DNA of 55,812 nucleotides from positions 1 through 55,812 of the forward strand of contig JAHCJW010000006.1 of NCBI GenBank assembly GCA_026126125.1, written 5' to 3'. Positions within the stretch are counted from its first letter, which is position 1; every line of letters begins with the position of its first letter. Shown in pieces: positions 1 to 55,812 of the stretch. Origin of the DNA: Devosia sp. (GTDB taxonomy: Bacteria > Pseudomonadota > Alphaproteobacteria > Rhizobiales > Devosiaceae). The notes beneath the pieces were generated by a model. That model ran no database searches. It was not told the DNA's origin and worked only from the letters and a program-made list of their open reading frames with translations. The translations under genes were made by a program, and so were the position numbers.

Positions 1-618
1 GGCTCGATGGACCTCGACGAACTGCTCAGCCACCGCGACGAGATCAATGAGCGCCTGTTGCGCGTCGTCGATACCGCCGTCTCGCCCTGGGGCATCAAGA
101 TCACCCGCATCGAGATCAAGGATATCGATCCGCCCAAGGATCTGGTCGATTCGATGGGCCGGCAGATGAAGGCCGAGCGCGAAAAGCGCGCCACCATTCT
201 CGAAGCCGAAGGCCGGCGCCAGGCCGCCATCCTCAAGGCCGAGGGCGAAAAGCAGGCCCAGGTGCTGGAGGCGGAAGGGCGCCGCGAAGCTGCTTTCCGC
301 GATGCCGAGGCGCGCGAACGCTCGGCGGAGGCCGAAGCCAAGGCCACCCAGCTCGTCTCCGACGCCATCGCCGCGGGCAATGTGCAGGCGATCAACTATT
401 TCGTCGCCAACAACTATATCAAGGCGCTCGAAGGCATCGCCTCCTCGCCCAATCAGAAGCTGCTGATGCTGCCGGTCGAAGCCTCGAGCGTCATCGGCGC
501 CATTGGTGGCATCGCCGAGATCGCCCGCGAGACCTTTGGCGGCGAAAAGCCGTCGACCCCGGCCCGCTCCGCCGCCCGGCCGCCGGTCACCACCCGCCCC
601 GTCGATCCCGACCTCTAA
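1..618 (+). CDS. SPFH/Band 7 (stomatin/prohibitin-like) protein, 5'-truncated by window edge
   Basis: This is the C-terminal part of an SPFH-domain membrane-scaffold protein of the stomatin/QmcA type. Such proteins form oligomers at membrane microdomains and help control membrane protein quality. The reading frame is open back to base 1 and the first Met (position 7) lies in the middle of the SPFH fold, so the true start is upstream of the window. Visible parts are the end of the SPFH domain ([15 protein letters not shown]), then a long Ala/Glu/Lys/Arg coiled coil (roughly residues 55-120, with repeated 'EAEGRRQA'-type units), and a Pro/Thr-rich tail. An NfeD-family gene follows 13 bp downstream, the usual partner, so the two are probably co-transcribed and act together. 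Confidence 0.88.
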
Positions 619-631
619 AGGAGCCAAGGAG

Positions 632-1081
632 GTGGCGATCATCGCGTTTCTTTCGGCCAACGCCCCCTGGGGCTGGATCATCGCCGGCCTCGTGTTCCTG
701 GCGCTCGAATTGCTGGCGCCGGGGGTTTTTCTCGTCTGGCTCGGCGTCGCCGGCATCGCCACCGGTCTCATCGTCTTCGTCCAGCCGATGGATTGGCCAT
801 GGCAATGGCTGTTGTTCGCCGTTCTTTCTCTGGCCTCGATCTTTGCCTGGTTGCGCTGGAGCCGTTCGCGTTCGGGGGAGAGCGACCGGCCCTATCTCAA
901 TCGACGCGCCGAGCGCTATATCGGCCATGAGGCGGTGCTCGATCAGCCCATCAGCGGCGGCTTCGGCCGTCTGCCGCTCGGCGACACCATCTGGCGCATT
1001 TCCGGCCCCGACCTGCCGGCCGGCCGGCGCGTCCGCGTCATCGGCTATGACGGCGCCGTGCTGCAGGTCGAGCCGATCTGA
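632..1081 (+). CDS. NfeD-family membrane protein
   Basis: This is a short NfeD-like protein of 149 aa. It has two or three N-terminal hydrophobic helices (about residues 8-75, including the run beginning WGWIIAGLVFLALELL) and a C-terminal OB-fold domain (about 90-149, ending GYDGAVLQVEPI). NfeD proteins partner with SPFH/stomatin proteins, and here the gene follows one directly. I chose the GTG start at 632 because AAAGGAG lies 8 nt upstream at 617-623. The longer open frame back to 503 would run through the SPFH coding region. It lacks the N-terminal ClpP-like protease domain of long NfeD proteins. Confidence 0.85.
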   Translation: MAIIAFLSANAPWGWIIAGLVFLALELLAPGVFLVWLGVAGIATGLIVFVQPMDWPWQWLLFAVLSLASIFAWLRWSRSRSGESDRPYLNRRAERYIGHEAVLDQPISGGFGRLPLGDTIWRISGPDLPAGRRVRVIGYDGAVLQVEPI

Positions 1082-1166
1082 GCCCTCCAGGCGCCCTGGC
1101 AAGACTTCGTTAACCATAAGCTGAAAAGATCACGCGCGAAGCCGACCACGATAAGCGGGGTGCAGC

Positions 1167-2444
1167 GTGACGATGCTGCCGCGAACATTGCGCATGAGAC
1201 TGTGTCTGGCCCTGTTGGCGGCCGGCGCTTCCGTGCCCGTTTTCGCCGACCCTTCGGGGCCCGATGGCTCGAGGGTCGACAATGAACGGCTGCGCCCCGG
1301 CATCTATCCGGCGGCGCCCGTGCCCGACGCCTTCGCCGTGCCGATCGAGCCCGGTCACCCTCCGCTCGACATCGACTGGTCCATAGGCCTGCGCGGCACC
1401 TATACCCAAGCCACGAGCGGGGAAACCTTCGTCACCCGTCTGACGCCGCAATTTACCGCCACCCATGACGGAAGCCTGGCCGATATCGTCTTCAGCGGCA
1501 GCGCCGAGCTGGCCAAGCCGGGCACCGAGGACACGATCGCCATCCCCGCGATACGCCTCGGGCTGACCGGCACCATGGCGCTCGACCGCGTCACGACGCT
1601 ATCGGGACATGCCGCGATCGGCCTCACCAGGGATTTGCCCGGGGGGCCGAACCTGCAGCAACAGGTGCTGACGCCACCGGAAATCGCCACCGCCAATTTC
1701 GGCCTGGGGGTGGATCGGCAATTCGGCCTGGTCAATGTCGGGGTCGATCTGGGCGCCGACCGCACCGTTTACGGGCCTTCGACACGCCTCGACACCGGGG
1801 TGACCGACAATTCGAGCCAGAATCACTGGACCCTGAGCGGCGATCTGCGCGTCGGCTATCAGGTGACGCCGATCTTCGAGCTCTTCACCCAGGGCGGGGT
1901 CGCGCGCGATCTCTTCGACAGTTCGGGCAGCTCCGGCGTTTCCGCCAATGCCAGCAACCGCACGCTGCGCGCCGGCATCGCCGGCTCGTGGAACAATGTC
2001 CTCGCCGCCAGCGTCTCGACCGGTGTCGGCCAGCGCGTTTTCGACGCCGATGGTCTGGGCGATGTCACCACCCAGCTCTATGGCGCCAGCGTCAGTTTCA
2101 CGCCCGACCCGACCTGGCGCATGACGGCGAGCCTTGAAACCACGATGGCCCCGCCCGGACCCGACACGGCCGGCAGCGCCCGTATTCAGCACACGGCGCT
2201 GGCCAATGTCGATTATACGGTCAATTCCTGGCTGCGCCTGCGCGCCTCGGCGGATTGGAGCACCTCGCAGCTGGTCGGCAGCGCCGAAACGGAAAACCGC
2301 TTTGGCCTCGGCGCTGGCGCCGACTACAATGTCAACGTCCACACCGCTCTCACCGCCGATTACGGCTTCGCTCACCGGAACAATTCCACCACCGGTCAGA
2401 ATGACAGCCACCAGGTGAGCCTGGGAATCACGCTGTCGCGTTAG
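1167..2444 (+). CDS. Outer-membrane beta-barrel protein (BBP2-type)
   Basis: The product is 425 aa with a cleavable signal peptide (about residues 1-27, hydrophobic run LCLALLAAGASVPVFA). The rest is rich in alternating polar/hydrophobic strands with Gly/Asn/Asp turns and closes on an aromatic- and Leu-rich final strand (HQVSLGITLSR), as expected for an outer-membrane barrel. Length and pattern fit the putative beta-barrel porin 2 family common in alphaproteobacteria. The start is GTG 1167 or ATG 1173, and both give a good signal peptide. The gene stands alone between the nfeD-like gene and the convergent galU. The substrate is unknown. A link to polysaccharide export is possible because sugar-nucleotide genes are adjacent, but that is inference. 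Confidence 0.72.
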   Translation: MTMLPRTLRMRLCLALLAAGASVPVFADPSGPDGSRVDNERLRPGIYPAAPVPDAFAVPIEPGHPPLDIDWSIGLRGTYTQATSGETFVTRLTPQFTATHDGSLADIVFSGSAELAKPGTEDTIAIPAIRLGLTGTMALDRVTTLSGHAAIGLTRDLPGGPNLQQQVLTPPEIATANFGLGVDRQFGLVNVGVDLGADRTVYGPSTRLDTGVTDNSSQNHWTLSGDLRVGYQVTPIFELFTQGGVARDLFDSSGSSGVSANASNRTLRAGIAGSWNNVLAASVSTGVGQRVFDADGLGDVTTQLYGASVSFTPDPTWRMTASLETTMAPPGPDTAGSARIQHTALANVDYTVNSWLRLRASADWSTSQLVGSAETENRFGLGAGADYNVNVHTALTADYGFAHRNNSTTGQNDSHQVSLGITLSR

Positions 2445-2477
2445 GTTCCGCGCCCAATCCGGTCCAGCCGCCTCAGT

Positions 2478-3362
2478 CTAAAGCTGCTCTTCGAGATCGA
2501 GCTTGCGCAATTCGCGCAGGAAGCCGGGGCGGATGTCGTCGCGCTCCAGCGCGTAGATGACATTGGCGGTGAGAAAGCCGATCTTGGAGCCGCAGTCGAA
2601 GCTCATGCCTTCATATTTGACGCCGGTGAAGCGCTGGCGGTTCATCAGCGTCTGCATGGCGTCGGTCAGCTGGATTTCCCCGCCCGCGCCCTTGGTCTGG
2701 GCGGCCAGCAGCGAGAAAATTTCCGGCTGCAGGATATAGCGACCGGAAATGATGAGGTTGGACGGCGCGTCCTCGCGCTTGGGCTTTTCCACCATATCGG
2801 TGATGTGAAAGCCGGTGTCGGGCCCCTCGCCGCGTCCGATCACGCCATAGGAGGACACCTCGCTCTCGGGCACTTCCTCGACGGCGATGACATTGCCGGC
2901 CGTTTCCTCATAGGCATCCATCATCTGCTTCAAAACGCCTGGCTGTCCCTTGAACAGCATGTCGGGCAGCAGCAGCGCGAAGGGATTGTCGCCGACGATA
3001 TCGCGCGCGCACCAGACGGCATGGCCGAGGCCGAGCGGCTCCTGCTGGCGGGTGAAGCTGGTGCGCCCGGCCGAGGGCAGGTCCTTGCGCAACTCCTCCA
3101 GGGCTTCGGTCTTGCCGCGGGTTTCCAGCGTGGTCTCGAGTTCGAACTGGCGATCGAAATGGTCCTCGATGACGCCCTTGTTGCGCCCGGTGACGAAGAC
3201 GAAATGCTCGATGCCCGCTTCCCTGGCCTCATCGACCGCATATTGGATCAGGGGACGATCCACCACCGTCAGCATTTCCTTGGGCATGGCTTTGGTGGCC
3301 GGAAGGAACCGCGTTCCCAGGCCTGCGACGGGAAAAACGGCGGTACGAACGCGCTTGGACAC
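2478..3362 (-). CDS. galU: UTP--glucose-1-phosphate uridylyltransferase
   Basis: GalU makes UDP-glucose from UTP and glucose-1-phosphate for glycans and exopolysaccharide. The N terminus carries the nucleotidyltransferase signature ([22 protein letters not shown]), with the Gly-rich UTP loop and the catalytic-site Lys. The sequence is full length and closely matches the bacterial GalU family. I prefer the GTG at 3362 ([10 protein letters not shown]) because GGGAAG lies just upstream and homologues begin there. An ATG at 3377 would add five residues but has no visible ribosome site. It is divergent from galE, so UDP-glucose synthesis and epimerisation are arranged around a shared 100-bp promoter region. 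Confidence 0.95.
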
Positions 3363-3467
3363 AAGACTTCCCTTCATTGGAATTGGCGGACTGTCGGCGT
3401 AAAGCTAAATCAACATCTGCCACATATCGTTGCGGCATAACAGCTTTTAAGCTCAGGAGTTCCCCTC

Positions 3468-4454
3468 ATGGCAGTCTTGGTTACCGGCGGCGCGGGTTAT
3501 ATTGGCAGCCATATGGTGCTGGCGCTCAGCGATGCGGGCGAAACCGTGGTGGTGCTGGACAATCTGATAACCGGCTTCGATTGGGCCATCGATGGCCGCG
3601 CCGTTTTCGAGCGGGGCGATGCCGGCGATATCGCGTTCGTCACCGGTCTTATCGCCAAGCACGGGATCACTGAGATCATCCATTTCGCCGGCTCCATCGT
3701 CGTGCCGGAATCGGTCACCAATCCGCTCAAATATTACGCCAACAACACCGCCACCTCGCGCAATCTCATCGAGGCAGCGGTCAAAGGCGGGGTTAAGCAT
3801 TTCATCTTTTCTTCCACCGCCGCCGTCTATGGCATGACCGGCCTCGCCCCGGTGGTCGAGAACACGCCGCTCAACCCGATGTCGCCCTATGGGCGCTCGA
3901 AGCTGATGACCGAGTGGATGCTGGCCGACGTGGCGGCCGCCCATCCGATCACCTTCGGCGTCCTGCGCTATTTCAACGTCGCCGGAGCCGATCCGCAGAA
4001 ACGCTCGGGCCAGTCGACCCCACTCGCCACTCATCTGATCAAGGTCGCCTGCCAGACCGCCCTCGGGCAGCGCGCGAAAATGGATATTTTCGGCACCGAC
4101 TACGACACGCCCGACGGCACCTGCGTGCGCGACTATATTCACGTCACAGACCTTATCGCCGCCCACGCGCTGCTGCTCACCCATCTGCGCAAGGGGGGCG
4201 AGAGCACGACGCTCAACTGCGCCTATGGGCGCGGTTATTCGGTGCGCGAAGTGGTTGCGATGGTGCGTGAGGTTTCCGGCGTCGCCTTTGTGGCCGAGGA
4301 AGGCCCGCGCCGCGCCGGCGATCCGGCCTCGATCACCGCCACCGGCGAGAAGGTGCGCCGCCTTCTGGGCTGGGTGCCCCAGCACGACGACCTGCACGAA
4401 ATCGTCGAGACCGCCTATGCCTGGGAGCGGCACCTGATGACCCGCAATCGCTGA
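3468..4454 (+). CDS. galE: UDP-glucose 4-epimerase
   Basis: GalE interconverts UDP-glucose and UDP-galactose with bound NAD. The sequence begins with a classic Rossmann GxxGxxG motif (VTGGAGYIGSH). It has the SDR catalytic Ser/Thr region (FSSTAAVYG) and YxxxK (YGRSK at about residue 145), then the NVAGAD and DYIHVTDL blocks typical of GalE. Length is 328 aa, normal for the family. A ribosome site (CAGGAG) precedes the ATG. The gene is divergent from galU, consistent with supplying UDP-sugars for surface polysaccharide. Confidence 0.95.
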   Translation: MAVLVTGGAGYIGSHMVLALSDAGETVVVLDNLITGFDWAIDGRAVFERGDAGDIAFVTGLIAKHGITEIIHFAGSIVVPESVTNPLKYYANNTATSRNLIEAAVKGGVKHFIFSSTAAVYGMTGLAPVVENTPLNPMSPYGRSKLMTEWMLADVAAAHPITFGVLRYFNVAGADPQKRSGQSTPLATHLIKVACQTALGQRAKMDIFGTDYDTPDGTCVRDYIHVTDLIAAHALLLTHLRKGGESTTLNCAYGRGYSVREVVAMVREVSGVAFVAEEGPRRAGDPASITATGEKVRRLLGWVPQHDDLHEIVETAYAWERHLMTRNR

Positions 4455-4468
4455 CGGTGAGAGACGCC

Positions 4469-5665
4469 ATGCGGCTGGCCGCTTTCATCCTTCTGGTCAC
4501 GACGGCCCCTGCCCTGGCGCAGCCCAGCGGCAGCTTTGCCGATTTCATCGCCGGTTTGCGGCCCGAGGCAGTGGCCAATGGGATCAGCGCGCAAAGCTAT
4601 GACAGCATAATGGGCGGGCTGACACCCGATCCACGCGTACCCAAGCTTGTCGAAACCCAGCCCGAATTCACCACGCCGGTCTGGGACTATATCGACACCC
4701 GCGTCAATCCCGGCCGGATCGAGCGCGGCCGCGCGGCACTCGCGCGCCAGGCCGAACTGTTTTCCGCCATCGGCGCACGCCATGGTGTCGATCCCTATCT
4801 CTTGGGAGCCATCTGGGGCATCGAAACCGATTATGGCGCCGTGCTCGGCAATGACAGCCTGATCCGCCCCATCGTGCGCTCCCTCGCCACCGTCGCCTAT
4901 CAGCATCGGTCCCGCTTCGCCGAGGACAAGGCCGATCTCTTCGCCGCACTGCGCCTGAGCATCGCCAATGGCGGCGTCTCGCCGCTTGGCTCCTGGGCCG
5001 GCGCCATCGGCCATCTGCAGGTCAATCCGAGCAATGTGCTCGCCCATGGCACCGATGGCGACGGCGACGGGCGCATCGACCTGCACACTTCTCTCGCCGA
5101 CGCTCTGGCCACCAGCGCTCGTTTTTTGCGCGCGCTGGGCTATCAGCCCGGCATCGACTGGGGCTTTGAAGTCAGCGTGCCGGCCGATTTCGACTATCTG
5201 CTCGCCACGCGCGACCAGTTGCGTCCGCTGCGCTTTTTTTCCGAGCGCGGCGTCACCCGCGTCTCGGGCCGCGCCTTTGCCGATCCGAACCTGCCGGTGT
5301 TTCTCTATGTGCCGGCGGGCAAGGATGGCCCGAAATTCCTGATGACCGGCAATTATCTGGTGCTCAAGGGCTATAATTTCTCCGACAGCTACGCCATGGC
5401 CGTCGCCCATCTCACCGATCGGCTGAAGGGCAGCGGCCCCTTTGCGACGCCCTGGCCGCGCCATACCGTCTTTCCCAATCTGGCCCAGCGACAGGCCATT
5501 CAGCAGGCCCTCAAGGCGCTCGGCCTTTACGAGGGCGCCGTCGATGGCCGCCTTGGCCCGATCACCCAGGCCGCCTATGCGCGCTTTCAGGCGGCGCAGG
5601 GCCAGGTCGCCGATGGTTTTATCACCCGCCAGGCCTATGAGGCGCTCAGCGCCGCGACGCGGTAA
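4469..5665 (+). CDS. Lytic murein transglycosylase, MltB-like, with peptidoglycan-binding domain
   Basis: This is a periplasmic enzyme that cleaves peptidoglycan glycan strands to 1,6-anhydro-muropeptides. It has a signal peptide (about residues 1-18 from ATG 4469: MRLAAFILLVTTAPALAQ), then an MltB-type catalytic domain with the catalytic Glu in GIETDYG and the conserved GSWAGAIGHLQVNPSN block. A C-terminal PG_binding_1 domain (about the last 60 residues, ALGLYEGAVDGRLGPITQAAY) completes it. A GTG at 4457 is possible, but ATG 4469 has GAGAG upstream and gives the better signal peptide. It lies just after galE and before another envelope enzyme. Confidence 0.88.
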   Translation: MRLAAFILLVTTAPALAQPSGSFADFIAGLRPEAVANGISAQSYDSIMGGLTPDPRVPKLVETQPEFTTPVWDYIDTRVNPGRIERGRAALARQAELFSAIGARHGVDPYLLGAIWGIETDYGAVLGNDSLIRPIVRSLATVAYQHRSRFAEDKADLFAALRLSIANGGVSPLGSWAGAIGHLQVNPSNVLAHGTDGDGDGRIDLHTSLADALATSARFLRALGYQPGIDWGFEVSVPADFDYLLATRDQLRPLRFFSERGVTRVSGRAFADPNLPVFLYVPAGKDGPKFLMTGNYLVLKGYNFSDSYAMAVAHLTDRLKGSGPFATPWPRHTVFPNLAQRQAIQQALKALGLYEGAVDGRLGPITQAAYARFQAAQGQVADGFITRQAYEALSAATR

Positions 5666-5735
5666 CGCCATGGGGAGGCCATGGTTTTGCCATGCCCCCT
5701 CTGCTACACCCGAACCGATCGGACCGGATTGAGAC

Positions 5736-6899
5736 ATGAAGCGGTTGCTGCTCCTGATGCTGCTGGTGCTGTTGGCCTCGCTCGAGGTGGCGCCAGCCTT
5801 TGCCCAGCCGGAAGATCGTATCCTCGTGGCCCAGCAGGAGCGGCGACGGACGCTTTTCGACCTGCTGTTCGGCGAGGATAAAGCAGCCCAGCCCGCACCG
5901 CCGCCGGTGCAGCAGACCCAGCCGCGCAAGGCTGCTCCCGTCGCCCTGCCGCCACCCAAACCCCAGATCGAAAAGGCGCCCACCGCCACGCGCCTCGCCG
6001 TCTTCGGCGATTCCATGGCGGTGGATCTGTCGAAAGCCCTGGAGCGGTTTTATGCCGAGGACCCCAATCTGGTGGTCATCGGCCAAGGCGTTGGCTCCTC
6101 CGGCTTCGTGCGCGACGATTATTTCAACTGGAACAAGACCATCGCCGAGCGGATCGCGGCCAATAATTTCGACGTGGCCGTAGTCATCATCGGCGTCAAC
6201 GACCGCCAGGAAATCAAGGCCAATGGCCAGACCTACAATTCGCTCACCGATGGCTGGACCGGCGTCTATCAGACGCGGCTCAACGATTTTCTCGGACAGT
6301 TGCGGCTGGCGCGCAAACCGGTGATCTGGATCGGCCTGCCGCCCATGTCACGCGGCGAATATTCCACCGCCATGAGCCAGATCAGCGCCCTGCAGAAAAT
6401 GGCCGCCTTTTCCGCCGGCGCGGAATTTCTCGACATCTATGATCGGTTTCTGGGCGAGGACGGCAAATATTCTTCGCACGGGCCGGACGTGAACGGCCAG
6501 AACGCCCGCATGCGCAAGGATGACGGCATCCACTTTTCCGCCGCCGGCGCCGACAAGCTGGCCTTCTATGTCAGCCAGTCCCTGCGCACCTTCTATCGCG
6601 GCGGCGCGGTGACGCTGGCGGTGGCCGATCCGCTGATGGGCACCGACGCCGCCGCCATGCTGCGTCCGCCCTATCAGGGCCTGGGCCAGATCCGCCTGCT
6701 CGAAGTGGCCGGCGCGGTTGTCCCGCTCAGCCGGGCGCCGCAGCGCGCCGCCGACCTGTTGATCGCCGCCCCGCCAGCCGACGGCACCGCGTTGTTTTCG
6801 CTCGACCAGCTGATGCTGGCTCCCACCGGCCGGGTCGATGCCTTTGGCGTCGGCATCGCGCCGCAGACCGAGCCGGTGGAAAATCCCAGCGGGCGGTGA
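5736..6899 (+). CDS. DUF459-type SGNH/GDSL hydrolase, exported
   Basis: The product is 387 aa with a signal peptide (about residues 1-23), a Pro/Gln-rich linker and an SGNH hydrolase domain. Block I is FGDSMAVDL (nucleophile Ser), block III is IGVNDRQ, and the catalytic Asp/His block is DDGIHFSAAGADKLA. It matches the DUF459 family, periplasmic hydrolases often encoded near cell-envelope or polysaccharide genes. The substrate is unknown; de-acylation of glycans is a reasonable guess. The gene follows the transglycosylase by 70 bp in the same direction and may be co-transcribed. It ends 11 bp from the convergent uxaA-like gene. Confidence 0.85.
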   Translation: MKRLLLLMLLVLLASLEVAPAFAQPEDRILVAQQERRRTLFDLLFGEDKAAQPAPPPVQQTQPRKAAPVALPPPKPQIEKAPTATRLAVFGDSMAVDLSKALERFYAEDPNLVVIGQGVGSSGFVRDDYFNWNKTIAERIAANNFDVAVVIIGVNDRQEIKANGQTYNSLTDGWTGVYQTRLNDFLGQLRLARKPVIWIGLPPMSRGEYSTAMSQISALQKMAAFSAGAEFLDIYDRFLGEDGKYSSHGPDVNGQNARMRKDDGIHFSAAGADKLAFYVSQSLRTFYRGGAVTLAVADPLMGTDAAAMLRPPYQGLGQIRLLEVAGAVVPLSRAPQRAADLLIAAPPADGTALFSLDQLMLAPTGRVDAFGVGIAPQTEPVENPSGR

Positions 6900-6910
6900 G
6901 GGTTACCCCC

Positions 6911-8461
6911 TCACATCACCGCCCCGACCTGCCAGGGCACGAACTCGTTGTCGCCATAGCCCAGTTCCTCGGATTTGGTGCGCTGGCCCGAGGCGATATC
7001 GAGCAGCATGTCGAAGATCTGCTGGCCCTTGTCTTCGATCGACACCCCTTCGACGATATCGCCGCAATCGATATCCATATCGTCGGTCATGCGGGCATAT
7101 AGTTCGGAATTGGTGGAGAGCTTCATCGAAGGCACGGGCTTGCAGCCATAGGCCGAGCCGCGTCCGGTGGTGAAGGCGAGGATATTGGCGCCGCCCGCCA
7201 CCTGCCCGGTGGCCGAGACCGGATCGAAGCCGGGCGTGTCCATGAACACGAAACCCTTTTCGGTGACCTTTTCGGCATATTCATAGACCGCCGTCAGCGG
7301 GGTCGTGCCGCCCTTGGCTGCCGCGCCCAAGGATTTTTCGAGAATGGTGGTGAGCCCGCCCAGCTTGTTGCCGGGCGAGGGATTATTGTTCATCTCGCCG
7401 TGATTGCGGCGCGTGTAATCTTCCCACCAATGGATGCGCTCGATCAGCTTTTCGCCCACTTCGCGCGTCGCGGCGCGGCGGGTGAGCAGATGCTCGGCCC
7501 CATAGATTTCCGGAGTTTCCGACAGGATGGCCGTGCCGCCATGGCGCACCAGGATGTCGGCGGCATAGCCGAGCGCGGGATTGGCGGTGATGCCCGAATA
7601 GCCGTCCGAGCCGCCGCATTGCAGCGCCAGCGTCAAATGGCTGGCATCCACCGTCTCGCGGCGGGCGGCGGCGGCGATGGGCAGCATTTCCTTGACCTTT
7701 TCAACGCCCCACTCGATCATTTTCTTGGTGCCGCCGCGCTCCTGAATGGTCATGGTCTGGAAGGTCTCCCCCTCCTCGATACCGTAGATTTCCTTCATGC
7801 GGCCGATCTGGAACACTTCGCAGCCCAGCCCCACCAGCAGCGCCGCGCCCAGATTGGGGTTGGAGGTGTAGCCCCACTGGGTGCGCTTCAAAATGTCAAA
7901 GCCCTCGCCGCGGCTTTCCATGCCGCAGCCAGTGCCGTGCACGAAGGGCACGACGCCATCGATTTCGGGATAGTCCTCGAGAATGCCCGAGCGGTTGATC
8001 GCCTCGGCGACGAATTTGGCCACCGTGGCCGAACAGTTCACCGAGGTGAGGATGCCGATATAGTTGCGGGTGCCGACCGAGCCATTGGCGCGGCGATAGC
8101 CCTCGAAAGTGGCGCGTTGCGCGGGGGCGACGAAATCGACCGGCACGGCGCCTTGGGCAAAGGCATAGTCGTGTTCCAGCGTACCGTCCGGCCCGCCCAT
8201 GCCGCAATTGTGCTCATGTACCCAGTCGCCGGGCGCGATGGTTTCCCGGGCAAAGCCGATGATCTGGCCGAATTTCAGCACCGCCTCGCCGGCCGGAATG
8301 GCGCGGGTGGCGAATTTGTGTCCGCGCGGCACGCGGCGCAGAATGGCAACGCCCTGGGCCGTCTCGGTGCCGGGCTCGAGATTGGCCAGCGCCACGGCGA
8401 TATTGTCGCTCGGATTGAGAGTGAGAGTCTTGCCCTGCGGGCGGATGATGGTATCGGTCAT
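6911..8461 (-). CDS. UxaA-family altronate/sugar-acid dehydratase
   Basis: This is a 516-aa protein of the UxaA/GarD family, metal-dependent enzymes that dehydrate hexonates such as altronate or galactarate. It has the N-terminal SAF-like domain (about residues 1-95, with HNCGMGG) and the large GarD-like domain with GSVGTRNYIG, GTGCGM, LQCGGSDGYSGITANPALG and TPGFDPVSATG. I chose ATG 8461 because the family sequence begins there; the frame upstream is a shadow of gntR. It is divergent from gntR, with a 12-bp palindrome between them (8572-8583). With the downstream FucU and FAH-type genes it suggests a non-phosphorylative deoxysugar or uronate pathway. The exact substrate cannot be read from sequence. 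Confidence 0.88.
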   Translation of the reverse strand: MTDTIIRPQGKTLTLNPSDNIAVALANLEPGTETAQGVAILRRVPRGHKFATRAIPAGEAVLKFGQIIGFARETIAPGDWVHEHNCGMGGPDGTLEHDYAFAQGAVPVDFVAPAQRATFEGYRRANGSVGTRNYIGILTSVNCSATVAKFVAEAINRSGILEDYPEIDGVVPFVHGTGCGMESRGEGFDILKRTQWGYTSNPNLGAALLVGLGCEVFQIGRMKEIYGIEEGETFQTMTIQERGGTKKMIEWGVEKVKEMLPIAAAARRETVDASHLTLALQCGGSDGYSGITANPALGYAADILVRHGGTAILSETPEIYGAEHLLTRRAATREVGEKLIERIHWWEDYTRRNHGEMNNNPSPGNKLGGLTTILEKSLGAAAKGGTTPLTAVYEYAEKVTEKGFVFMDTPGFDPVSATGQVAGGANILAFTTGRGSAYGCKPVPSMKLSTNSELYARMTDDMDIDCGDIVEGVSIEDKGQQIFDMLLDIASGQRTKSEELGYGDNEFVPWQVGAVM

Positions 8462-8571
8462 TGTCTCGGGGGCCTTCGGGACGACAGGTTCTGCTTTACC
8501 TCGCCGGTATTTACCCCCAGATTGCGCCGGCAATCGAGGGTGCCCGACATTGTCAAGCAACACGGCACTAA

Positions 8572-8583
8572 CTAACATGTTAG
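8572..8583. promoter_or_regulatory. GntR operator, copy 1 (CTAACATGTTAG)
   Basis: A perfect 12-bp palindrome sits directly in front of the gntR ATG (8585) and between gntR and the divergent uxaA-like gene. The same 12 bp recurs at 9836-9847 before the FAH-family gene. Size and symmetry fit a GntR/FCD dimer site. Its position over the gntR leader implies autoregulation and control of the dehydratase. Confidence 0.75.
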
Positions 8584-8584
8584 C

Positions 8585-9334
8585 ATGAAAACGGAAGCCG
8601 GTCCCTATGATTTTCTGCCCCGGCCGGGCAGCTTCGCGCGCGGCAGCGTTACGGTGGACGTCACCAATACGCTGCGCCACGCGATCGTCACCCTGGCGCT
8701 GCCCCCCGGCGCCATGCTGGATAAATCCGCGCTCTGCGCCCAATTGGGCGTGTCGCGCTTTCCTGTCAGCGAGGCGCTGGCACGGCTCGCCGATGAGGGC
8801 CTCGTCGATATCGCCCCGCAGCGCGGCTCCACCGTGTCGCTGGTCAAAATCGCCGATGTCCGCGAATATATGCTCATCCGCAAGGGTCTCGAGAGCGAGG
8901 CGCTGCGCGTCCTTATCGGCAAGCACGATAGCGAGGTGATCGCGGCGCTGCACGCCAATATGGCCCTGCAACGGGCGGCGGCCACCCGCGACGACGCCGA
9001 AACCTTCCACCAGATCGACGTCGATTTCCACGACATCATTTTCCGCTCCATGCGGCTGACCAAGGTCAAGACCATCATCGACCGGGCCCGGGCCAATCTC
9101 GACCGGGCCCGGCGCCTGATCATCACTCCGCGCCGCCTGGCGCTGACCATCGCCGAGCATCAGGCGATCTTTGACGGCATTCTCGCCGCCGACCCGCCAC
9201 AGGCGACAGCCGCCATCCGCGCCCATATCGATGCGGTGATGGTCGAACTCTTCGCCTTCGCCCGCACCCGGCCCGAGCTTTTCGCCGATGGCGACGAGCT
9301 GACCGCCGACACCGACGATTTTCCCTTTGGTTGA
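8585..9334 (+). CDS. GntR-family (FCD/FadR type) transcriptional regulator
   Basis: The regulator is 249 aa. The N-terminal winged helix (about residues 20-85) contains the GntR pattern ...DKSALCAQLGVSRFPVSEALARLADEGLV. The C-terminal all-helical FCD ligand domain (about 100-235) carries Asp/His metal-site residues (DVDFHDIIF, EHQAI). It is divergent from the uxaA-like gene and its stop overlaps the start region of the fucU-like gene, so it is part of the catabolic locus. Identical palindromes before gntR itself and before the FAH gene are the likely binding sites. The ligand is probably a sugar acid or keto-acid intermediate (inference). Confidence 0.9.
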   Translation: MKTEAGPYDFLPRPGSFARGSVTVDVTNTLRHAIVTLALPPGAMLDKSALCAQLGVSRFPVSEALARLADEGLVDIAPQRGSTVSLVKIADVREYMLIRKGLESEALRVLIGKHDSEVIAALHANMALQRAAATRDDAETFHQIDVDFHDIIFRSMRLTKVKTIIDRARANLDRARRLIITPRRLALTIAEHQAIFDGILAADPPQATAAIRAHIDAVMVELFAFARTRPELFADGDELTADTDDFPFG

Positions 9335-9360
9335 ACCGCAAGACGACGAAGGAGCACAGC

Positions 9361-9795
9361 TTGCTCAAGACCATCCCGCCGCTGCTCGGCCCCGATCTGC
9401 TCTACGCGCTGCGCGCCATGGGCCATGGCGATGAACTGGCCATTGTCGACGCCAATTTCCCCGCGGAGCACCTCGGGCCAGAAGTGATCCGGCTCGACGG
9501 TATCTCGGCCACCGACGTGCTCGACGCCGTCCTTACAGTGTTGCCGCTCGACAGTTTTGTCGATCAGGCCGCTTTCGGCATGGCGGTCGTCGGCGCGCCC
9601 GATCAGCGCGAGCCGATCTACGATCTGTTCGAAACCATCATCCATCGCCACGAGCCCGGACAGAAATTTTCGACGCTCGAGCGCTTCGCCTTCTATGAGC
9701 GCGCTCAAGCCGCCGCCGTCATCGTGCAGAGCGGGGAAACCCGGCTCTATGGCAATATCATTCTCAAGAAGGGCATTGTTCGCCCCCCAGCCTGA
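9361..9795 (+). CDS. RbsD/FucU-family sugar mutarotase
   Basis: This is a 144-aa RbsD/FucU protein that speeds anomer exchange of a sugar such as L-fucose. Family features are PPLLGPDLLYALRAMGHGDELAIVDANFP near the N terminus, and the C-terminal active-site part with FYERAQAAAVIVQSGETRLYGNIILKKG. I chose the TTG start at 9361 since GAAGGAG lies 6 nt upstream; the earlier TTG at 9331 overlaps the gntR stop and has no ribosome site. FucU enzymes go with L-fucose or related deoxysugar catabolism, which fits the neighbouring dehydratase and FAH-type hydrolase. Confidence 0.88.
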   Translation: MLKTIPPLLGPDLLYALRAMGHGDELAIVDANFPAEHLGPEVIRLDGISATDVLDAVLTVLPLDSFVDQAAFGMAVVGAPDQREPIYDLFETIIHRHEPGQKFSTLERFAFYERAQAAAVIVQSGETRLYGNIILKKGIVRPPA

Positions 9796-9835
9796 GGCAA
9801 AACGAACGCATCCAGCCTAGGTCGGCCTCGACAGA

Positions 9836-9847
9836 CTAACATGTTAG
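9836..9847. promoter_or_regulatory. GntR operator, copy 2 (CTAACATGTTAG)
   Basis: An exact second copy of the 12-bp palindrome found before gntR, 40 bp upstream of the FAH-family gene. The shared flanks (ACTAACATGTTAGC in both) strengthen the case for one regulator controlling both transcripts. Confidence 0.75.
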
Positions 9848-9887
9848 CCTGTATGGCCTTGGCCAGAAAAGATTTGGGAGACCCGCC

Positions 9888-10739
9888 ATGAAACTTCTCC
9901 GCGTCGGCGCCAAGGGTGCCGAAAAGCCCGCAATCCTGGCCAAGGACGGCTCGATCCGCGACCTTTCCGGCGTGGTCACCGACATTGCCGGCCAGACCCT
10001 TACCCCCGAAGGCCTCGCCAGGATCGCGGCCACCGACATCGATCTTCTGCCCCGGCTCGAGGAGGGTCAGCGCATCGGCCCCTGCGTCGGCCAGGTCGGC
10101 AAATTCATCTGCATCGGCCTCAACTATGCCGACCACGCCGCCGAAACCGGCGCGGCGATTCCGGCTGAGCCGATCATCTTCATGAAGGCCACCAGCGCCA
10201 TCATCGGCCCCAATGACGACGTGATCATTCCCAAGAACTCCATCAAGCCGGACTGGGAAGTGGAACTGGGCATCGTCATCGGCAAGGAAGCCCGCTATGT
10301 CGAGGAAGCCGACGCCCTTGAACATGTCGCCGGCTATTGCCTCGTCAACGACGTTTCCGAGCGCCATTTTCAAACCGAGCGTGGCGGCACCTGGGACAAG
10401 GGCAAGGGGGCGGACACCTTCGGCCCCATCGGCCCCTGGGTGGTGACGCGCGATGAGGTGCCCGATCCGCAGAACCTTAACATGTGGCTCGAGGTCGACG
10501 GCAAGCGCTATCAGGACGGCTCGACCAAGACGATGATCTTCGGCATCGCCACCGTGGTCTCCTATGTCAGCCAGTTCATGAGCCTGCAGCCGGGCGACAT
10601 CATCTCCACCGGCACCCCGCCAGGCGTGGGCATGGGCATCAAGCCCGAGCCGGTCTGGCTCAAGCCCGGCAATGTGATGCGCCTCGGCATCGAGGGGCTT
10701 GGCGAGCAGACCCAGAACGTCAAGGCCTATAGCGCCTGA
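9888..10739 (+). CDS. Fumarylacetoacetate hydrolase-family protein (diketo-deoxy sugar-acid hydrolase type)
   Basis: The product is 283 aa of the FAH family. The N-terminal region is followed by the metal-binding core: ICIGLNYADHAAETG, the DWEVELGIVIG acidic cluster (Asp/Glu ligands), GYCLVNDVSERHFQ and the IISTGTPPGVGMG loop. In FucU-containing loci the enzyme often cleaves 2,4-diketo-3-deoxy-L-fuconate to pyruvate and lactate, so that is the working hypothesis. Ureidoglycolate-lyase-type annotation is common for such sequences and cannot be excluded. It has its own operator and ribosome site (GGGAG). Confidence 0.85.
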   Translation: MKLLRVGAKGAEKPAILAKDGSIRDLSGVVTDIAGQTLTPEGLARIAATDIDLLPRLEEGQRIGPCVGQVGKFICIGLNYADHAAETGAAIPAEPIIFMKATSAIIGPNDDVIIPKNSIKPDWEVELGIVIGKEARYVEEADALEHVAGYCLVNDVSERHFQTERGGTWDKGKGADTFGPIGPWVVTRDEVPDPQNLNMWLEVDGKRYQDGSTKTMIFGIATVVSYVSQFMSLQPGDIISTGTPPGVGMGIKPEPVWLKPGNVMRLGIEGLGEQTQNVKAYSA

Positions 10740-10755
10740 TCGAACGCGATCCGTC

Positions 10756-10778
10756 GCCTCCCCCCTTGCGGGGGAGGC
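10756..10778. repeat. Small palindromic hairpin (GCCTCCCCC / GGGGGAGGC)
   Basis: A 9-bp perfect inverted repeat (10756-10764 and 10770-10778) with a 5-nt loop lies between the FAH gene and nadB. It resembles the short C-rich/G-rich palindromes scattered between genes in many alphaproteobacteria. It may act as a transcription attenuator or be a REP-like element. No T-run follows, so it is not a typical terminator. Confidence 0.5.
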
Positions 10779-10842
10779 TCAGAGGGGCGTATGGCGGGCG
10801 CAATGGTGAGGTAAGGCAATCGCTCCTCGCCGGGAGGACGCC

Positions 10843-12429
10843 ATGATCACCTTCGACAACACGCTCAACGCCGATGGAGCGCTGATCGTCGGCGCCGGTC
10901 TTGCCGGGCTGTTCACCGCGCTCAAGCTGGCCCCTCGTCCCGTCACCGTGCTATCGCCCAAGCCCTTGGGGTCGGGCGCCTCTTCGGCCTGGGCCCAGGG
11001 CGGGGTCGCCGCCGCCATGGGCAAAGGCGACAGCCCCCATGCCCATGCGCTCGACACCGAAATCGCCGGCGCCGGCATCGTCGATCACGGCACCGCCGAA
11101 GGGGTGACCGCCGAGGCGGTGGCGCGCATCGCCGATCTGGCGCGCTGGGGCACGCCCTTTGATCGCGACGATTTCGGCAATTTCGCGCTGGGCCGCGAAG
11201 CCGCCCATTCGGCCAATCGCATCGTCAAGGTCGAGGGCGACCGCGCCGGCTGGGCCATCATGCAGGCGATCATCGCCGAGGTGCGCCGCACCCCTTCCAT
11301 CCGCGTCGTCGAAGGCATCACCGCCCTGAGCCTGGCGCGGGACAATGGCCGCATCGTCGGCGTGTATTGCCGCCGGCTGGGCGATCGCTATTCCGAGCCG
11401 ATCTTCATCCGCGCCCGGGCCACCGTGCTGGCCGCCGGCGGGCTGGGCGGGCTCTATGCCGTCACCACCAATCCGCCCGGCGTACGCGGCCACGCCATGG
11501 GCATGGCGGCGCGGGCCGGCGCCATCATCGCCGATGCCGAATTCGTCCAGTTCCACCCCACCGCCTTTGCCACCGGGGCCGATCCGGCGCCGCTCGCCAC
11601 CGAAGCCCTGCGCGGGGAAGGCGCCATTCTGGTCAACGATCTGGGCGAGCGCTTCATGCCCGCCATCCATCCCGACGCCGAACTGGCGCCACGCGACATC
11701 GTCGCCCGTGCCAGTTTCCGCCAGATCCAGGCGGGGCGGAAGGTCTTTCTCGACACGCGGCGGGTCCTGGGCGCCGACATTCTCACCCGCTTCCCCACGG
11801 TCAGCAAATATTGCCGCGAGGCTGGCATCGATCCGGTCACCGGGCTGATCCCGGTGACGCCGGCCGCGCATTTTCACATGGGCGGGGTCAAGGTCGATGA
11901 GCGGGGCCGCTCCTCGCTTCCCGGCCTCTGGGTGTGCGGCGAGGCCTCGTGCACGGGCCTGCATGGCGCCAATCGCCTCGCCTCCAATTCCCTGCTCGAA
12001 GCCATCGTCTATGGCGCCCGCATCGCCGACGATATCGGCGGGCTCGAACCGACCCGCGATCTCGCCCCGTTCAGGGGCATCGAATGGGACGAGGCCGAGG
12101 GCAATCGCGCCGAGGAAGTGTTGCGCAATTCGCTCGCCGTACGGCAATTGCGGGCGATCATGAGCGAGCGGGTCGGGGTGGAGCGCGACGCGACGGGCCT
12201 CAGGGAGGCGCTACGCGCCATTGCTCACCTGGAGGCGACGGCCGAACAGGTCACCACCGCCTTTCTCAACATGACCACCTCGGCCACCTTGGTTGCCGCC
12301 GCCGCGCTGAAGCGTGAGGAAAGCCGGGGCGGTCATTTCCGCACCGACTTCCCCGGCACCAGCCCGAGCTGGGAACACCATAGCGAAATGACGCTGGACG
12401 AAGCGCTGGCCCTGCGCGCCGAGGCATAA
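10843..12429 (+). CDS. nadB: L-aspartate oxidase
   Basis: NadB oxidises L-aspartate to iminoaspartate with FAD, the first step of de novo NAD synthesis. The N terminus has the dinucleotide motif (LIVGAGLAGLFTALKL), then GASSAWAQGGVAAAM, the catalytic-region blocks EFVQFHPTAF and RGEGAILVND, and the HFHMGGVKVDERGRSS and GLHGANRLASNSLLE blocks diagnostic of NadB. Length is 528 aa, normal. A strong ribosome site (GGGAGG) precedes the ATG. nadA and nadC are not in the window. It converges with the cytochrome gene. Confidence 0.95.
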   Translation: MITFDNTLNADGALIVGAGLAGLFTALKLAPRPVTVLSPKPLGSGASSAWAQGGVAAAMGKGDSPHAHALDTEIAGAGIVDHGTAEGVTAEAVARIADLARWGTPFDRDDFGNFALGREAAHSANRIVKVEGDRAGWAIMQAIIAEVRRTPSIRVVEGITALSLARDNGRIVGVYCRRLGDRYSEPIFIRARATVLAAGGLGGLYAVTTNPPGVRGHAMGMAARAGAIIADAEFVQFHPTAFATGADPAPLATEALRGEGAILVNDLGERFMPAIHPDAELAPRDIVARASFRQIQAGRKVFLDTRRVLGADILTRFPTVSKYCREAGIDPVTGLIPVTPAAHFHMGGVKVDERGRSSLPGLWVCGEASCTGLHGANRLASNSLLEAIVYGARIADDIGGLEPTRDLAPFRGIEWDEAEGNRAEEVLRNSLAVRQLRAIMSERVGVERDATGLREALRAIAHLEATAEQVTTAFLNMTTSATLVAAAALKREESRGGHFRTDFPGTSPSWEHHSEMTLDEALALRAEA

Positions 12430-12443
12430 GCGACGCCCGTCCG

Positions 12444-13319
12444 TCACGGGGCCAGCAGATAGCTCGCCAGCGCTCTCAGGTCGTCATCGGTCCAATGCGC
12501 GGTCGATTCGGCGATCACCTCGGCCATGGCGCCACCCAGCACGTCAAAGCCCGGCGTGAACCCATCCTTGAGCGTTTGTACCAGTGTTTCGACGTCATAG
12601 CCGTCGGCCGCCAGCGCTGCGGCGGTGATGGCGGGCGCGCGCCCGCCGGTGCCGCCGGGCGAGCCGGTGAACGCCGCGCCCCAGTCGAGCGCACCCAGTC
12701 CATTGCGCGGCGTGTGGCAGGCCACGCAATGGGCCGGACCGAGGGCCAGATATTTGCCGCGATTATATTGATCCGACCGGCCTTGCTCCGGCGCGAAGCG
12801 GGCGGGGGCGAAAAACAGATTCTGCCAGCCGGCCATGAGCAGGCGCATATTGAACGGAAACGGAATAGCGCTGGCCGCCGCCGGCGCGTTCACCGGCTCG
12901 CTCGCCATCAGCGCCGCATAGAGATCGGCGATCTCCTGATCGCTCATCAGCGTATAGTTTTCATAGGGAAAGGCGGGATAGAGATGGCCCTGTGGCCCCA
13001 TGCCATTGCTGATCGCTTCGGAAAACTGCGCAATCGTCCAATCGCCGATGCCGAATTGCCGGTCCGAGGTGATGTTGGGCGGAACGAACGTGCCGAAATC
13101 GGTTTTCAGCCCGGCGCCGCCCGAGAGCAAAGCGCGGCCATTGGCGCGGTCGGTGTGGCAGGCGACGCATCCGCCCAGGCGAATGAGATAATTGCCCCGC
13201 TCGGCATTGCCGACAAGGCTAAGATCGCGCGCCGGGCCGCTGACCGGCTTAAGGAAATAAACCCCTATTGCGGCTCCCAGCACAGCGAGGGCCGCCATGA
13301 CCATCCATCGTCGCTTCAC
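12444..13319 (-). CDS. Dihaem cytochrome c, membrane-anchored
   Basis: The product is 291 aa with an N-terminal transmembrane anchor or signal (about residues 6-24). Two c-type haem sites are present, CVACH at residues 51-55 and CVACH at 198-202, each in its own cytochrome c domain. Candidate Met ligands lie downstream (SNGMGPQGHLYPAFPYENYT and GGAMAEVI). The pattern is that of the small subunit that accepts electrons from periplasmic dehydrogenases (GMC/alcohol/gluconate type), but no such dehydrogenase gene is adjacent. It converges with nadB with a 14-bp gap. Confidence 0.88.
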   Translation of the reverse strand: MKRRWMVMAALAVLGAAIGVYFLKPVSGPARDLSLVGNAERGNYLIRLGGCVACHTDRANGRALLSGGAGLKTDFGTFVPPNITSDRQFGIGDWTIAQFSEAISNGMGPQGHLYPAFPYENYTLMSDQEIADLYAALMASEPVNAPAAASAIPFPFNMRLLMAGWQNLFFAPARFAPEQGRSDQYNRGKYLALGPAHCVACHTPRNGLGALDWGAAFTGSPGGTGGRAPAITAAALAADGYDVETLVQTLKDGFTPGFDVLGGAMAEVIAESTAHWTDDDLRALASYLLAP

Positions 13320-13388
13320 CGGCGCGCCCCCCGCTCAAGAGGAGCAGAGTGAAGCAGAGCGGCCGCCGGCAGGCAATCGCCCCCGAAA

Positions 13389-14336
13389 TCAACAGCTTGC
13401 GAGCACGGCCTCCACTTCGGCGCGGCTGGGCGGCTTGCACCCTTTCTGAGCGCAGTTGAGCCCGGCGACCACGGCGCCGAATTTCAACGTCGTTTCCAGC
13501 GCCGCCGCATCGAGCTGGCCGAGCGCCCCGGGCCGCAAGGCCCCCGTCTCGTGCAGCCAGGTCAGGATGCCGGCCATCAGGCTATCGCCCGCCCCGACCG
13601 TGTCGCCGAAAACCGGCGGCGCATAAATGCCCGCCTGAGCGCTGGCCAGACGCGAAAAGGCGATCGAGCCATGCTCGCCCAGCGTGATCACCACCAGCTC
13701 GCAATGCGGCCGCGCCAGCAAGGACGCGGCATAGTCGGCGATGCTCGTCCCCGGCGCCAGCCAGGCATGGTCTTCCTCCGACAATTTGATCAGATGCGCC
13801 GCATCGAGAAAGGTTTCGAGCCGCGCCCGGTAGCCGGCCTCGTCCTCGACCAGTTTGTCGCGCACATTGATATCGAAGGAGATGGTGGCGCCCCGCGCCC
13901 GCGCCGCTTCGACCACCGCAGCCCACACCGCCGCATCTTCGGCCAGGATCGGCGCAAAGCCGCCGATCTGGTAGAGCGTCACCGCTGCGGGCAGCGCCGC
14001 CAGCAGACCCTCGCGGGTAAAGGCGCGGTCGGCGGCGCGCTCGAACACATAGCTGGCCTGCATCTTGTCGTTGAAGCTGACGATGGCCTTGGTGGTCGGG
14101 GCGTCGACCCGCTCCTGGAGCAGCACGTGCACGCCCGCTTCGGCCAGCGGCCCCAGCAGCAGATCGCCGTGTTCGTCCTGGCTGATCGGACACAGAAAGC
14201 CCGTGTCATTTCCCAGCTTCGCCAGCGCGATGGCGCAATTATAGGGCGAGCCGCCCGGCAGCGCCTGGCGCTCGGCGCCCGGGGCCGACGACACCGGCAC
14301 CAGATCGATCAGGCTTTCCCCTCCGACGACGAACAT
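13389..14336 (-). CDS. PfkB-family carbohydrate kinase (fructokinase-like)
   Basis: The kinase has 315 aa from ATG 14336, which is preceded by GGAGGAGG. It starts FVVGGESLIDLVP, has the GGSPYNCAIALAKLG substrate block (PfkB signature 1), and the C-terminal signature DTVGAGDSLMAGIL with the catalytic Asp and anion hole. It probably phosphorylates fructose or a related ketose. Extra upstream codons to 14393 have no ribosome site. It follows the glycosyl-phosphate transferase gene on the same strand. Confidence 0.87.
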   Translation of the reverse strand: MFVVGGESLIDLVPVSSAPGAERQALPGGSPYNCAIALAKLGNDTGFLCPISQDEHGDLLLGPLAEAGVHVLLQERVDAPTTKAIVSFNDKMQASYVFERAADRAFTREGLLAALPAAVTLYQIGGFAPILAEDAAVWAAVVEAARARGATISFDINVRDKLVEDEAGYRARLETFLDAAHLIKLSEEDHAWLAPGTSIADYAASLLARPHCELVVITLGEHGSIAFSRLASAQAGIYAPPVFGDTVGAGDSLMAGILTWLHETGALRPGALGQLDAAALETTLKFGAVVAGLNCAQKGCKPPSRAEVEAVLASC

Positions 14337-14408
14337 GCTGCCTCCTCCAGACTGAGCCGTGCGCTGCAATAGCATTTTCACCACCCCTGTCACCAGCGGC
14401 GCGTCACA

Positions 14409-15698
14409 TCAGCGCGCGCCGCTGCGGAACAGCAAGGTCTTGATGGTGCGCACGGCGATGATCACGTCGAGATCGAAGGACACGTGCTTGAGGTAGAACA
14501 GATCGTAGGAAAGCTTGGTGATTTCCTCGTCCTCGGTCTCGGCATAGCCATGCGAGACCTGGGCCCACCCCGTCAGGCCGGGCAAGAGGATCGAGCGGTT
14601 GGCATATTGGGGCAGGCGCGCCTCGAGCGCCTCGGCAATCGGCACCGATACCGGGCGCGGCCCGATAAAACTCATCTCGCCCTTGAGGATATTGATCAGT
14701 TGCGGCAACTCATCGATGCGCAACTGGCGCACGATATGGCAGCCGGGCAGGACGCGCGCGTCGTTCTGCGCGGTCGAGGCGGTGTCGGCGTTCTTGACCA
14801 TGGTGCGGAACTTGTAGAGCCGGAAGACGCCGCCGCCATAGCCGCGCCGCGGCTGGATGAACAGCGAAGGACCGCCATCGACGAGGCGGATATAGAGCCA
14901 GAGCAGCCCCCCGACCAGCAGGGCCGGGCCCGCCAGCACCAGCACCCCGACGATGTCGACCAGACGCTTGGCGCGATAATAAAGGATCTGGCTGGGGCTA
15001 TAGGAGACATCGGCCAGATCGAAGCTGGCGATATCGACCCGCCCGGAAAATCCTTCGAGATAGGAGGGCCAGCCTTCGATCTCGAAGCCCCGCAGATAGA
15101 GCCGGGTCAGGATCGGCCCCCAGCCGCCGCCATGGTGAAACTGCGGATCGATCAGCACGCGGCGGATTTCGGGGCCGATGGTTTCCGGGGTGACGATGGG
15201 CACCTTGCCTTCGAGGCGTCGCGCCACCTCGGGCGCCTCGGGAAAATCGAGCAGTCCCACCCGCCGGGTCAGCGACCTGGCCATGGCCAGATTGGCGACG
15301 GTGACGCCGAGCAGCGTCGTCGGCAGACCCAGCACGATGCCGAGAAAGCTTACCGGAATGCGGGTGGCGGCGATAATCGAGATGGCAAGGCTGGCGGCGA
15401 ACACCGTCACCGCCAGGGCCAGGGTGAACGGATGGCTGCGCCGCCCGGCCACGATCAGCAGGCTGACCGCGATCACCGGGATGGCGGCCAGCGCCACGGC
15501 GACCGGCAGGATATTGTGCCAATCGGCGCGCCCCGCCCAGATCATCACCAGCACATAGATCGCCCCGGCGCACAGGGAAGCGCTGGCGGTGGCCGGCAGG
15601 GCGGCGCGCATCAGCATGCGATAATGATGGGTCTTGCGCTTGGCGCCCTGGCCGATGACGGCCTCGAGCCCGTTGGTCGACGATCGGGGTTGTGACAT
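14409..15698 (-). CDS. Polyisoprenyl-phosphate sugar-1-phosphate transferase (exopolysaccharide priming type)
   Basis: The protein is 429 aa from ATG 15698. There are four to five hydrophobic helices in the first 140 residues, then a central domain, another membrane segment (VDIVGVLVLAGPALLVGGLLWLY, split here by position), and the C-terminal bacterial sugar transferase domain (Pfam Bac_transf type). That domain has FRLYKFRTM, LRIDELPQLINILKGEMSFIGPRP and LPGLTGWAQV. Such enzymes load the first sugar of an exopolysaccharide or capsule onto undecaprenyl phosphate. It is the last clearly chromosomal gene before the element. The N-terminal half is more divergent than the catalytic domain. Confidence 0.88.
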   Translation of the reverse strand: MSQPRSSTNGLEAVIGQGAKRKTHHYRMLMRAALPATASASLCAGAIYVLVMIWAGRADWHNILPVAVALAAIPVIAVSLLIVAGRRSHPFTLALAVTVFAASLAISIIAATRIPVSFLGIVLGLPTTLLGVTVANLAMARSLTRRVGLLDFPEAPEVARRLEGKVPIVTPETIGPEIRRVLIDPQFHHGGGWGPILTRLYLRGFEIEGWPSYLEGFSGRVDIASFDLADVSYSPSQILYYRAKRLVDIVGVLVLAGPALLVGGLLWLYIRLVDGGPSLFIQPRRGYGGGVFRLYKFRTMVKNADTASTAQNDARVLPGCHIVRQLRIDELPQLINILKGEMSFIGPRPVSVPIAEALEARLPQYANRSILLPGLTGWAQVSHGYAETEDEEITKLSYDLFYLKHVSFDLDVIIAVRTIKTLLFRSGAR

Positions 15699-15783
15699 CG
15701 GCACTCACTTTTTTGTCCGGCACCTGATGCCGCCCAATTGGGACCATTCGTCCGCGCTGTTGTTTCGCGCCATAACGGCGCCG

Positions 15784-16038
15784 TCAAGCAGGGGCGCGCG
15801 CCGAAACTGGTTTGCCGCCAGAACGGCGGGGAGAACCCGGGCTCAAGGCTTCGTCCGGCCGACCATGCGCCATCAGGATCAGCCGCCACACCATGACGGC
15901 ATAGCCGACTATCGCGGGCAGCATGAAGCCTGCGACCAGCGTTGCGGCAACAACCAATCTTCGCACATGCCCACCCTGGAGCCGACTTGCCGCTACCATC
16001 CATCCGTTTCCAGCAGGGACAGACCAGGAACAAGCCAT
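15784..16038 (-). CDS. Small hypothetical membrane protein
   Basis: This is a possible 84-aa protein (MACSWSVPAGN...) with one clear hydrophobic helix (about residues 28-53, LVVAATLVAGFMLPAIVGYAVMVW is the core, longer than a soluble stretch) and a basic tail. No family is recognised. The ATG lies just inside the terminator hairpin at 16041-16076, which leaves little room for a promoter or ribosome site, so it may be a non-coding open frame. Confidence 0.35.
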   Translation of the reverse strand: MACSWSVPAGNGWMVAASRLQGGHVRRLVVAATLVAGFMLPAIVGYAVMVWRLILMAHGRPDEALSPGSPRRSGGKPVSARAPA

Positions 16039-16040
16039 AA

Positions 16041-16076
16041 AAAAACCCGCCGGATCAATGATCCTAGCGGGTTTTT
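16041..16076. terminator. Strong bidirectional rho-independent terminator
   Basis: The outer stem is AAAAACCCGC (16041-16050) with GCGGGTTTTT (16067-16076). Inside it GGATCA pairs with TGATCC. The hairpin is almost fully paired and has an A-run on one side and a T-run on the other, so it can stop transcription from both directions. It separates the chromosomal polysaccharide gene from the mobile element. Confidence 0.85.
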
Positions 16077-16081
16077 CATAT

Positions 16082-16100
16082 TGGTTGCGGGGGCAGGATC
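16082..16100 (-). other. Candidate att site: tRNA 3'-end fragment
   Basis: On the minus strand these bases read GATCCTGCCCCCGCAACCA, the 3' end (part of the T arm, acceptor strand and CCA) of initiator-Met-like tRNAs. The rest of a tRNA is absent: the expected T-loop and anticodon parts do not follow upstream. Isolated tRNA 3' ends are the usual att scar of tRNA-targeting integrases, and the position fits the end of the element. Confidence 0.55.
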
Positions 16101-16143
16101 TAATCTTCACTTGTTGCCCGAGCAAGTAAAGATGGTTGCGGGG

Positions 16144-16178
16144 ACCGGCGTCGATCATAACTTGCGATCGACGCCGGT
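16144..16178. repeat. 13-bp perfect inverted repeat hairpin
   Basis: ACCGGCGTCGATC (16144-16156) pairs with GATCGACGCCGGT (16166-16178) around a 9-nt loop. This is the variable hairpin of the second 51-bp unit. A second long stem, 16177-16191 with 16198-16212 (15 bp, 6-nt loop), overlaps its end. Confidence 0.8.
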
Positions 16179-16234
16179 AAAGATGGTTGCGGGAGGGCGC
16201 AACCATCTTTACTTGCAAGCCTCTTGCAATGAAG

Positions 16235-16461
16235 CGTCGAAGGTCACCGCTGAGGAAGCTGTAGGTGAAGTTCAAAGCTTTCTCACAAATCTTTTTCAGA
16301 CAGCAGCTTAGAAGAAGGACGGAGCCGGGTGGTGGGGGGGGGGCGGCGCTATTCTTCCTTCAATTTCCCTAGTCTTCGAGAATCTGGCAGGTGCAGAGAG
16401 AGCACCGCGAACTCAGCGTAGAAGCATCTGGGGGAATCGTGCAGACGAGCTGCTACGGATC
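16235..16461. other. Non-coding stretch with 10-G homopolymer
   Basis: No gene is recognised here. There is a run of ten G residues at 16334-16343. No other structure stands out, and base composition is less GC-rich than the chromosome to the left. Confidence 0.5.
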
Positions 16462-16767
16462 TCAAATCAGGTCATGCAACTCTTTTAAGAATGCAGCGAT
16501 GTTCTCTTCGTTACGCTTATAGTACGTCCAAGGCCCGACCCGGCGCGATGTAACCAGCTTTGCGCGTTGCAAAGCCGTCAAGTATTGCGAAATGGTCGAT
16601 TGGGATAAGCCAGCGCGCTCCTGGATGATGCTCACGCATACCCCAACTTCGTCGGGATCGACATCCTGTTCGGGGTAGTTCTTTCGTGGCTCCTTGAGCT
16701 TGGCCAGGATTGCCAAGCGAGCTGGATTGTCGAGTGCCTTGAGGGCTTCACTGACATCGATAGCCAT
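16462..16767 (-). CDS. ArsR-type winged-helix transcriptional regulator
   Basis: This 101-aa single-domain repressor has an N-terminal helix with LDNPARLAILAKL, a recognition region with AGLSQSTISQYLTALQRAKLV, and a wing followed by WTYYKRNEENI. This is the ArsR/SmtB-like layout. No metal-site CxC is present; a single Cys (about residue 44, VGVCVSI) could sense thiol or redox state, but this is speculative. It follows the NAD(P)-binding gene on the same strand and has an 18-bp palindrome just upstream (16799-16818), so it probably represses itself. Confidence 0.85.
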   Translation of the reverse strand: MAIDVSEALKALDNPARLAILAKLKEPRKNYPEQDVDPDEVGVCVSIIQERAGLSQSTISQYLTALQRAKLVTSRRVGPWTYYKRNEENIAAFLKELHDLI

Positions 16768-16798
16768 GATCTTCCGCCGTAGAGATTTTTCACGATAT

Positions 16799-16818
16799 TA
16801 CGATACCTCGGTATCGTA
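16799..16818. promoter_or_regulatory. Operator palindrome before the ArsR-type gene
   Basis: TACGATACC and GGTATCGTA form a perfect 9-bp inverted repeat around two bases, 32 bp upstream of the regulator's ATG. It is a typical size for a winged-helix dimer site and suggests autoregulation. Confidence 0.7.
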
Positions 16819-16888
16819 TGCAACGGACCGCCAATCTTCACGACCAGCAGGAATCCAAACCGGTTCCCGCTGGCTGACCGTGAAGGGG

Positions 16889-17530
16889 CTAGTACCACGA
16901 GGGCTTGTCGCCTTCGGTGCCGGGCTTGTTGACACCGACTGACCCGCGCACATAGCGCGTCGGGTCCAGCGACAGTTTCACCACCAGGTCGGCGATACTC
17001 TTGCGGGACACTTCCGTGCCCTTAAAGGGTTCGCCCTTCTGGGTAAGCTCATACTCCACCTCGTCGACGTCGGTGAGCCACGCCGGCCGCACGATGGTAT
17101 AGTCCAGCTTTGAAGCCTCGATAACCTGAGCAGCCGCGCTGTAGGGTTCTAGGTATCCCCCGTCGAGCATCTGGTGATTCCACTTACCGAACTCCCCTGG
17201 GACCTCGTCGTAAATGCCTAGGGTCGAGATCCAGATCAGGCGACGGACACCCGCCGCTTCCAGTGCCGCGACGACTGACCTTGCCTGGTCTTCAATGTTG
17301 TCGCCTCCCAGATTGGCATAGACGATGTCCTTGCCTTCTACGACCTGTCGCAGGTGGTCGGTGTCGGTTACGTCACCCTCAACAATCTCGACGCGATCTC
17401 CTGCCAGATTTCGCAGGCGCTCGGACCTTCGCAGATAAAGGGTCAGGTCGAGACCTTCCTCATCGACAAATTGACTCACCGCATGGCGCGCTATCTTGCC
17501 GGCAGCGCCCAATACCAAGACCTTGGTCAT
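16889..17530 (-). CDS. NAD(P)-binding atypical SDR / NmrA-like oxidoreductase
   Basis: The protein is 213 aa. It has an N-terminal Rossmann motif (VLVLGAAGKIARHAV), an EGDVTDTDHL acidic region, VYANLGG, and the RLIWISTLGIYDEVPG and YTIVRPAWL blocks typical of atypical SDRs related to NmrA and YwnB/HSCARG-like proteins. These bind NAD(P) as sensors or reductases. A good ribosome site (AGGAG) precedes the ATG. It shares its strand with the LLM oxidoreductase upstream and the ArsR-type gene downstream. The substrate is unknown. Confidence 0.85.
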   Translation of the reverse strand: MTKVLVLGAAGKIARHAVSQFVDEEGLDLTLYLRRSERLRNLAGDRVEIVEGDVTDTDHLRQVVEGKDIVYANLGGDNIEDQARSVVAALEAAGVRRLIWISTLGIYDEVPGEFGKWNHQMLDGGYLEPYSAAAQVIEASKLDYTIVRPAWLTDVDEVEYELTQKGEPFKGTEVSRKSIADLVVKLSLDPTRYVRGSVGVNKPGTEGDKPSWY

Positions 17531-17620
17531 GACGTATCTCCTTCTTTGACGATCTCCACCATTGGAGAATTGCTTTGAATTGCTGTTTTTGGGACTTCGC
17601 GCCCCATGACATGTACCGGC

Positions 17621-18592
17621 TCAGGCAGCTTGGGCGCCAAACCGTGGCACGATGTGCAAACCAAGCTCTTCGACTACCTCGGGAGCTGGTCGACGACCGT
17701 ATTTGAGATTGAGGATGACGTGATCCACACCGATCCCCTCGAGGGCTTCCAGCAGCTTCAGGAGATAGTCTCTCCCAAGCCTGAACCCCAAATGGATCGG
17801 AGTCGGCGGCGTCGCGGGATGCGTGTCGAGATCGATGTAAAGGGACTGGAGGAATGGCTTGTAGACATCACCCACTTGCGTCGAGACTGTCTGGCGCCAT
17901 CTCTCCACAACTTGCTGCTGCGCCTGGGGTGGGCGTGGATATGTTATCCAACCGCTGCTCTCCCGCGCGATCCACTCAAGGGATTGACGACTGTTGCCTG
18001 TTACGAAGAACGGGATCTCATTCGTCGTCGGTTTCGGGATCAGGTCAGCGTTTGCGAGAAGTCCGCGACCCCATTGCAAGGGCTCGAAACTGGTACGCTG
18101 CGCGCGCCGAATGATATCCAAGTTCTCGCGAAAGATTTCTCCCCGTTTATCAGGATCCAATCCGAACGCGGGAAATTCGACGGGTCGATCGCCCGACGCG
18201 ACGCCAAGGAGCAGCCGACCCTCGCTGAGCTGGTCCACGCTAGCTGCGGCCTTCGCGGTATGCAGAGGATGGCGCAGTGGGATCGCAATTGATGCCGTAC
18301 CGAGCGCAATTCTCGAGGTCTGTGCGGCGATGAAGCCGAGATAGACCCACGGATCGAAAACCTGCCCTACATCGCCGAAACTCGGGTCGCGCAAGGGCAC
18401 ATCGCGAAACCAGAGCGTTGAAAATCCCAGCTCCTCAGAGCGCTTTGCCAGCTCAACCTGATTGCGCATGGTCGGCATATCGCCGTCAAACGCTTCGATA
18501 GGGAAAAACAAGCCGACACTTAGCTTTCCACGCGTGAACGTGTGGCGGAATCCGCGGTGCTGATCGTAGGAGATTGGACTGGGTTGATACAT
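17621..18592 (-). CDS. LLM-class flavin-dependent oxidoreductase
   Basis: This is a luciferase-like monooxygenase-fold protein of 323 aa, a TIM barrel using FMN or F420. It shows KLSVGLFFPIE, the ELAKRSEELGFSTLWFRDVPL core, TSRIALGTASIAIPLRHP, and LLLGVASGDRP, all classic LLM blocks. Start ATG 18592 (MYQPSPISYDQ) is preferred. Upstream in-frame codons to 18670 run through an inverted repeat that looks like an operator, and have no ribosome site. It may reduce or oxygenate a small electrophile; the real substrate is unknown. Confidence 0.85.
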   Translation of the reverse strand: MYQPSPISYDQHRGFRHTFTRGKLSVGLFFPIEAFDGDMPTMRNQVELAKRSEELGFSTLWFRDVPLRDPSFGDVGQVFDPWVYLGFIAAQTSRIALGTASIAIPLRHPLHTAKAAASVDQLSEGRLLLGVASGDRPVEFPAFGLDPDKRGEIFRENLDIIRRAQRTSFEPLQWGRGLLANADLIPKPTTNEIPFFVTGNSRQSLEWIARESSGWITYPRPPQAQQQVVERWRQTVSTQVGDVYKPFLQSLYIDLDTHPATPPTPIHLGFRLGRDYLLKLLEALEGIGVDHVILNLKYGRRPAPEVVEELGLHIVPRFGAQAA

Positions 18593-18645
18593 GGTCTGGA
18601 TTCCGTTCGCTGTCGTTGATTTCCTCATCACAATAACTGGATATC

Positions 18646-18663
18646 GGGATATGTCAATATCCC
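18646..18663. promoter_or_regulatory. Operator-like inverted repeat before the LLM gene
   Basis: GGGATAT and ATATCCC flank GTCA, 54 bp upstream of the LLM start. The AT-rich surroundings look like a promoter for the minus-strand genes, so this is probably where a repressor binds. Which regulator is not known; the sequence differs from the ArsR and TetR sites. Confidence 0.55.
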
Positions 18664-18879
18664 AAAACATAGAAATGCGTCGCTCGGCCAGTGTCTCTTG
18701 TAGTGCATAAGGAGTTTATGGTGGCGATCCGGCAAATCGGGTTACGTAACTCCACACGCGGATCGCCGACCTCCCGTTATACCGGCCGAGGCGGCCGACC
18801 TATCTGCCGACCGCTGCGCAACTTAGGCGAGCCATGGTCCGCCCGAGTACGCTTTGTCGCGGTAGCGGCCTAACCTGCG

Positions 18880-19278
18880 TCAGGCTCCGGTAGGAATGCG
18901 AGCAATAACTTTGATCTCGAAGTCGAAGCCAGCGAGCCAGTTGACGCCGATGGCCGTCCAGTTCGGATACGGAGCTTGCGGGAAGGCTTCGTTCTTCACG
19001 GTCATAAATGTTTCGAATTGCCTCTCGGGATCGGTGTGGAAGGTCGTCACGTCGACGATGTCGTCGAACGTGCAGCCCCCGGCGGCGAGAGTGGCGCGCA
19101 GGTTGGCGAAGGCGAGGCGAACCTGCTCGGCATAGTCCGGCTCTGGTGAGCCATCAGTTCGGCTACCGACTTGGCCAGACACGAACAGCAGATCGCCAGA
19201 ACGGATCGCAGCCGAATATCCATGAGCTTCATAGAGTGAGTGGCGGTCAGCAGGGAAAACAGCTTGAGGCTGGGGCAT
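18880..19278 (-). CDS. RidA-family protein, lacking the canonical Arg
   Basis: This is a 132-aa Rid/YER057c/UK114 protein. It shows the family pattern SAAIRSGDLLFVSGQVG, QVRLAFANLRATLAAGG and the C-terminal FEIKVIARI strand. Classic RidA enzymes deaminate reactive enamine/imines using an Arg in a PARxxV context. Here that position reads YPNWTAIGV, so the Arg is missing and imine deaminase activity is doubtful, as in several Rid subfamilies. RidA proteins are also known chaperones activated by chlorination, which suits the cargo theme. It is divergent from tetR, with three operators between. Confidence 0.85.
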   Translation of the reverse strand: MPQPQAVFPADRHSLYEAHGYSAAIRSGDLLFVSGQVGSRTDGSPEPDYAEQVRLAFANLRATLAAGGCTFDDIVDVTTFHTDPERQFETFMTVKNEAFPQAPYPNWTAIGVNWLAGFDFEIKVIARIPTGA

Positions 19279-19356
19279 GACATGGTCCTTTCAGGTCTCT
19301 TCTCCCGCATAAGGCCGATCGGGCCGCGGGACTTCACAGCAACTGGCACATTTGAT

Positions 19357-19420
19357 ATACGGGCCGTATGTGGAAATAATTCATATACGGCCCGTATGTC
19401 AACCTGCATACGGACCGTAT
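19357..19420. promoter_or_regulatory. Triple TetR operator (ATACGGNCCGTAT x3)
   Basis: Three 13-bp palindromes, ATACGGGCCGTAT (19357-19369), ATACGGCCCGTAT (19385-19397) and ATACGGACCGTAT (19408-19420), lie between the divergent ridA and tetR genes. Only the central base differs. The last ends 17 bp before the tetR ATG. This is the strongest operator array in the window and implies cooperative repression of both genes. Confidence 0.88.
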
Positions 19421-19437
19421 ATGAGAAGAGGTTGGAC

Positions 19438-20025
19438 ATGCCCCCCCGAAGCCGCGTCGAAACGATGGAAGAGAATCGTGCCAAGCTAATCGCGGCAGCG
19501 CGCAAAGCGTTCGCAGAGAAAGGATTTGCCGCAGCGTCGATGGACGACTTGGCCGCCGATGCAGGGCTGACGCGAGGCGCCCTCTACCATAATTTTGGCG
19601 ACAAGAAGGGCCTGTTGGCCGCCGTCGTTGCCGAGGTCGATGGAGAGATGGCAACGCGTGCGCGAAAGGCAGCGTTAGGGAAGAAAAGCGGGTGGGAGCA
19701 ATTGTTGGCGGAAGGCGTTGCCTATATCGAAATGGCACTTGAACCCGAAGTCCAGCGGATCGTTTTACTGGATGGCCCGGCCTTTCTGGGCGACCCATCG
19801 CAATGGCCGAGCCAGAATGCGTGTCTCCAAATGACGAAGCAGGCCGTCACCGGGTTGGTCTCAGATGGGACTATCAAGCCGGTAGATGTTGATGCAGCAT
19901 CTCGACTGCTTTCGGGCACAGCGTTGACGGCCGCCTTGTGGGTAGCGGCGAGCGAAGAACCGCGAGCGGCTCTTCCCAGAGCCGTTGAGGCGTTTCAATT
20001 TATGGCTTCGGGACTTCTGGCGTAG
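19438..20025 (+). CDS. TetR-family transcriptional repressor
   Basis: The regulator is 195 aa. The N-terminal TetR_N domain (about residues 10-60) has the helix-turn-helix ASMDDLAADAGLTRGALYHNFGDKKGLL. The C-terminal ligand domain is helical and of the TetR_C type with ...QRIVLLDGPAFLGDPSQW. I chose ATG 19438 with GAGAAGAGG upstream; the earlier in-frame ATG codons run through the operators. It is divergent from ridA and probably represses both. The ligand is unknown. Confidence 0.92.
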   Translation: MPPRSRVETMEENRAKLIAAARKAFAEKGFAAASMDDLAADAGLTRGALYHNFGDKKGLLAAVVAEVDGEMATRARKAALGKKSGWEQLLAEGVAYIEMALEPEVQRIVLLDGPAFLGDPSQWPSQNACLQMTKQAVTGLVSDGTIKPVDVDAASRLLSGTALTAALWVAASEEPRAALPRAVEAFQFMASGLLA

Positions 20026-20054
20026 TCAGGCTAGCTGCCCCCTACGCCCACCCG

Positions 20055-20717
20055 TCATGCCTTGTCGCTTGCCGATCCGCGGTCGCTCGCCGGGAGTTCG
20101 CCGCGGATGACGTCAAGATAGTAGCTGTCCTGCGCCTGGACTTCCTGTGCCGCCTTGAGCGCTTGATGCGCAAGCCCGGCCGGAAGGATGACCGTACCGG
20201 CACCGTCGGCAAATACGTAGTCGCCGGGGACGACCGTTACGCCCGCGAGATTGACAGGTTCGTTTACTGCGACAGGCATTAAGTCCCCCGTTCCAGCCCT
20301 TAGCGTGGTCCCCCGGCAATAGAAGACTGGTTCGTAAGTCGCGAGTTCCTCGAAGTCGCGCAGGCGACCGTCTGTGATCATGCCGGCGAGTTCCAGATTG
20401 TGCAGCCGCGAGAGTTTCGTTCCGCCGCCAACCGAAACGTCCGAATGGCCGCTGCTGTCCAACACGAGAACCTTGCCTTTGGGCGCTGCGCCGACGGCCT
20501 CGTAAAACAGACGGGAGAAGCTGTTTACATTCCCGTCGAAGAGATCATCGCGCAATGGCAGCATACGCATGGTGACGGCCGGCCCAAAGAGCACCTTCCC
20601 AGGCGTCGGAGAGACGAGATCGAGCACGTGGGCTCGGTGGTTGCAGATGCGCCCAAGGGCATCACAAACAGATGCCGATGTCACGGATTTCCAAATGTCG
20701 TCGATATCTTCCATCAT
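20055..20717 (-). CDS. RraA-like protein (aldolase / decarboxylase fold)
   Basis: The product is 220 aa of the RraA/HMG-aldolase family. It has SVCDALGRICNHRAH at the N terminus, SGHSDVSVGGGTKLSRLHNLELAGMI (split block) and the metal-site DGRLRDFEEL, then the PVNLAGVTVVPGDYVFADGAGTVILPA block. Family members either inhibit RNase E or, with Mg, act as 4-hydroxy-4-methyl-2-oxoglutarate aldolases/oxaloacetate decarboxylases. The retained DGxxRD favours the enzyme role. It follows the YeeE/YedE gene by 20 bp on the same strand. Confidence 0.85.
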   Translation of the reverse strand: MMEDIDDIWKSVTSASVCDALGRICNHRAHVLDLVSPTPGKVLFGPAVTMRMLPLRDDLFDGNVNSFSRLFYEAVGAAPKGKVLVLDSSGHSDVSVGGGTKLSRLHNLELAGMITDGRLRDFEELATYEPVFYCRGTTLRAGTGDLMPVAVNEPVNLAGVTVVPGDYVFADGAGTVILPAGLAHQALKAAQEVQAQDSYYLDVIRGELPASDRGSASDKA

Positions 20718-20737
20718 TCGGTCCTTTCAAACTATGC

Positions 20738-21691
20738 TCAATCGCCCCACGCCATGGCTTTGGAGCCAAAGCCTGCGATAAGCGCGGCCAATACGCCGAC
20801 GATGACCACATATGCGAGCAATGCCTGCCAAGCCGCCCCTGGGAATCCGGTCAGCAACAGGGTGTCATTGCCACCTGGAATGAGCACTGCGCCCAGGCCC
20901 ATAAGAATTCCGCCCGTCAGATGACGTAGCATGCCGCCCCAGGTCGGAAGCTTGAAGCGGAACGCTCTGTTGCGAAGAAGTGAAGAGGCGATGCTCCCCA
21001 AAGACATTCCCATCACAGCGACCGCACCGGCAACGGGCACGCTCACCACGGCCTCGATGGAGGCCGTTATCGAGAAAAGCGGCGCTACGCTCGCGAGCGT
21101 TGCAAAGCTTACGCCAATCAGGCCCATGGAAACGGTAAGAACACGGAAGTTGGCACGGTCGCGACGGGCGAGAAAAAATCGGATTCCAACGACCACAATG
21201 ATCAGCCCAACGAACAGCATGGCGCCCCCGAGCAACGGCAAGCTCAGCGGAGGGTGCTCAGGAAGTAGTTTTGCGATCGGTTCGACGAAGGTGACAAGGA
21301 AGATGCCCACAAACACCAGGCTGACCTGGATATCACCGTTGCCGATATGGCCAATGGATCCGAAAACGCAGGCGCCATTTACGTAGCTGCCAAGCGCGAA
21401 AAGGATTGCACCCGCAAGCAGATATTCTATCGGTAGCCAACCTGCGGGCATGAACGGTGCGACGTCAAGAATGGCGTAGACAACTCCCGCCCATAGAGCA
21501 CTTTCCAGCAGGGCAATCGATCTGGCAGGCCGCTTACGCAACACCCAGTCGGCCGTAGCGATCACGGTGCATATCGAACCGCGATTGAGCGCAAATCCGA
21601 GGATGAACGCGAGCGCCGCAATCAACAATGCGCCCAGCCAGTCTGTTGCGGACATGCTGGAGAACGATAGTTCAGGGAAAATGCTCGTCAT
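20738..21691 (-). CDS. YeeE/YedE-family membrane protein (sulfur-compound transport)
   Basis: This is a 317-aa integral membrane protein with about 8-9 hydrophobic helices. The family's cysteine-centred motifs are present: FALNRGSICTVIA in the first third, and YVNGACVFGSIGHIGNGD in the second. YeeE/YedE proteins (for example TsuA) take up thiosulfate or related sulfur compounds through conserved Cys residues. The neighbouring redox and sulfur genes fit. ATG 21691 is used; Met 13 (21655) is an alternative. Confidence 0.85.
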   Translation of the reverse strand: MTSIFPELSFSSMSATDWLGALLIAALAFILGFALNRGSICTVIATADWVLRKRPARSIALLESALWAGVVYAILDVAPFMPAGWLPIEYLLAGAILFALGSYVNGACVFGSIGHIGNGDIQVSLVFVGIFLVTFVEPIAKLLPEHPPLSLPLLGGAMLFVGLIIVVVGIRFFLARRDRANFRVLTVSMGLIGVSFATLASVAPLFSITASIEAVVSVPVAGAVAVMGMSLGSIASSLLRNRAFRFKLPTWGGMLRHLTGGILMGLGAVLIPGGNDTLLLTGFPGAAWQALLAYVVIVGVLAALIAGFGSKAMAWGD

Positions 21692-21768
21692 TTCATAACC
21701 ATTGCTTGGGCGTCGCGGCGCGTGTCGCTACGCTGATATCATTGGACAAGTTGCTCGGCAGTCGCCGT

Positions 21769-22752
21769 TCATTCTATGTCGACGACCACTCGCCCACGTA
21801 TCTTGCCTTCCAGTATATCGGTTGCGGCCGACTGCACGTCGGCAAGCTGAATGGAACTGGTCATGGCGGCCAGCTTGTCACGGTCGAGGTCACGGGCGAT
21901 CCGATCCCAAGCTTCCAGTCGCAAAGACTTTCTTGCTCTCACCGAGTCGATGCCGAGTAGTGCCACACTTCGCAGTATGAAAGGAGCGACAGAGGTTGGC
22001 AGATCCATGCCACCGGCAAGGCCGCAAGCAGCGACGGCTCCGCCGTATTGAATGCTCGAAAGAAGATTGGCCAAGGTGCTGGAGCCGACCGAGTCGACCT
22101 GACCGCCCAACGTCTTGCCAGCGGGCGGCTCCGGACCTGAAAGCTCGGAACGCTCGATAATCTCGGTCGCTCCGAGTTCACTGAGATAGTCCGTTTCGCT
22201 GACACGTCCCGTCGAGGCAACAACGTGCCAGCCGGCCTTGGCGAGAAAGGCGATGGCCATCGATCCGACACCCCCAGCCGCGCCGGTCACGATCGCTGGG
22301 CCGTCACCCGGGTTGCACCCGTGCCGTTCCAGCGCAAGTACCGACAGCATTGCTGTGAAGCCCGCCGTACCAACTGCCATGGCCTGAGATGGCGTAAGCC
22401 CCTTCGGCAGCGGAATAAGCCAGTCGCCCCGGACCCTTGCTTTCTCGGCATAGGACCCCAGGTGTGTCTCGCCGGTTCCCCAGCCGTTGAGGATCACACG
22501 ATCGCCCGCCTGAAAGTCAGGGTTGTCGGAAGCCTCCACGATACCCGCGCAGTCAACCCCGGGAATCATAGGAAAGCGGCGCACCACCGGGCTCTTGCCG
22601 GTCAGGGCCAATCCGTCCTTGTAGTTGAGCGTGGAGTGGGTCACCTTGATTGTGACGTCACCATCCATCAGATCTGCGACCTTGAAATCCTTGAGGGCGA
22701 CAGTCTGGCCGTCGTCGGTCTTTTCTATAACCAGCGCTTTGAAACTACTCAT
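21769..22752 (-). CDS. AcuI/YhdH-type zinc-free MDR oxidoreductase (acrylyl-CoA reductase-like)
   Basis: The protein is 327 aa of the MDR superfamily. It starts FKALVIEKTDDGQTVALKDF and has STLNYKDGLALTGK and FPMIPGVDCAG, with the NADPH-site GAAGGVGSMAIAFLAKAG and a C-terminal IRGRVVVDIE. These are diagnostic of the YhdH/AcuI quinone-oxidoreductase group, which reduces acryloyl-CoA and other reactive enoyl electrophiles with NADPH. Its start overlaps the stop of the small upstream gene by 4 bp (ATGA), so translation is coupled. Confidence 0.9.
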   Translation of the reverse strand: MSSFKALVIEKTDDGQTVALKDFKVADLMDGDVTIKVTHSTLNYKDGLALTGKSPVVRRFPMIPGVDCAGIVEASDNPDFQAGDRVILNGWGTGETHLGSYAEKARVRGDWLIPLPKGLTPSQAMAVGTAGFTAMLSVLALERHGCNPGDGPAIVTGAAGGVGSMAIAFLAKAGWHVVASTGRVSETDYLSELGATEIIERSELSGPEPPAGKTLGGQVDSVGSSTLANLLSSIQYGGAVAACGLAGGMDLPTSVAPFILRSVALLGIDSVRARKSLRLEAWDRIARDLDRDKLAAMTSSIQLADVQSAATDILEGKIRGRVVVDIE

Positions 22753-23126
22753 GACGATTTTCTCCCCAGCAACCGAAAGCCCCGAACGAAGTCGATCACC
22801 TTCTCAGTAGACATCTCACAGGGCTTGAGCGAACTATTGCACGACCCCAGACGATACATATTGAAACTGACGATATCGGCTCCCGCCAATTCGCGAGCGA
22901 AAAGGCTGTTGCGACGCCCGTCGTCAGATCGACGGACACTGACGCCATACCGCCTGCCCTGGTAGACACCTTCGCTGTACCCCGAAGGCAAAGCGGCTAG
23001 TGCAGTTTCGAAGTCGGCAATCCCATCAACGTTCCCGCATGCCGATCGCACCGCCCATCCGCCCTGCCGGCCAGAACCCTTTCCCAGGGCCACTGGATCG
23101 CCGGTCGTCCGCTCGCTAGGCAACAT
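22749..23126 (-). CDS. Small conserved-looking hypothetical protein
   Basis: This is a 125-aa protein of unknown function. The C-terminal half is the structured part: GYSEGVYQGRRYGVSVRRS, NSLFARELAGADIVSFNMYRL, and LKPCEMSTEKVIDFVRGF. That layout looks like a small alpha/beta domain. I chose ATG 23126 because it overlaps the GreA-like gene's stop by 11 bp and its own stop overlaps the acuI-like start. The longer frame to 23186 lies fully within the upstream gene. The tight coupling implies it works with its neighbours. Confidence 0.7.
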   Translation of the reverse strand: MLPSERTTGDPVALGKGSGRQGGWAVRSACGNVDGIADFETALAALPSGYSEGVYQGRRYGVSVRRSDDGRRNSLFARELAGADIVSFNMYRLGSCNSSLKPCEMSTEKVIDFVRGFRLLGRKSS

Positions 23127-23562
23127 CTTCAACCACCAGCTTCCGCCCCTTGAACTCCACCATTTCGCCAGCTCGGGCGCCTTCAAGTGCTTCGAAGATC
23201 GGGGCCATCGTAGAAATTCCCATCATCTCGCGACCGTCGATCATGAATTTGCCGGTGGACACGGCTATGACGAAGTCGCGACCCGATAGGCGGACGAGCG
23301 CGCCAGCGGTTACGGTCGACTTCGGGCCAAAGTCGATCTTTCTCAACGTTTCGAGCTTGTCGCCATAGTCGTGAAGGGTGTCATCGAGAGCCTCGGAAAA
23401 ATCGCTGGCTGTTTCAGCCTGGGCTTGCTCATCGTTTTCGATCGGCTCGCTGCGATCTAGCCGAGCGTCCGCAACATAGTCGAGATACTCTTCGCGGGCG
23501 CTCTGAAAGGCGGCAGCTTCAAGCGAAAGCATGGTCTCTTTAATCAGGTTCTTGTCCATCAT
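23116..23562 (-). CDS. GreA/GreB C-terminal-domain-like protein
   Basis: The product is 148 aa with a helical N-terminal region (about 1-75, acidic) and a C-terminal FKBP-like fold seen in GreA, GreB and Rnk (about 80-148: DFGPKSTVTAGALVRLSG, MMGISTMAPIFEALEGARAGEMVEF). It lacks the long coiled-coil tip with catalytic acidic pair of true GreA, so it may bind RNA polymerase without cleavage stimulation. This is a family-level inference. It is first in a three-gene coupled unit with the small unknown and acuI-like genes. The ribosome site is AAGGAAG. Confidence 0.72.
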   Translation of the reverse strand: MMDKNLIKETMLSLEAAAFQSAREEYLDYVADARLDRSEPIENDEQAQAETASDFSEALDDTLHDYGDKLETLRKIDFGPKSTVTAGALVRLSGRDFVIAVSTGKFMIDGREMMGISTMAPIFEALEGARAGEMVEFKGRKLVVEDVA

Positions 23563-23635
23563 TGCTCTTCCTTGGGGTCTGATTGTTTGTGTCCTGACGA
23601 CCGGCCATGGACGCTGCCTGATGGCCGGACGGTGC

Positions 23636-24208
23636 TCACTCGTCGTCGGGGAGTTCCGTGCCCTGATATGGAATCCGGTTCAGTCGGGAATCCCGCAGAA
23701 TGCTCGTAACCAGCCACACATACGCCTGCTCCGCGGTGTCAAAGCCGAGCACCGAGTACGATTGACCGAACGGGCAGTCAGGAAAGTCCGGGAAACCTAT
23801 GCGCAGTACGTAGCGCTCGGGGTCGTTATCGAATTCCCGCTTGTAGACTTTGCGAAGGCCGTATCTGCTCGGGACATCGTTGTCCCCAACGACATCCGTG
23901 TCACGCTTTGCGAGCAGCCGGTCGGCCAAACCACTGTCGCCGATCTCATCAAATATATCGAAGGCATCCACGAGCAATCCCTTGCTTTTGGATCCTCGAT
24001 CGGAAATGGCATAGATGTTGGATGCGTCCTCGCCATCCCGGCCGCTCACCAAGCGGAGCGCGGAGTCGACCTGGATGTTGCTCGACTCGAGCTCGGAGCC
24101 GAGCACCAGATCAAAAAGTCTGCCATCTTTAATGCGGTATTCACGCTCATAACCTTGGCTCACGAGCTGGTTCACCGCCTCAACAACATCAGATACTCTT
24201 AGTCTCAT
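23636..24208 (-). CDS. Hypothetical protein with PRPP-synthetase-annotated small N-terminal domain
   Basis: The protein is 190 aa. The first 90 residues (VSDVVEAVNQLVSQGYEREYRI...NIYAISD...GLLVDAFDIF) resemble a short family often labelled phosphoribosylpyrophosphate synthetase, though no PRPP-loop is present, so the label is misleading. The remainder (VYKREFDNDPERYVLRIGFP...AYVWLVTSILRDSRLNRIP) is unrecognised. I chose ATG 24208 because AAAGGAG lies 6 nt upstream; the ATG at 24214 is too close to it. It is on the same strand as the GreA-like gene, 73 bp before it. Confidence 0.6.
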   Translation of the reverse strand: MRLRVSDVVEAVNQLVSQGYEREYRIKDGRLFDLVLGSELESSNIQVDSALRLVSGRDGEDASNIYAISDRGSKSKGLLVDAFDIFDEIGDSGLADRLLAKRDTDVVGDNDVPSRYGLRKVYKREFDNDPERYVLRIGFPDFPDCPFGQSYSVLGFDTAEQAYVWLVTSILRDSRLNRIPYQGTELPDDE

Positions 24209-24366
24209 CTGCATCTCCTTTGGTGTTATTCGGCCATCAGGGGCGCTCGGATGTATCAACGAGCACAATGCTTATGATTGCATCCTGACGAACGAATTCC
24301 CAATGTGCTGTGACTATAGTTTTGATGCGGAGCAGGCATGTCGCGTCATGCTGGCGCGATCACCTC

Positions 24367-24700
24367 TCAAGCGTTCCACCCGCCGTCGACGTTGAGGTAT
24401 TCACCATTGATGAAGGCAGCTTTCGGGCTGCACAGAAAATGCGATCGATGCGGCTATTTCTGCTGTCTTTCCATAGCGTCCGACACTTGTGAGCCCGACT
24501 TTTGCGTCATACCCTGGTGTCCCCCGAGGAGGTGCAAGCTCTGTGTCGATGGGCCGGGGCTGGTGTCCGTTGACGGTCACCAGTCGGACCGGGCCCGCGT
24601 GAAAGTCCGCGAGTGAAGCCACTCAGGGCGAACTTGCTGGTGATGTAGAGCGTGATTCCTGCGCAGTCGTAGCTATGCTCGAGAGACCGGCTCTTGTGCA
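24367..24700 (-). pseudogene. Decayed short-chain dehydrogenase (C-terminal remnant)
   Basis: Three frames together rebuild the C-terminal half of an SDR. One holds the YITSK catalytic YxxxK and SKFALSGFTRGLSR, another TVNGHQPRPIDTEL, then GLTSVGRYGKTAEIAASIAF. After a one-base shift at about 24446 it continues FLCSPKAAFINGEYLNVDGGWNA and stops at 24367. At least two more shifts lie near 24590 and 24525. The N-terminal Rossmann half is missing, so this is a non-functional remnant. Confidence 0.82.
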
Positions 24701-24738
24701 CCTATTCCGTGCGATCCGCGACGCGGCCGCTGGAGCCC

Positions 24739-25479
24739 TCACCCCCCATACCGCTCAGTCTTGATCACATCCGGGGCCAGTCCCGAAGCGAGAACGCCAT
24801 CAGCGGCAATATTGACGAAGCCGTTCGATCCGCAGATGAAGACATGCGCAGGCGTAGAAGGCATGCGGCCAACGACGTCCTTGATCATTGCTTCGTCCAC
24901 CCGACGCGCAAAATCCGAGGCTCGCCAAGGTGCCTCGCGGGTAATCGCCAGGGTCAGTGCGAAGTTAGGGTCGCCTTCTTCGCTGGAAATGAGTTCCTCG
25001 GCGAAGAGGGCGTCGTTTCTCGTACGGGCGGACAGGAGAAGCGCTGTCGGAACGGTAAGCGCGACTGAACGCCTGTGCCGGATCATCGACATGAACGGCG
25101 CCACACCGGACCCCGCGCCGATCAAAAGGATCGGGCCGCTTTCTGGCTCCGGCCACAAGAAATGGCCCCCTAAAGGACCGCGCAGTTCAATTTCGTCTCC
25201 AGCGACGGCGACTTCGTGGAAGTAGGCAGAGACCTCGCCCTGCAGGTTTTCGATGACGAGCTCAATAGCGTCAGAGCGAGATGGATCGGATGCGATCGAG
25301 TAGCTTCGCATCGCCGAGTATCCATCAGGGGCCGTCAGTCGAATGTCGACATGCTGTCCGGCGACATGCGTGAAAGGCTGTGCCAGACGCAGAAAAAAGC
25401 TCTTGATGCTCGGCGTGCGTTGGACGATCTCGGAGATCGTTCCGATCTGCCAACCGATCGGCGTGGTACGCTCAATCAC
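24739..25479 (-). CDS. FAD/NAD(P)-binding ferredoxin-reductase-type protein
   Basis: This is a 246-aa ferredoxin-NADP reductase-fold oxidoreductase. It has the FAD-binding barrel with MRSYSIAS (RxYS), GPLGGHFLWP and the NAD(P) domain with LLIGAGSGVAPFMSMIRH and VFICGSNGFV. There is no iron-sulfur domain. GTG 25479 (VIERTTPIGWQIG) is the likely start since homologues begin there and GGAAGGAG lies upstream; it overlaps the molybdoenzyme stop by 8 bp. It probably feeds electrons to, or takes them from, the sulfite-oxidase-like partner encoded just upstream. Confidence 0.85.
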   Translation of the reverse strand: MIERTTPIGWQIGTISEIVQRTPSIKSFFLRLAQPFTHVAGQHVDIRLTAPDGYSAMRSYSIASDPSRSDAIELVIENLQGEVSAYFHEVAVAGDEIELRGPLGGHFLWPEPESGPILLIGAGSGVAPFMSMIRHRRSVALTVPTALLLSARTRNDALFAEELISSEEGDPNFALTLAITREAPWRASDFARRVDEAMIKDVVGRMPSTPAHVFICGSNGFVNIAADGVLASGLAPDVIKTERYGG

Positions 25480-26077
25480 CGGAATATCGCTGCTCCTTCC
25501 ACGGATCGCCGTAGATATGATAGCCGCGCAGTTCCCAAAATCCGGGCTCATCGCGTTCAGTGAACTGGAGCCCGTTCACCCATTTTGCAGACTTCCAGAA
25601 GTAAAGGTGTGGAACGAGCAGGCGTGCGGGTCCTCCATGATCGCGCGGGATCGCTTTTCCTTCATACTTCAACGCGACCATCGCCTTGCCGGACGCAAGA
25701 TCCGCTAGCGGGACATTGGTCGAGTATCCATCGAAGCTGTGGGCGAGAAGGAAGTCGGTGGGATGCTCGACTCCGGCGTCGGCAAGGATATCGTCGATCA
25801 GCACACCTTCCCATGCGGTGTTCAGCTTCGACCAAGACGTCACGCAGTGGATATCCCGCGTCATCTTCGTCATCGGCAGGGAGTTGAACTCCGCCCAATT
25901 CCAAGCCTTCACGGGCCGTGGGCCGATCTTGAGTGTGAATTTCCAGTCCCCCGGCTCGATGTTCGGCGTCGGCCCTGCGGTGAGGACAGGAAAATAGTCG
26001 ACAAGATGTTGACCGGGCGGAATCCGTTCCGACTGGTCTCCTCCCGATGGGCGGCCGGTGAACCCTCTGGTAGCCAT
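25472..26077 (-). CDS. Sulfite-oxidase-like molybdopterin oxidoreductase (cytosolic)
   Basis: The product is 201 aa of the sulfite oxidase/MsrP-type molybdopterin domain. The Mo-ligating Cys is in DIHCVTSWSK (Cys78), followed by AHSFDGYSTNVPL and PRDHGGPARLLVPHLYFWKSAKW, the classic SUOX core. No Tat or Sec signal is visible at the N terminus (ATRGFTGRPSGG), unlike periplasmic MsrP/YedY. It is probably a cytosolic enzyme reduced by the coupled FAD protein, perhaps a sulfoxide reductase (inference). It is divergent from marR. Confidence 0.87.
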   Translation of the reverse strand: MATRGFTGRPSGGDQSERIPPGQHLVDYFPVLTAGPTPNIEPGDWKFTLKIGPRPVKAWNWAEFNSLPMTKMTRDIHCVTSWSKLNTAWEGVLIDDILADAGVEHPTDFLLAHSFDGYSTNVPLADLASGKAMVALKYEGKAIPRDHGGPARLLVPHLYFWKSAKWVNGLQFTERDEPGFWELRGYHIYGDPWKEQRYSGD

Positions 26078-26175
26078 TCGAAGTCCCCTTGCTTCTAGTG
26101 AGTCGACACGCGCGGAGATGTTCCGGCCTGAAAAGGCCGCTTTACACAGACCTCGACCTGTCGCCGCAGATAATA

Positions 26176-26190
26176 TATGACTGACTCATA
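26176..26190. promoter_or_regulatory. Possible MarR operator (TATGA-N5-TCATA)
   Basis: A 5-bp inverted repeat in an AT-rich stretch lies between the molybdoenzyme gene and the divergent marR. It fits a MarR dimer site over the promoters of both, but the arms are short. Confidence 0.4.
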
Positions 26191-26218
26191 CTTATAACGC
26201 TGTGTGGCTGAGAGCGCA

Positions 26219-26746
26219 ATGGATAGAAACGTCTCCGAGCGGCTGGTGAACCTTCTGGGCGCCTTGGCCGTAGGGGTAAACGACCGCATGCACGCCGCGA
26301 TTGCGCAAACAATGCAGGACGGTGGAGGAACCGTTGCCGCCCTGGTAGCGATCGGTCATGCCCCCGGAATGACGATCGAACAGTTGAGCCGGGTTCTGAC
26401 CATCACGCATGGTGGAGCTGTCCGGTTGGTCGACCGTTTGCTAGAACGGGGGCTTGTCGAGAAACGCCCTTCACGCACTGATCGCCGAGCCTTCAACCTC
26501 GTCTTGACGCCCAGCGCGAAACAACAGCGCGAACAGGTGCTGGAACATCGTCGAGAGGCGCTGACGTGGGCAGTCGGACACGTGCCACACGAGCATCTCG
26601 CTGCTTTCGAGAGTGTCGCCGAGACCTTGGTTGCAGCGCTGGCGAGCGACCCACTTTCCGCGCTGACGACATGCCGATATTGCGACGAGAAACGTTGCAC
26701 CTCATGTCCAATGGAAACGTTCGGCCCCATAGTAATGAAACAATAG
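26219..26746 (+). CDS. MarR-family regulator with C-terminal four-Cys cluster
   Basis: The protein is 175 aa from ATG 26219 (GTG 26204 is an in-frame alternative). The winged helix contains MTIEQLSRVLTITHGGAVRLVDRLLERGLVEKRPSRTDRRAFNLVLT in pieces typical of MarR, including the wing DxR. After the dimerisation helix it ends with Cys152, Cys155, Cys160 and Cys163 in a CRYC-x4-CTSC arrangement. This could hold zinc or act as a thiol switch. It is divergent from the molybdoenzyme gene and is followed by lysR, so it may sense the oxidant that the cargo handles. Confidence 0.85.
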   Translation: MDRNVSERLVNLLGALAVGVNDRMHAAIAQTMQDGGGTVAALVAIGHAPGMTIEQLSRVLTITHGGAVRLVDRLLERGLVEKRPSRTDRRAFNLVLTPSAKQQREQVLEHRREALTWAVGHVPHEHLAAFESVAETLVAALASDPLSALTTCRYCDEKRCTSCPMETFGPIVMKQ

Positions 26747-26763
26747 ACAGAACGGCGGTAGGC

Positions 26764-27636
26764 ATGGAGTTCAATCAGATACGATATTTCCTGAATCTGG
26801 CGGATTCTCTGAACTTCACCGAAGCGGCCATGCGCAGCGGTGTTTCGCAACCCACGCTCACACGCGCGATCCAACGACTTGAGGAGGAACTGGGTGGCAC
26901 CCTGGTTTATCGTGATGGGAAAGACAGCCGTCTCACAGCTCTAGGCCGTGATATCCGTTCAGAGTTTGCTTCGATAGCGGAAGGTGAACAGCGGGTCCGC
27001 GCACTCTCCCTCAATCGGGTTCGGGGAAGACGAGAGACGTTAACCGTGGGCGTCGTCAACACGATTGCACCAAGGCTAATCACTGGGTTCATCGCCCATG
27101 CCCTGCAACAGTTGCCAATGCTCGAACTGGTTGTCCGGCCGATCACCCGCGAAGAGGCCGTTGAGTGTCTGCTGAGCGGTCGGCTCGATGGCTGCTTCTG
27201 TTCCGATCCGATGGCGGGTAACGCCAAGATCGCCACCGCTGAGATGTTCCGCGAGCGGCTGTTATTGGCCATGGCGGAGCAGCACCCTTTAGCCGGTCGG
27301 GAAGTGATCTCGCTCGCCGAACTCGCTGAGCAACCTTATCTTGATCGCCTTCATTGTGAATTTCGCTCTCGCGTCAACGAGCATCTTCGCGAACGCGCTA
27401 TCGTCATGGTCCCGCGGCTAAGATCTGAACGGGAGGATCTAATCCAGCAGGCGGTGGCCGAAGGCGCCGGTGTCTGCATGCTGCCCGAAAACTCGGCCAT
27501 CGTCGCCGGCCTGACCCTTCGCCCGGTTGAAACGCTCGACCTTACCCGGACGATCGGTTTCCAGTCAGTTTCTGGCTCAGGAACAGCGGCGGTCCTGCGC
27601 CAGCTTCGAATGCTGGTCGAACGCCATGGGTGGTAG
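26764..27636 (+). CDS. LysR-family transcriptional regulator
   Basis: The regulator is 290 aa. The N-terminal helix-turn-helix is ...FTEAAMRSGVSQPTLTRAIQRLEEELGG, followed by a periplasmic-binding-like effector domain (LTVGVVNTIAPRLITGF, FRERLLLAMAEQHPLAG). Cys residues in the effector region (LDGCFCSDP) could be redox-active as in OxyR-type sensors, but this is speculation. It is in the same direction as msrB/msrA 127 bp downstream and may activate them. It starts 17 bp after marR. Confidence 0.9.
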   Translation: MEFNQIRYFLNLADSLNFTEAAMRSGVSQPTLTRAIQRLEEELGGTLVYRDGKDSRLTALGRDIRSEFASIAEGEQRVRALSLNRVRGRRETLTVGVVNTIAPRLITGFIAHALQQLPMLELVVRPITREEAVECLLSGRLDGCFCSDPMAGNAKIATAEMFRERLLLAMAEQHPLAGREVISLAELAEQPYLDRLHCEFRSRVNEHLRERAIVMVPRLRSEREDLIQQAVAEGAGVCMLPENSAIVAGLTLRPVETLDLTRTIGFQSVSGSGTAAVLRQLRMLVERHGW

Positions 27637-27763
27637 TGTAGACCATCGCGTTGGCTTGACCGCTGGCAACACTGAGGCGAAGCATTGAAACTATAGCCGT
27701 GCCGTATTGGACACCTTCGGATTGAATAGCCACTTTAGCGGCAGACATTCGAAGGAGAAAAAC

Positions 27764-28210
27764 ATGGCTACATACAAGAAAACAGACGCCGCGATCGCAA
27801 GGCTCTCACCCGAGGAATACCGGGTGACGCAGCAAAGCGGCACCGAGCGGCCGGGCACCGGTGCTCTTCTCCACAATGATGAGGCCGGCATCTACGTCGA
27901 CATCGTCTCGGGTGAACCTTTGTTCGCATCGTCGGACAAATTCGAGTCCGGTTGTGGCTGGCCCAGCTTCACGAAGCCGATCGAGCCGCTGAACATCAAC
28001 GAGCTGCGTGACACCAGTCACGGCATGGTCCGCACGGAAGTGCGCTCGACACATGGCGATAGCCACCTTGGCCACGTCTTCCCTGACGGGCCGACCGACC
28101 GTGGCGGCTTGCGCTACTGCATCAATTCCGCGTCGCTGCGCTTCATCCCACGCGAGGAGATGGAGGCGCAAGGATACGGTGACTATCTCAACCAGGTAGA
28201 GGATATCTAG
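27764..28210 (+). CDS. msrB: Peptide methionine-(R)-S-oxide reductase, Zn-free type
   Basis: MsrB reduces methionine-R-sulfoxide in proteins. The 148-aa sequence has ESGCGWPSF, the HLGHVFPDG block and the catalytic-Cys block [11 protein letters not shown]. The two CxxC zinc sites found in many MsrB proteins are absent: the first reads YVDIVSGEP. Such forms are known and still active. GAAGGAG precedes the ATG. It is directly followed by msrA with no gap, forming an operon for both diastereomers. Confidence 0.93.
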
Positions 28211-28723
28211 ATGACAACCGAACGTGCTGTACTGGCTGGTGGCTGCTTTTGGGGCATGCAGGATCTCATTCGAAAGAAGTGGGGCGTGATCTCAACGAGA
28301 GTCGGTTATACCGGCGGGGACGTGCCCAATGCGACCTATCGCAATCACGGAACGCATGCCGAGGCGATCGAGATCATCTTCGATCCTCAGAAAATCAGCT
28401 ATCGCCGACTGCTGGAGTTCTTTTTCCAGATCCATGATCCGACCACGCTGGATCAGCAGGGCAATGACTTCGGTAAGAGCTATCGCTCAGCGATCTACTT
28501 CACGAGTGACGAACAGAAGAATGTTGCTCTGGATACGATCGCGGACGTCGAAGCTTCCGGCTTGTGGCCCGGCAAGGTGGTCACGGAGGTCGAGCCGGTA
28601 GGTGACTTCTGGGAAGCCGAGCCGGAACACCAGGATTACCTGGAGCGCATCCCGCACGGATACTCGTGCCATTTCGCGCGCCCCAACTGGGTTCTGCCGC
28701 GCCGAACAGACACGGCGGCCTAA
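28211..28723 (+). CDS. msrA: Peptide methionine-(S)-S-oxide reductase
   Basis: MsrA reduces methionine-S-sulfoxide. The catalytic motif is [12 protein letters not shown] (GCFW), followed by [24 protein letters not shown] and the [21 protein letters not shown] block, which contains the substrate-binding Asp/Glu residues. Length is 170 aa. It starts immediately after the msrB stop, so the two are one transcript. The cytosolic location follows from the absence of a signal peptide. Confidence 0.94.
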
Positions 28724-28774
28724 CAGGTATGTGGCTCGCGGTGCAATGCCGCGAGCCACCAACGGGAGAACATC

Positions 28775-29263
28775 ATGAAAACTGGAATTGTAGGGTCGCC
28801 ATCTCCGCCGTTGGAGAATGTTCAGTGGATCGATGGGAATGGCAATCAGCGTGATCCGCTGTCTCTGGAAGAGCTGGGTACGGGCTTCAAGATCCTGTAT
28901 TTCTTTCAAGACTGGTGCGCCGGCTGTCACACACATGGTTTTCCCACGCTTGTGACACTTGCAGACAATCTCGGAAACAAAGGCGTTGGCTTTGCCGCCG
29001 TGCAGACGGTGTTCGAAGGCTCGGATGTGAACACCTTCGACCGTTTGCGGGAAAACCAGTCACGATATGGACTGAGCATCCCCTTTGGGCACGCCGCTCC
29101 CGGTAAGGGGCAAGGCGAAACCGTGCCGGCGATTATGGAGGCGTTTCAAACGGGTGGGACGCCCTGGTTTGTTGTGATCGCGCCCGACGGCCGCGTTGTT
29201 TACGACGGGTTTCGGCTGGAGGCGGATGCCTTGGTCCACGCGCTTGGAGCATCCGTCGGGTGA
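28775..29263 (+). CDS. TlpA/AhpC-like redoxin with CxxC
   Basis: This is a 162-aa thioredoxin-fold protein with the active site WCAGCH (Cys48, Cys51) after KILYFFQD, and a cis-Pro region TPWFVVIAPDG. There is no signal peptide, so it is cytosolic and could reduce MsrA/MsrB or the small-molecule oxidant directly. It follows msrA by 51 bp on the same strand. A ribosome site (GGGAG) precedes the ATG. Confidence 0.83.
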   Translation: MKTGIVGSPSPPLENVQWIDGNGNQRDPLSLEELGTGFKILYFFQDWCAGCHTHGFPTLVTLADNLGNKGVGFAAVQTVFEGSDVNTFDRLRENQSRYGLSIPFGHAAPGKGQGETVPAIMEAFQTGGTPWFVVIAPDGRVVYDGFRLEADALVHALGASVG

Positions 29264-29529
29264 GTCAATGGAGACGGCAGAATAAATCCATCGCTGAACG
29301 CACGCCATGATGGTCGATAGGGCGGCAAGGGGAAGTGTTTCATGTCAAACACTATATCAACGACGCTATGGATGCGTCCGCCAGGAAATAGCGAACACAT
29401 AAGGCCCTGGCGGTCACCACTATGCGTGCGTCGCGGAGCCGGCAACGAGCCCGCAGGCACTTTTGCTTGGCCCGACTCGCATAAGCGCGACGACAGCTTG
29501 CTTGAGCCTAAATTGGCGAGGGTCTCCTA
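29264..29529. other. Intergenic region before lysR with short inverted repeat
   Basis: There is no gene here. AGTGTTT (29334-29340) and AAACACT (29347-29353) form a 7-bp inverted repeat around 6 bp, a possible regulator site or stem. The region holds the promoter of the following lysR by position. Confidence 0.4.
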
Positions 29530-30465
29530 ATGGTGTTGTCGAAAAGCGTTGAGGCAATCGAGCTTTGCCATCTTAGATATTTTCTGGCGGCGGCCGAACA
29601 AGGTAGCTTTCGCAAGGCGGGAATTGGCCTGGGCCTCTCACAGTCGGCAGTAAGCCGGTGTATCGCCGACCTTGAGGACCAGATTGGAGCGTCACTATTT
29701 CACCGACACTCCTGGGGCGTGTCTCAAACCTATGCAGGTCGACGCTTTCTCAGGCGCGCACGAGAAGCTATGCGGAGCATTGCAGAAGGTGCATACGACG
29801 TAGCGCTTGCGGGTCGCTCCGAGCAGGGTCGAATCCGTATTGGCGTTTATTCCTCAATTGCTTCCGGCTTCCTCGCGGAACTGTTGGGCACCTTCGGCCA
29901 ACGCCACGGGCAGGTAACAATAGAGTTGGTCGACGGAAACCCCGCAGACCACGTTGTAGCAATCCGAAATCTCAGCCTCGATGTAGCGTTTGTCGCCGGT
30001 ACACGAGATTGGCCGGGGTGCGAGCGAACCCCTCTGTGGGAGGAGCGCGTATTTGCAGTTCTGCCCGCCCACCATCCATTGGCCAATCGGAAAGAACTTG
30101 AATGGCGTGATCTACACGACGAAACGTTCGTTGTTAGCGAGTCAGCGCCAGGACAAGAAATCCACGCCTATCTTGTTCGATATCTGGCTGACCTCGGCAG
30201 ACATCCCGAAATAAAGGTACAACACACCAGCCGAGACAATCTCATAGCTCTCGTCGCACTCGGTCAAGGATTGACTGTCGTGAGCGAGGCCATGACATCA
30301 GCACGGTTCGCTGGGGTGGTTTACAAGCCCATCGTCGGCGAGTTGTTGCCATTCTCAGCGGTGTGGTCGACTAACAATGATAACCCCGCCTTTCGTCGGC
30401 TACTCAGTCTGGCAAGGACAATCGCCGTCAGCTCTGACTACTCGCAGGCGGTATCGAGCGCTTAG
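29530..30465 (+). CDS. LysR-family regulator next to the trb cluster
   Basis: The protein is 311 aa. The DNA-binding domain contains LRYFLAAAEQGSFRKAGIGLGLSQSAVSRCIADLEDQIGASLF in the expected order, and the effector domain has IRIGVYSSIASGFLAELLGTF. It converges with the DUF2274 gene, with 38 bp of 3' overlap. LysR genes at this place beside trbI are common in this element family, so it is probably part of the core and may control transfer genes. A GTG at 29533 is an alternative start. Confidence 0.88.
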   Translation: MVLSKSVEAIELCHLRYFLAAAEQGSFRKAGIGLGLSQSAVSRCIADLEDQIGASLFHRHSWGVSQTYAGRRFLRRAREAMRSIAEGAYDVALAGRSEQGRIRIGVYSSIASGFLAELLGTFGQRHGQVTIELVDGNPADHVVAIRNLSLDVAFVAGTRDWPGCERTPLWEERVFAVLPAHHPLANRKELEWRDLHDETFVVSESAPGQEIHAYLVRYLADLGRHPEIKVQHTSRDNLIALVALGQGLTVVSEAMTSARFAGVVYKPIVGELLPFSAVWSTNNDNPAFRRLLSLARTIAVSSDYSQAVSSA

Positions 30466-30667
30466 CCTTTCTAAACCCGCGATCCGTGGCGATGAACCGC
30501 TCCAGCATCGGCACGATCAGCTTCAAGGGATCGGCGACGGGCTTGCCGGTTTCACGGGCCAGCACATCGGCGTAGTCGATCAGGTCGTGGTTAAGCGTCG
30601 CGGGCAATTCCAGTGTGACCTTCACGGGCTTGTCGTCGGGCAGCGGGCCGAGTTTCAACTTGGTCAT
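30428..30667 (-). CDS. DUF2274 protein, conjugation-associated
   Basis: This 79-aa protein (MTKLKLGPLPDDKPVKVTLELP...) is of the DUF2274 type always found after trbI. It resembles a small ribbon-helix-helix-like or structural accessory protein. It starts 2 bp after the trbI stop, closing the trb operon, and overlaps the convergent lysR 3' end. Confidence 0.82.
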   Translation of the reverse strand: MTKLKLGPLPDDKPVKVTLELPATLNHDLIDYADVLARETGKPVADPLKLIVPMLERFIATDRGFRKAKRSIPPASSQS

Positions 30668-30669
30668 GA

Positions 30670-31797
30670 TCAACCTCCTGTCGGCTGGAGCACTAAATCG
30701 CGAGTCACGATGATCCTGACCGGGAAGCCCGGTCGGATCGTTAATGTCGGCGCAACCTGCAACTGGCGCTGCACGATCTGCTGCCCCGCCTGATTGACGG
30801 TGTCCTGCGCCCCTTCGCGGATGGCACGGATCAGCCGGTCTTCGTCGCTGGTTGCCAGTTCCGCGCCGATCCCGAGAAGCGTGGAGAGGCCAGCCGCCTT
30901 CATCAAATCCCACCAGTGATAATCGACGCCATCCTCAAGACCGGCATAGCCGCCGGCGTCGGCGCCCGGCAGGCGCTCCAGCACGATGGACCGGCCGTCG
31001 GGCAGGATCAGGCGATTCCACACAAGGAGCACGCGGCGTTGGCCGAAGGTCACGCCATCATCATACTGGCCGATGATACGGGTTCCCTGCGGGATCAGGA
31101 GCAGCGAGCCGGTCGGGCTGTCATAGACGTTTTCGGTCACTTGCGCCGTGATCTGACCGGGAAGGTCCGACCGGATGCCGGTAATGAGCGCGGCCGGAAT
31201 GACGGCGCCCGCCTGAAGAATATAGGGCGATGCCGGGGGCGTGAGGCGATCCGGGGCGACGGTCTGCCGGTCCACCGGGCCGTTGAGGAAAGCCGCGTGA
31301 CGGTTCTGCCCTGCCGCATCCGGCTGCGCGCCGAGACCAGCCAGGCTGGGCATAGCCGTTCCTGCCGGTGCTTCCGTGCGCGGGCCGGACTGGAAAAAGA
31401 TGCTGCTCAACCGTGCGGCTTCTTCCTCGGCAAGACGGCGCTGTTCGTCTGGATCGACCGCTGGCGCGGTGATGGCGGGTGCGGCAACTGGCTGGCCCCG
31501 GTTCTGCGCCTCAAGGATCGGACGACCGAGATCACCCGGCAGCGCGGGGCCAAGGACCGGGCCGCTATAGTCACTCGGCAGGCCGGCCAGGCCGTCCGCC
31601 GTGGGCCGGTTCTCGGTCGAATAGAGCTCGCCGCCACCCGGCGCAACATCGCGAGTCTGGAGTGCGTAGATCAGCGCCCCGCCTATGCCGAGCAGGGCGA
31701 CGGCTCCGACGCCAGCCAGCATCTTGCGGGATAGGCGGGTGACGCGGGGCGATTCGGCGCGCAGGCGCATGGGGGCGGCGGTATCGGTATCGCTCAT
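30670..31797 (-). CDS. trbI: Conjugal transfer protein TrbI (VirB10-like)
   Basis: TrbI is the VirB10-type bridge that spans from the inner membrane to the outer-membrane core of the type IV secretion channel. It has an N-terminal cytosolic tail, a single transmembrane helix (about residues 30-48, LAGVGAVALLGIGGALIYAL), a Pro-rich periplasmic linker and a C-terminal beta-barrel domain with LQAGAVIPAALITGI, LLLIPQGTRIIGQYD and WNRLILPDGRSI. Length 375 aa is normal. Its start overlaps the trbG stop by 4 bp. Confidence 0.93.
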   Translation of the reverse strand: MSDTDTAAPMRLRAESPRVTRLSRKMLAGVGAVALLGIGGALIYALQTRDVAPGGGELYSTENRPTADGLAGLPSDYSGPVLGPALPGDLGRPILEAQNRGQPVAAPAITAPAVDPDEQRRLAEEEAARLSSIFFQSGPRTEAPAGTAMPSLAGLGAQPDAAGQNRHAAFLNGPVDRQTVAPDRLTPPASPYILQAGAVIPAALITGIRSDLPGQITAQVTENVYDSPTGSLLLIPQGTRIIGQYDDGVTFGQRRVLLVWNRLILPDGRSIVLERLPGADAGGYAGLEDGVDYHWWDLMKAAGLSTLLGIGAELATSDEDRLIRAIREGAQDTVNQAGQQIVQRQLQVAPTLTIRPGFPVRIIVTRDLVLQPTGG

Positions 31798-32823
31798 GAG
31801 GACGATCCTCCCGTGGTCGTGCTGGCCGGTTGTGCTGCGGCCTGCGTCGGGTTGGTGCGGACGATCCTGACGACCTGCTGGCGGTTGCCGCTGCCAAGGC
31901 GCAACTCGGCCGCGCCGAACAGGCGGTCCACGATCAGCACGTTCTGGTGAATACGGGAATTGACGATCTGCGGCTCGCCATCCGCGCCGAGCACGAAAAG
32001 CGGCGGCATCTCGCCTTGCACGATGCCGCGCGGGAAGACGACATAGACACGCCGACCGTCGTCGAAAACGGAAACCGGCCGCCAGGGTGGGCTATCGCCC
32101 CGCACCTGCAATCCGTAGCGGTAATTTCGCGCGGCCTCGGCTGGAATGGTGGGAGCGGCTGGTGTGTTGACACGGCTTCCTGGTGGCGGTGCGGGATAGG
32201 CCCATGCCACGGAGGGCATGTAGAGCGATTCTCGCGCCCGCAACTCGATCATGTAAACCCGTCGATCGGTGGTAATCACGAGATTGGTCGAGATGTCCTC
32301 GCGTGTTGGCTTGACGAGAATATGGACGCGGCGGTTCGCACCCGAGCCGCTTTCGGTATCTCCGATGATCCAGCGCGTCGTATCGCCGGCGGCAATGGGT
32401 CCCGTTCCGGTCAGGCTCTCGCCCGGCTCCAGCGCGATATTGGTGATCTGTCCCGGCTGCGGCATAGACCTGATAGAGCGCGCCCTCCGACCAGGGATAA
32501 ATCTGGATGGCGTTGTAGTAGCCTTCCCGCCGCGGTTCGACACGGGCGGCAGCATTGGCGTTCTCGACCCGGCCGGTAGGCGTGCCGGCTGCGGTGCCGC
32601 CCCGCGCCACGGTCCATGCCGGGGGCACATGCAGCGGCCGGGGCCGGTTGTCCGGGGCGGCCACCTGCGCGGCAGGCAGCGGCGGCACGTTATCATCGTA
32701 GCTGAACTGCGGCGCCCGGTTGGTCGCGCAGCCGGCCAGCATGGTGGCGGAAAGCAGCAAAGCCGGAAGGCCGAGTTTACGGAAAGCCGGAAACGCGTCA
32801 TTACGGAAAGTCGAGGAATTCAT
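31794..32823 (-). pseudogene. trbG: trbG (VirB9-like) with single-base frameshift
   Basis: The N-terminal frame from ATG 32823 encodes a lipoprotein signal (LPALLLSATMLAGCATN, lipobox LAGC) and the first third, to EGALYQVYAA. After one extra base at about 32457-32458 the sequence continues in another frame as PGQITNIALEPGESL through the VirB9 C-terminal domain (NLVITTDRRVYMIEL, NYRYG, VYVVFPRG) to the stop at 31794. Removing one base restores a full-length TrbG. Either transfer is disabled or there is a base-calling error. Both ends keep 4-bp overlaps with trbF and trbI. Confidence 0.88.
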
Positions 32824-33509
32824 TGACTCATCTCCCGTGACCAGTTGATCGCGTTGATGTAGATTCCAAGGGGATTGGTGCGCAGCCTCTCGGCGGTGCG
32901 AGGGGTCTGGATCACGATGGTCAGGATCGCGGTCCATCGCTCGGTCGTGGAAAGCTGACCGTTCTCATAGTGCCGCTCCAACCACGCCACGCGGAAGCTG
33001 TCGGGGGATGCTCGGATGACGCTGGAGACCTCGACGGCGACCTGCTGGCGGCCGACGCGAGTGAACGGATCATTGGCGCGGGCATAGTCGTTCAGCGCCG
33101 CAGCGCCGCGGTCCGTGGTGAATTCGTATGCGCGAAGCCAGTTTTGGCGGACGATGATAGCGTCGGCTGGGATGGCGCGGACCTGCTCGATGAAGCCGCC
33201 CAGATGGAAGGCAATCTGCGGATCGGTCGGTCGATAATCCGCCGTAGCAGCCGAGACGGCCTGCGCCTGGCCGAGATTATCGACCTCCACCACCCAAGGC
33301 ACGACGGTTCCCTGTGCCGATTGCCATACAAGGGCAGCAGCGAAGCCTGCTGACAGGATCAGCGAGCCGAAGGCCATATAGCGCCAGTTCCTCGCCTGCA
33401 CGCGAGCCGACCCGATGCGCTCGTCCCAAGCCTGCGCGGCCTTCTGATAGGGCGTTTCGGGTTCCGGCACCTTGCCATAGTGGGTCGTCGGTCGTTTGAA
33501 GATATTCAT
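32820..33509 (-). CDS. trbF: Conjugal transfer protein TrbF (VirB8-like)
   Basis: TrbF is 229 aa: cytosolic N terminus (FKRPTTHYGKVPEPETPYQKAAQAWDERIG in family order), one transmembrane helix (about residues 46-64, MAFGSLILSAGFAAALVW) and a periplasmic NTF2-like domain. It matches VirB8-type inner-membrane assembly factors. ATGA overlaps link it to trbL before it and trbG after it. Confidence 0.93.
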   Translation of the reverse strand: MNIFKRPTTHYGKVPEPETPYQKAAQAWDERIGSARVQARNWRYMAFGSLILSAGFAAALVWQSAQGTVVPWVVEVDNLGQAQAVSAATADYRPTDPQIAFHLGGFIEQVRAIPADAIIVRQNWLRAYEFTTDRGAAALNDYARANDPFTRVGRQQVAVEVSSVIRASPDSFRVAWLERHYENGQLSTTERWTAILTIVIQTPRTAERLRTNPLGIYINAINWSREMSQ

Positions 33510-34864
33510 GTGCGGTCACTTTCGGAAAGGCTGACGGATGAACCGGGGCCATGGCTGTCGCCCGATCGGACGGCATGGGCGGCGGCGGTGACGCCGTGGC
33601 TCATCGCTTGGCTGCGGCGCATTTTCTGTGCCCAGGCAGGCGAACCATCAGCGGCTGAAGGAGGGGATTGTTCGGGTGACGGGACGCCCCCGACCGTTCC
33701 CATGGAGGAACTGCCGCCGGACGCTGTGAACCCGGCTCTCGCGCCACCGGAATAACTGGATTTCATGCTGTCGGCGGCACGGGTGGCGGCGCGCTTCAAA
33801 GGCGAGATGGCCGCCGACGCGCCGGCGCGGCTAACACCTCCGAGACCGGAAGCGATCCCGGCCGCGCCGGAGCCGCCCATCGAGCCGAGGGTGTAGGCCG
33901 ACGAAGCGGCACCGACGGCCGCGGCACCACCGCGTGCAAGCGTGGCACCACCCGACATTGCAGCGCCTCCGGCCTTGGCGGCAAGCATGGTCGCGCCTCC
34001 GGCCGCCACAGCAGAACCACCAACGGCGAGGCCGGTCCCGACGGCAGCGCCCGCGCCGAGCTGTGGGCCACCCGAAACGAGGCCGGTGGCGATGCCGGGG
34101 CCGAAAATGCCCAACCCGAGAAGGGAAAGAGCGGCCAGGACAATCGCCATGGCGTCGTCGATCGTGGGGGTCGCGCCGCCGAAGCCGGCGGTAAACTGGC
34201 CGAAGAGCGTTGAGCCGATGCCGATGATGACGGCCAAGACCAACACCTTGATGCCACTGGAGATCACGTTCCCCAGAACCCGTTCTGCCATGAACGCGGT
34301 TTTGCCAAAGAGGCCGAAGGGGATCAGTACAAAGCCAGCCAGCGTCGTCAGCTTGAACTCGATCAGCGTCACGAAGAGTTGGATCGCCAGGATGAAGAAT
34401 GCGAGGATAACCAGCGCCCAGGCGAAAAACAGGCAAAGGATCTGCACGAGGTTTTCAAAGACGGCGATCCATCCCATGAGATCGGAGATGGATTCCAGGA
34501 GAGGCCGCCCCGCATCGAGCCCAGTCTGGGCGACACGGCCGGGGCGCAAGAGATCGGCGACAGAGAATCCGGTGCCCGAGGCCATCAGGCCCAGCCCGGC
34601 GAAGCTCTCGAAGACGATCCGGGCGAGGTTGTTCCAATTGCTGATGATGTAGGCGAAGACACCCACGAACAAAGTCTTTTTGACGAGCCGCGCCATGATG
34701 TCGTCATCCGCGCCCCATGCCCAGAACAGCGCGGCCAGCGTGACATCGATGACGATCAGCGTCGTCGCAATGAACGCGACCTCGCCGCCAAGCAGGCCGA
34801 AGCCGCTGTCGATGTAGCTGGTGAAGATGCCAAGAAAATTGTCGATGACCCCCGTTCCACCCAT
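33506..34864 (-). CDS. trbL: Conjugal transfer protein TrbL (VirB6-like)
   Basis: TrbL is a polytopic inner-membrane protein of 452 aa. The N-terminal two-thirds has six or more hydrophobic helices; the C-terminal third is a low-complexity Gly/Ala/Ser-rich tail (GGSAVAAGGATMLAAKAGG...). This is the TrbL/VirB6 layout that forms the inner-membrane channel. The start MGGTGVIDNFLGIFTSYIDSG is family-typical. It overlaps trbF by 4 bp. Confidence 0.93.
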   Translation of the reverse strand: MGGTGVIDNFLGIFTSYIDSGFGLLGGEVAFIATTLIVIDVTLAALFWAWGADDDIMARLVKKTLFVGVFAYIISNWNNLARIVFESFAGLGLMASGTGFSVADLLRPGRVAQTGLDAGRPLLESISDLMGWIAVFENLVQILCLFFAWALVILAFFILAIQLFVTLIEFKLTTLAGFVLIPFGLFGKTAFMAERVLGNVISSGIKVLVLAVIIGIGSTLFGQFTAGFGGATPTIDDAMAIVLAALSLLGLGIFGPGIATGLVSGGPQLGAGAAVGTGLAVGGSAVAAGGATMLAAKAGGAAMSGGATLARGGAAAVGAASSAYTLGSMGGSGAAGIASGLGGVSRAGASAAISPLKRAATRAADSMKSSYSGGARAGFTASGGSSSMGTVGGVPSPEQSPPSAADGSPAWAQKMRRSQAMSHGVTAAAHAVRSGDSHGPGSSVSLSESDRT

Positions 34865-34867
34865 GGC

Positions 34868-35155
34868 TCATTTCCCTCCGTTCGGTGCAGACGTCGCCGG
34901 ACCGGGTGTGCGGCCGAGGAAGCGATCGCGTGTCTCGGCCCAGATACGAAGACAGGTCGGATCGTTGGCGGCGGCCTCTCCGAGCTGCTGGCAATGACGT
35001 TGCCCCTCGCGCAGCGGATCGGCCGGAGGCTGGAATGCGGGAGCGGAAGGCGCGGGAACGTTCACGTCCTCGCGGGTCATCTCGATGATGGTCGCCGTTA
35101 AGGCGACGGCGATGAACACTATGGCGGCGATCCGGGCCAGCACCTTCCCTTCCAT
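34868..35155 (-). CDS. Putative entry-exclusion protein (TrbK-alt)
   Basis: The protein is 95 aa from ATG 35155. It has a hydrophobic N-terminal segment (VLARIAAIVFIAVALTATI) and a short periplasmic part with two Cys (HCQQLG...TCLRIW). It matches the alternative TrbK family at this position in Trb operons, which is thought to block redundant transfer. It lies between trbJ and trbL. Confidence 0.8.
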   Translation of the reverse strand: MEGKVLARIAAIVFIAVALTATIIEMTREDVNVPAPSAPAFQPPADPLREGQRHCQQLGEAAANDPTCLRIWAETRDRFLGRTPGPATSAPNGGK

Positions 35156-35171
35156 GATCGGAGCTCCAACC

Positions 35172-35954
35172 TCAGTTGAACATCCGGGCATTGCCGGGCT
35201 GGTAGCCCGACCCCGGCGTTAGGAAGCGCTCGCGCTGGATGCGGCCCTGCTCAGCGGCCGTCGCACGTTCGGCCTCGGTCAGCGCGTCGGCGCGGCCGTT
35301 TGCCGAAATCACCGCGATCAGGTCGGAGAGCTGCTGCGATTGCAGGGCGAGAAGCTGATTGCCAGCTTGCGTAGCCTGAAGCGCGCCGGTCGCGCCCTGG
35401 CTCTCGCCGATGAGCGTGGACATCTCGGCACGGTTGCTGTCGATGTTGCCAACTACGCCCGCCTGCACGCGCATGGCATCCTGCAAGCCACCGACGGTGT
35501 TCTCCCAGCGCGAGCGCGCATCGGCGATCAATTGCTGGTCGGTGGCCGTGAGGGATAGATTGCCGTAGTCCTGCTGGAACATCTGGTCGATGTTCTGCAC
35601 GTCGAACGCGATATTCTGGGCTTGCCCGAGAAGCTGCTGGGTGCGCTGGACGTTCTGCTGAAGCGCCTGAAGCGAGCTGTGGGGCAGGCTCGCGAGATTC
35701 CGCGCCTGATTGATCAACATCTGCGCTTCGTTCTGGAGCGAGGTGATCTGGTTGTTGATCTGCTCCAGCGTGCGCGCTGCCGTCAACAAGTTCTCGGCGT
35801 GGTTGGTCGGGTCATAGACGATGCGGCCGAACCCGCCGAAGAAGGCATGGGCTGGTGCCGTGAACACCGGCGCTAGCGCCAAAGGTGCGGCAAGCGCGAG
35901 TGCGAGCGCCGAAGCGCCCGCCACGCGGCTGAGACGGAGCATTTTGCGCGTCAT
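35172..35954 (-). CDS. trbJ: P-type conjugative transfer protein TrbJ (VirB5-like)
   Basis: TrbJ is 260 aa with a signal peptide (about residues 1-36, ending APAHA), then a long helical region (NHAENLLTAARTLEQINNQITSLQNEAQM in family order), and FQQDYGNLSL. VirB5/TrbJ proteins sit at the pilus tip. It overlaps the trbE stop by 4 bp. Confidence 0.92.
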   Translation of the reverse strand: MTRKMLRLSRVAGASALALALAAPLALAPVFTAPAHAFFGGFGRIVYDPTNHAENLLTAARTLEQINNQITSLQNEAQMLINQARNLASLPHSSLQALQQNVQRTQQLLGQAQNIAFDVQNIDQMFQQDYGNLSLTATDQQLIADARSRWENTVGGLQDAMRVQAGVVGNIDSNRAEMSTLIGESQGATGALQATQAGNQLLALQSQQLSDLIAVISANGRADALTEAERATAAEQGRIQRERFLTPGSGYQPGNARMFN

Positions 35955-38461
35955 GGGGTAATCTCCTCTTCTTCCAGGGTGAAATCGAACTCGGCGTCAT
36001 CGAAGACGATGGGCGTCAGGTCCTCGCTTTCGGTGGCGAGGTTGGTGAGGTCCGGGATCAGATCGGTGGCCCATTCGACGCCGCGCGCCTTGAGCCAAGC
36101 GGCGAGGAAGCCGTCTCGGCCGTGTTCGGCGAAGATCTCGGCAATCAGCGTCTGGTCGGATTTGGCGGAAGCGGCGCAGAGCGCGAGGCCGACTTCGCTG
36201 AGGCCCAGTTCGAACAGCCGGTTGCCGCGTCGCGACTGGCAGTAGTAGTCCCGCTTGGGTGTCGCCCGCGCGAGAATCTCGATCTGACGGTCATTGAGGC
36301 CGAACCGCCTGTAGATCGCGGTGATCTGCGGCTCGATGGCGCGCTCGTTCGGTAGCAGGAGCCGCGTCGGGCAGCTTTCGATGATCGCGGGCGCGATATT
36401 ACTGCCATCGATGTCGCTGAGGCTTTGCGTGGCGAAGATGACGCTGGCGTTTTTCTTGCGCAGGGTTTTCAGCCATTCGCGGAGCTGGTCCGCGAACCCT
36501 TCGTCATCGAGCGCCAGCCAGCCCTCATCGATGATCAGCAGCGTCGGCCGCCCGTCCAGCCTGTCGCCGACGCGGTGAAACAGGTAGGAGAGGACGGCGG
36601 GGGCGGCGCCGGTTCCGACCAGGCCCTCGATCTCGAACGCCTGCACGTCGGCTGAACCAAGATGCTCGGCCTCGGCGTCGAGCAGACGGCCATAAGGACC
36701 ACCGACGCAATAGGCGCGCAGCGCCTGTTTCAGATCGTTCGACTGGAGCAGGACCGCGAGACCGGTGATGGTCCGCTCCCCGACGGGCGCCGAGGCAAGC
36801 GAGGTCAGCGCCGTCCAGATGTATTCCTTTACCTCCGGGGTGATCTGGATGTTCTCGCGCGTCAGGATCGCGACGATCCAGTCCGCCGCCCAGGCGCGCT
36901 CGGCGGTTTGATGGATACGGGCCAGCGGTTGCAACGAAACGGACGTCTCGGAAGCATCGGTCAGTTCGCCACCAAGATCATGCCAGTCGCCACCCATGGC
37001 CAGCGCGGCGGCGCGGATCGAGCCGCCGAAGTCGAAGGCAAAAATCTGTGATCCCACGTAGCGGCGGAACTGCAACGCCATCAGCGCCAGCAGCACCGAC
37101 TTGCCCGCACCTGTGGGACCGACGACAAGGGTGTGGCCCACATCGCCGACATGGAGAGAAAGCCGGAACGGGGTCGATCCTTCGGTCCTGCCATAGAGCA
37201 GCGGGGGCGCGCCGAAGTGATCGTCCCGTTCCGGCCCTGCCCACACGGCGGACGAGGGAACCATGTGGGCAAGGTTGAGCGTCGAGATCGGGGGCTGGCG
37301 GACATTGGCATAGGCATGTCCGGGCAGGCTGCCGAGCCAGGCGTCGACGGCATTGACCGTCTCGACCATGACGCTGAAATCACGGGACTGGATGATCTTC
37401 TCGACCAGGCGCAGCTTTTCGTCGGCGCGGCGGGCATCCTCGTCCCAGACGGTGACGGTCGCCGTGACATAGGCCATCCCGGCCATGTCGGCGCCGAGTT
37501 CCTGCAAGGCCATGTCCGCGTCGGCGGCCTTGTTTGCTGCATCGGTGTCCACGAGCGCGGATTGCTCGTTGGTCATCACCTCCTTGATGATCGCCGCGAT
37601 GCTCTTGCGCTTTGCGAACCATTGCCGCCTGATCTTCGTCAGCAGCCGGGTCGCGTCGGTCTTGTCCATGAGGATGGCGCGGGTGGACCATCGGTAGGGG
37701 AAGGCCAGCCGGTTCATCTCGTCGAGCAGGCCGGGGGTGGTCGTGCCCGGAAAGCCGGTGATCGTCAGCACCCGGAGATGCTGATTGCCCAGGCGCGGCT
37801 CCAGCCCGCCGGTCAGCGGCTGATCGGCTAACAGCGCGTCGAGATACATCGGCACCTCGGGCACACGCACGCGATGCCGGTTGGTCGAGATGGTGGAATG
37901 GAGGTAGGTCAGCGTGCCAGCGTCATCGAGCCAGCGGCATTCCGGCATCATGCCGTCGAGCAACGCCAGCACGCGATCGGTGCGGTCGATAAAGCCACGC
38001 ACCAGCTCCCACGGGTTCACGCCCGAGGTCTCGCGCCCCTCATAGAGCCAGGATTCCGAGCGTGCGGCATCTTCTGCGGGCGGGAGCCAGAGGAAGGTCA
38101 GGAAATAGCCCGAGACGAAATGGCTGCCCTCCTCCTCGAAATCGGCCTTGCGCTCGGCATCGACCAGCGCCGAGGCGGGATCGGGGAAACGGCTGGCCGG
38201 ATAGGTGGCGGCTTCCGAGCGCTGCGCCTCGACGAAGATGGCCCAGCCTGAGCCGAGGCGGCGGAAGGCGTTGTTCAGCCGTCCGGCCACCGCGACCAGT
38301 TCGGCCGCGACGGCGGAATCCAGATCGGGCCCGCGAAACTTCGCGGTCCGCTGGAATGAACCGTCCTTGTTGAGCACGACGCCCGAGCCGATCAGCGCCA
38401 CCCAGGGGAGATAATCGGCGAGGCGGGATGCGGTGCGGCGGTATTCCGCGAGATTCATCAT
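35951..38461 (-). CDS. trbE: Conjugal transfer ATPase TrbE (VirB4-like)
   Basis: TrbE is 836 aa, the large secretion ATPase. It has the VirB4 N-terminal CagE-like domain, then the Walker A VVGPTGAGKSVLLALM (about 445-460), Walker B LLIIDEGWLAL, and the ASVIFATQSLSDI block. It energises pilus assembly and substrate transfer at the inner membrane. The start is ATGATG, so Met1 or Met2 (38458) can be used. It follows trbD by 10 bp. Confidence 0.95.
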   Translation of the reverse strand: MMNLAEYRRTASRLADYLPWVALIGSGVVLNKDGSFQRTAKFRGPDLDSAVAAELVAVAGRLNNAFRRLGSGWAIFVEAQRSEAATYPASRFPDPASALVDAERKADFEEEGSHFVSGYFLTFLWLPPAEDAARSESWLYEGRETSGVNPWELVRGFIDRTDRVLALLDGMMPECRWLDDAGTLTYLHSTISTNRHRVRVPEVPMYLDALLADQPLTGGLEPRLGNQHLRVLTITGFPGTTTPGLLDEMNRLAFPYRWSTRAILMDKTDATRLLTKIRRQWFAKRKSIAAIIKEVMTNEQSALVDTDAANKAADADMALQELGADMAGMAYVTATVTVWDEDARRADEKLRLVEKIIQSRDFSVMVETVNAVDAWLGSLPGHAYANVRQPPISTLNLAHMVPSSAVWAGPERDDHFGAPPLLYGRTEGSTPFRLSLHVGDVGHTLVVGPTGAGKSVLLALMALQFRRYVGSQIFAFDFGGSIRAAALAMGGDWHDLGGELTDASETSVSLQPLARIHQTAERAWAADWIVAILTRENIQITPEVKEYIWTALTSLASAPVGERTITGLAVLLQSNDLKQALRAYCVGGPYGRLLDAEAEHLGSADVQAFEIEGLVGTGAAPAVLSYLFHRVGDRLDGRPTLLIIDEGWLALDDEGFADQLREWLKTLRKKNASVIFATQSLSDIDGSNIAPAIIESCPTRLLLPNERAIEPQITAIYRRFGLNDRQIEILARATPKRDYYCQSRRGNRLFELGLSEVGLALCAASAKSDQTLIAEIFAEHGRDGFLAAWLKARGVEWATDLIPDLTNLATESEDLTPIVFDDAEFDFTLEEEEITP

Positions 38462-38471
38462 GGCTCGGACC

Positions 38472-38753
38472 TCACACCGAGAGAAAAGCCGGGATGCGCA
38501 GGTGGCGGCGCGCGACCTCGACGAAGAACGGATCGCGCTTGGCCGCCCAGACGGCAGCGATGTGACCGACCGCCCAGATCAGGATGCCGGCGAGCCAGAG
38601 CTGAAGGCCGAGGCCGACCGCACCGGCGAGCGTGCCGTTCAGGATGGCGACGGAGCGCGGCGCCCCGCCGAGCAGGATCGGCTCGGTCAGGGCGCGGTGA
38701 ACCGGGATCGAGAAACCCGGCACTTCGTCGAGCGCTTCGAACGCGAGCGCCAT
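38472..38753 (-). CDS. trbD: Conjugal transfer protein TrbD (VirB3-like)
   Basis: TrbD is a small inner-membrane protein of 93 aa (MALAFEALDEVPGFSIPVHRAL...), with one long hydrophobic region (about residues 42-70) and a basic C terminus ending RRHLRIPAFLSV. This is the VirB3/TrbD pattern. Its ATG shares one base with the trbC stop (TGATG), so it is translationally coupled. Confidence 0.92.
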   Translation of the reverse strand: MALAFEALDEVPGFSIPVHRALTEPILLGGAPRSVAILNGTLAGAVGLGLQLWLAGILIWAVGHIAAVWAAKRDPFFVEVARRHLRIPAFLSV

Positions 38754-39082
38754 CAGACCAGCGCCCCGCCGCCGAAGCTGAAAAAGGACAGGAAGAAGCT
38801 CGACGCCGCAAAGGCGATGGAGATCCCGAATACGATCTGGATCAGGCGCCTGAAACCGCCGCCGGTGTCGCCGAAGGCCAGCGTCAGGCCTGTGACGATG
38901 ATGATGATCACGGCGACGATCTTCGCCACTGGCCCTTCTACGGATTCGAGAATGGATTGCAGCGGCGCTTCCCAGGGCATCGAGGAGCCCGAGGCAAGGG
39001 CCGGAGACGTCATCAGGCTCGCGCAGGCGACGATGGCAGCGGTTGCGACATGGTGGCGGATACGAAAGGCGCGACGGATCAT
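38753..39082 (-). CDS. trbC: Conjugal transfer pilin TrbC (VirB2-like)
   Basis: TrbC is the major pilin, 109 aa. A signal region ends near SPALASGSS, then two hydrophobic helices (about 50-70 and 80-105) separated by a basic turn. It overlaps trbB by 4 bp and trbD by 1 bp. Confidence 0.92.
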   Translation of the reverse strand: MIRRAFRIRHHVATAAIVACASLMTSPALASGSSMPWEAPLQSILESVEGPVAKIVAVIIIIVTGLTLAFGDTGGGFRRLIQIVFGISIAFAASSFFLSFFSFGGGALV

Positions 39083-40077
39083 TCAGTTTCTCCAGTGTTG
39101 TAAGCGGTGTCGGGTTCTGAAGTGGCGGGTGAAATCCGGTAGTCGCCGTCCGGCCCAAGCCCGTCGACGCGGGCAAGCTCGGCAAGGCGTCGCGCTGAAC
39201 CGCGACCAGCGAGAACGGCGACGAGATCGATGGTCTCCGCGATCATGGCGCGGGGGACGGTAACGACAGCTTCTTGGATGAGTTGTTCGAGACGGCGCAG
39301 CGCCCCGATCCCGGAGCCGGCATGAATAGTCCCGATGCCGCCAGGGTGTCCGGTGCCCCAGGCTTTGAGGAGATCGAGCGCCTCGGCCCCACGCACCTCG
39401 CCGATGGGGATTCGATCGGGGCGCAGGCGCAGGGACGACCGCACCAGTTCGGCCAAGGTGGCGACGCCATCCTTGGTCCGCATGGCGACGAGATTAGGCG
39501 CGGCGCATTGCAGCTCGCGGGTATCCTCGATGATGACGACGCGATCCTGCGTCTTCGCCACCTCAGCGAGTAGTGCGTTCGTGAGCGTCGTTTTGCCTGT
39601 GCTCGTGCCGCCGGCAACCAGTATATTGGCGCAAGATACAACGGCCGCGCGCAGCGTCTCGGCCTGATCGGCATCCATGATGCCCGCCGCAACATAGTCG
39701 TCCAGGCTGAACACGGCGACGGCGGGCTTGCGAATGGCAAAGGCGGGCGCAGCGACGACGGGCGGCAGCAATCCCTCAAAGCGCTCCCCGGTTTCCGGCA
39801 GTTCGGCCGAGACGCGCGGGCTGCGCGTATGCACTTCGACGCCCACATGGTGGGCCACCAGCCGCACGATGCGCTCGCCGTCTGTGGCGGAGAGTATCTC
39901 GCCGGTATCTGACAGACCCTCCGACAGCCGGTCCACCCAGATCCGGCCATCGGGGTTCAGCATGACCTCGACAACAGATGGGTCTTGCAGGAGGTTCGAG
40001 ATGGCAGGCCCGAGCGCCGTCCGGAGCATGCGCGCGCCGCGGTCCACACTTGCCTGTTCGTGGTTGATGCCTGCCAT
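39079..40077 (-). CDS. trbB: Conjugal transfer ATPase TrbB (VirB11-like)
   Basis: TrbB is a 332-aa hexameric secretion ATPase. The Walker A is GGTSTGKT (156-163), the Asp-box [12 protein letters not shown] follows, then [33 protein letters not shown] in the expected order and [13 protein letters not shown] (His box). ATG 40077 has GGGGAC upstream. It is the first gene of the trb run, but the neighbour upstream is the defence island instead of copG. Confidence 0.95.
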
Positions 40078-40506
40078 CTCGTCCCCGTTCCACCGGGGAG
40101 GCGAGAGAAGATCCCCGGATGGGGATCACTAAAAGAGCCGCAACACGGACCGATTCAACAAGTTTCGGCCGTCGTAGTAGTGTGGGATAAAAATACAGGA
40201 GATTGGCGGTTGTGCCTCTCAGCACCAAGATGGAGCTGCATAGTTGAACCGTTTGGCAAGAGCGGAGCGACTCGACGAGTCATACCGCTTCGCGGGACAG
40301 AGCTGCCATTCGCTACGGCAGCGACCAGTGTTCGCTTCTGGGTGGATTCCTGCTCGACCGCTTCTGAGCGGCGGAGATGGGAAAGCAGCCATCCAAGTGG
40401 CCGCCGCAGTTCGAATGCAAAGCGCTCGATCTCAGCCATCGCGGGTTCCGGAACACTGGAGAGACGTAGTGAAAAAGAACAGACCTCGTCGTCGACGAGC
40501 CGCTTC
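40078..40506. other. Island/trbB junction: intergenic region with hairpin
   Basis: The region between the helicase stop and trbB has no convincing gene. A minus-strand open frame (40439-40155, 94 aa) begins MAEIERFAFELRRPLGWLL but has a weak ribosome site and no known family. A 7-bp stem, GATCCCC (40110-40116) and GGGGATC (40121-40127), lies 33 bp before trbB. It probably contains the trbB promoter and the island's right edge. Confidence 0.5.
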
Positions 40507-42024
40507 CTACAGGTTGAACAGCGGACTGGGCTTCGCTTTCGAAACGACCAGCATCAGCGAGCGGGTCGCCCGACTGAGCGCGACATATAGCCGGGCGCGC
40601 GACGCCTTGGTGTTCGAAAAATTGTCAGCGTCGCACGGTAGGACCATCACATTTTCGAATTCGAGGCCTTTGGCCTTGTGGATCGTGCTGATCGCTTTCA
40701 TCGGCAGCTGTGGTCGGGCGTGGGTGCGTCGCCGAGCGATTTCGGCAAAGCCGTCATCGGCATCCTCGAACCGGCCGAGCAGGATCGCCTCGGCAAACTC
40801 GCGGCCATGATGGATGCGGACGTCAGCAAAGGCCGCTTCATTCGCTGCCAGGCTCCGCAGGTGGTTGAGCGCTCGTGCCACGCCGCGATGATCCGGGCAC
40901 TCGACGATATGACGAGCCATCGCCTGGAGATGCTGCGGCTTGCCGTTGCAAGGTTTGGCGCATCCCTCCTGCGCCTCGAGCACGAAGCGGTTGCCGAAGG
41001 CCGTCGGCGAAAACCCCGAGGCGACCGAGCCCATGAATGTGAGCATGCCGCGCGCCAGTGACTCGGCATTGCCCTGATGGGCCGCACAATGCGCGGCGAG
41101 CGTGGACAGCCCTTCGCGAACATGGCCTTCCCAGATCGGCAGGCGCCGGTTGAAGAAGGCACGCAAGGCGGTGACGCGATCATTTTGTCCGGTAAGGACG
41201 AGCAAAGACGGCGCGTTGGCGCGTGCGTAGATTGCAGGACTCTCTTGCGCGTCCACTCGGAACCCGGTGCGCTGCGGTGAGCTGTTCTCGGCAACATGGA
41301 CGGTGAGCCCGGCCGGAAGGTTGCCGGTGAGGTCGATCTTGCCGCCATCACGCAGCGTCGCGCGCGAGGCGAGGATCCAGGCGCCGAGCTCGGGCTGGAC
41401 GTTTGCCCAGCGATGAGGCTGGTCGAGTTCCTCAAACCGATCGGCTGCGGCCTTGAGATTCTCCCAGCGCTGTTCTGCGGCGGCGGTTTGCGCCTGGGTG
41501 CCGGTGAAGATCATTTGCATCGGATCGGCGAACACACGAAGCTGCGCCCCGCCGCGATGCAGCGCCATGACAAGTGTATGCTGGTCGGCGCTTGCGTCCT
41601 GATGCTCGTCGCAGACGACGATCGGATAACGCCGGGCCACACAGTCCGCGATCGCAGGATGCCGGGTCAGCAGGCGTGCCACCCTCTCGCCCAGCAGGTC
41701 GTACCCTTTTGGGGTGCGCCGTGCCCAAGCGCCGACATCCTCAGGCAGGCCAAGGGGGTGGCGGTAGGCGCCGGCGATCTCGATCACGAGCCCGTCGATC
41801 GTGCGAATCTCGACGTGGCGGCTGAGACCGTGCGTCCGGCCGGCAAAGACGTCGCAGGCGGCATTGGTGTGAGTCAAAATGAGCAGTCGTCCGTCGCCGA
41901 GGGCGGGCGCGATGTCGCAGGCGTAGCGGGCGCCCTGATAAGTCTTGCCGCAGCCGCCCGGCGCCTCGACGACCACGAGGCGCGCGGCGGAGCGAAGCGC
42001 TTGGGCGACCGTCGCGTCTGACAT
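40507..42024 (-). CDS. gajB: UvrD-like superfamily 1 helicase (Gabija GajB-like)
   Basis: The protein is 505 aa from ATG 42024. Walker A is VVVEAPGGCGKTYQG (about 18-31), Walker B is IVVCDEHQDASADQ, followed by an HRWANVQP motif and the C-terminal motifs STIHKAKGLEFENVMVLP and ARLYVALSRATRSLMLV. This is a compact UvrD/PcrA-like helicase of GajB size. Its ATG shares one base with the stop of the OLD-family gene (TGATG), so the two are coupled. In Gabija, GajB senses or processes DNA ends and activates the GajA nuclease. The frame extends upstream to 42192, but that part is antisense to nothing and overlaps gajA. Confidence 0.85.
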   Translation of the reverse strand: MSDATVAQALRSAARLVVVEAPGGCGKTYQGARYACDIAPALGDGRLLILTHTNAACDVFAGRTHGLSRHVEIRTIDGLVIEIAGAYRHPLGLPEDVGAWARRTPKGYDLLGERVARLLTRHPAIADCVARRYPIVVCDEHQDASADQHTLVMALHRGGAQLRVFADPMQMIFTGTQAQTAAAEQRWENLKAAADRFEELDQPHRWANVQPELGAWILASRATLRDGGKIDLTGNLPAGLTVHVAENSSPQRTGFRVDAQESPAIYARANAPSLLVLTGQNDRVTALRAFFNRRLPIWEGHVREGLSTLAAHCAAHQGNAESLARGMLTFMGSVASGFSPTAFGNRFVLEAQEGCAKPCNGKPQHLQAMARHIVECPDHRGVARALNHLRSLAANEAAFADVRIHHGREFAEAILLGRFEDADDGFAEIARRRTHARPQLPMKAISTIHKAKGLEFENVMVLPCDADNFSNTKASRARLYVALSRATRSLMLVVSKAKPSPLFNL

Positions 42025-43790
42025 CAGACGACCGCTTGCGCGGCCCCGAGCCCGACGGCCCCTCGGACAGCATTGACGAACGGGAGAAGCTGGGGCGCGA
42101 CATGCGGCCAGAGCCCAAACGCGAAGAGCTTGTCGGCGAGTTCGGCGCCGCCCGCGACGCTCTTGAACCAGCGCTGGCCGTGCTTCTTCCACGCCTTTTT
42201 CTGCGCCTCAGGCGCGTTCGGATCGGCGGGAGCGGTACCGCACGCTGCCGCGATCATCAGCGAGCGGATATCGTCTGTCGCAGCGAGGATCGCCGCAAGC
42301 GACTTATCCTCCAGATTCAGTCGATCGGCCAAGGTTCGCAGCCGCTCGCCAACATCACCGTCGGGCTCGGCAATGAAGGCCTCTAGCTGGTGATCCTGAA
42401 GGTGCGGGATGAGGTTGGTTTCAAGGCATCCGTCCGGCCAGCGCATGAGGAGATCGCCGAGCTGGTCCTTGGTCTGTTGCCACAGGCCCTGCTGTGTGCC
42501 CTCATTGTCCGCGAAGCCGGCAACTTTGAGCCCGCTCGTCGCGAGGCCACGTAGTACAGTCAACGCTTCCGAATTGCTGCCGCCGTCGCTGACCCAGATT
42601 CCGTGACGACGGAGGTCCTCCCCGAGCGAACGGTTGAGCAGATTGGTGACGAATCCGACTTCGGTCGCGCCTTCGGCGATCACTGCCACTCGCGCGAGGA
42701 AGGTCTCGGGATCGCGCTTCTGCTGCGCCGCGACCGATGCCGGAAGCCTCCCGATCTTGCCGCCGGCGTCCACATACCAAAGCGTGGCCGTGGCGGCGGC
42801 GTGGACGGCAGGCGCGCTGTGCGTCGTCACGAACACCTGCGAGGGGCTCGCGAGCAGCTCCTCGATCAGAATGCGCTGGCGGTAGGATTCAAGGCCGCGT
42901 TCGATCTCATCGACGACCATGATCGGATGCTCGGCATGATGGGCTGCGGCGACCTCGAGCGCCGCAAGCCGGCGTGTCCCCGCACCCCAGCTCGCCATGG
43001 GCAGCATGGTGCCGTCCTTGGTTGCGGTGAGGCCGATCAGCGCATTGAGCGAAAAACCCGGCCCGCCGACCAGACCAAGGCCGAGCTGGCTGGGCAAAGT
43101 GCGCTTCTGGAACCGCTCATCGAGATCACCGAGCGCGATCTTCGCACTCTCCTTGAGTTCGCCATGCACGTCTGTTTCCCCGATCTTATCCGCCAGACGT
43201 GATCGCAATGTCTTGTCGCTGAGCAGGCGGTCGAGCGCCGATCCCTGGATCAGGCGGAGGTCGCGATCGTTGCGATCGTCGCCCCCGAGCCGCACGACGC
43301 CGATATTCCGGCGGACCGAAACCGGGAAATGATCGACGGTGTCGTCGGGCTGGCAGATTTCGTGTTGCAGTTCAAAATCGGGCGTCCCACAGACGCGCAC
43401 GCAGAACACAGGATCGAGCGGCTGGCCGTCATTGGCCTCAAGATCGGGAAGCTTCGGGCCATCCACGCTCCATTCCCAGGGCCAGCTCGACTTGCGTTGC
43501 TCGACGATGCCACAGTTCAGGGGCAGCGCCATAGCGGCGGCAATCTCGAAGCCGTCCTCGTGCCGGCGTTGCCAATAATCGGCATCTGACAGCATTGCCG
43601 CATTGGTTGGGCTGAGAAGAAGCGCGATGGCGTCCAGAATGGTGCTCTTGCCCACGTCGCCGCCGCCCAGGAGCACGTTCATGCCTTTGCCGGGGAACCA
43701 CGACAGCGCCTCGATCCCCCTGAACCGCTTGATCGACAGGTGGCGAATGTAGGGCGCGAAGTCGGCCGGTTGTTGAGCATTTTCTGCCAT
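42024..43790 (-). CDS. gajA: OLD-family ATP-dependent nuclease with TOPRIM domain (Gabija GajA-like)
   Basis: The product is 588 aa. The N-terminal ABC-like ATPase has Walker A LGGGDVGKST (41-50), a signature-like SWGAGTRRLAALE (267-279), Walker B MVVDEIERGLE (291-301) and a His switch VFVTTHS (319-325). The C-terminal TOPRIM nuclease has Glu373 in IAEGATEVGF and the acidic FADNEG (426-431). The arrangement with a coupled UvrD-type helicase is a class 2 OLD / Gabija system, which cuts phage DNA when nucleotide pools fall. It lies 92 bp after the RT gene on the same strand. Confidence 0.87.
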   Translation of the reverse strand: MAENAQQPADFAPYIRHLSIKRFRGIEALSWFPGKGMNVLLGGGDVGKSTILDAIALLLSPTNAAMLSDADYWQRRHEDGFEIAAAMALPLNCGIVEQRKSSWPWEWSVDGPKLPDLEANDGQPLDPVFCVRVCGTPDFELQHEICQPDDTVDHFPVSVRRNIGVVRLGGDDRNDRDLRLIQGSALDRLLSDKTLRSRLADKIGETDVHGELKESAKIALGDLDERFQKRTLPSQLGLGLVGGPGFSLNALIGLTATKDGTMLPMASWGAGTRRLAALEVAAAHHAEHPIMVVDEIERGLESYRQRILIEELLASPSQVFVTTHSAPAVHAAATATLWYVDAGGKIGRLPASVAAQQKRDPETFLARVAVIAEGATEVGFVTNLLNRSLGEDLRRHGIWVSDGGSNSEALTVLRGLATSGLKVAGFADNEGTQQGLWQQTKDQLGDLLMRWPDGCLETNLIPHLQDHQLEAFIAEPDGDVGERLRTLADRLNLEDKSLAAILAATDDIRSLMIAAACGTAPADPNAPEAQKKAWKKHGQRWFKSVAGGAELADKLFAFGLWPHVAPQLLPFVNAVRGAVGLGAAQAVV

Positions 43791-43882
43791 TGGCTCAAAT
43801 TACGGTTTGCGACTGGAACGGTCCAGCATTGAGATTGGTTTTCGGCACTATATTCGAAGATATTGCGCTTGGCGGCGGGAGC

Positions 43883-45049
43883 TCAGTCATCCCAGCCGCT
43901 TTCGATCTGGCGGGGCTGGATGGGCGGCCAGTCGACTGAGGCGAATTGCTCAAGCGCTTGCTGGCCAAAGGCTGGTTCGACCTGCTGGGCCCAGGCGATC
44001 AGGCCACGAACATGATGATAGAGACTAGAGACGCCGGTCTTGCGCGCCAGAGCATGCTTGGCAGGCCCATAAGCGGGTGAGGATAGATAATGGAGATGGA
44101 GACGGATCATGTCTTTATAGGCGCGCTGTAGGCGAGGCATTGGGCCGTCGACCAGCATGCCCAAAACGATCCGGCGCGTGCCGGGGCCACGGATCACGGT
44201 CTTGCGCTGATTGTGCCGGAACCCCGAGTCGTTGAGAATCGCGCACACGTCGCGCTGAAGCCTGCGCATCTCCCCCAGCGAGCGATCGGCGTCGGTGGAA
44301 AAGGCCAGATCGTCGGCGTAGCGCGAGTAGCGCAGCCCGCGTTCCTCGGCTAGCCGCGCCAGGAGTGTATCGATACGCAGCATTGCGAGATTGGCGAGCA
44401 TCGGGCTCGTTGGCGCACCTTGCGGAAGAATGCCTTCATAACCAAGCGCGTAGAAGTCGATCGGGCCTTTGTGTGGCGCAGGGTTCTTTCCGGGCCCTCG
44501 ATCGAGCCCGATAGTGCAAAGTCGTGCAAATTCGAAGGACAGTAACTTGGGAAAGCCCAGCCAGGCAAAGATCGCCGAGACCGTCCCTTCACTCACCGAG
44601 TGAAAGAAATCCTCGATATCAACCTTCAACAGCCATTTGGTGTTGGGGTGCTGTTCAGCGGCCTGGACTGGCGAAGATTCTGGATGGAAGGCGAAGCTTG
44701 CCGGATGGACGGGCGCATAGCGAAGGACATGATCGACTAGCCAGCGCTGCGCGATCGCTAGGCTCTTCGGCGGAATCGAGATCATCCGCTTGGCGGATCG
44801 GCCTGGGATACGCTTCTTCAGAAGGACGAACCGGTATTTCGTGTGCCCGCGACGCGCGACCGTCCGACGCAGGAATAGATAGGGTAGCTCGGTCAGTACC
44901 GAGAAATGGCGCAGAGTCAGCACCGGGGTAATGCGAGGGTCTGTCGCTCGTATGCGGGCGAGCGCCGCTAATGCGTTTTCAAGCGTGACTGCATCGATGC
45001 CGTGGCGGCGAGCGCCAGATGCGTAGCGTTGAGGGCTCGGTGCGGACAT
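43883..45049 (-). CDS. Retron-type reverse transcriptase
   Basis: The RT is 388 aa. Motifs in order: a degenerate NAxxH-like site, AAEQH (130-134); catalytic Asp in KVDIEDFFHS (142-151); LPQGAPTSPMLANLAM (208-223); the catalytic YADD (244-247) in YSRYADDLAFS; and IVLG (294-297) where retron RTs carry VTG. The size and lack of maturase or endonuclease domain point to a retron rather than a group II intron. It would copy the adjacent structured RNA into msDNA. Both diagnostic retron motifs are altered, so its template choice may differ from known ones. Confidence 0.85.
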   Translation of the reverse strand: MSAPSPQRYASGARRHGIDAVTLENALAALARIRATDPRITPVLTLRHFSVLTELPYLFLRRTVARRGHTKYRFVLLKKRIPGRSAKRMISIPPKSLAIAQRWLVDHVLRYAPVHPASFAFHPESSPVQAAEQHPNTKWLLKVDIEDFFHSVSEGTVSAIFAWLGFPKLLSFEFARLCTIGLDRGPGKNPAPHKGPIDFYALGYEGILPQGAPTSPMLANLAMLRIDTLLARLAEERGLRYSRYADDLAFSTDADRSLGEMRRLQRDVCAILNDSGFRHNQRKTVIRGPGTRRIVLGMLVDGPMPRLQRAYKDMIRLHLHYLSSPAYGPAKHALARKTGVSSLYHHVRGLIAWAQQVEPAFGQQALEQFASVDWPPIQPRQIESGWDD

Positions 45050-45055
45050 CTACTT

Positions 45056-45228
45056 CGACCCACTCAGGTGGGTGGGACAGCAAGTCTCGTCCAAGACCCC
45101 GCCAGCCGTGACTTGCTGTCTCGCGCAGCGCGAAGGTCCTGCTCCGATGCACGGACCCGGGAAATCCCTGGCCCCAGGTTCCCAAGGAACCTGTCGCCGC
45201 TTGCGCGGCGCATTTCTAAACTCCCTCA
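45056..45228 (-). ncRNA. Candidate retron msr-msd RNA
   Basis: The gap between the PRTase and RT genes is packed with hairpins. In transcript order (minus strand): CGCCGC-GCAA-GCGGCG (45210-45195, a GNRA tetraloop); CAGGTTCC with GGAACCTG (45193-45175); GGTCC with GGACC (45157-45135); TCGCGC-T-GCGCGA (45133-45121); an 11-bp stem GACAGCAAGTC with GACTTGCTGTC (45120-45076) around a 23-nt loop; and ACCCAC-CTGA-GTGGGT (45073-45058). A G-rich 5' end (GGTGAGGGA) can pair with the C-rich 3' end (TCCCACCCACC), a possible a1/a2. Which part is msr and which msd is not assigned. Confidence 0.72.
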
Positions 45229-46482
45229 CCGGGCCCTCAACTGGCTAGGATAATAGTAGGGCAAGTCCTCGGTGGGAAGCACAACCGTGCGGGCGCGCCG
45301 TAACTGAAGCCGCCGAAGCTCGCGCTGGCCAAGAACGGTCAGGGTGTTACGCAGGCTCGTCCAGCGGGCGATGCGGGTGAACACAAGAATCTGCTCGACA
45401 TTGGCGAGCGACAACCGCGTGCGAGCAGAAGCGCTGGCCGCCGTGCGAGATCCATCTTTGAGCGCGGTCAGAACCAGCATCGTTTCGACCCAGCGGCGAC
45501 GGGTTGGATCGGCGAGGAATCGCTCTGCCGTCCGGATTTGCAGAACTGCCCGAGCGCGGTCGGCGAGGGCATCGGCATTGGCCGCCGGAAAATGCATGTC
45601 GGCGCCGAGCGCGCTACGGTTGCGGAAAAGCGGCACCCATCCTTTTCGATCGCTATGTAGGACAGGCGGCGCATTGTTAGGCATGCCATGCGAGAAGGCG
45701 ATAAGCGCGCCGGCCGAGCCGAAGCCGAACGGATAGCGGCTACGGTGAGGATGGGCGCGGCACAGTGCCAAGACCGCATCGCGGTCCACGCCGACAAATG
45801 AGGTGAAGATGGTGGGGCAGGCATGGACCACACGGGCGTTTGGCCCCGAGCGGTGCGATCGGACGTGTTTCAGCCCATCTTCAGTCCCGGAATAGGCGAC
45901 CACGGCAAATCGGACGAGGCCGTAGGAGTGCCAACTACGGATTGTGGCGACACGCCAGAACGCCTCGAGCATTTCCCACACGCGCTTGCCCGAGCCGATG
46001 AAGTCGGTGACGATGACAATGTGACTGACGCGGCCGGTGCGCAGCGCGTCGGGTCCGGGATGGCTCAGCACGCGGTCCCGGTGCAGGCGCTCATATCCGG
46101 TAATGAAATTGGCGATCGAGCCTTCGCTGCCGACCTCTTGATCGCTTGGGTCGATGACGATGGGCGGCATGCCGGTGCCTGTGGCGCGCCCCTCATCGGT
46201 ACCCGGAAAGAAGGGAAGGACTTCGTGGCGGACGAAGCCATATTCGTCATCCTTGGCATCGCGGGTCTCCACGGCGCGCTCAGCGAACAGCGCTATCGGC
46301 CGGTCCTGATCGCCCTCGTCGCGGTTTGTGGTGGTCTCGTCGAGCAGTAAGCGCAGCCCCCGGTAAAGAGCATCGTGGCCGACCAACATCACGGCGTCGG
46401 CCAACTGTTCGGCCACAAGACGCTCCGCTCCGGAAAACTGCGCCAGCCAATCGCGCGGAAAATCGGTTTGCGACAGGCTCAT
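45226..46482 (-). CDS. PRTase-like retron effector with C-terminal winged-helix-like part
   Basis: The protein is 418 aa. A phosphoribosyltransferase-type Rossmann core is shown by HIVIVTDFIGSGKRVWEM (154-171), which is the PRPP-loop pattern (hydrophobic strand, acidic residue, Gly-Ser-Gly-Lys). A second conserved-looking block is FSHGMPNNAPPVLH (263-276) followed by GWVPLFRNR, known from PRTase-type effectors of retrons and related defence genes. The last 90 residues look helical and winged-helix-like, with RLSLANVEQILVFTRIARW. It ends exactly where the structured RNA begins. The start is ATG 46482. The effector probably consumes or transfers a nucleotide-like group when triggered (inference). 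Confidence 0.78.
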   Translation of the reverse strand: MSLSQTDFPRDWLAQFSGAERLVAEQLADAVMLVGHDALYRGLRLLLDETTTNRDEGDQDRPIALFAERAVETRDAKDDEYGFVRHEVLPFFPGTDEGRATGTGMPPIVIDPSDQEVGSEGSIANFITGYERLHRDRVLSHPGPDALRTGRVSHIVIVTDFIGSGKRVWEMLEAFWRVATIRSWHSYGLVRFAVVAYSGTEDGLKHVRSHRSGPNARVVHACPTIFTSFVGVDRDAVLALCRAHPHRSRYPFGFGSAGALIAFSHGMPNNAPPVLHSDRKGWVPLFRNRSALGADMHFPAANADALADRARAVLQIRTAERFLADPTRRRWVETMLVLTALKDGSRTAASASARTRLSLANVEQILVFTRIARWTSLRNTLTVLGQRELRRLQLRRARTVVLPTEDLPYYYPSQLRAR

Positions 46483-46757
46483 GGCCAGACCGAACCTCCC
46501 CTTTTTGTCCTCTAGGCAGCCTGTCTTTATACTGGGTTCTAAGCAAGCAGATTTAAGTCCAAGACGACGGATTCTCGGGCCGCTTTTGGTCTGAGTCCTT
46601 GGTTTTCCGAAATTTCAGCTTTCCGATACTGCTGTTTAAAACCAGACTGTCCGCATATGGGCGACGTGGCAAGCCTCCCGAATGTCGAGAATGAGGTCGC
46701 GAGCGGACACGAGATCGCGACCGACCGGCATCTTAGCGGCTCAAACCGGCCGACCAA
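46483..46757. other. Left edge of defence island, promoter-bearing gap
   Basis: There is no convincing gene in these 275 bp. A minus-strand 72-aa open frame (46757-46539) has no family. The region by position must hold the promoter for the PRTase-RNA-RT unit and the junction with the conjugation module. Confidence 0.45.
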
Positions 46758-47201
46758 CTAGCTGATCTCTGCCCCGTGATCTGGTCCGCTCATATCCTCC
46801 GACACCTCCTGCCGAAGCTTCGGCCCTTGGGCGAGCCGCCTGCCGAGCGCCGCAATGAAGCCCTCATACCGCTCTCCTACCTTGGCTTTGGCCGCGTTTG
46901 CGGCGGGTTCCGGTAGAGCTGGCGTCGTGGCTAGCCAGAAGCGGATGAAGACCGCCAGGGTTTCGACAGCAATTCCAACATCCCGCTCCACACGCGTCAT
47001 ACGGCGGTCCATCTGATCGAGGCGCCGCGCGATGATCGCCTCCCGGCGCTCGGCGTCGTCGGGCGACAGAAACGACGCGATCGCGGCCTCGGCGATCATG
47101 GACTGCGAGCGATCCCGACGATCGGCAAATTCCACCAGAGCCTTCTCGATGGCCGGGTCCAGATAAACCGTGACCTTTCTCTTTTTCCGGGGATTGGCCA
47201 T
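46758..47201 (-). CDS. CopG-family ribbon-helix-helix protein
   Basis: The protein is 147 aa. The N terminus (KKRKVTVYLDPAIEKALVEFADRRDRSQSMIAEAAI in order) is a ribbon-helix-helix DNA-binding domain; a helical region and a hydrophobic stretch follow. In Trb-type ICEs a copG gene always lies between traG and trbB; here it is separated from trbB by the defence island. It starts 4 bp after traG and probably regulates the transfer operon or assists traG. Confidence 0.85.
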   Translation of the reverse strand: MANPRKKRKVTVYLDPAIEKALVEFADRRDRSQSMIAEAAIASFLSPDDAERREAIIARRLDQMDRRMTRVERDVGIAVETLAVFIRFWLATTPALPEPAANAAKAKVGERYEGFIAALGRRLAQGPKLRQEVSEDMSGPDHGAEIS

Positions 47202-47205
47202 GTCG

Positions 47206-49194
47206 CTAGAGATCCATGCCGTCGCCGGGATTCATCGAGACCTGACGCGCAACGCCCTGAACATTACGGATCATGCGCCGGTTCTGGGCGGCTTCTTCGT
47301 CAACATCATCGGACAGCCCAGCCTCCCATTCGCTTTCGATGGGCTTTTTGTTCTCCGCCGGCTTCACGCGGCCGAGTTCAGGCTGCAGCCTCCGTTCTGA
47401 TTGGGTCGGGTCTTCATCCTCGGCTGGTTCAGGCGAAGGATCTTCGCTGGAATATTCGGGCCGCGCCGGAATCGGCAACGCGGTCCAGTCGTCCGTCTGC
47501 GGCGTCTCGGGCGGCGTCAGCTCCGGTGGCGAGAGCAGGCGTTCGCGAAACCGCTCGTCCTCGAAATACCGCGCCTTCTTCGCCCGAACCGGCGGGATGC
47601 CGGCGACCATGACGATCTCGTCGCTCGGGGGAAGCTGCATGATCTCGCCCGGTGTGAGCAACTGGCGTGCGGTCTCCGAGCGGGACACCATGAGATGGCC
47701 GAGCCAAGGAGACAAGCGGTGCCCCGCATAGTTCTTCATCGCCTTCATCTCGGTGGCGGTGCCGAGTGCGTCGGAAACCCGCTTGGCGGTACGCTCGTCG
47801 TTGGTGGCAAAGCTCACGCGGACATGGCAGTTGTCGAGGATCGAGTTGTTCGGCCCATAGGCTTTCTCGATCTGGTTCAGCGACTGCGCGATCAGGAAGC
47901 TCTTGAGGCCATAGCCCGCCATGAAGGCCAACGCAGTCTCGAAGAAGTCCAGTCTCCCAAGCGCGGGAAACTCGTCCAGCATCAGCAGCAAGCGGTGCCG
48001 GCCGGCGTTTTCCTGCAAATCCTCGGTGAGGCGACGACCGACCTGATTGAGCAGCAATCGCATCAGGGGCTTGGTGCGGTTGATGTCGGACGGCGGCACG
48101 ACGAGGTAGAGGGTCGCCGGCCGCTCGCCCCCGACGATATCGCTGATCCGCCAGTCGCAGCGGCGCGTCACCTCCGCGACCACGGGATCGCGATAGAGGC
48201 CCAAGAAAGACATGGCCGTCGACAACACGCCGGACATTTCGTTGTCGGATTTGTTGCGCAATTCGCGCGCGGCGCTGGCGACGACGGGATGCGGCCCCGC
48301 TTCGCCCAAATGCGGGGTCCGCATCATGGCAAGCAGGGTGGATTCCACCGGGCGCTTAGGGTCGGACAGGAATTTGGCGACGCCCGCCAGCGTCTTGTCC
48401 GGCTCGGCATAAAGGACATGCAGGATCGCGCCGACGAGGAGCGAATGGCTGGTCTTTTCCCAGTGATTCCTTTTGTCCAGGGAACCCTCCGGGTCCACCA
48501 GAATATCGGCGATGTTCTGGACGTCGCGCACCTCCCACTGACCGCGCCGCACCTCGAGCAGCGGATTGTATGCCGAGGAGTTCGGATTGGTGGGATCGAA
48601 GAGCAGCACCCGGCCATGCTGCGCGCGGAAACCGGAGGTGAGCTGCCAGTTCTCGCCCTTAATGTCGTGGACGATGGCCGAGCCCGGCCAAGTCAGGAGC
48701 GACGGGATGACCAGACCGACGCCCTTGCCGGATCGGGTCGGCGCAAAGCAGAGCACATGCTCCGGGCCGTCATGGCGAAGATACTCGCGGTCATAACGGC
48801 CGAGGACGACGCCATCGGGATCGAGCAGTCCCGCCTTCCTGATCTCCGAGGTCTCTGCCCATCGCGCCGAGCCATAGGTGGCGACGTTCTTGGCCTCGCG
48901 CGCCCGCCAGACCGACATGCCGATGGCGACCGCGATGGCGATGAAGCCGCCGGAGGCCGCAATGATGCCCCCCTTCGCAAAGATCGGCGGCGCATAGGCT
49001 TCATAGAAATACCACCACCAGAAGATCGCCGGCGGGTAGTAGATCGGCGTCCCGAACAGCTCGAACCAGGGCGGGCCGAGTTGCGGCTGATAGCCGAGGC
49101 TCCAGGCGACATACTGCGTCGCGCCCCAGGTGGTGGCGAGGATGATGAGGAAGACGATACTGATCTGTCCCCAGAGGATCTTGGTCGCCGACAT
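47206..49194 (-). CDS. traG: Type IV coupling protein TraG (VirD4-like)
   Basis: TraG is 662 aa. Two N-terminal transmembrane helices (about 10-35 and 75-95) precede the ATPase, with Walker A CFAPTRSGKGVGLV (149-162) and Walker B LLLMLDEFPALGRLDFFETALAF. The VGRRLTEDL and FLIAQSLNQI blocks are typical. It links the relaxosome to the secretion channel. The C terminus is acidic and low complexity. It lies between rlxS and copG, 24 bp after the relaxase. Confidence 0.95.
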   Translation of the reverse strand: MSATKILWGQISIVFLIILATTWGATQYVAWSLGYQPQLGPPWFELFGTPIYYPPAIFWWWYFYEAYAPPIFAKGGIIAASGGFIAIAVAIGMSVWRAREAKNVATYGSARWAETSEIRKAGLLDPDGVVLGRYDREYLRHDGPEHVLCFAPTRSGKGVGLVIPSLLTWPGSAIVHDIKGENWQLTSGFRAQHGRVLLFDPTNPNSSAYNPLLEVRRGQWEVRDVQNIADILVDPEGSLDKRNHWEKTSHSLLVGAILHVLYAEPDKTLAGVAKFLSDPKRPVESTLLAMMRTPHLGEAGPHPVVASAARELRNKSDNEMSGVLSTAMSFLGLYRDPVVAEVTRRCDWRISDIVGGERPATLYLVVPPSDINRTKPLMRLLLNQVGRRLTEDLQENAGRHRLLLMLDEFPALGRLDFFETALAFMAGYGLKSFLIAQSLNQIEKAYGPNNSILDNCHVRVSFATNDERTAKRVSDALGTATEMKAMKNYAGHRLSPWLGHLMVSRSETARQLLTPGEIMQLPPSDEIVMVAGIPPVRAKKARYFEDERFRERLLSPPELTPPETPQTDDWTALPIPARPEYSSEDPSPEPAEDEDPTQSERRLQPELGRVKPAENKKPIESEWEAGLSDDVDEEAAQNRRMIRNVQGVARQVSMNPGDGMDL

Positions 49195-49218
49195 TACGAT
49201 TGTCCTTTCCGGTTGATG

Positions 49219-50964
49219 TCAGAGGCCGAGGCCGCGCTTGCGGCCGAATTCCCAATCGACGCCGCCATCGTCACGAGCGACGCCTGAGACATGGCGGCCG
49301 ATCTGCTTTTCGAGGGAGGGTGACCAGGGCACGAGCTGGAAGCCGAGGCCGTCGTCGATCATGGCGAAGCGGCCGGAGGCCAGCGCAAGCCGTTGACGGT
49401 AGGCGCCGGCGACATATTCGCCGCTGGCTGCGCGATTGAACGGCAGCCCGGTCTCAGAGGCGAGTTTCTCGCCGAGCGCATCGATCTCGCGCTGGCGCAG
49501 GGTGCTGAGGAGGCGACGCGCAAAGACGACGCGGCCGCCCTGGCCTTGCCGCTCGGCCAGACCCTCGCCGATGAGATGCTCGGCACGTTCATCAAGTGCC
49601 TGACGGACTTCCGCGCCGAAGCCGCTGTCCGACAGGGCAATGGGTTCGCGTGCAATCGCCTGCCGGTCGAGCCAGGTCGCGCCCGTGGCGCCGACCTGAG
49701 CGCCGAGATCGAGATCGGAGCGGACGGCGAGCGCAACACGGCGCTGCCCTTGCGCGTCCTCCCAGGAGCGCAATTCCACGATCGAACCGGGCGGGCTGTC
49801 GCCCGTGGCATCGAGGTGCGGCAGCCTGATATGATGGGTGCGGCCGTCGGTACCGTCGACCACGGCATAGGCCGTGCCCCTCAACTCGTCATCGAGGCCG
49901 CGTTCGACCAGTCGGCCGACGATGGGAACGTCGAGGCTTTCGCCCGCAAGAACATAGCTGGCCGAGCCGCGCTCGATGCCGCGCTCTGTGAGCGCGCGGT
50001 GCATACGCTTGATGATGTCGCCGCGTTCGCCCATCTCGCGCAGCACAGTCTCGGCTTCGGGCCTGATGAACCATTGCGCGTGTCCGATTTGGCCGGCCAA
50101 TCCGCGGATTTCGAGGGTGCGCAGCCGCCCCACCTTCAGCGCATGGAACTCGTCCGGCTGGCGGTCGGCAGGCGGAGCGAGATCTATAATCCCGGACTTG
50201 TGGGCGTCACGGACAAGCTGTCGGTCAAGCTGGGTCCAGCGTTCCGCCTCGACCTGGCGCTCCAGATTGCGGTGGATCTGCAGATCGGTGCGTGGGCCGA
50301 GTTCCTGCGTGACGAGATCCTGTGCGCGGGCGCGCATCCCCTCCTTGATGTAGTCGCGGGAGATCACGAGGTCCTGGCCGTCGTCCGCGCGGCCACGCAG
50401 GATGATGTGGATATGGGGATTGTCGGTATTCCAGTGATCGACCGCGACCCAATCGAGCCGGGTGCCGAGATCCTTTTCCATCTGCCCCATCAGCTCACGG
50501 GCGTGCGCCTTGAGGTCGGTCATGTCGACGGCGTCCTCCGGCGAGACGATGAACCGAAAATGATGCCTGTCGTCCCGGCACCTCTCCGCGAAGGCGCCGG
50601 CATCCATGTCGTCGATTTCCGGGCCGAACATCCGTGCCTTTTCCCCGTCGCGGGTCACGCCATCGCGGCGCAGGTAATTGAGGTGGGCGCCGAGCGGAGC
50701 GGAACGTGCGGTATGGCGCACCACGCGGGTCTTGATGACGACGACACGCGAGCGCCCGCTCAGCAGACGATTGGCCTGGATGCTGGCGCGCTGGCCGCGC
50801 CCGAAGCGCGAGCGGTTGCCGGACGTGATCCTCCCGGAGCGTGAGACGCGGCCGCCGGCCTTCTGGGCGGCGGCGAGCGCCTGGGCGACAAAAGGCCGGG
50901 CCTGCTGCACACGGGTCGAGCGGATGCGTCCCGGACGGATGCGGAACTCGCTGTCATCTGACAT
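49219..50964 (-). CDS. rlxS: Relaxase RlxS (VirD2-like, DUF3363 type)
   Basis: The relaxase is 581 aa from ATG 50964 (an upstream GTG at 50979 adds 5 residues). It has the N-terminal VirD2/TraI-like domain with a catalytic Tyr region (HLNYLRRDGVTRDGE) and the three-His metal motif HWNTDNPHIHIILRGR, then the C-terminal DUF3363. It nicks oriT and leads the strand into the recipient. The intergenic region directly upstream has the palindromes expected of an oriT. Confidence 0.93.
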   Translation of the reverse strand: MSDDSEFRIRPGRIRSTRVQQARPFVAQALAAAQKAGGRVSRSGRITSGNRSRFGRGQRASIQANRLLSGRSRVVVIKTRVVRHTARSAPLGAHLNYLRRDGVTRDGEKARMFGPEIDDMDAGAFAERCRDDRHHFRFIVSPEDAVDMTDLKAHARELMGQMEKDLGTRLDWVAVDHWNTDNPHIHIILRGRADDGQDLVISRDYIKEGMRARAQDLVTQELGPRTDLQIHRNLERQVEAERWTQLDRQLVRDAHKSGIIDLAPPADRQPDEFHALKVGRLRTLEIRGLAGQIGHAQWFIRPEAETVLREMGERGDIIKRMHRALTERGIERGSASYVLAGESLDVPIVGRLVERGLDDELRGTAYAVVDGTDGRTHHIRLPHLDATGDSPPGSIVELRSWEDAQGQRRVALAVRSDLDLGAQVGATGATWLDRQAIAREPIALSDSGFGAEVRQALDERAEHLIGEGLAERQGQGGRVVFARRLLSTLRQREIDALGEKLASETGLPFNRAASGEYVAGAYRQRLALASGRFAMIDDGLGFQLVPWSPSLEKQIGRHVSGVARDDGGVDWEFGRKRGLGL

Positions 50965-51207
50965 GGCGCAGCCCCGCACGGTGCAAAAGGATGCGGAATA
51001 TCAGGAGGATGGGCGCGCAGCGCACGGTGCGCGCCAGCGCCGCACGGCGCGGAACGCGACGGAAAACCCCGCAAAAACAACCGCCCAACCGAAGCGCACC
51101 GTGCGCCTTTTTATCTCGCCATCCTTCGGTCGGGGTGCCTGCCGCCACCCCTCGCGCCCTCGATGACACGCCAGCACACGACGGGATGCGAATTGCGTTG
51201 CCGCTGC
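50965..51207. other. Candidate oriT / relaxosome region with CGCACGG palindromes
   Basis: CGCACGGTGC occurs at 50975-50984 and 51021-51030, CGCACGGCGC at 51041-51050, and the inverse GCACCGTGCG at 51096-51105. The second and last are centres of perfect 13-bp palindromes, GCGCACGGTGCGC (51020-51032) and GCGCACCGTGCGC (51094-51106), in opposite orientation. The location next to rlxS makes this the best oriT candidate. The last palindrome is followed by CTTTTT on the plus strand and could also act as a terminator. Confidence 0.55.
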
Positions 51208-51972
51208 TCATGGCTGGTCCCCACCGGCATTGCGGGTGACGAAGAGGCCCTCCGGCTGCAAGGCGGTGAGCGAGTCCGGTGCAGCCGGGAGGAGCGAAGG
51301 GGCGTCGTCCGGCGCACGACCCTGAAACGCTGGATCTGCGGAGGAAGCCCCATCTTCGCGCGCAACGAAGATCGACGCCTCGCGCCAGTCGAGCGGCCGG
51401 GCAGCAGCGGAAGCGGTGCCCGATGGCGCTTCGCCGTGCAGAATGGGCGCAAGCGAAGCGACATAGGCGCGCGTCTCGGCGGGCAGCGGACGATCCGCAA
51501 GGCGGTATTCGTCATAGCGACTGGGGCCTGCATTGTAGGCCGCGAGCATCGCGGCCACATTGCCGTAGCGATCCCACATCTCGCGCAGATAGGCCGTGCC
51601 CGCGAGGATGTTGTCGCGCGGCTCAAAGGGATCGTGGCCGAGAGCATGGCGGATGCGTAGCCCGGCCCAGGTGTCGGGCATCACCTGCATCAGCCCCATC
51701 GCGCCGGCGGAGGATGTGGCGCGCGCATCGCCCGCGCTTTCCGCCCGCATCACGGCCATGATCCATGGCACCGGGATGCCGAAACGCTGCGATGCCTCGG
51801 CGATATGGGCGGCGTGCGGATGCACGGCGACAGCACGATCCGGCACGGCGGTCTGCGCCAGAACCGGCGGCGCGGCGATGGCCGGGGTCAACAGGCCCGA
51901 AAGAAGAAGGAGGGTGATGCGGCGACGGGCGCCGCATCGTCCCGTAGCGGGATGGGTGCAGGACATGATCAT
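51208..51972 (-). CDS. Lytic transglycosylase (SLT type), conjugation-associated
   Basis: The enzyme is 254 aa from ATG 51972 (or 51966). It has a signal peptide, then the SLT domain: IMAVMRAESAGDARATSSAGAMGLMQVMPDTW in order, with the catalytic Glu in AESAG, and AAYNAGPSRYDEY. It makes local holes in peptidoglycan for the channel, the VirB1 role. A Pro/Ala-rich tail ends it. It starts 3 bp after the DUF736 stop. Confidence 0.9.
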   Translation of the reverse strand: MIMSCTHPATGRCGARRRITLLLLSGLLTPAIAAPPVLAQTAVPDRAVAVHPHAAHIAEASQRFGIPVPWIMAVMRAESAGDARATSSAGAMGLMQVMPDTWAGLRIRHALGHDPFEPRDNILAGTAYLREMWDRYGNVAAMLAAYNAGPSRYDEYRLADRPLPAETRAYVASLAPILHGEAPSGTASAAARPLDWREASIFVAREDGASSADPAFQGRAPDDAPSLLPAAPDSLTALQPEGLFVTRNAGGDQP

Positions 51973-51974
51973 TG

Positions 51975-52310
51975 TCAGTCCTGCTCGTCGCGCTTCTTCG
52001 GCCGGGTCCAGCGCAGGCTCCAATCGCGACCTTCGTCGTCCGACTGGAACAGGCGGGCGCGGATGGGCTGCTGGAAGGCGGGATCGTCGAGCAGGACTGA
52101 GATGAACGGTCCCGCGCTTTCGCCGGTGTGCTTCCAGCCCGCGCCGACTTCTGGGCCGTCCTCGTCGCCGAGATGGATGCGGTAGGCCGGTGCGTTCTCC
52201 GAGTCGGTATTGTCGACCGGAACGAAGGTCAGTTCCAGGTCGAGCGAGAGCGTGCGAAGCTGTCCAGAATAGCCGGACGGGGTGCGGGTGAATTGACCGA
52301 TCTGGGGCAT
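51975..52310 (-). CDS. DUF736 protein
   Basis: This 111-aa protein (PQIGQFTRTPSGYSGQLRTLSLDLELTFVP in order; YRIHLGDEDGPEVGAGW) is of the DUF736 family, small acidic proteins found next to traF/rlxS in these elements. The function is unknown. ATG 52310 has GGAG about 8 nt upstream. Confidence 0.88.
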   Translation of the reverse strand: MPQIGQFTRTPSGYSGQLRTLSLDLELTFVPVDNTDSENAPAYRIHLGDEDGPEVGAGWKHTGESAGPFISVLLDDPAFQQPIRARLFQSDDEGRDWSLRWTRPKKRDEQD

Positions 52311-52354
52311 TGGAGACTCCTTCCTAGTGCGGTGGATGGGATGCGGGCGCGCCG

Positions 52355-52897
52355 TCACCGCTCCGGCGCGCGCCAGACGAGGCGGCCATCGCCGTCCTCG
52401 TCGGTGAAAAGCGGAATGGCTCGGCCGATCACTGCCGAGACGGGTAATGGGCCGAAATAGCGGCCGTCGAGGCTATCGCCGACGTCGAGGTTCATCAGGA
52501 AGATCTCGTCCTCGGCGATGGTACGGCAGCCCTGCCAGACCGGCAGATCGCGGCCGAGGCTGTCGCGTTCCAGCGCCTCGCCCATCTCGATCCCGTCCAC
52601 CGTGATCGCGCGGCCGTCGCGGCATAGGCGCTCTCCGGGCAGGCCGAGAACGTGCTTGAGGAGCGGCACGTCGCGGGCGACATAGCCGCGCTCGACCATG
52701 AAGGCGGCGACGGATTCGGGCGGCATGACGGCGACCAGATCGGGCACCTCGAGCCGTTCCACCGGCGCGATGGTGTAGAAGCCGATCGGCACGCTGGCCG
52801 ATGCGTTCCAGACCAACCTGGGCGCGGTCGGACCAACGCTGGCGATGACGGTGGCGAGCGCCGCCGCCGTCAGCAGGACGTAGCGGGCGCGGGTCAT
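52355..52897 (-). CDS. traF: Conjugative transfer signal peptidase TraF (S26 family)
   Basis: TraF is 180 aa with one N-terminal hydrophobic helix. The S26 motif NASASVPIGFYTI carries the catalytic Ser and LLKHVLGLPGERLC the catalytic Lys; GRYFGPLPVSAVIGRA closes the fold. TraF processes the pilin to its cyclic form. Its ATG overlaps the DUF2840 stop by 4 bp. Confidence 0.92.
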   Translation of the reverse strand: MTRARYVLLTAAALATVIASVGPTAPRLVWNASASVPIGFYTIAPVERLEVPDLVAVMPPESVAAFMVERGYVARDVPLLKHVLGLPGERLCRDGRAITVDGIEMGEALERDSLGRDLPVWQGCRTIAEDEIFLMNLDVGDSLDGRYFGPLPVSAVIGRAIPLFTDEDGDGRLVWRAPER

Positions 52898-53379
52898 TGT
52901 CCGATCTCCTGGCGCCGAAGCCATGCGTCATGGCGATCTGCCGTATAGGGACGCGGCGCTTCGCCCGCGTTCATCCAGTGGGCGACATGGCGCCAGTGAT
53001 TGGGATCGACCTCGGCCGGATCGATGCCGAGCGCCTCTATGGCATCGACATGGCGAAGGACATCCTCGACCTTCGGCCAGCCCTCGATCCTGAGCAGGAT
53101 TTCCGCGCCGGGACGCACGAAGGGCAGCGTCTGATAGGAACGGCCGGGCGCGACGGCGCGCACGATGTCGATGCGCGAGATGACCGTGCCATAGTCATTC
53201 GCAGCCCAGCGGACGAAGGCGAAAACGGCACCGGGACGGAAGGAGACGGTGCGGCGGCTGCGGTCGAGGATATGTTCTCCGGCCTCCTGGCCGAACCTGA
53301 TCCAGAACTCGATCTTCTTCTCCACCCATGTCAGTTCCACACGGGTCAGGTCATCTTCATGGGCTGCGGCGCCGATCAT
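52894..53379 (-). CDS. DUF2840 protein
   Basis: The protein is 161 aa with VELTWVEKKIEFWIRFGQEAG near the start and HWRHVAHWMNAGEAPRPYTADRHDAWL at the end. This is the DUF2840 family always found between the RHH gene and traF in these elements. The function is unknown. It is linked on both sides by 4-bp overlaps. Confidence 0.9.
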   Translation of the reverse strand: MIGAAAHEDDLTRVELTWVEKKIEFWIRFGQEAGEHILDRSRRTVSFRPGAVFAFVRWAANDYGTVISRIDIVRAVAPGRSYQTLPFVRPGAEILLRIEGWPKVEDVLRHVDAIEALGIDPAEVDPNHWRHVAHWMNAGEAPRPYTADRHDAWLRRQEIGQ

Positions 53380-53630
53380 GAGCGCTCTCCTGATGTGTCG
53401 GGAAATTCGCGCGCGAGCAGGTCGCGCAGCATGTCGGTGACGGTGCCGCCGCGCCTGATCGCTGCGATCTTGATCCGCCCGCGAAGCTCAGGCGTTATGT
53501 CGATCGTGAGCCTGGCTGTGTAGGCCGTCGCAGCGCCGCCGCCTTCGGGCGGCGCGTCACCGGCCCTGACCCAGCCATCGGGATCGGCCGGGCGGGCAGC
53601 GAAGCCGCGCTTCTCGTTGCGCCCCGTCAT
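53376..53630 (-). CDS. Ribbon-helix-helix protein (ParB/ParG-like)
   Basis: This is an 84-aa protein from ATG 53630 with a disordered N terminus and a C-terminal ribbon-helix-helix (YTARLTIDITPELRGRIKIAAI, GGTVTDMLRDLLAREF). It is the probable DNA-binding partner of ParA in maintenance or replication control. Both ends overlap neighbours by 4 bp. Confidence 0.85.
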   Translation of the reverse strand: MTGRNEKRGFAARPADPDGWVRAGDAPPEGGGAATAYTARLTIDITPELRGRIKIAAIRRGGTVTDMLRDLLAREFPDTSGERS

Positions 53631-54370
53631 GACGCGCCTCCGTCGTGAAACGGTAGCACCGTGGCGATACGCGCCCGCGCGCGTTCGGCCATGTCGGGGT
53701 CGATCTCGCAGCCGATGTAGCGCCGGCCGGATAGCCGGCAGGCTTCCCCGGCCGCGCCAGACCCGGCGAACCAGTCGCCGACCAGCCCGCCTTCGGGGCA
53801 ACTCGTACGGATCAGTATCTCCAGCAGCGACGAAGGCTTTTCGGTGGGATGGATCGCCCGGCCATGGCAGTTGCGGAGGTAGATGACAGAGCGCATCAGA
53901 CGCGGCCCGCCGTCCTCACTGACGTAGTGCCCTTCGTTGATCTGGCCGGTATGGGGTGGACGACGCTTGCGGCGAACCGTCCGCGCCATTGCATCGGGCG
54001 TTGTCTGGACGTCGTTGTAGATGTCCCGCCAGGTGGCCTCGGCCGGGTAGAACTGCACGGCCAGCTCATGCACGCGCTTGAACCGGTCGGTATGAAACCC
54101 GGTGCCGTTCTGCTTTTCCCAGACGATCTCTTGTGCGATCCGCAGACCGGCATCGGCGAAGCGGTCGGCCGTCGCCATGAAGCAGCGCAGCGAGCCGAAG
54201 ACCCAGAGCGAGCCGGCCGGCCGGAGGGCGGCGCGCGCCAGCGCGATCCAGCCCTCGACGCGCCGATCCCAGGCGAGCGAAGTGTCGCCATAGGGCGGAT
54301 CGGCAAGGATCATGTCATAGGGCGCGTGCCATGGCATTTCTTCGCGGCAATCTCCGGTGAGGACGGTCAT
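53627..54370 (-). CDS. Site-specific DNA methyltransferase (DPPY type)
   Basis: The enzyme is 247 aa. The catalytic motif ILADPPYGDTSLAWD is near the N terminus and the SAM motif VGDWFAGSGAAGEAC near the C terminus, the order of beta-class amino-methyltransferases. No target-recognition extension or partner nuclease is seen, so it is an orphan enzyme that may protect the element or regulate replication. It overlaps parA and the RHH gene by 4 bp. Confidence 0.92.
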   Translation of the reverse strand: MTVLTGDCREEMPWHAPYDMILADPPYGDTSLAWDRRVEGWIALARAALRPAGSLWVFGSLRCFMATADRFADAGLRIAQEIVWEKQNGTGFHTDRFKRVHELAVQFYPAEATWRDIYNDVQTTPDAMARTVRRKRRPPHTGQINEGHYVSEDGGPRLMRSVIYLRNCHGRAIHPTEKPSSLLEILIRTSCPEGGLVGDWFAGSGAAGEACRLSGRRYIGCEIDPDMAERARARIATVLPFHDGGAS

Positions 54371-55020
54371 TGCGACGCCCTCCCGTTGCCCAGTCGTTCG
54401 ATTTCGGTGGTGAGCGCGGCGATCTCACGGGCGGCAGGAGATTGGCAATCGATCTCGCTGGCGAGCCGCCCCGACTGCGCGGCGTCGGCGAAGACGACGC
54501 GCTGGCCGATGGCGCTGGCGAGCATCGGCGGATCGTGGTCGGCGAGCGTTTCGGCCGTCTCGCGGGCTATGACGGTGCGGGCGCCGCAGCGGTTGAGCGC
54601 AAAGCGGGCGATGAGCTGCGGCCGGTAGATGCGGGCCTCCGCAAGGAGGGACAGCATCTCGGCCGAGGCCCAGCCGTCGAACGGTGAGGGTTGCACCGGG
54701 ATCAGCACCAGATCGGCGGCGAGCAGCGCCGAGCGCATGAGTCCGGCGACACGCGGCGGCCCGTCGATGACGACATGATCGACGTCGCGGGCGAGTTCGG
54801 GCGCTTCACGATGCAGCGTGTCGCGGGCGAGGCCCACGGCACCAAAGGCGCGTGGCAGGCCCTCACGCGCACGCTGCTGCGACCAGTCGAGGGCAGATCC
54901 TTGCGGATCGGCGTCGATCAGGGTGACGCGGCTGCCCCGGCTCGCCAATTCACCGGCGAGATGCAGGGCCAGCGTCGTCTTGCCGACGCCGCCCTTCTGG
55001 TTGAGAAGCGCGATGATCAT
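54367..55020 (-). CDS. parA: ParA-family partition ATPase
   Basis: ParA is 217 aa with the deviant Walker A LLNQKGGVGKTTLALHLAGEL, VTLIDADPQGSALDW (Walker A'), and VVIDGPPRV (Walker B). It lacks an N-terminal DNA-binding region, so it is a small ParA. It acts in stable maintenance of the element's excised or replicating form. It overlaps repA and the methyltransferase by 4 bp. Confidence 0.94.
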   Translation of the reverse strand: MIIALLNQKGGVGKTTLALHLAGELASRGSRVTLIDADPQGSALDWSQQRAREGLPRAFGAVGLARDTLHREAPELARDVDHVVIDGPPRVAGLMRSALLAADLVLIPVQPSPFDGWASAEMLSLLAEARIYRPQLIARFALNRCGARTVIARETAETLADHDPPMLASAIGQRVVFADAAQSGRLASEIDCQSPAAREIAALTTEIERLGNGRASQ

Positions 55021-55812
55021 CGCCGGCCCTCCGGCGGATCGAGCGGAAGGCGGGGCGTGTCGGGAGCTTCAGGGGTCTCGGCTTCGCCTCGATCAGAGGC
55101 CGGTCGAGGCGATTTCGGGGCGTCGGATGCCCTCTTCTTCCCGGCTATGCTGAGGCTTTTCGCGGTGTCGCGGATGAGGTTTTCCACATCGCGCGCGCGC
55201 TCTTCAAGGTTAGACTCTTTGTTAGACTCTAAGTTAAGGGCGCGATTTCGTGAATGGCTGCCGTGGGTTAAGGCCGGTTTCGGTTCCTGATAGCACGAGC
55301 CTTGGGTTCCCGATAGCACGATAGTCCGGGTTCCCGATAGCACGAGGCCATTCACAGGTTTTCCACAGGGCGCGGTGGGCTCGAAGGCGAGCAGCATGCG
55401 TCCGCCGATCTCGGCTTCGAGAAACAGCGTGTAGCCCGGCAGAGGCTGGCGCCGGATGATGTCGCGCAGCTCGAAGGCAAAACGCTTGAACGGCGACAGG
55501 CTGCCGGACTTCTGGTGGAGATGGTGGAAGTCGAAACGCCAGCCATCGCGCTGGCGGCCGCCATGCTTGCGCACAAGGCGATAGAGCCAGCGGTCGAGGC
55601 CGCCGGTCAGGTCGAAATAGGTCCGGTCGATGGTCAGCACGAGGGCATCGTCGAGGACGGCCTGGTAGAACCAGTCCGGCACGATCATCTCTATGCCGTC
55701 TGGTCGGCCGTTGCGATCGGTGCGCTCCTGCCATTCGTTGATCCAGGAGAAGCGATGGCGGCGGCCCTCGGCCGGTTGCCGGATCGAGGTGGACACCGTG
55801 GTCGATTGCAGC
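55017..55812 (-). CDS. Replication initiator RepA-like protein, 5' end outside window
   Basis: The frame is open to the right edge with no stop, so the N terminus is missing; the first visible Met-like codon is a GTG at 55796. Visible parts are FSWINEWQERTDRNGRPDGIEMIVPDWFYQAVLDD (in order), TGGLDRWLYRLVRKHGG and SPFKRFAFELRDIIRRQPLPGY, which match plasmid/ICE replication initiator proteins. The C-terminal third is low complexity, with repeated VLSGT coded by iteron-like DNA repeats. It probably drives autonomous replication after excision. Confidence 0.85.
   Translation of the reverse strand, partial: LQSTTVSTSIRQPAEGRRHRFSWINEWQERTDRNGRPDGIEMIVPDWFYQAVLDDALVLTIDRTYFDLTGGLDRWLYRLVRKHGGRQRDGWRFDFHHLHQKSGSLSPFKRFAFELRDIIRRQPLPGYTLFLEAEIGGRMLLAFEPTAPCGKPVNGLVLSGTRTIVLSGTQGSCYQEPKPALTHGSHSRNRALNLESNKESNLEERARDVENLIRDTAKSLSIAGKKRASDAPKSPRPASDRGEAETPEAPDTPRLPLDPPEGRR
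55180..55367. other. Origin-like cluster inside repA (iterons, AT-rich 12-mers, DnaA boxes)
   Basis: Within the repA 3' part are: TTTTCCACA (DnaA-box-like) at 55180-55188; GTTAGACTCTTT (55209-55220) and GTTAGACTCTAA (55221-55232) followed by GTTAAG, an AT-rich 12-mer array; three repeats of TTCCYGATAGCACGA starting at 55284, 55307 and 55331 (23-24 bp apart); and a second TTTTCCACA at 55359-55367. Iterons, AT-rich 12-mers and DnaA boxes together are the parts of an iteron-type origin. Confidence 0.65.

Follow-up and report, generated by a model that had tools for sequence, protein, structure and literature searches.

The 55,812-nt stretch of Devosia sp. DNA analyzed here (the window) carries, in one direction, genes for a PRTase-fold protein and a reverse transcriptase (RT) with an intergenic region between them that is dense in predicted hairpins. 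This raised the question of whether the three parts form a tripartite retron and, if so, whether the retron belongs to a known PRTase type or is new; an earlier note made from the letters alone had proposed the former and left the latter undecided. Both ORFs were found on the minus strand, with 176 nt from the effector stop to the RT start, in the order PRTase-winged-helix effector, msr-msd RNA, and retron RT, which is the layout that had been described. In profile searches, the PADLOC type III-A retron RT model (RT_III-A, PDLC02944) was the top match to the RT (residues 1 to 384, 515 bits, E = 8.4e-155; runner-up model, 226 bits), and the PRTase effector model PRTase_III-A (PDLC02933) matched residues 1 to 417 of the 418-aa protein (E = 2.5e-114). 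With both proteins matched over nearly their full lengths and a covarying RNA between them, the tripartite reading held, and the question of type was answered in favor of a known one. Judged by its sequence, the locus is a further alphaproteobacterial member of type III-A, a class already known. The effector was followed by the RT on the same strand in 33 of 33 loci, which were gathered via either gene; one of these, L028, has disrupted reading frames and unusual spacing between the two genes.

The PRTase-CE domain (Pfam PF24390, above the cutoff) covered effector residues 146 to 287, and the wHTH-PRTase_assc domain (PF24409, above the cutoff) formed a fused tail at residues 335 to 417, where a winged-helix-like fold had been suspected. 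Both domains were present in 26 of 26 aligned members of the effector family. The PRPP-loop-like motif reported earlier, HIVIVTDFIGSGK, was present as written and lies within this PRTase-fold protein. Columns conserved among 28 effectors included GSE(G), D160 with GSG, PN, and a C-terminal Y-x-P-x-x-L-R. A single-sequence search of the PDB with the effector returned no match, and an effector profile matched mainly winged-helix regulators (best, 0.0046), with no solved effector relative found by sequence.

The RT matched Pfam PF00078 (1e-19), and its best solved relative was the retron Ec86 RT (8.3e-30). The best NCBIfam model was that of the retron St85 RT, at 180 bits against a cutoff of 235, and no NCBIfam cutoff was reached. 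Comparison with nonretron RTs covered group II intron and Drt2 models, with no named DGR model among them; TIGR04416 (group II intron; 52.3 bits, 300 needed) and the Drt2 model (38.5 bits, 390 needed) both scored far below the retron III-A model, and the RT was placed with neither. The unusual motifs recorded in the earlier note were confirmed, with AAEQH for NAxxH and RIVLG for VTG, so that neither the N of NAXXH nor the VTG threonine is present in the RT. Region X contained xAxxH (A, T, or S first) in 19 and NAxxH in 3 of the 22 distinct rows covering the site, and region Y contained VLG, ILG, or LLG in 20 and VTG in 3 of 23 distinct rows. Since the majority of the relatives compared carry them too, the odd motifs are not a sign of novelty; as read from these alignment rows, AAEQH and IVLG are traits of the RT's own clade. 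Nor are NAXXH and VTG defining features, because some validated retrons also depart from them: in the accessible part of PMC6868368, each is a hallmark found in 14 of 16 validated retron RTs, with 2 of 16 departing.

The gap and its short flanks (positions 45035 to 45230) folded at -94.4 kcal/mol (z = -3.36), and 1 of 200 dinucleotide shuffles folded as low. The observation of a hairpin-dense intergenic RNA stood but needs amending in its extent, as the gap does not contain the whole RNA; the closing helix enters the 3' end of the effector ORF by ~16 nt and the 5' end of the RT ORF by ~22 nt (Table 1). In a consensus built from nine relatives, 93.3% of cells at 68 pairs were paired, compared to 39 to 44% when the structure was slid, and both-side changes occurred at 33 of the 68 pairs, compared to 16.6 in shuffles (0 of 500 as high). 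Conservation of the RNA alongside RT homologs, a point raised earlier, was evident in this covariation and in the a1/a2 closing helix, which was present with both arms in coding sequence in 30 of 30 nonredundant loci.

Table 1. Features of the retron locus, in positions of the window
Feature	Position	Strand	Basis or remark
Effector, 418 aa, ATG start	45226..46482	-	PADLOC PRTase_III-A, Pfam
a1 arm of closing helix (helix 1), last effector codons (..Q L R A R stop)	45227..45241	-	14/15 nt complementary to a2
Predicted priming site GTTTA (45217-45221) and candidate branch guanosine G45216 in TAG	45216..45221	-	role predicted
msr, three hairpins (45195-45210, 45175-45193, 45153-45174)	45153..45210	-	consensus helices 2-4
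Small conserved stem between msr and msd	45124..45146	-	helix 5
msd, long hairpin	45074..45122	-	helix 6
Stem ACCCAC..GTGGGT upstream of template 3' end	45058..45073	-	helix 7
TAGAT, priming-helix partner, includes A and T of RT start codon	45048..45052	-	pairing analysis
Retron RT, 388 aa, ATG start, YADD core, AAEQH and IVLG variants	43883..45049	-	PADLOC, Pfam
a2 arm of closing helix, RT codons 3-8 (A P S P Q R)	45028..45042	-	complementarity, consensus

The RNA contained closing repeats, msr hairpins, and a long msd hairpin; the published anatomy, in the accessible part of PMC6868368, comprises a closing stem of 8 to 30 nt, a TAG priming site, msr hairpins, and a long msd hairpin. The msr helices (2 to 4) were paired in 93.7 to 100% of cells, with both-side changes at 3 to 6 pairs each. 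The msd hairpin, in which 14 of 18 pairs showed both-side changes, is likely the part that is reverse transcribed. Helix 5 was paired in 93% of cells with zero both-side changes and is conserved, although not proven as a helix; helix 7 had 3 of 6 pairs invariant and likewise zero both-side changes, and a conserved AAG/TAGATG comes right after its stem. The priming context was TAGA in the window, with T, A, and G unchanged in all 9 rows, and TAGC in relatives L030 and L058, so that the predicted priming G has a TAGC or TAGC-like context, as in retrons generally. A priming helix of at least 4 bp ending directly before a G was found in 21 of 30 loci and was absent in 9. This short inner helix would put the start codon of the RT gene next to the G predicted to prime synthesis, and in some relatives the G of the effector stop codon is the candidate priming G. 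An Rfam scan of positions 40000 to 48000 found no family at the cutoff, the 2 matches listed being far below it. A GTCTT motif conserved around the tip of the msd was dropped as a candidate element, since it lay near the tip in only part of the 30 loci and shuffles gave 5-mers nearly as common.

The RNA appears to share its letters with a protein gene at each end, with one stretch acting both as codons and as a structural element. Summed over the 30 loci, the ungapped a1/a2 helix score was 359.5, compared to a mean of 203.4 and a maximum of 222.9 for synonymous recodings (200 draws). Fewer than 5% of recodings matched the native score in 29 of 30 loci; L050 was weak, with 29 of 200 recodings scoring as well as the native helix. 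The ungapped score replaced duplex folding of raw windows, a choice made after the folding outcome had been seen. Duplex folding gave bulged, less clear helices, with the native RT start ranking first, alone or tied, as the partner in 11 of 30 loci; in several loci recodings often performed as well as the native sequence, their number per 500 being 229 (L059), 160 (L030), 144 (L024), 137 (L037), 98 (L053), 96 (L025), and 90 (L026). Among the RT windows, the one at the start of the gene scored highest in 24 of 30 loci; among the effector windows tried, the one at the end did so in 28 of 30. When RT starts were swapped among loci under the ungapped score, the native partner was strictly best in just 11 of 30. 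Codons were matched in 25 of 27 loci (Leu TTG with Gln CAA and Leu CTG with Gln CAG), a covariation that rests on ~5 switches in the tree (independent-pairs sign test, P = 0.125). Changes per codon position in RT codons 10 to 43 numbered 37/29/128, mostly at the third position, and this stretch is therefore coding; third-position changes were depressed in RT codons 2 to 9, and the a1 and a2 codons changed little. A literature search, in which the retron classification of Mestre et al. 2020 was outside the scope, found no description of such an a1/a2-coding overlap.

Searches of phage records (at 1e-20) and of viral contigs with the single RT as the query found no RT relative. A 26-row RT alignment query found 456 relatives in viral contigs, and among the best 80 of these, 4 had a fused effector and 8 had weak PRTase matches. 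In the fused family, a helix scoring at least 10 was found in 26 of 30 loci, inside the RT start in 19, straddling it in 6, and upstream in 1. Among 64 other viral-contig retron RT loci, a set that includes near-identical loci and has RT start codons chosen by rule, 42 had a helix scoring at least 10, with the 3' arm upstream of the guessed RT start in 33, inside it in 7, and straddling it in 2. With these inside and straddling cases, the scan does not single out a coding closing helix as unique to the fused family.

The a1/a2 complementarity could in principle be a by-product of conserved peptides (LR in the effector and P/S-Q in the RT) with no RNA helix. LR and Q are indeed conserved, and because the LR codons lie opposite the (P/S)Q codons, in antisense and in the same register, an arm from one locus also pairs with the partner arm of a related locus. 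The loss of the helix on peptide-keeping synonymous recoding, the matched codon choice between the two genes, and L035 to L037, in which the closing helix is kept despite different peptides and register, make this explanation extremely improbable. Alternatively, the chief role of the paired RNA might be to couple or attenuate translation between the effector and RT genes, not to act as an msr-msd template, with the RT working without RT-DNA like a UG/DRT enzyme; the span of the closing helix does include the stop codon of the effector and the start codon of the RT. This is highly improbable given that the RT falls in the retron clade and not with DRT, that the RNA is organized as in published msr-msd elements, with a closing stem, a priming site at TAG, short hairpins, and a single long one, and that the type III-A retron Bpu1 produced RT-DNA in Escherichia coli, as stated in the accessible part of PMC12548924.

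It is also highly improbable that the type III-A retron is decayed or silent and is carried as cargo of a conjugative element. Two relatives are damaged (the L022 effector is split into two overlapping frames, and in L028 the RT is in two frames and the effector ends early), and the distribution is patchy, with 2 of 75 congeneric genomes carrying the effector gene. Against this, both ORFs in the window are intact and retain YADD and the conserved effector residues, and change among close relatives is mostly at third positions.

Type III-A retrons, as defined by the PADLOC models and by Retron-Bpu1 and Retron-Ppe1 in the accessible part of PMC12548924, likewise combine a PRTase effector with a winged helix, an ncRNA, and a III-A RT. 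The window RT differs in having VLG in place of VTG. Further differences, drawn without the RNA and protein sequences of Bpu1 and Ppe1, are that the PRTase and winged helix here make up one protein and that the a1 and a2 arms fall within the two ORFs on either side. According to the same part of that source, Bpu1, the PRTase-bearing type III-A retron tested, gave no protection against the phage panel used, and Ppe1 was not transformable and was presumed toxic. Retron-Sda1, also described there, has in common a III-A1-like RT and the RNA class, but HipA and DUF3037 replace the PRTase effector that the window retron keeps. Eco1 (Ec86) and other classical retrons likewise have msr hairpins and a long msd hairpin, a stem that closes the RNA, and TAG around the priming G (PMC6868368, accessible part); the Eco1 RT is of the same family as the window RT, whereas the effector class differs. 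Some classical retrons in that account have an accessory gene between msr-msd and the RT, and because this gene intervenes, a2 cannot be in the RT gene of those retrons.

Family membership, layout, the covarying RNA, and a closing helix made of effector-end and RT-start codons are established at the level of sequence, and a mechanism can be proposed from them. The msr hairpins would be bound by the RT, synthesis would be primed from the 2'-OH of G45216, and the RT would make a single-stranded DNA of about 70 nt by copying the hairpin that precedes the RT start codon. The PRTase effector would be kept inactive by the RT and RT-DNA until phage activity that damaged or bound the RT-DNA released it; the PRPP-loop domain of the freed effector, perhaps guided by the winged helix, may then act on PRPP, a nucleotide, or nucleic acid, and the cell would stop. 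A transcript folded for priming should not begin RT translation simultaneously, because the stop codon of the effector and the start codon of the RT would both be covered by the closing and priming helices, and RT synthesis and RT-DNA production would compete in cis. The joint reading, a type III-A retron with a dual-coding closing helix and a PRTase effector under RT-DNA control, is considered very probable. Its extension to the whole branch is somewhat less likely than not. There, the template RNA would have no ends of its own, the 5' arm being effector codons and the 3' arm RT codons, with the start codon in the priming helix; since these lie within the RNA structure, each transcript would have to make either RT protein, the antitoxin protein, or the RT-DNA needed for a complete antitoxin, and control of the toxin:antitoxin ratio would act in cis, maintained by matched synonymous codons in the two genes.

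The locus adds an alphaproteobacterial member, located in a conjugative region, to type III-A, for which few experimentally tested examples were found. The coding a1 and a2 arms can be broken and restored by synonymous changes, and because both proteins stay unchanged, loss and rescue of RT-DNA would stem from RNA structure. The overlap suggests that gap-only cloning for use or genome editing would drop the RNA ends of such retrons and that RNA models restricted to intergenic sequence would miss those ends.

Within the conjugative region in which the retron sits, a Gabija-like pair adjoins it, downstream of the retron in the window as well as in L002 (a 99.9% identical copy) and L003. The pair as part of one retron system was rejected as a general rule because it is rare among the 29 other loci, with a GajA-like protein in just L003, some of these loci ending close to the RT. 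L030 and L049 had a weak helicase match.

The effector gene lay 5′ of the RT gene in a single minus-strand unit running from 46482 to 43883, with 176 nt between the two (see table). The top PADLOC model for the RT was RT_III-A (PDLC02944; 515 bits, 8.4e-155), with the runner-up at 226 bits, and that for the effector was PRTase_III-A (PDLC02933; 2.5e-114, residues 1 to 417). The earlier note had been unable to say whether this was a known PRTase-type retron or a new one; these matches assign it to type III-A, already known as a kind, to which the locus adds a further member. By Pfam, the RT contains RVT_1 and the effector contains PRTase-CE and wHTH-PRTase_assc; the latter two bear out the PRTase fold and winged-helix-like tail proposed earlier and were matched by all 26 aligned effectors. 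No NCBIfam model reached its cutoff for the RT; the best, the retron St85 RT, gave 180 of the 235 bits required, and the models of group II intron and Drt RTs scored far below it, so the profile check put the RT among retrons and not in those groups. The solved structure nearest to the RT in a sequence search was the retron Ec86 RT (8.3e-30). The effector had no NCBIfam model and matched no solved structure in a single-sequence search; a 26-row profile matched chiefly winged-helix regulators. Judged from its sequence, the unit is a real and probably functional type III-A retron.

Coordinates of the retron genes and of neighboring genes
Feature	Coordinates	Strand	Length	Remark
PRTase effector gene	45226-46482	minus	418 aa	5′ of RT gene
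RT gene	43883-45049	minus	388 aa	
GajA-like ATPase/TOPRIM-like	42024-43790	minus	588 aa	PADLOC 3e-65; directly 3′ of RT
GajB-like UvrD helicase	40507-42024	minus		PADLOC 3.8e-55
TraG/VirD4	47206-49194			higher-coordinate side of retron
Relaxase with DUF3363	49219-50979			higher-coordinate side of retron
TrbI	30670-31797			lower-coordinate side, among further conjugation genes

The RT does depart from typical retrons at both hallmark motifs, as first noticed, and the departures are a trait of its clade. In region X, 19 of the 22 distinct rows covering the site carried A, T, or S as the initial residue of xAxxH (NAxxH in 3/22), and region Y read VLG, ILG, or LLG in 20 of 23 distinct rows (VTG in 3/23). 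In the available part of PMC6868368, NAXXH and VTG are each reported for 14 of 16 validated retron RTs; 2 of 16 thus depart from each motif, and the departures here do not exclude a retron.

RT relatives were drawn from plasmids (13 records, of which 8 were fetched) and from one scan of genome contigs, which gave four loci. One of these, L002 of Paracoccus sp. MKU1, is nearly identical to the window (99.9% over 13,164 nt), which makes Paracoccus the probable source of the window. In effector searches whose genome draws overlap and whose E-value limits vary (1e-40, 1e-20, and 1e-30), hits were found in 10/398 genomes of the phylum draw, 3/385 of the class, 4/297 of the order, and 2/75 of the genus, each counting the window's own genome, and in 6/199, 4/149, and 2/91 genomes of three families, each counting the hit on which it was centered. 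A search of the class with the RT model likewise gave 3/385 genomes, own genome included. The retron unit is widespread but patchy. A same-strand RT followed the effector in 33 of 33 loci (L002 left out), which had been gathered by searching for either gene. Thirty loci were kept for RNA counts, after removal of L028, whose frames are broken, L051, whose scores equal those of L029, and L054, which nearly duplicates L023. In the RT tree of these 30 loci, the window and relatives L003, L004, and L005 formed a group (support, 100/99) that joined L021, L022, L029, L030, and L058 (100/100); the deeper backbone was weak, with 8 of 27 inner branches open.

These nine loci formed one structural class and were aligned over 228 columns. 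The RNA consensus consisted of a 15-pair closing helix, three msr-like hairpins, a small stem, a long hairpin, and a final stem ahead of the RT. Under it, 93.3% of pair cells were paired (slid controls, 39 to 44%); deriving the structure from the alignment tested gives it an advantage over slid versions, though hardly one this large. Changes on both sides occurred in 33 of 68 pairs (shuffled, 16.6), and the covariation score was 0.419 (shuffled, 0.195); none of 500 shuffles reached the paired-cell, both-side-change, or covariation values, and one reached the pair-type count. Consensus helices 5 and 7 had zero compensatory change and are therefore conserved rather than proven. The expectation that the hairpin-rich RNA would be conserved with RT homologues held across these relatives.

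The added value of the locus is that the closing helix is dual coding, with one arm in the last effector codons and the other in RT codons 3 to 8. An ungapped complementarity scan of the last 90 nt of the effector gene against the first 45 nt of the RT gene gave a best helix of 8 to 21 nt in 30/30 loci, mostly at RT nucleotides 8 to 22 and at most 34 nt from the effector stop; in L037 and L053, which have longer effector frames, the arm lay further inside the effector. The summed helix score was 359.5, against a mean of 203.4 and a maximum of 222.9 for 200 synonymous recodings of both ends, and fewer than 5% of recodings equaled the native helix in 29/30 loci (the exception, L050, had 29/200). 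The RT-start window exceeded every other 45-nt RT window in 24/30 loci, and the effector-end window exceeded ten other effector windows in 28/30; scores of at least 11 occurred in 0.8% of 1038 control windows versus 23/30 native windows. The native RT start outscored all 29 other RT starts as a partner in just 11 loci, because close relatives also pair with one another. An earlier duplexfold version of the comparison was less clear than the ungapped scan. No dual-coding closing helix was found in a literature search that included the available parts of PMC12548924, PMC6868368, and PMC13405049, with the main classification paper outside the search.

In the helix core, effector Leu-Arg was antisense, codon by codon, to RT Pro/Ser-Gln. 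Among the 27 loci with both Leu and Gln, the codons were TTG:CAA in 15, CTG:CAG in 10, TTG:CAG (wobble) in 2, and CTG:CAA in none (Fisher test, 7.8e-6, inflated by the relatedness of the loci); at the next codon, 21/27 pairs were fully Watson-Crick, 5 contained a wobble, and 1 (L038) a mismatch. The RT tree required at least five Leu and seven Gln codon switches. In an independent-pairs test, the partner changed in the same direction in 3.8 of 4 pairs when Leu was taken first and in 4.0 of 6 when Gln was, and never in the opposite one, which was not significant (P = 0.125) owing to too few switches. Among the four closest loci, third-position change per codon and pair was 0.29 in RT codons 2 to 9 versus 0.63 in codons 10 to 43, and 0.11 in the last six effector codons versus 0.50 to 0.57 upstream. 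Changes in RT codons 10 to 43 of these loci fell mainly at third positions (37/29/128 by codon position), indicating that the frame is coding there and that the RT start must be at or near the 3′ arm.

A priming site was predicted where a stretch ending right before a G formed a helix of 4 bp or more with the bases that directly follow the conserved AAG (or GAG or TAG) preceding the RT start. Such helices occurred in 21/30 loci (shuffled mean, 9.7; maximum, 17), and in 17/30 at 5 bp (shuffled mean, 4.4; maximum, 10); within the stretch searched, the helix of at least 4 bp was absent from nine loci, the L024/L025 branch among them. The available part of PMC6868368 gives the rule that the closing stem of known retrons contains the priming G or ends just before it, usually at TAGC. 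In the window, the predicted priming G is 45216 (TTTAG), and the partner strand, TAGAT, extends over positions 1 and 2 of the RT start codon. The effector stop codon TAG supplies the predicted priming G, as its last base, in L023, L031, L038, and L048.

Comparison loci came from viral contigs: a search with the RT alignment gave 456 relatives, the best 80 were taken, and 4 of these were excluded because their upstream sequence was too short. For the 64 RTs of this set without a PRTase match, a good helix was found in 42, its 3′ arm lying upstream of the RT start in 33, inside in 7, and straddling it in 2, with RT starts guessed and near copies kept. Eight of the set with weak PRTase matches gave seven good helices (five upstream, two straddling). 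For the 30 loci of the fused family, in which PRTase-CE and the winged-helix tail form one protein, 26 good helices were found (19 inside, 6 straddling, and 1 upstream), and four more fused-family loci from the viral set had one inside and three straddling. Coding placement is therefore typical of the fused family and uncommon but not absent elsewhere. In the eight weakly matching loci (L064 to L067, L086, L087, L091, and L096), the ORF with the PRTase match ended some 200 to 640 nt before the RT frame. These may be further III-A units, in some cases with a distinct gene in between; any good helix in them had its 3′ arm upstream of or straddling the RT start.

On the model of studied retrons, RT and RT-DNA would together hold the PRTase effector inactive until the complex is disturbed by a phage, and the helix positions suggest that RT translation and priming would compete in cis. 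Effector residue D160 with GSG, together with GSE and PN motifs, showed little or no variation among 28 effectors, a pattern compatible with a putative PRPP- or nucleotide-using domain. The available part of PMC12548924 reports that type III-A Retron-Bpu1 made RT-DNA in E. coli and gave no protection against the phage panel tested there, and that transformation with Retron-Ppe1 failed, presumably through toxicity.

TrbB- and TrbE-like genes, read from ORFs by eye, also lay on the lower-coordinate side. The Pfam OLD-like TOPRIM domain fell just under the cutoff in the GajA-like protein, and the likely helicase ATG overlapped the last base of its stop codon. The retron and Gabija-like pair were common to the window and L003 (81 to 85% DNA identity); L004 and L005 carried the retron with no such pair beside it. 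In L029 (6727 to 19001), the retron lay between the relaxase and TraG genes, and CopG-like, TrbB, TrbC, and TrbE genes came next; this conjugative region resembles that of the window, with the retron in another slot. L022, a plasmid of Rhizobium sp. L51/94, had an AAA ATPase and UvrD-helicase pair upstream of its type III-A retron that was not matched by the window's pair, and its effector lay in two overlapping frames without annotation. Window positions 16000 to 31000 had lower GC (about 0.55 to 0.60 versus about 0.65) between higher-GC stretches and encoded a luciferase-like monooxygenase, sulfur transport, oxidoreductases, and two LysR regulators; this block is likely acquired metabolic cargo.
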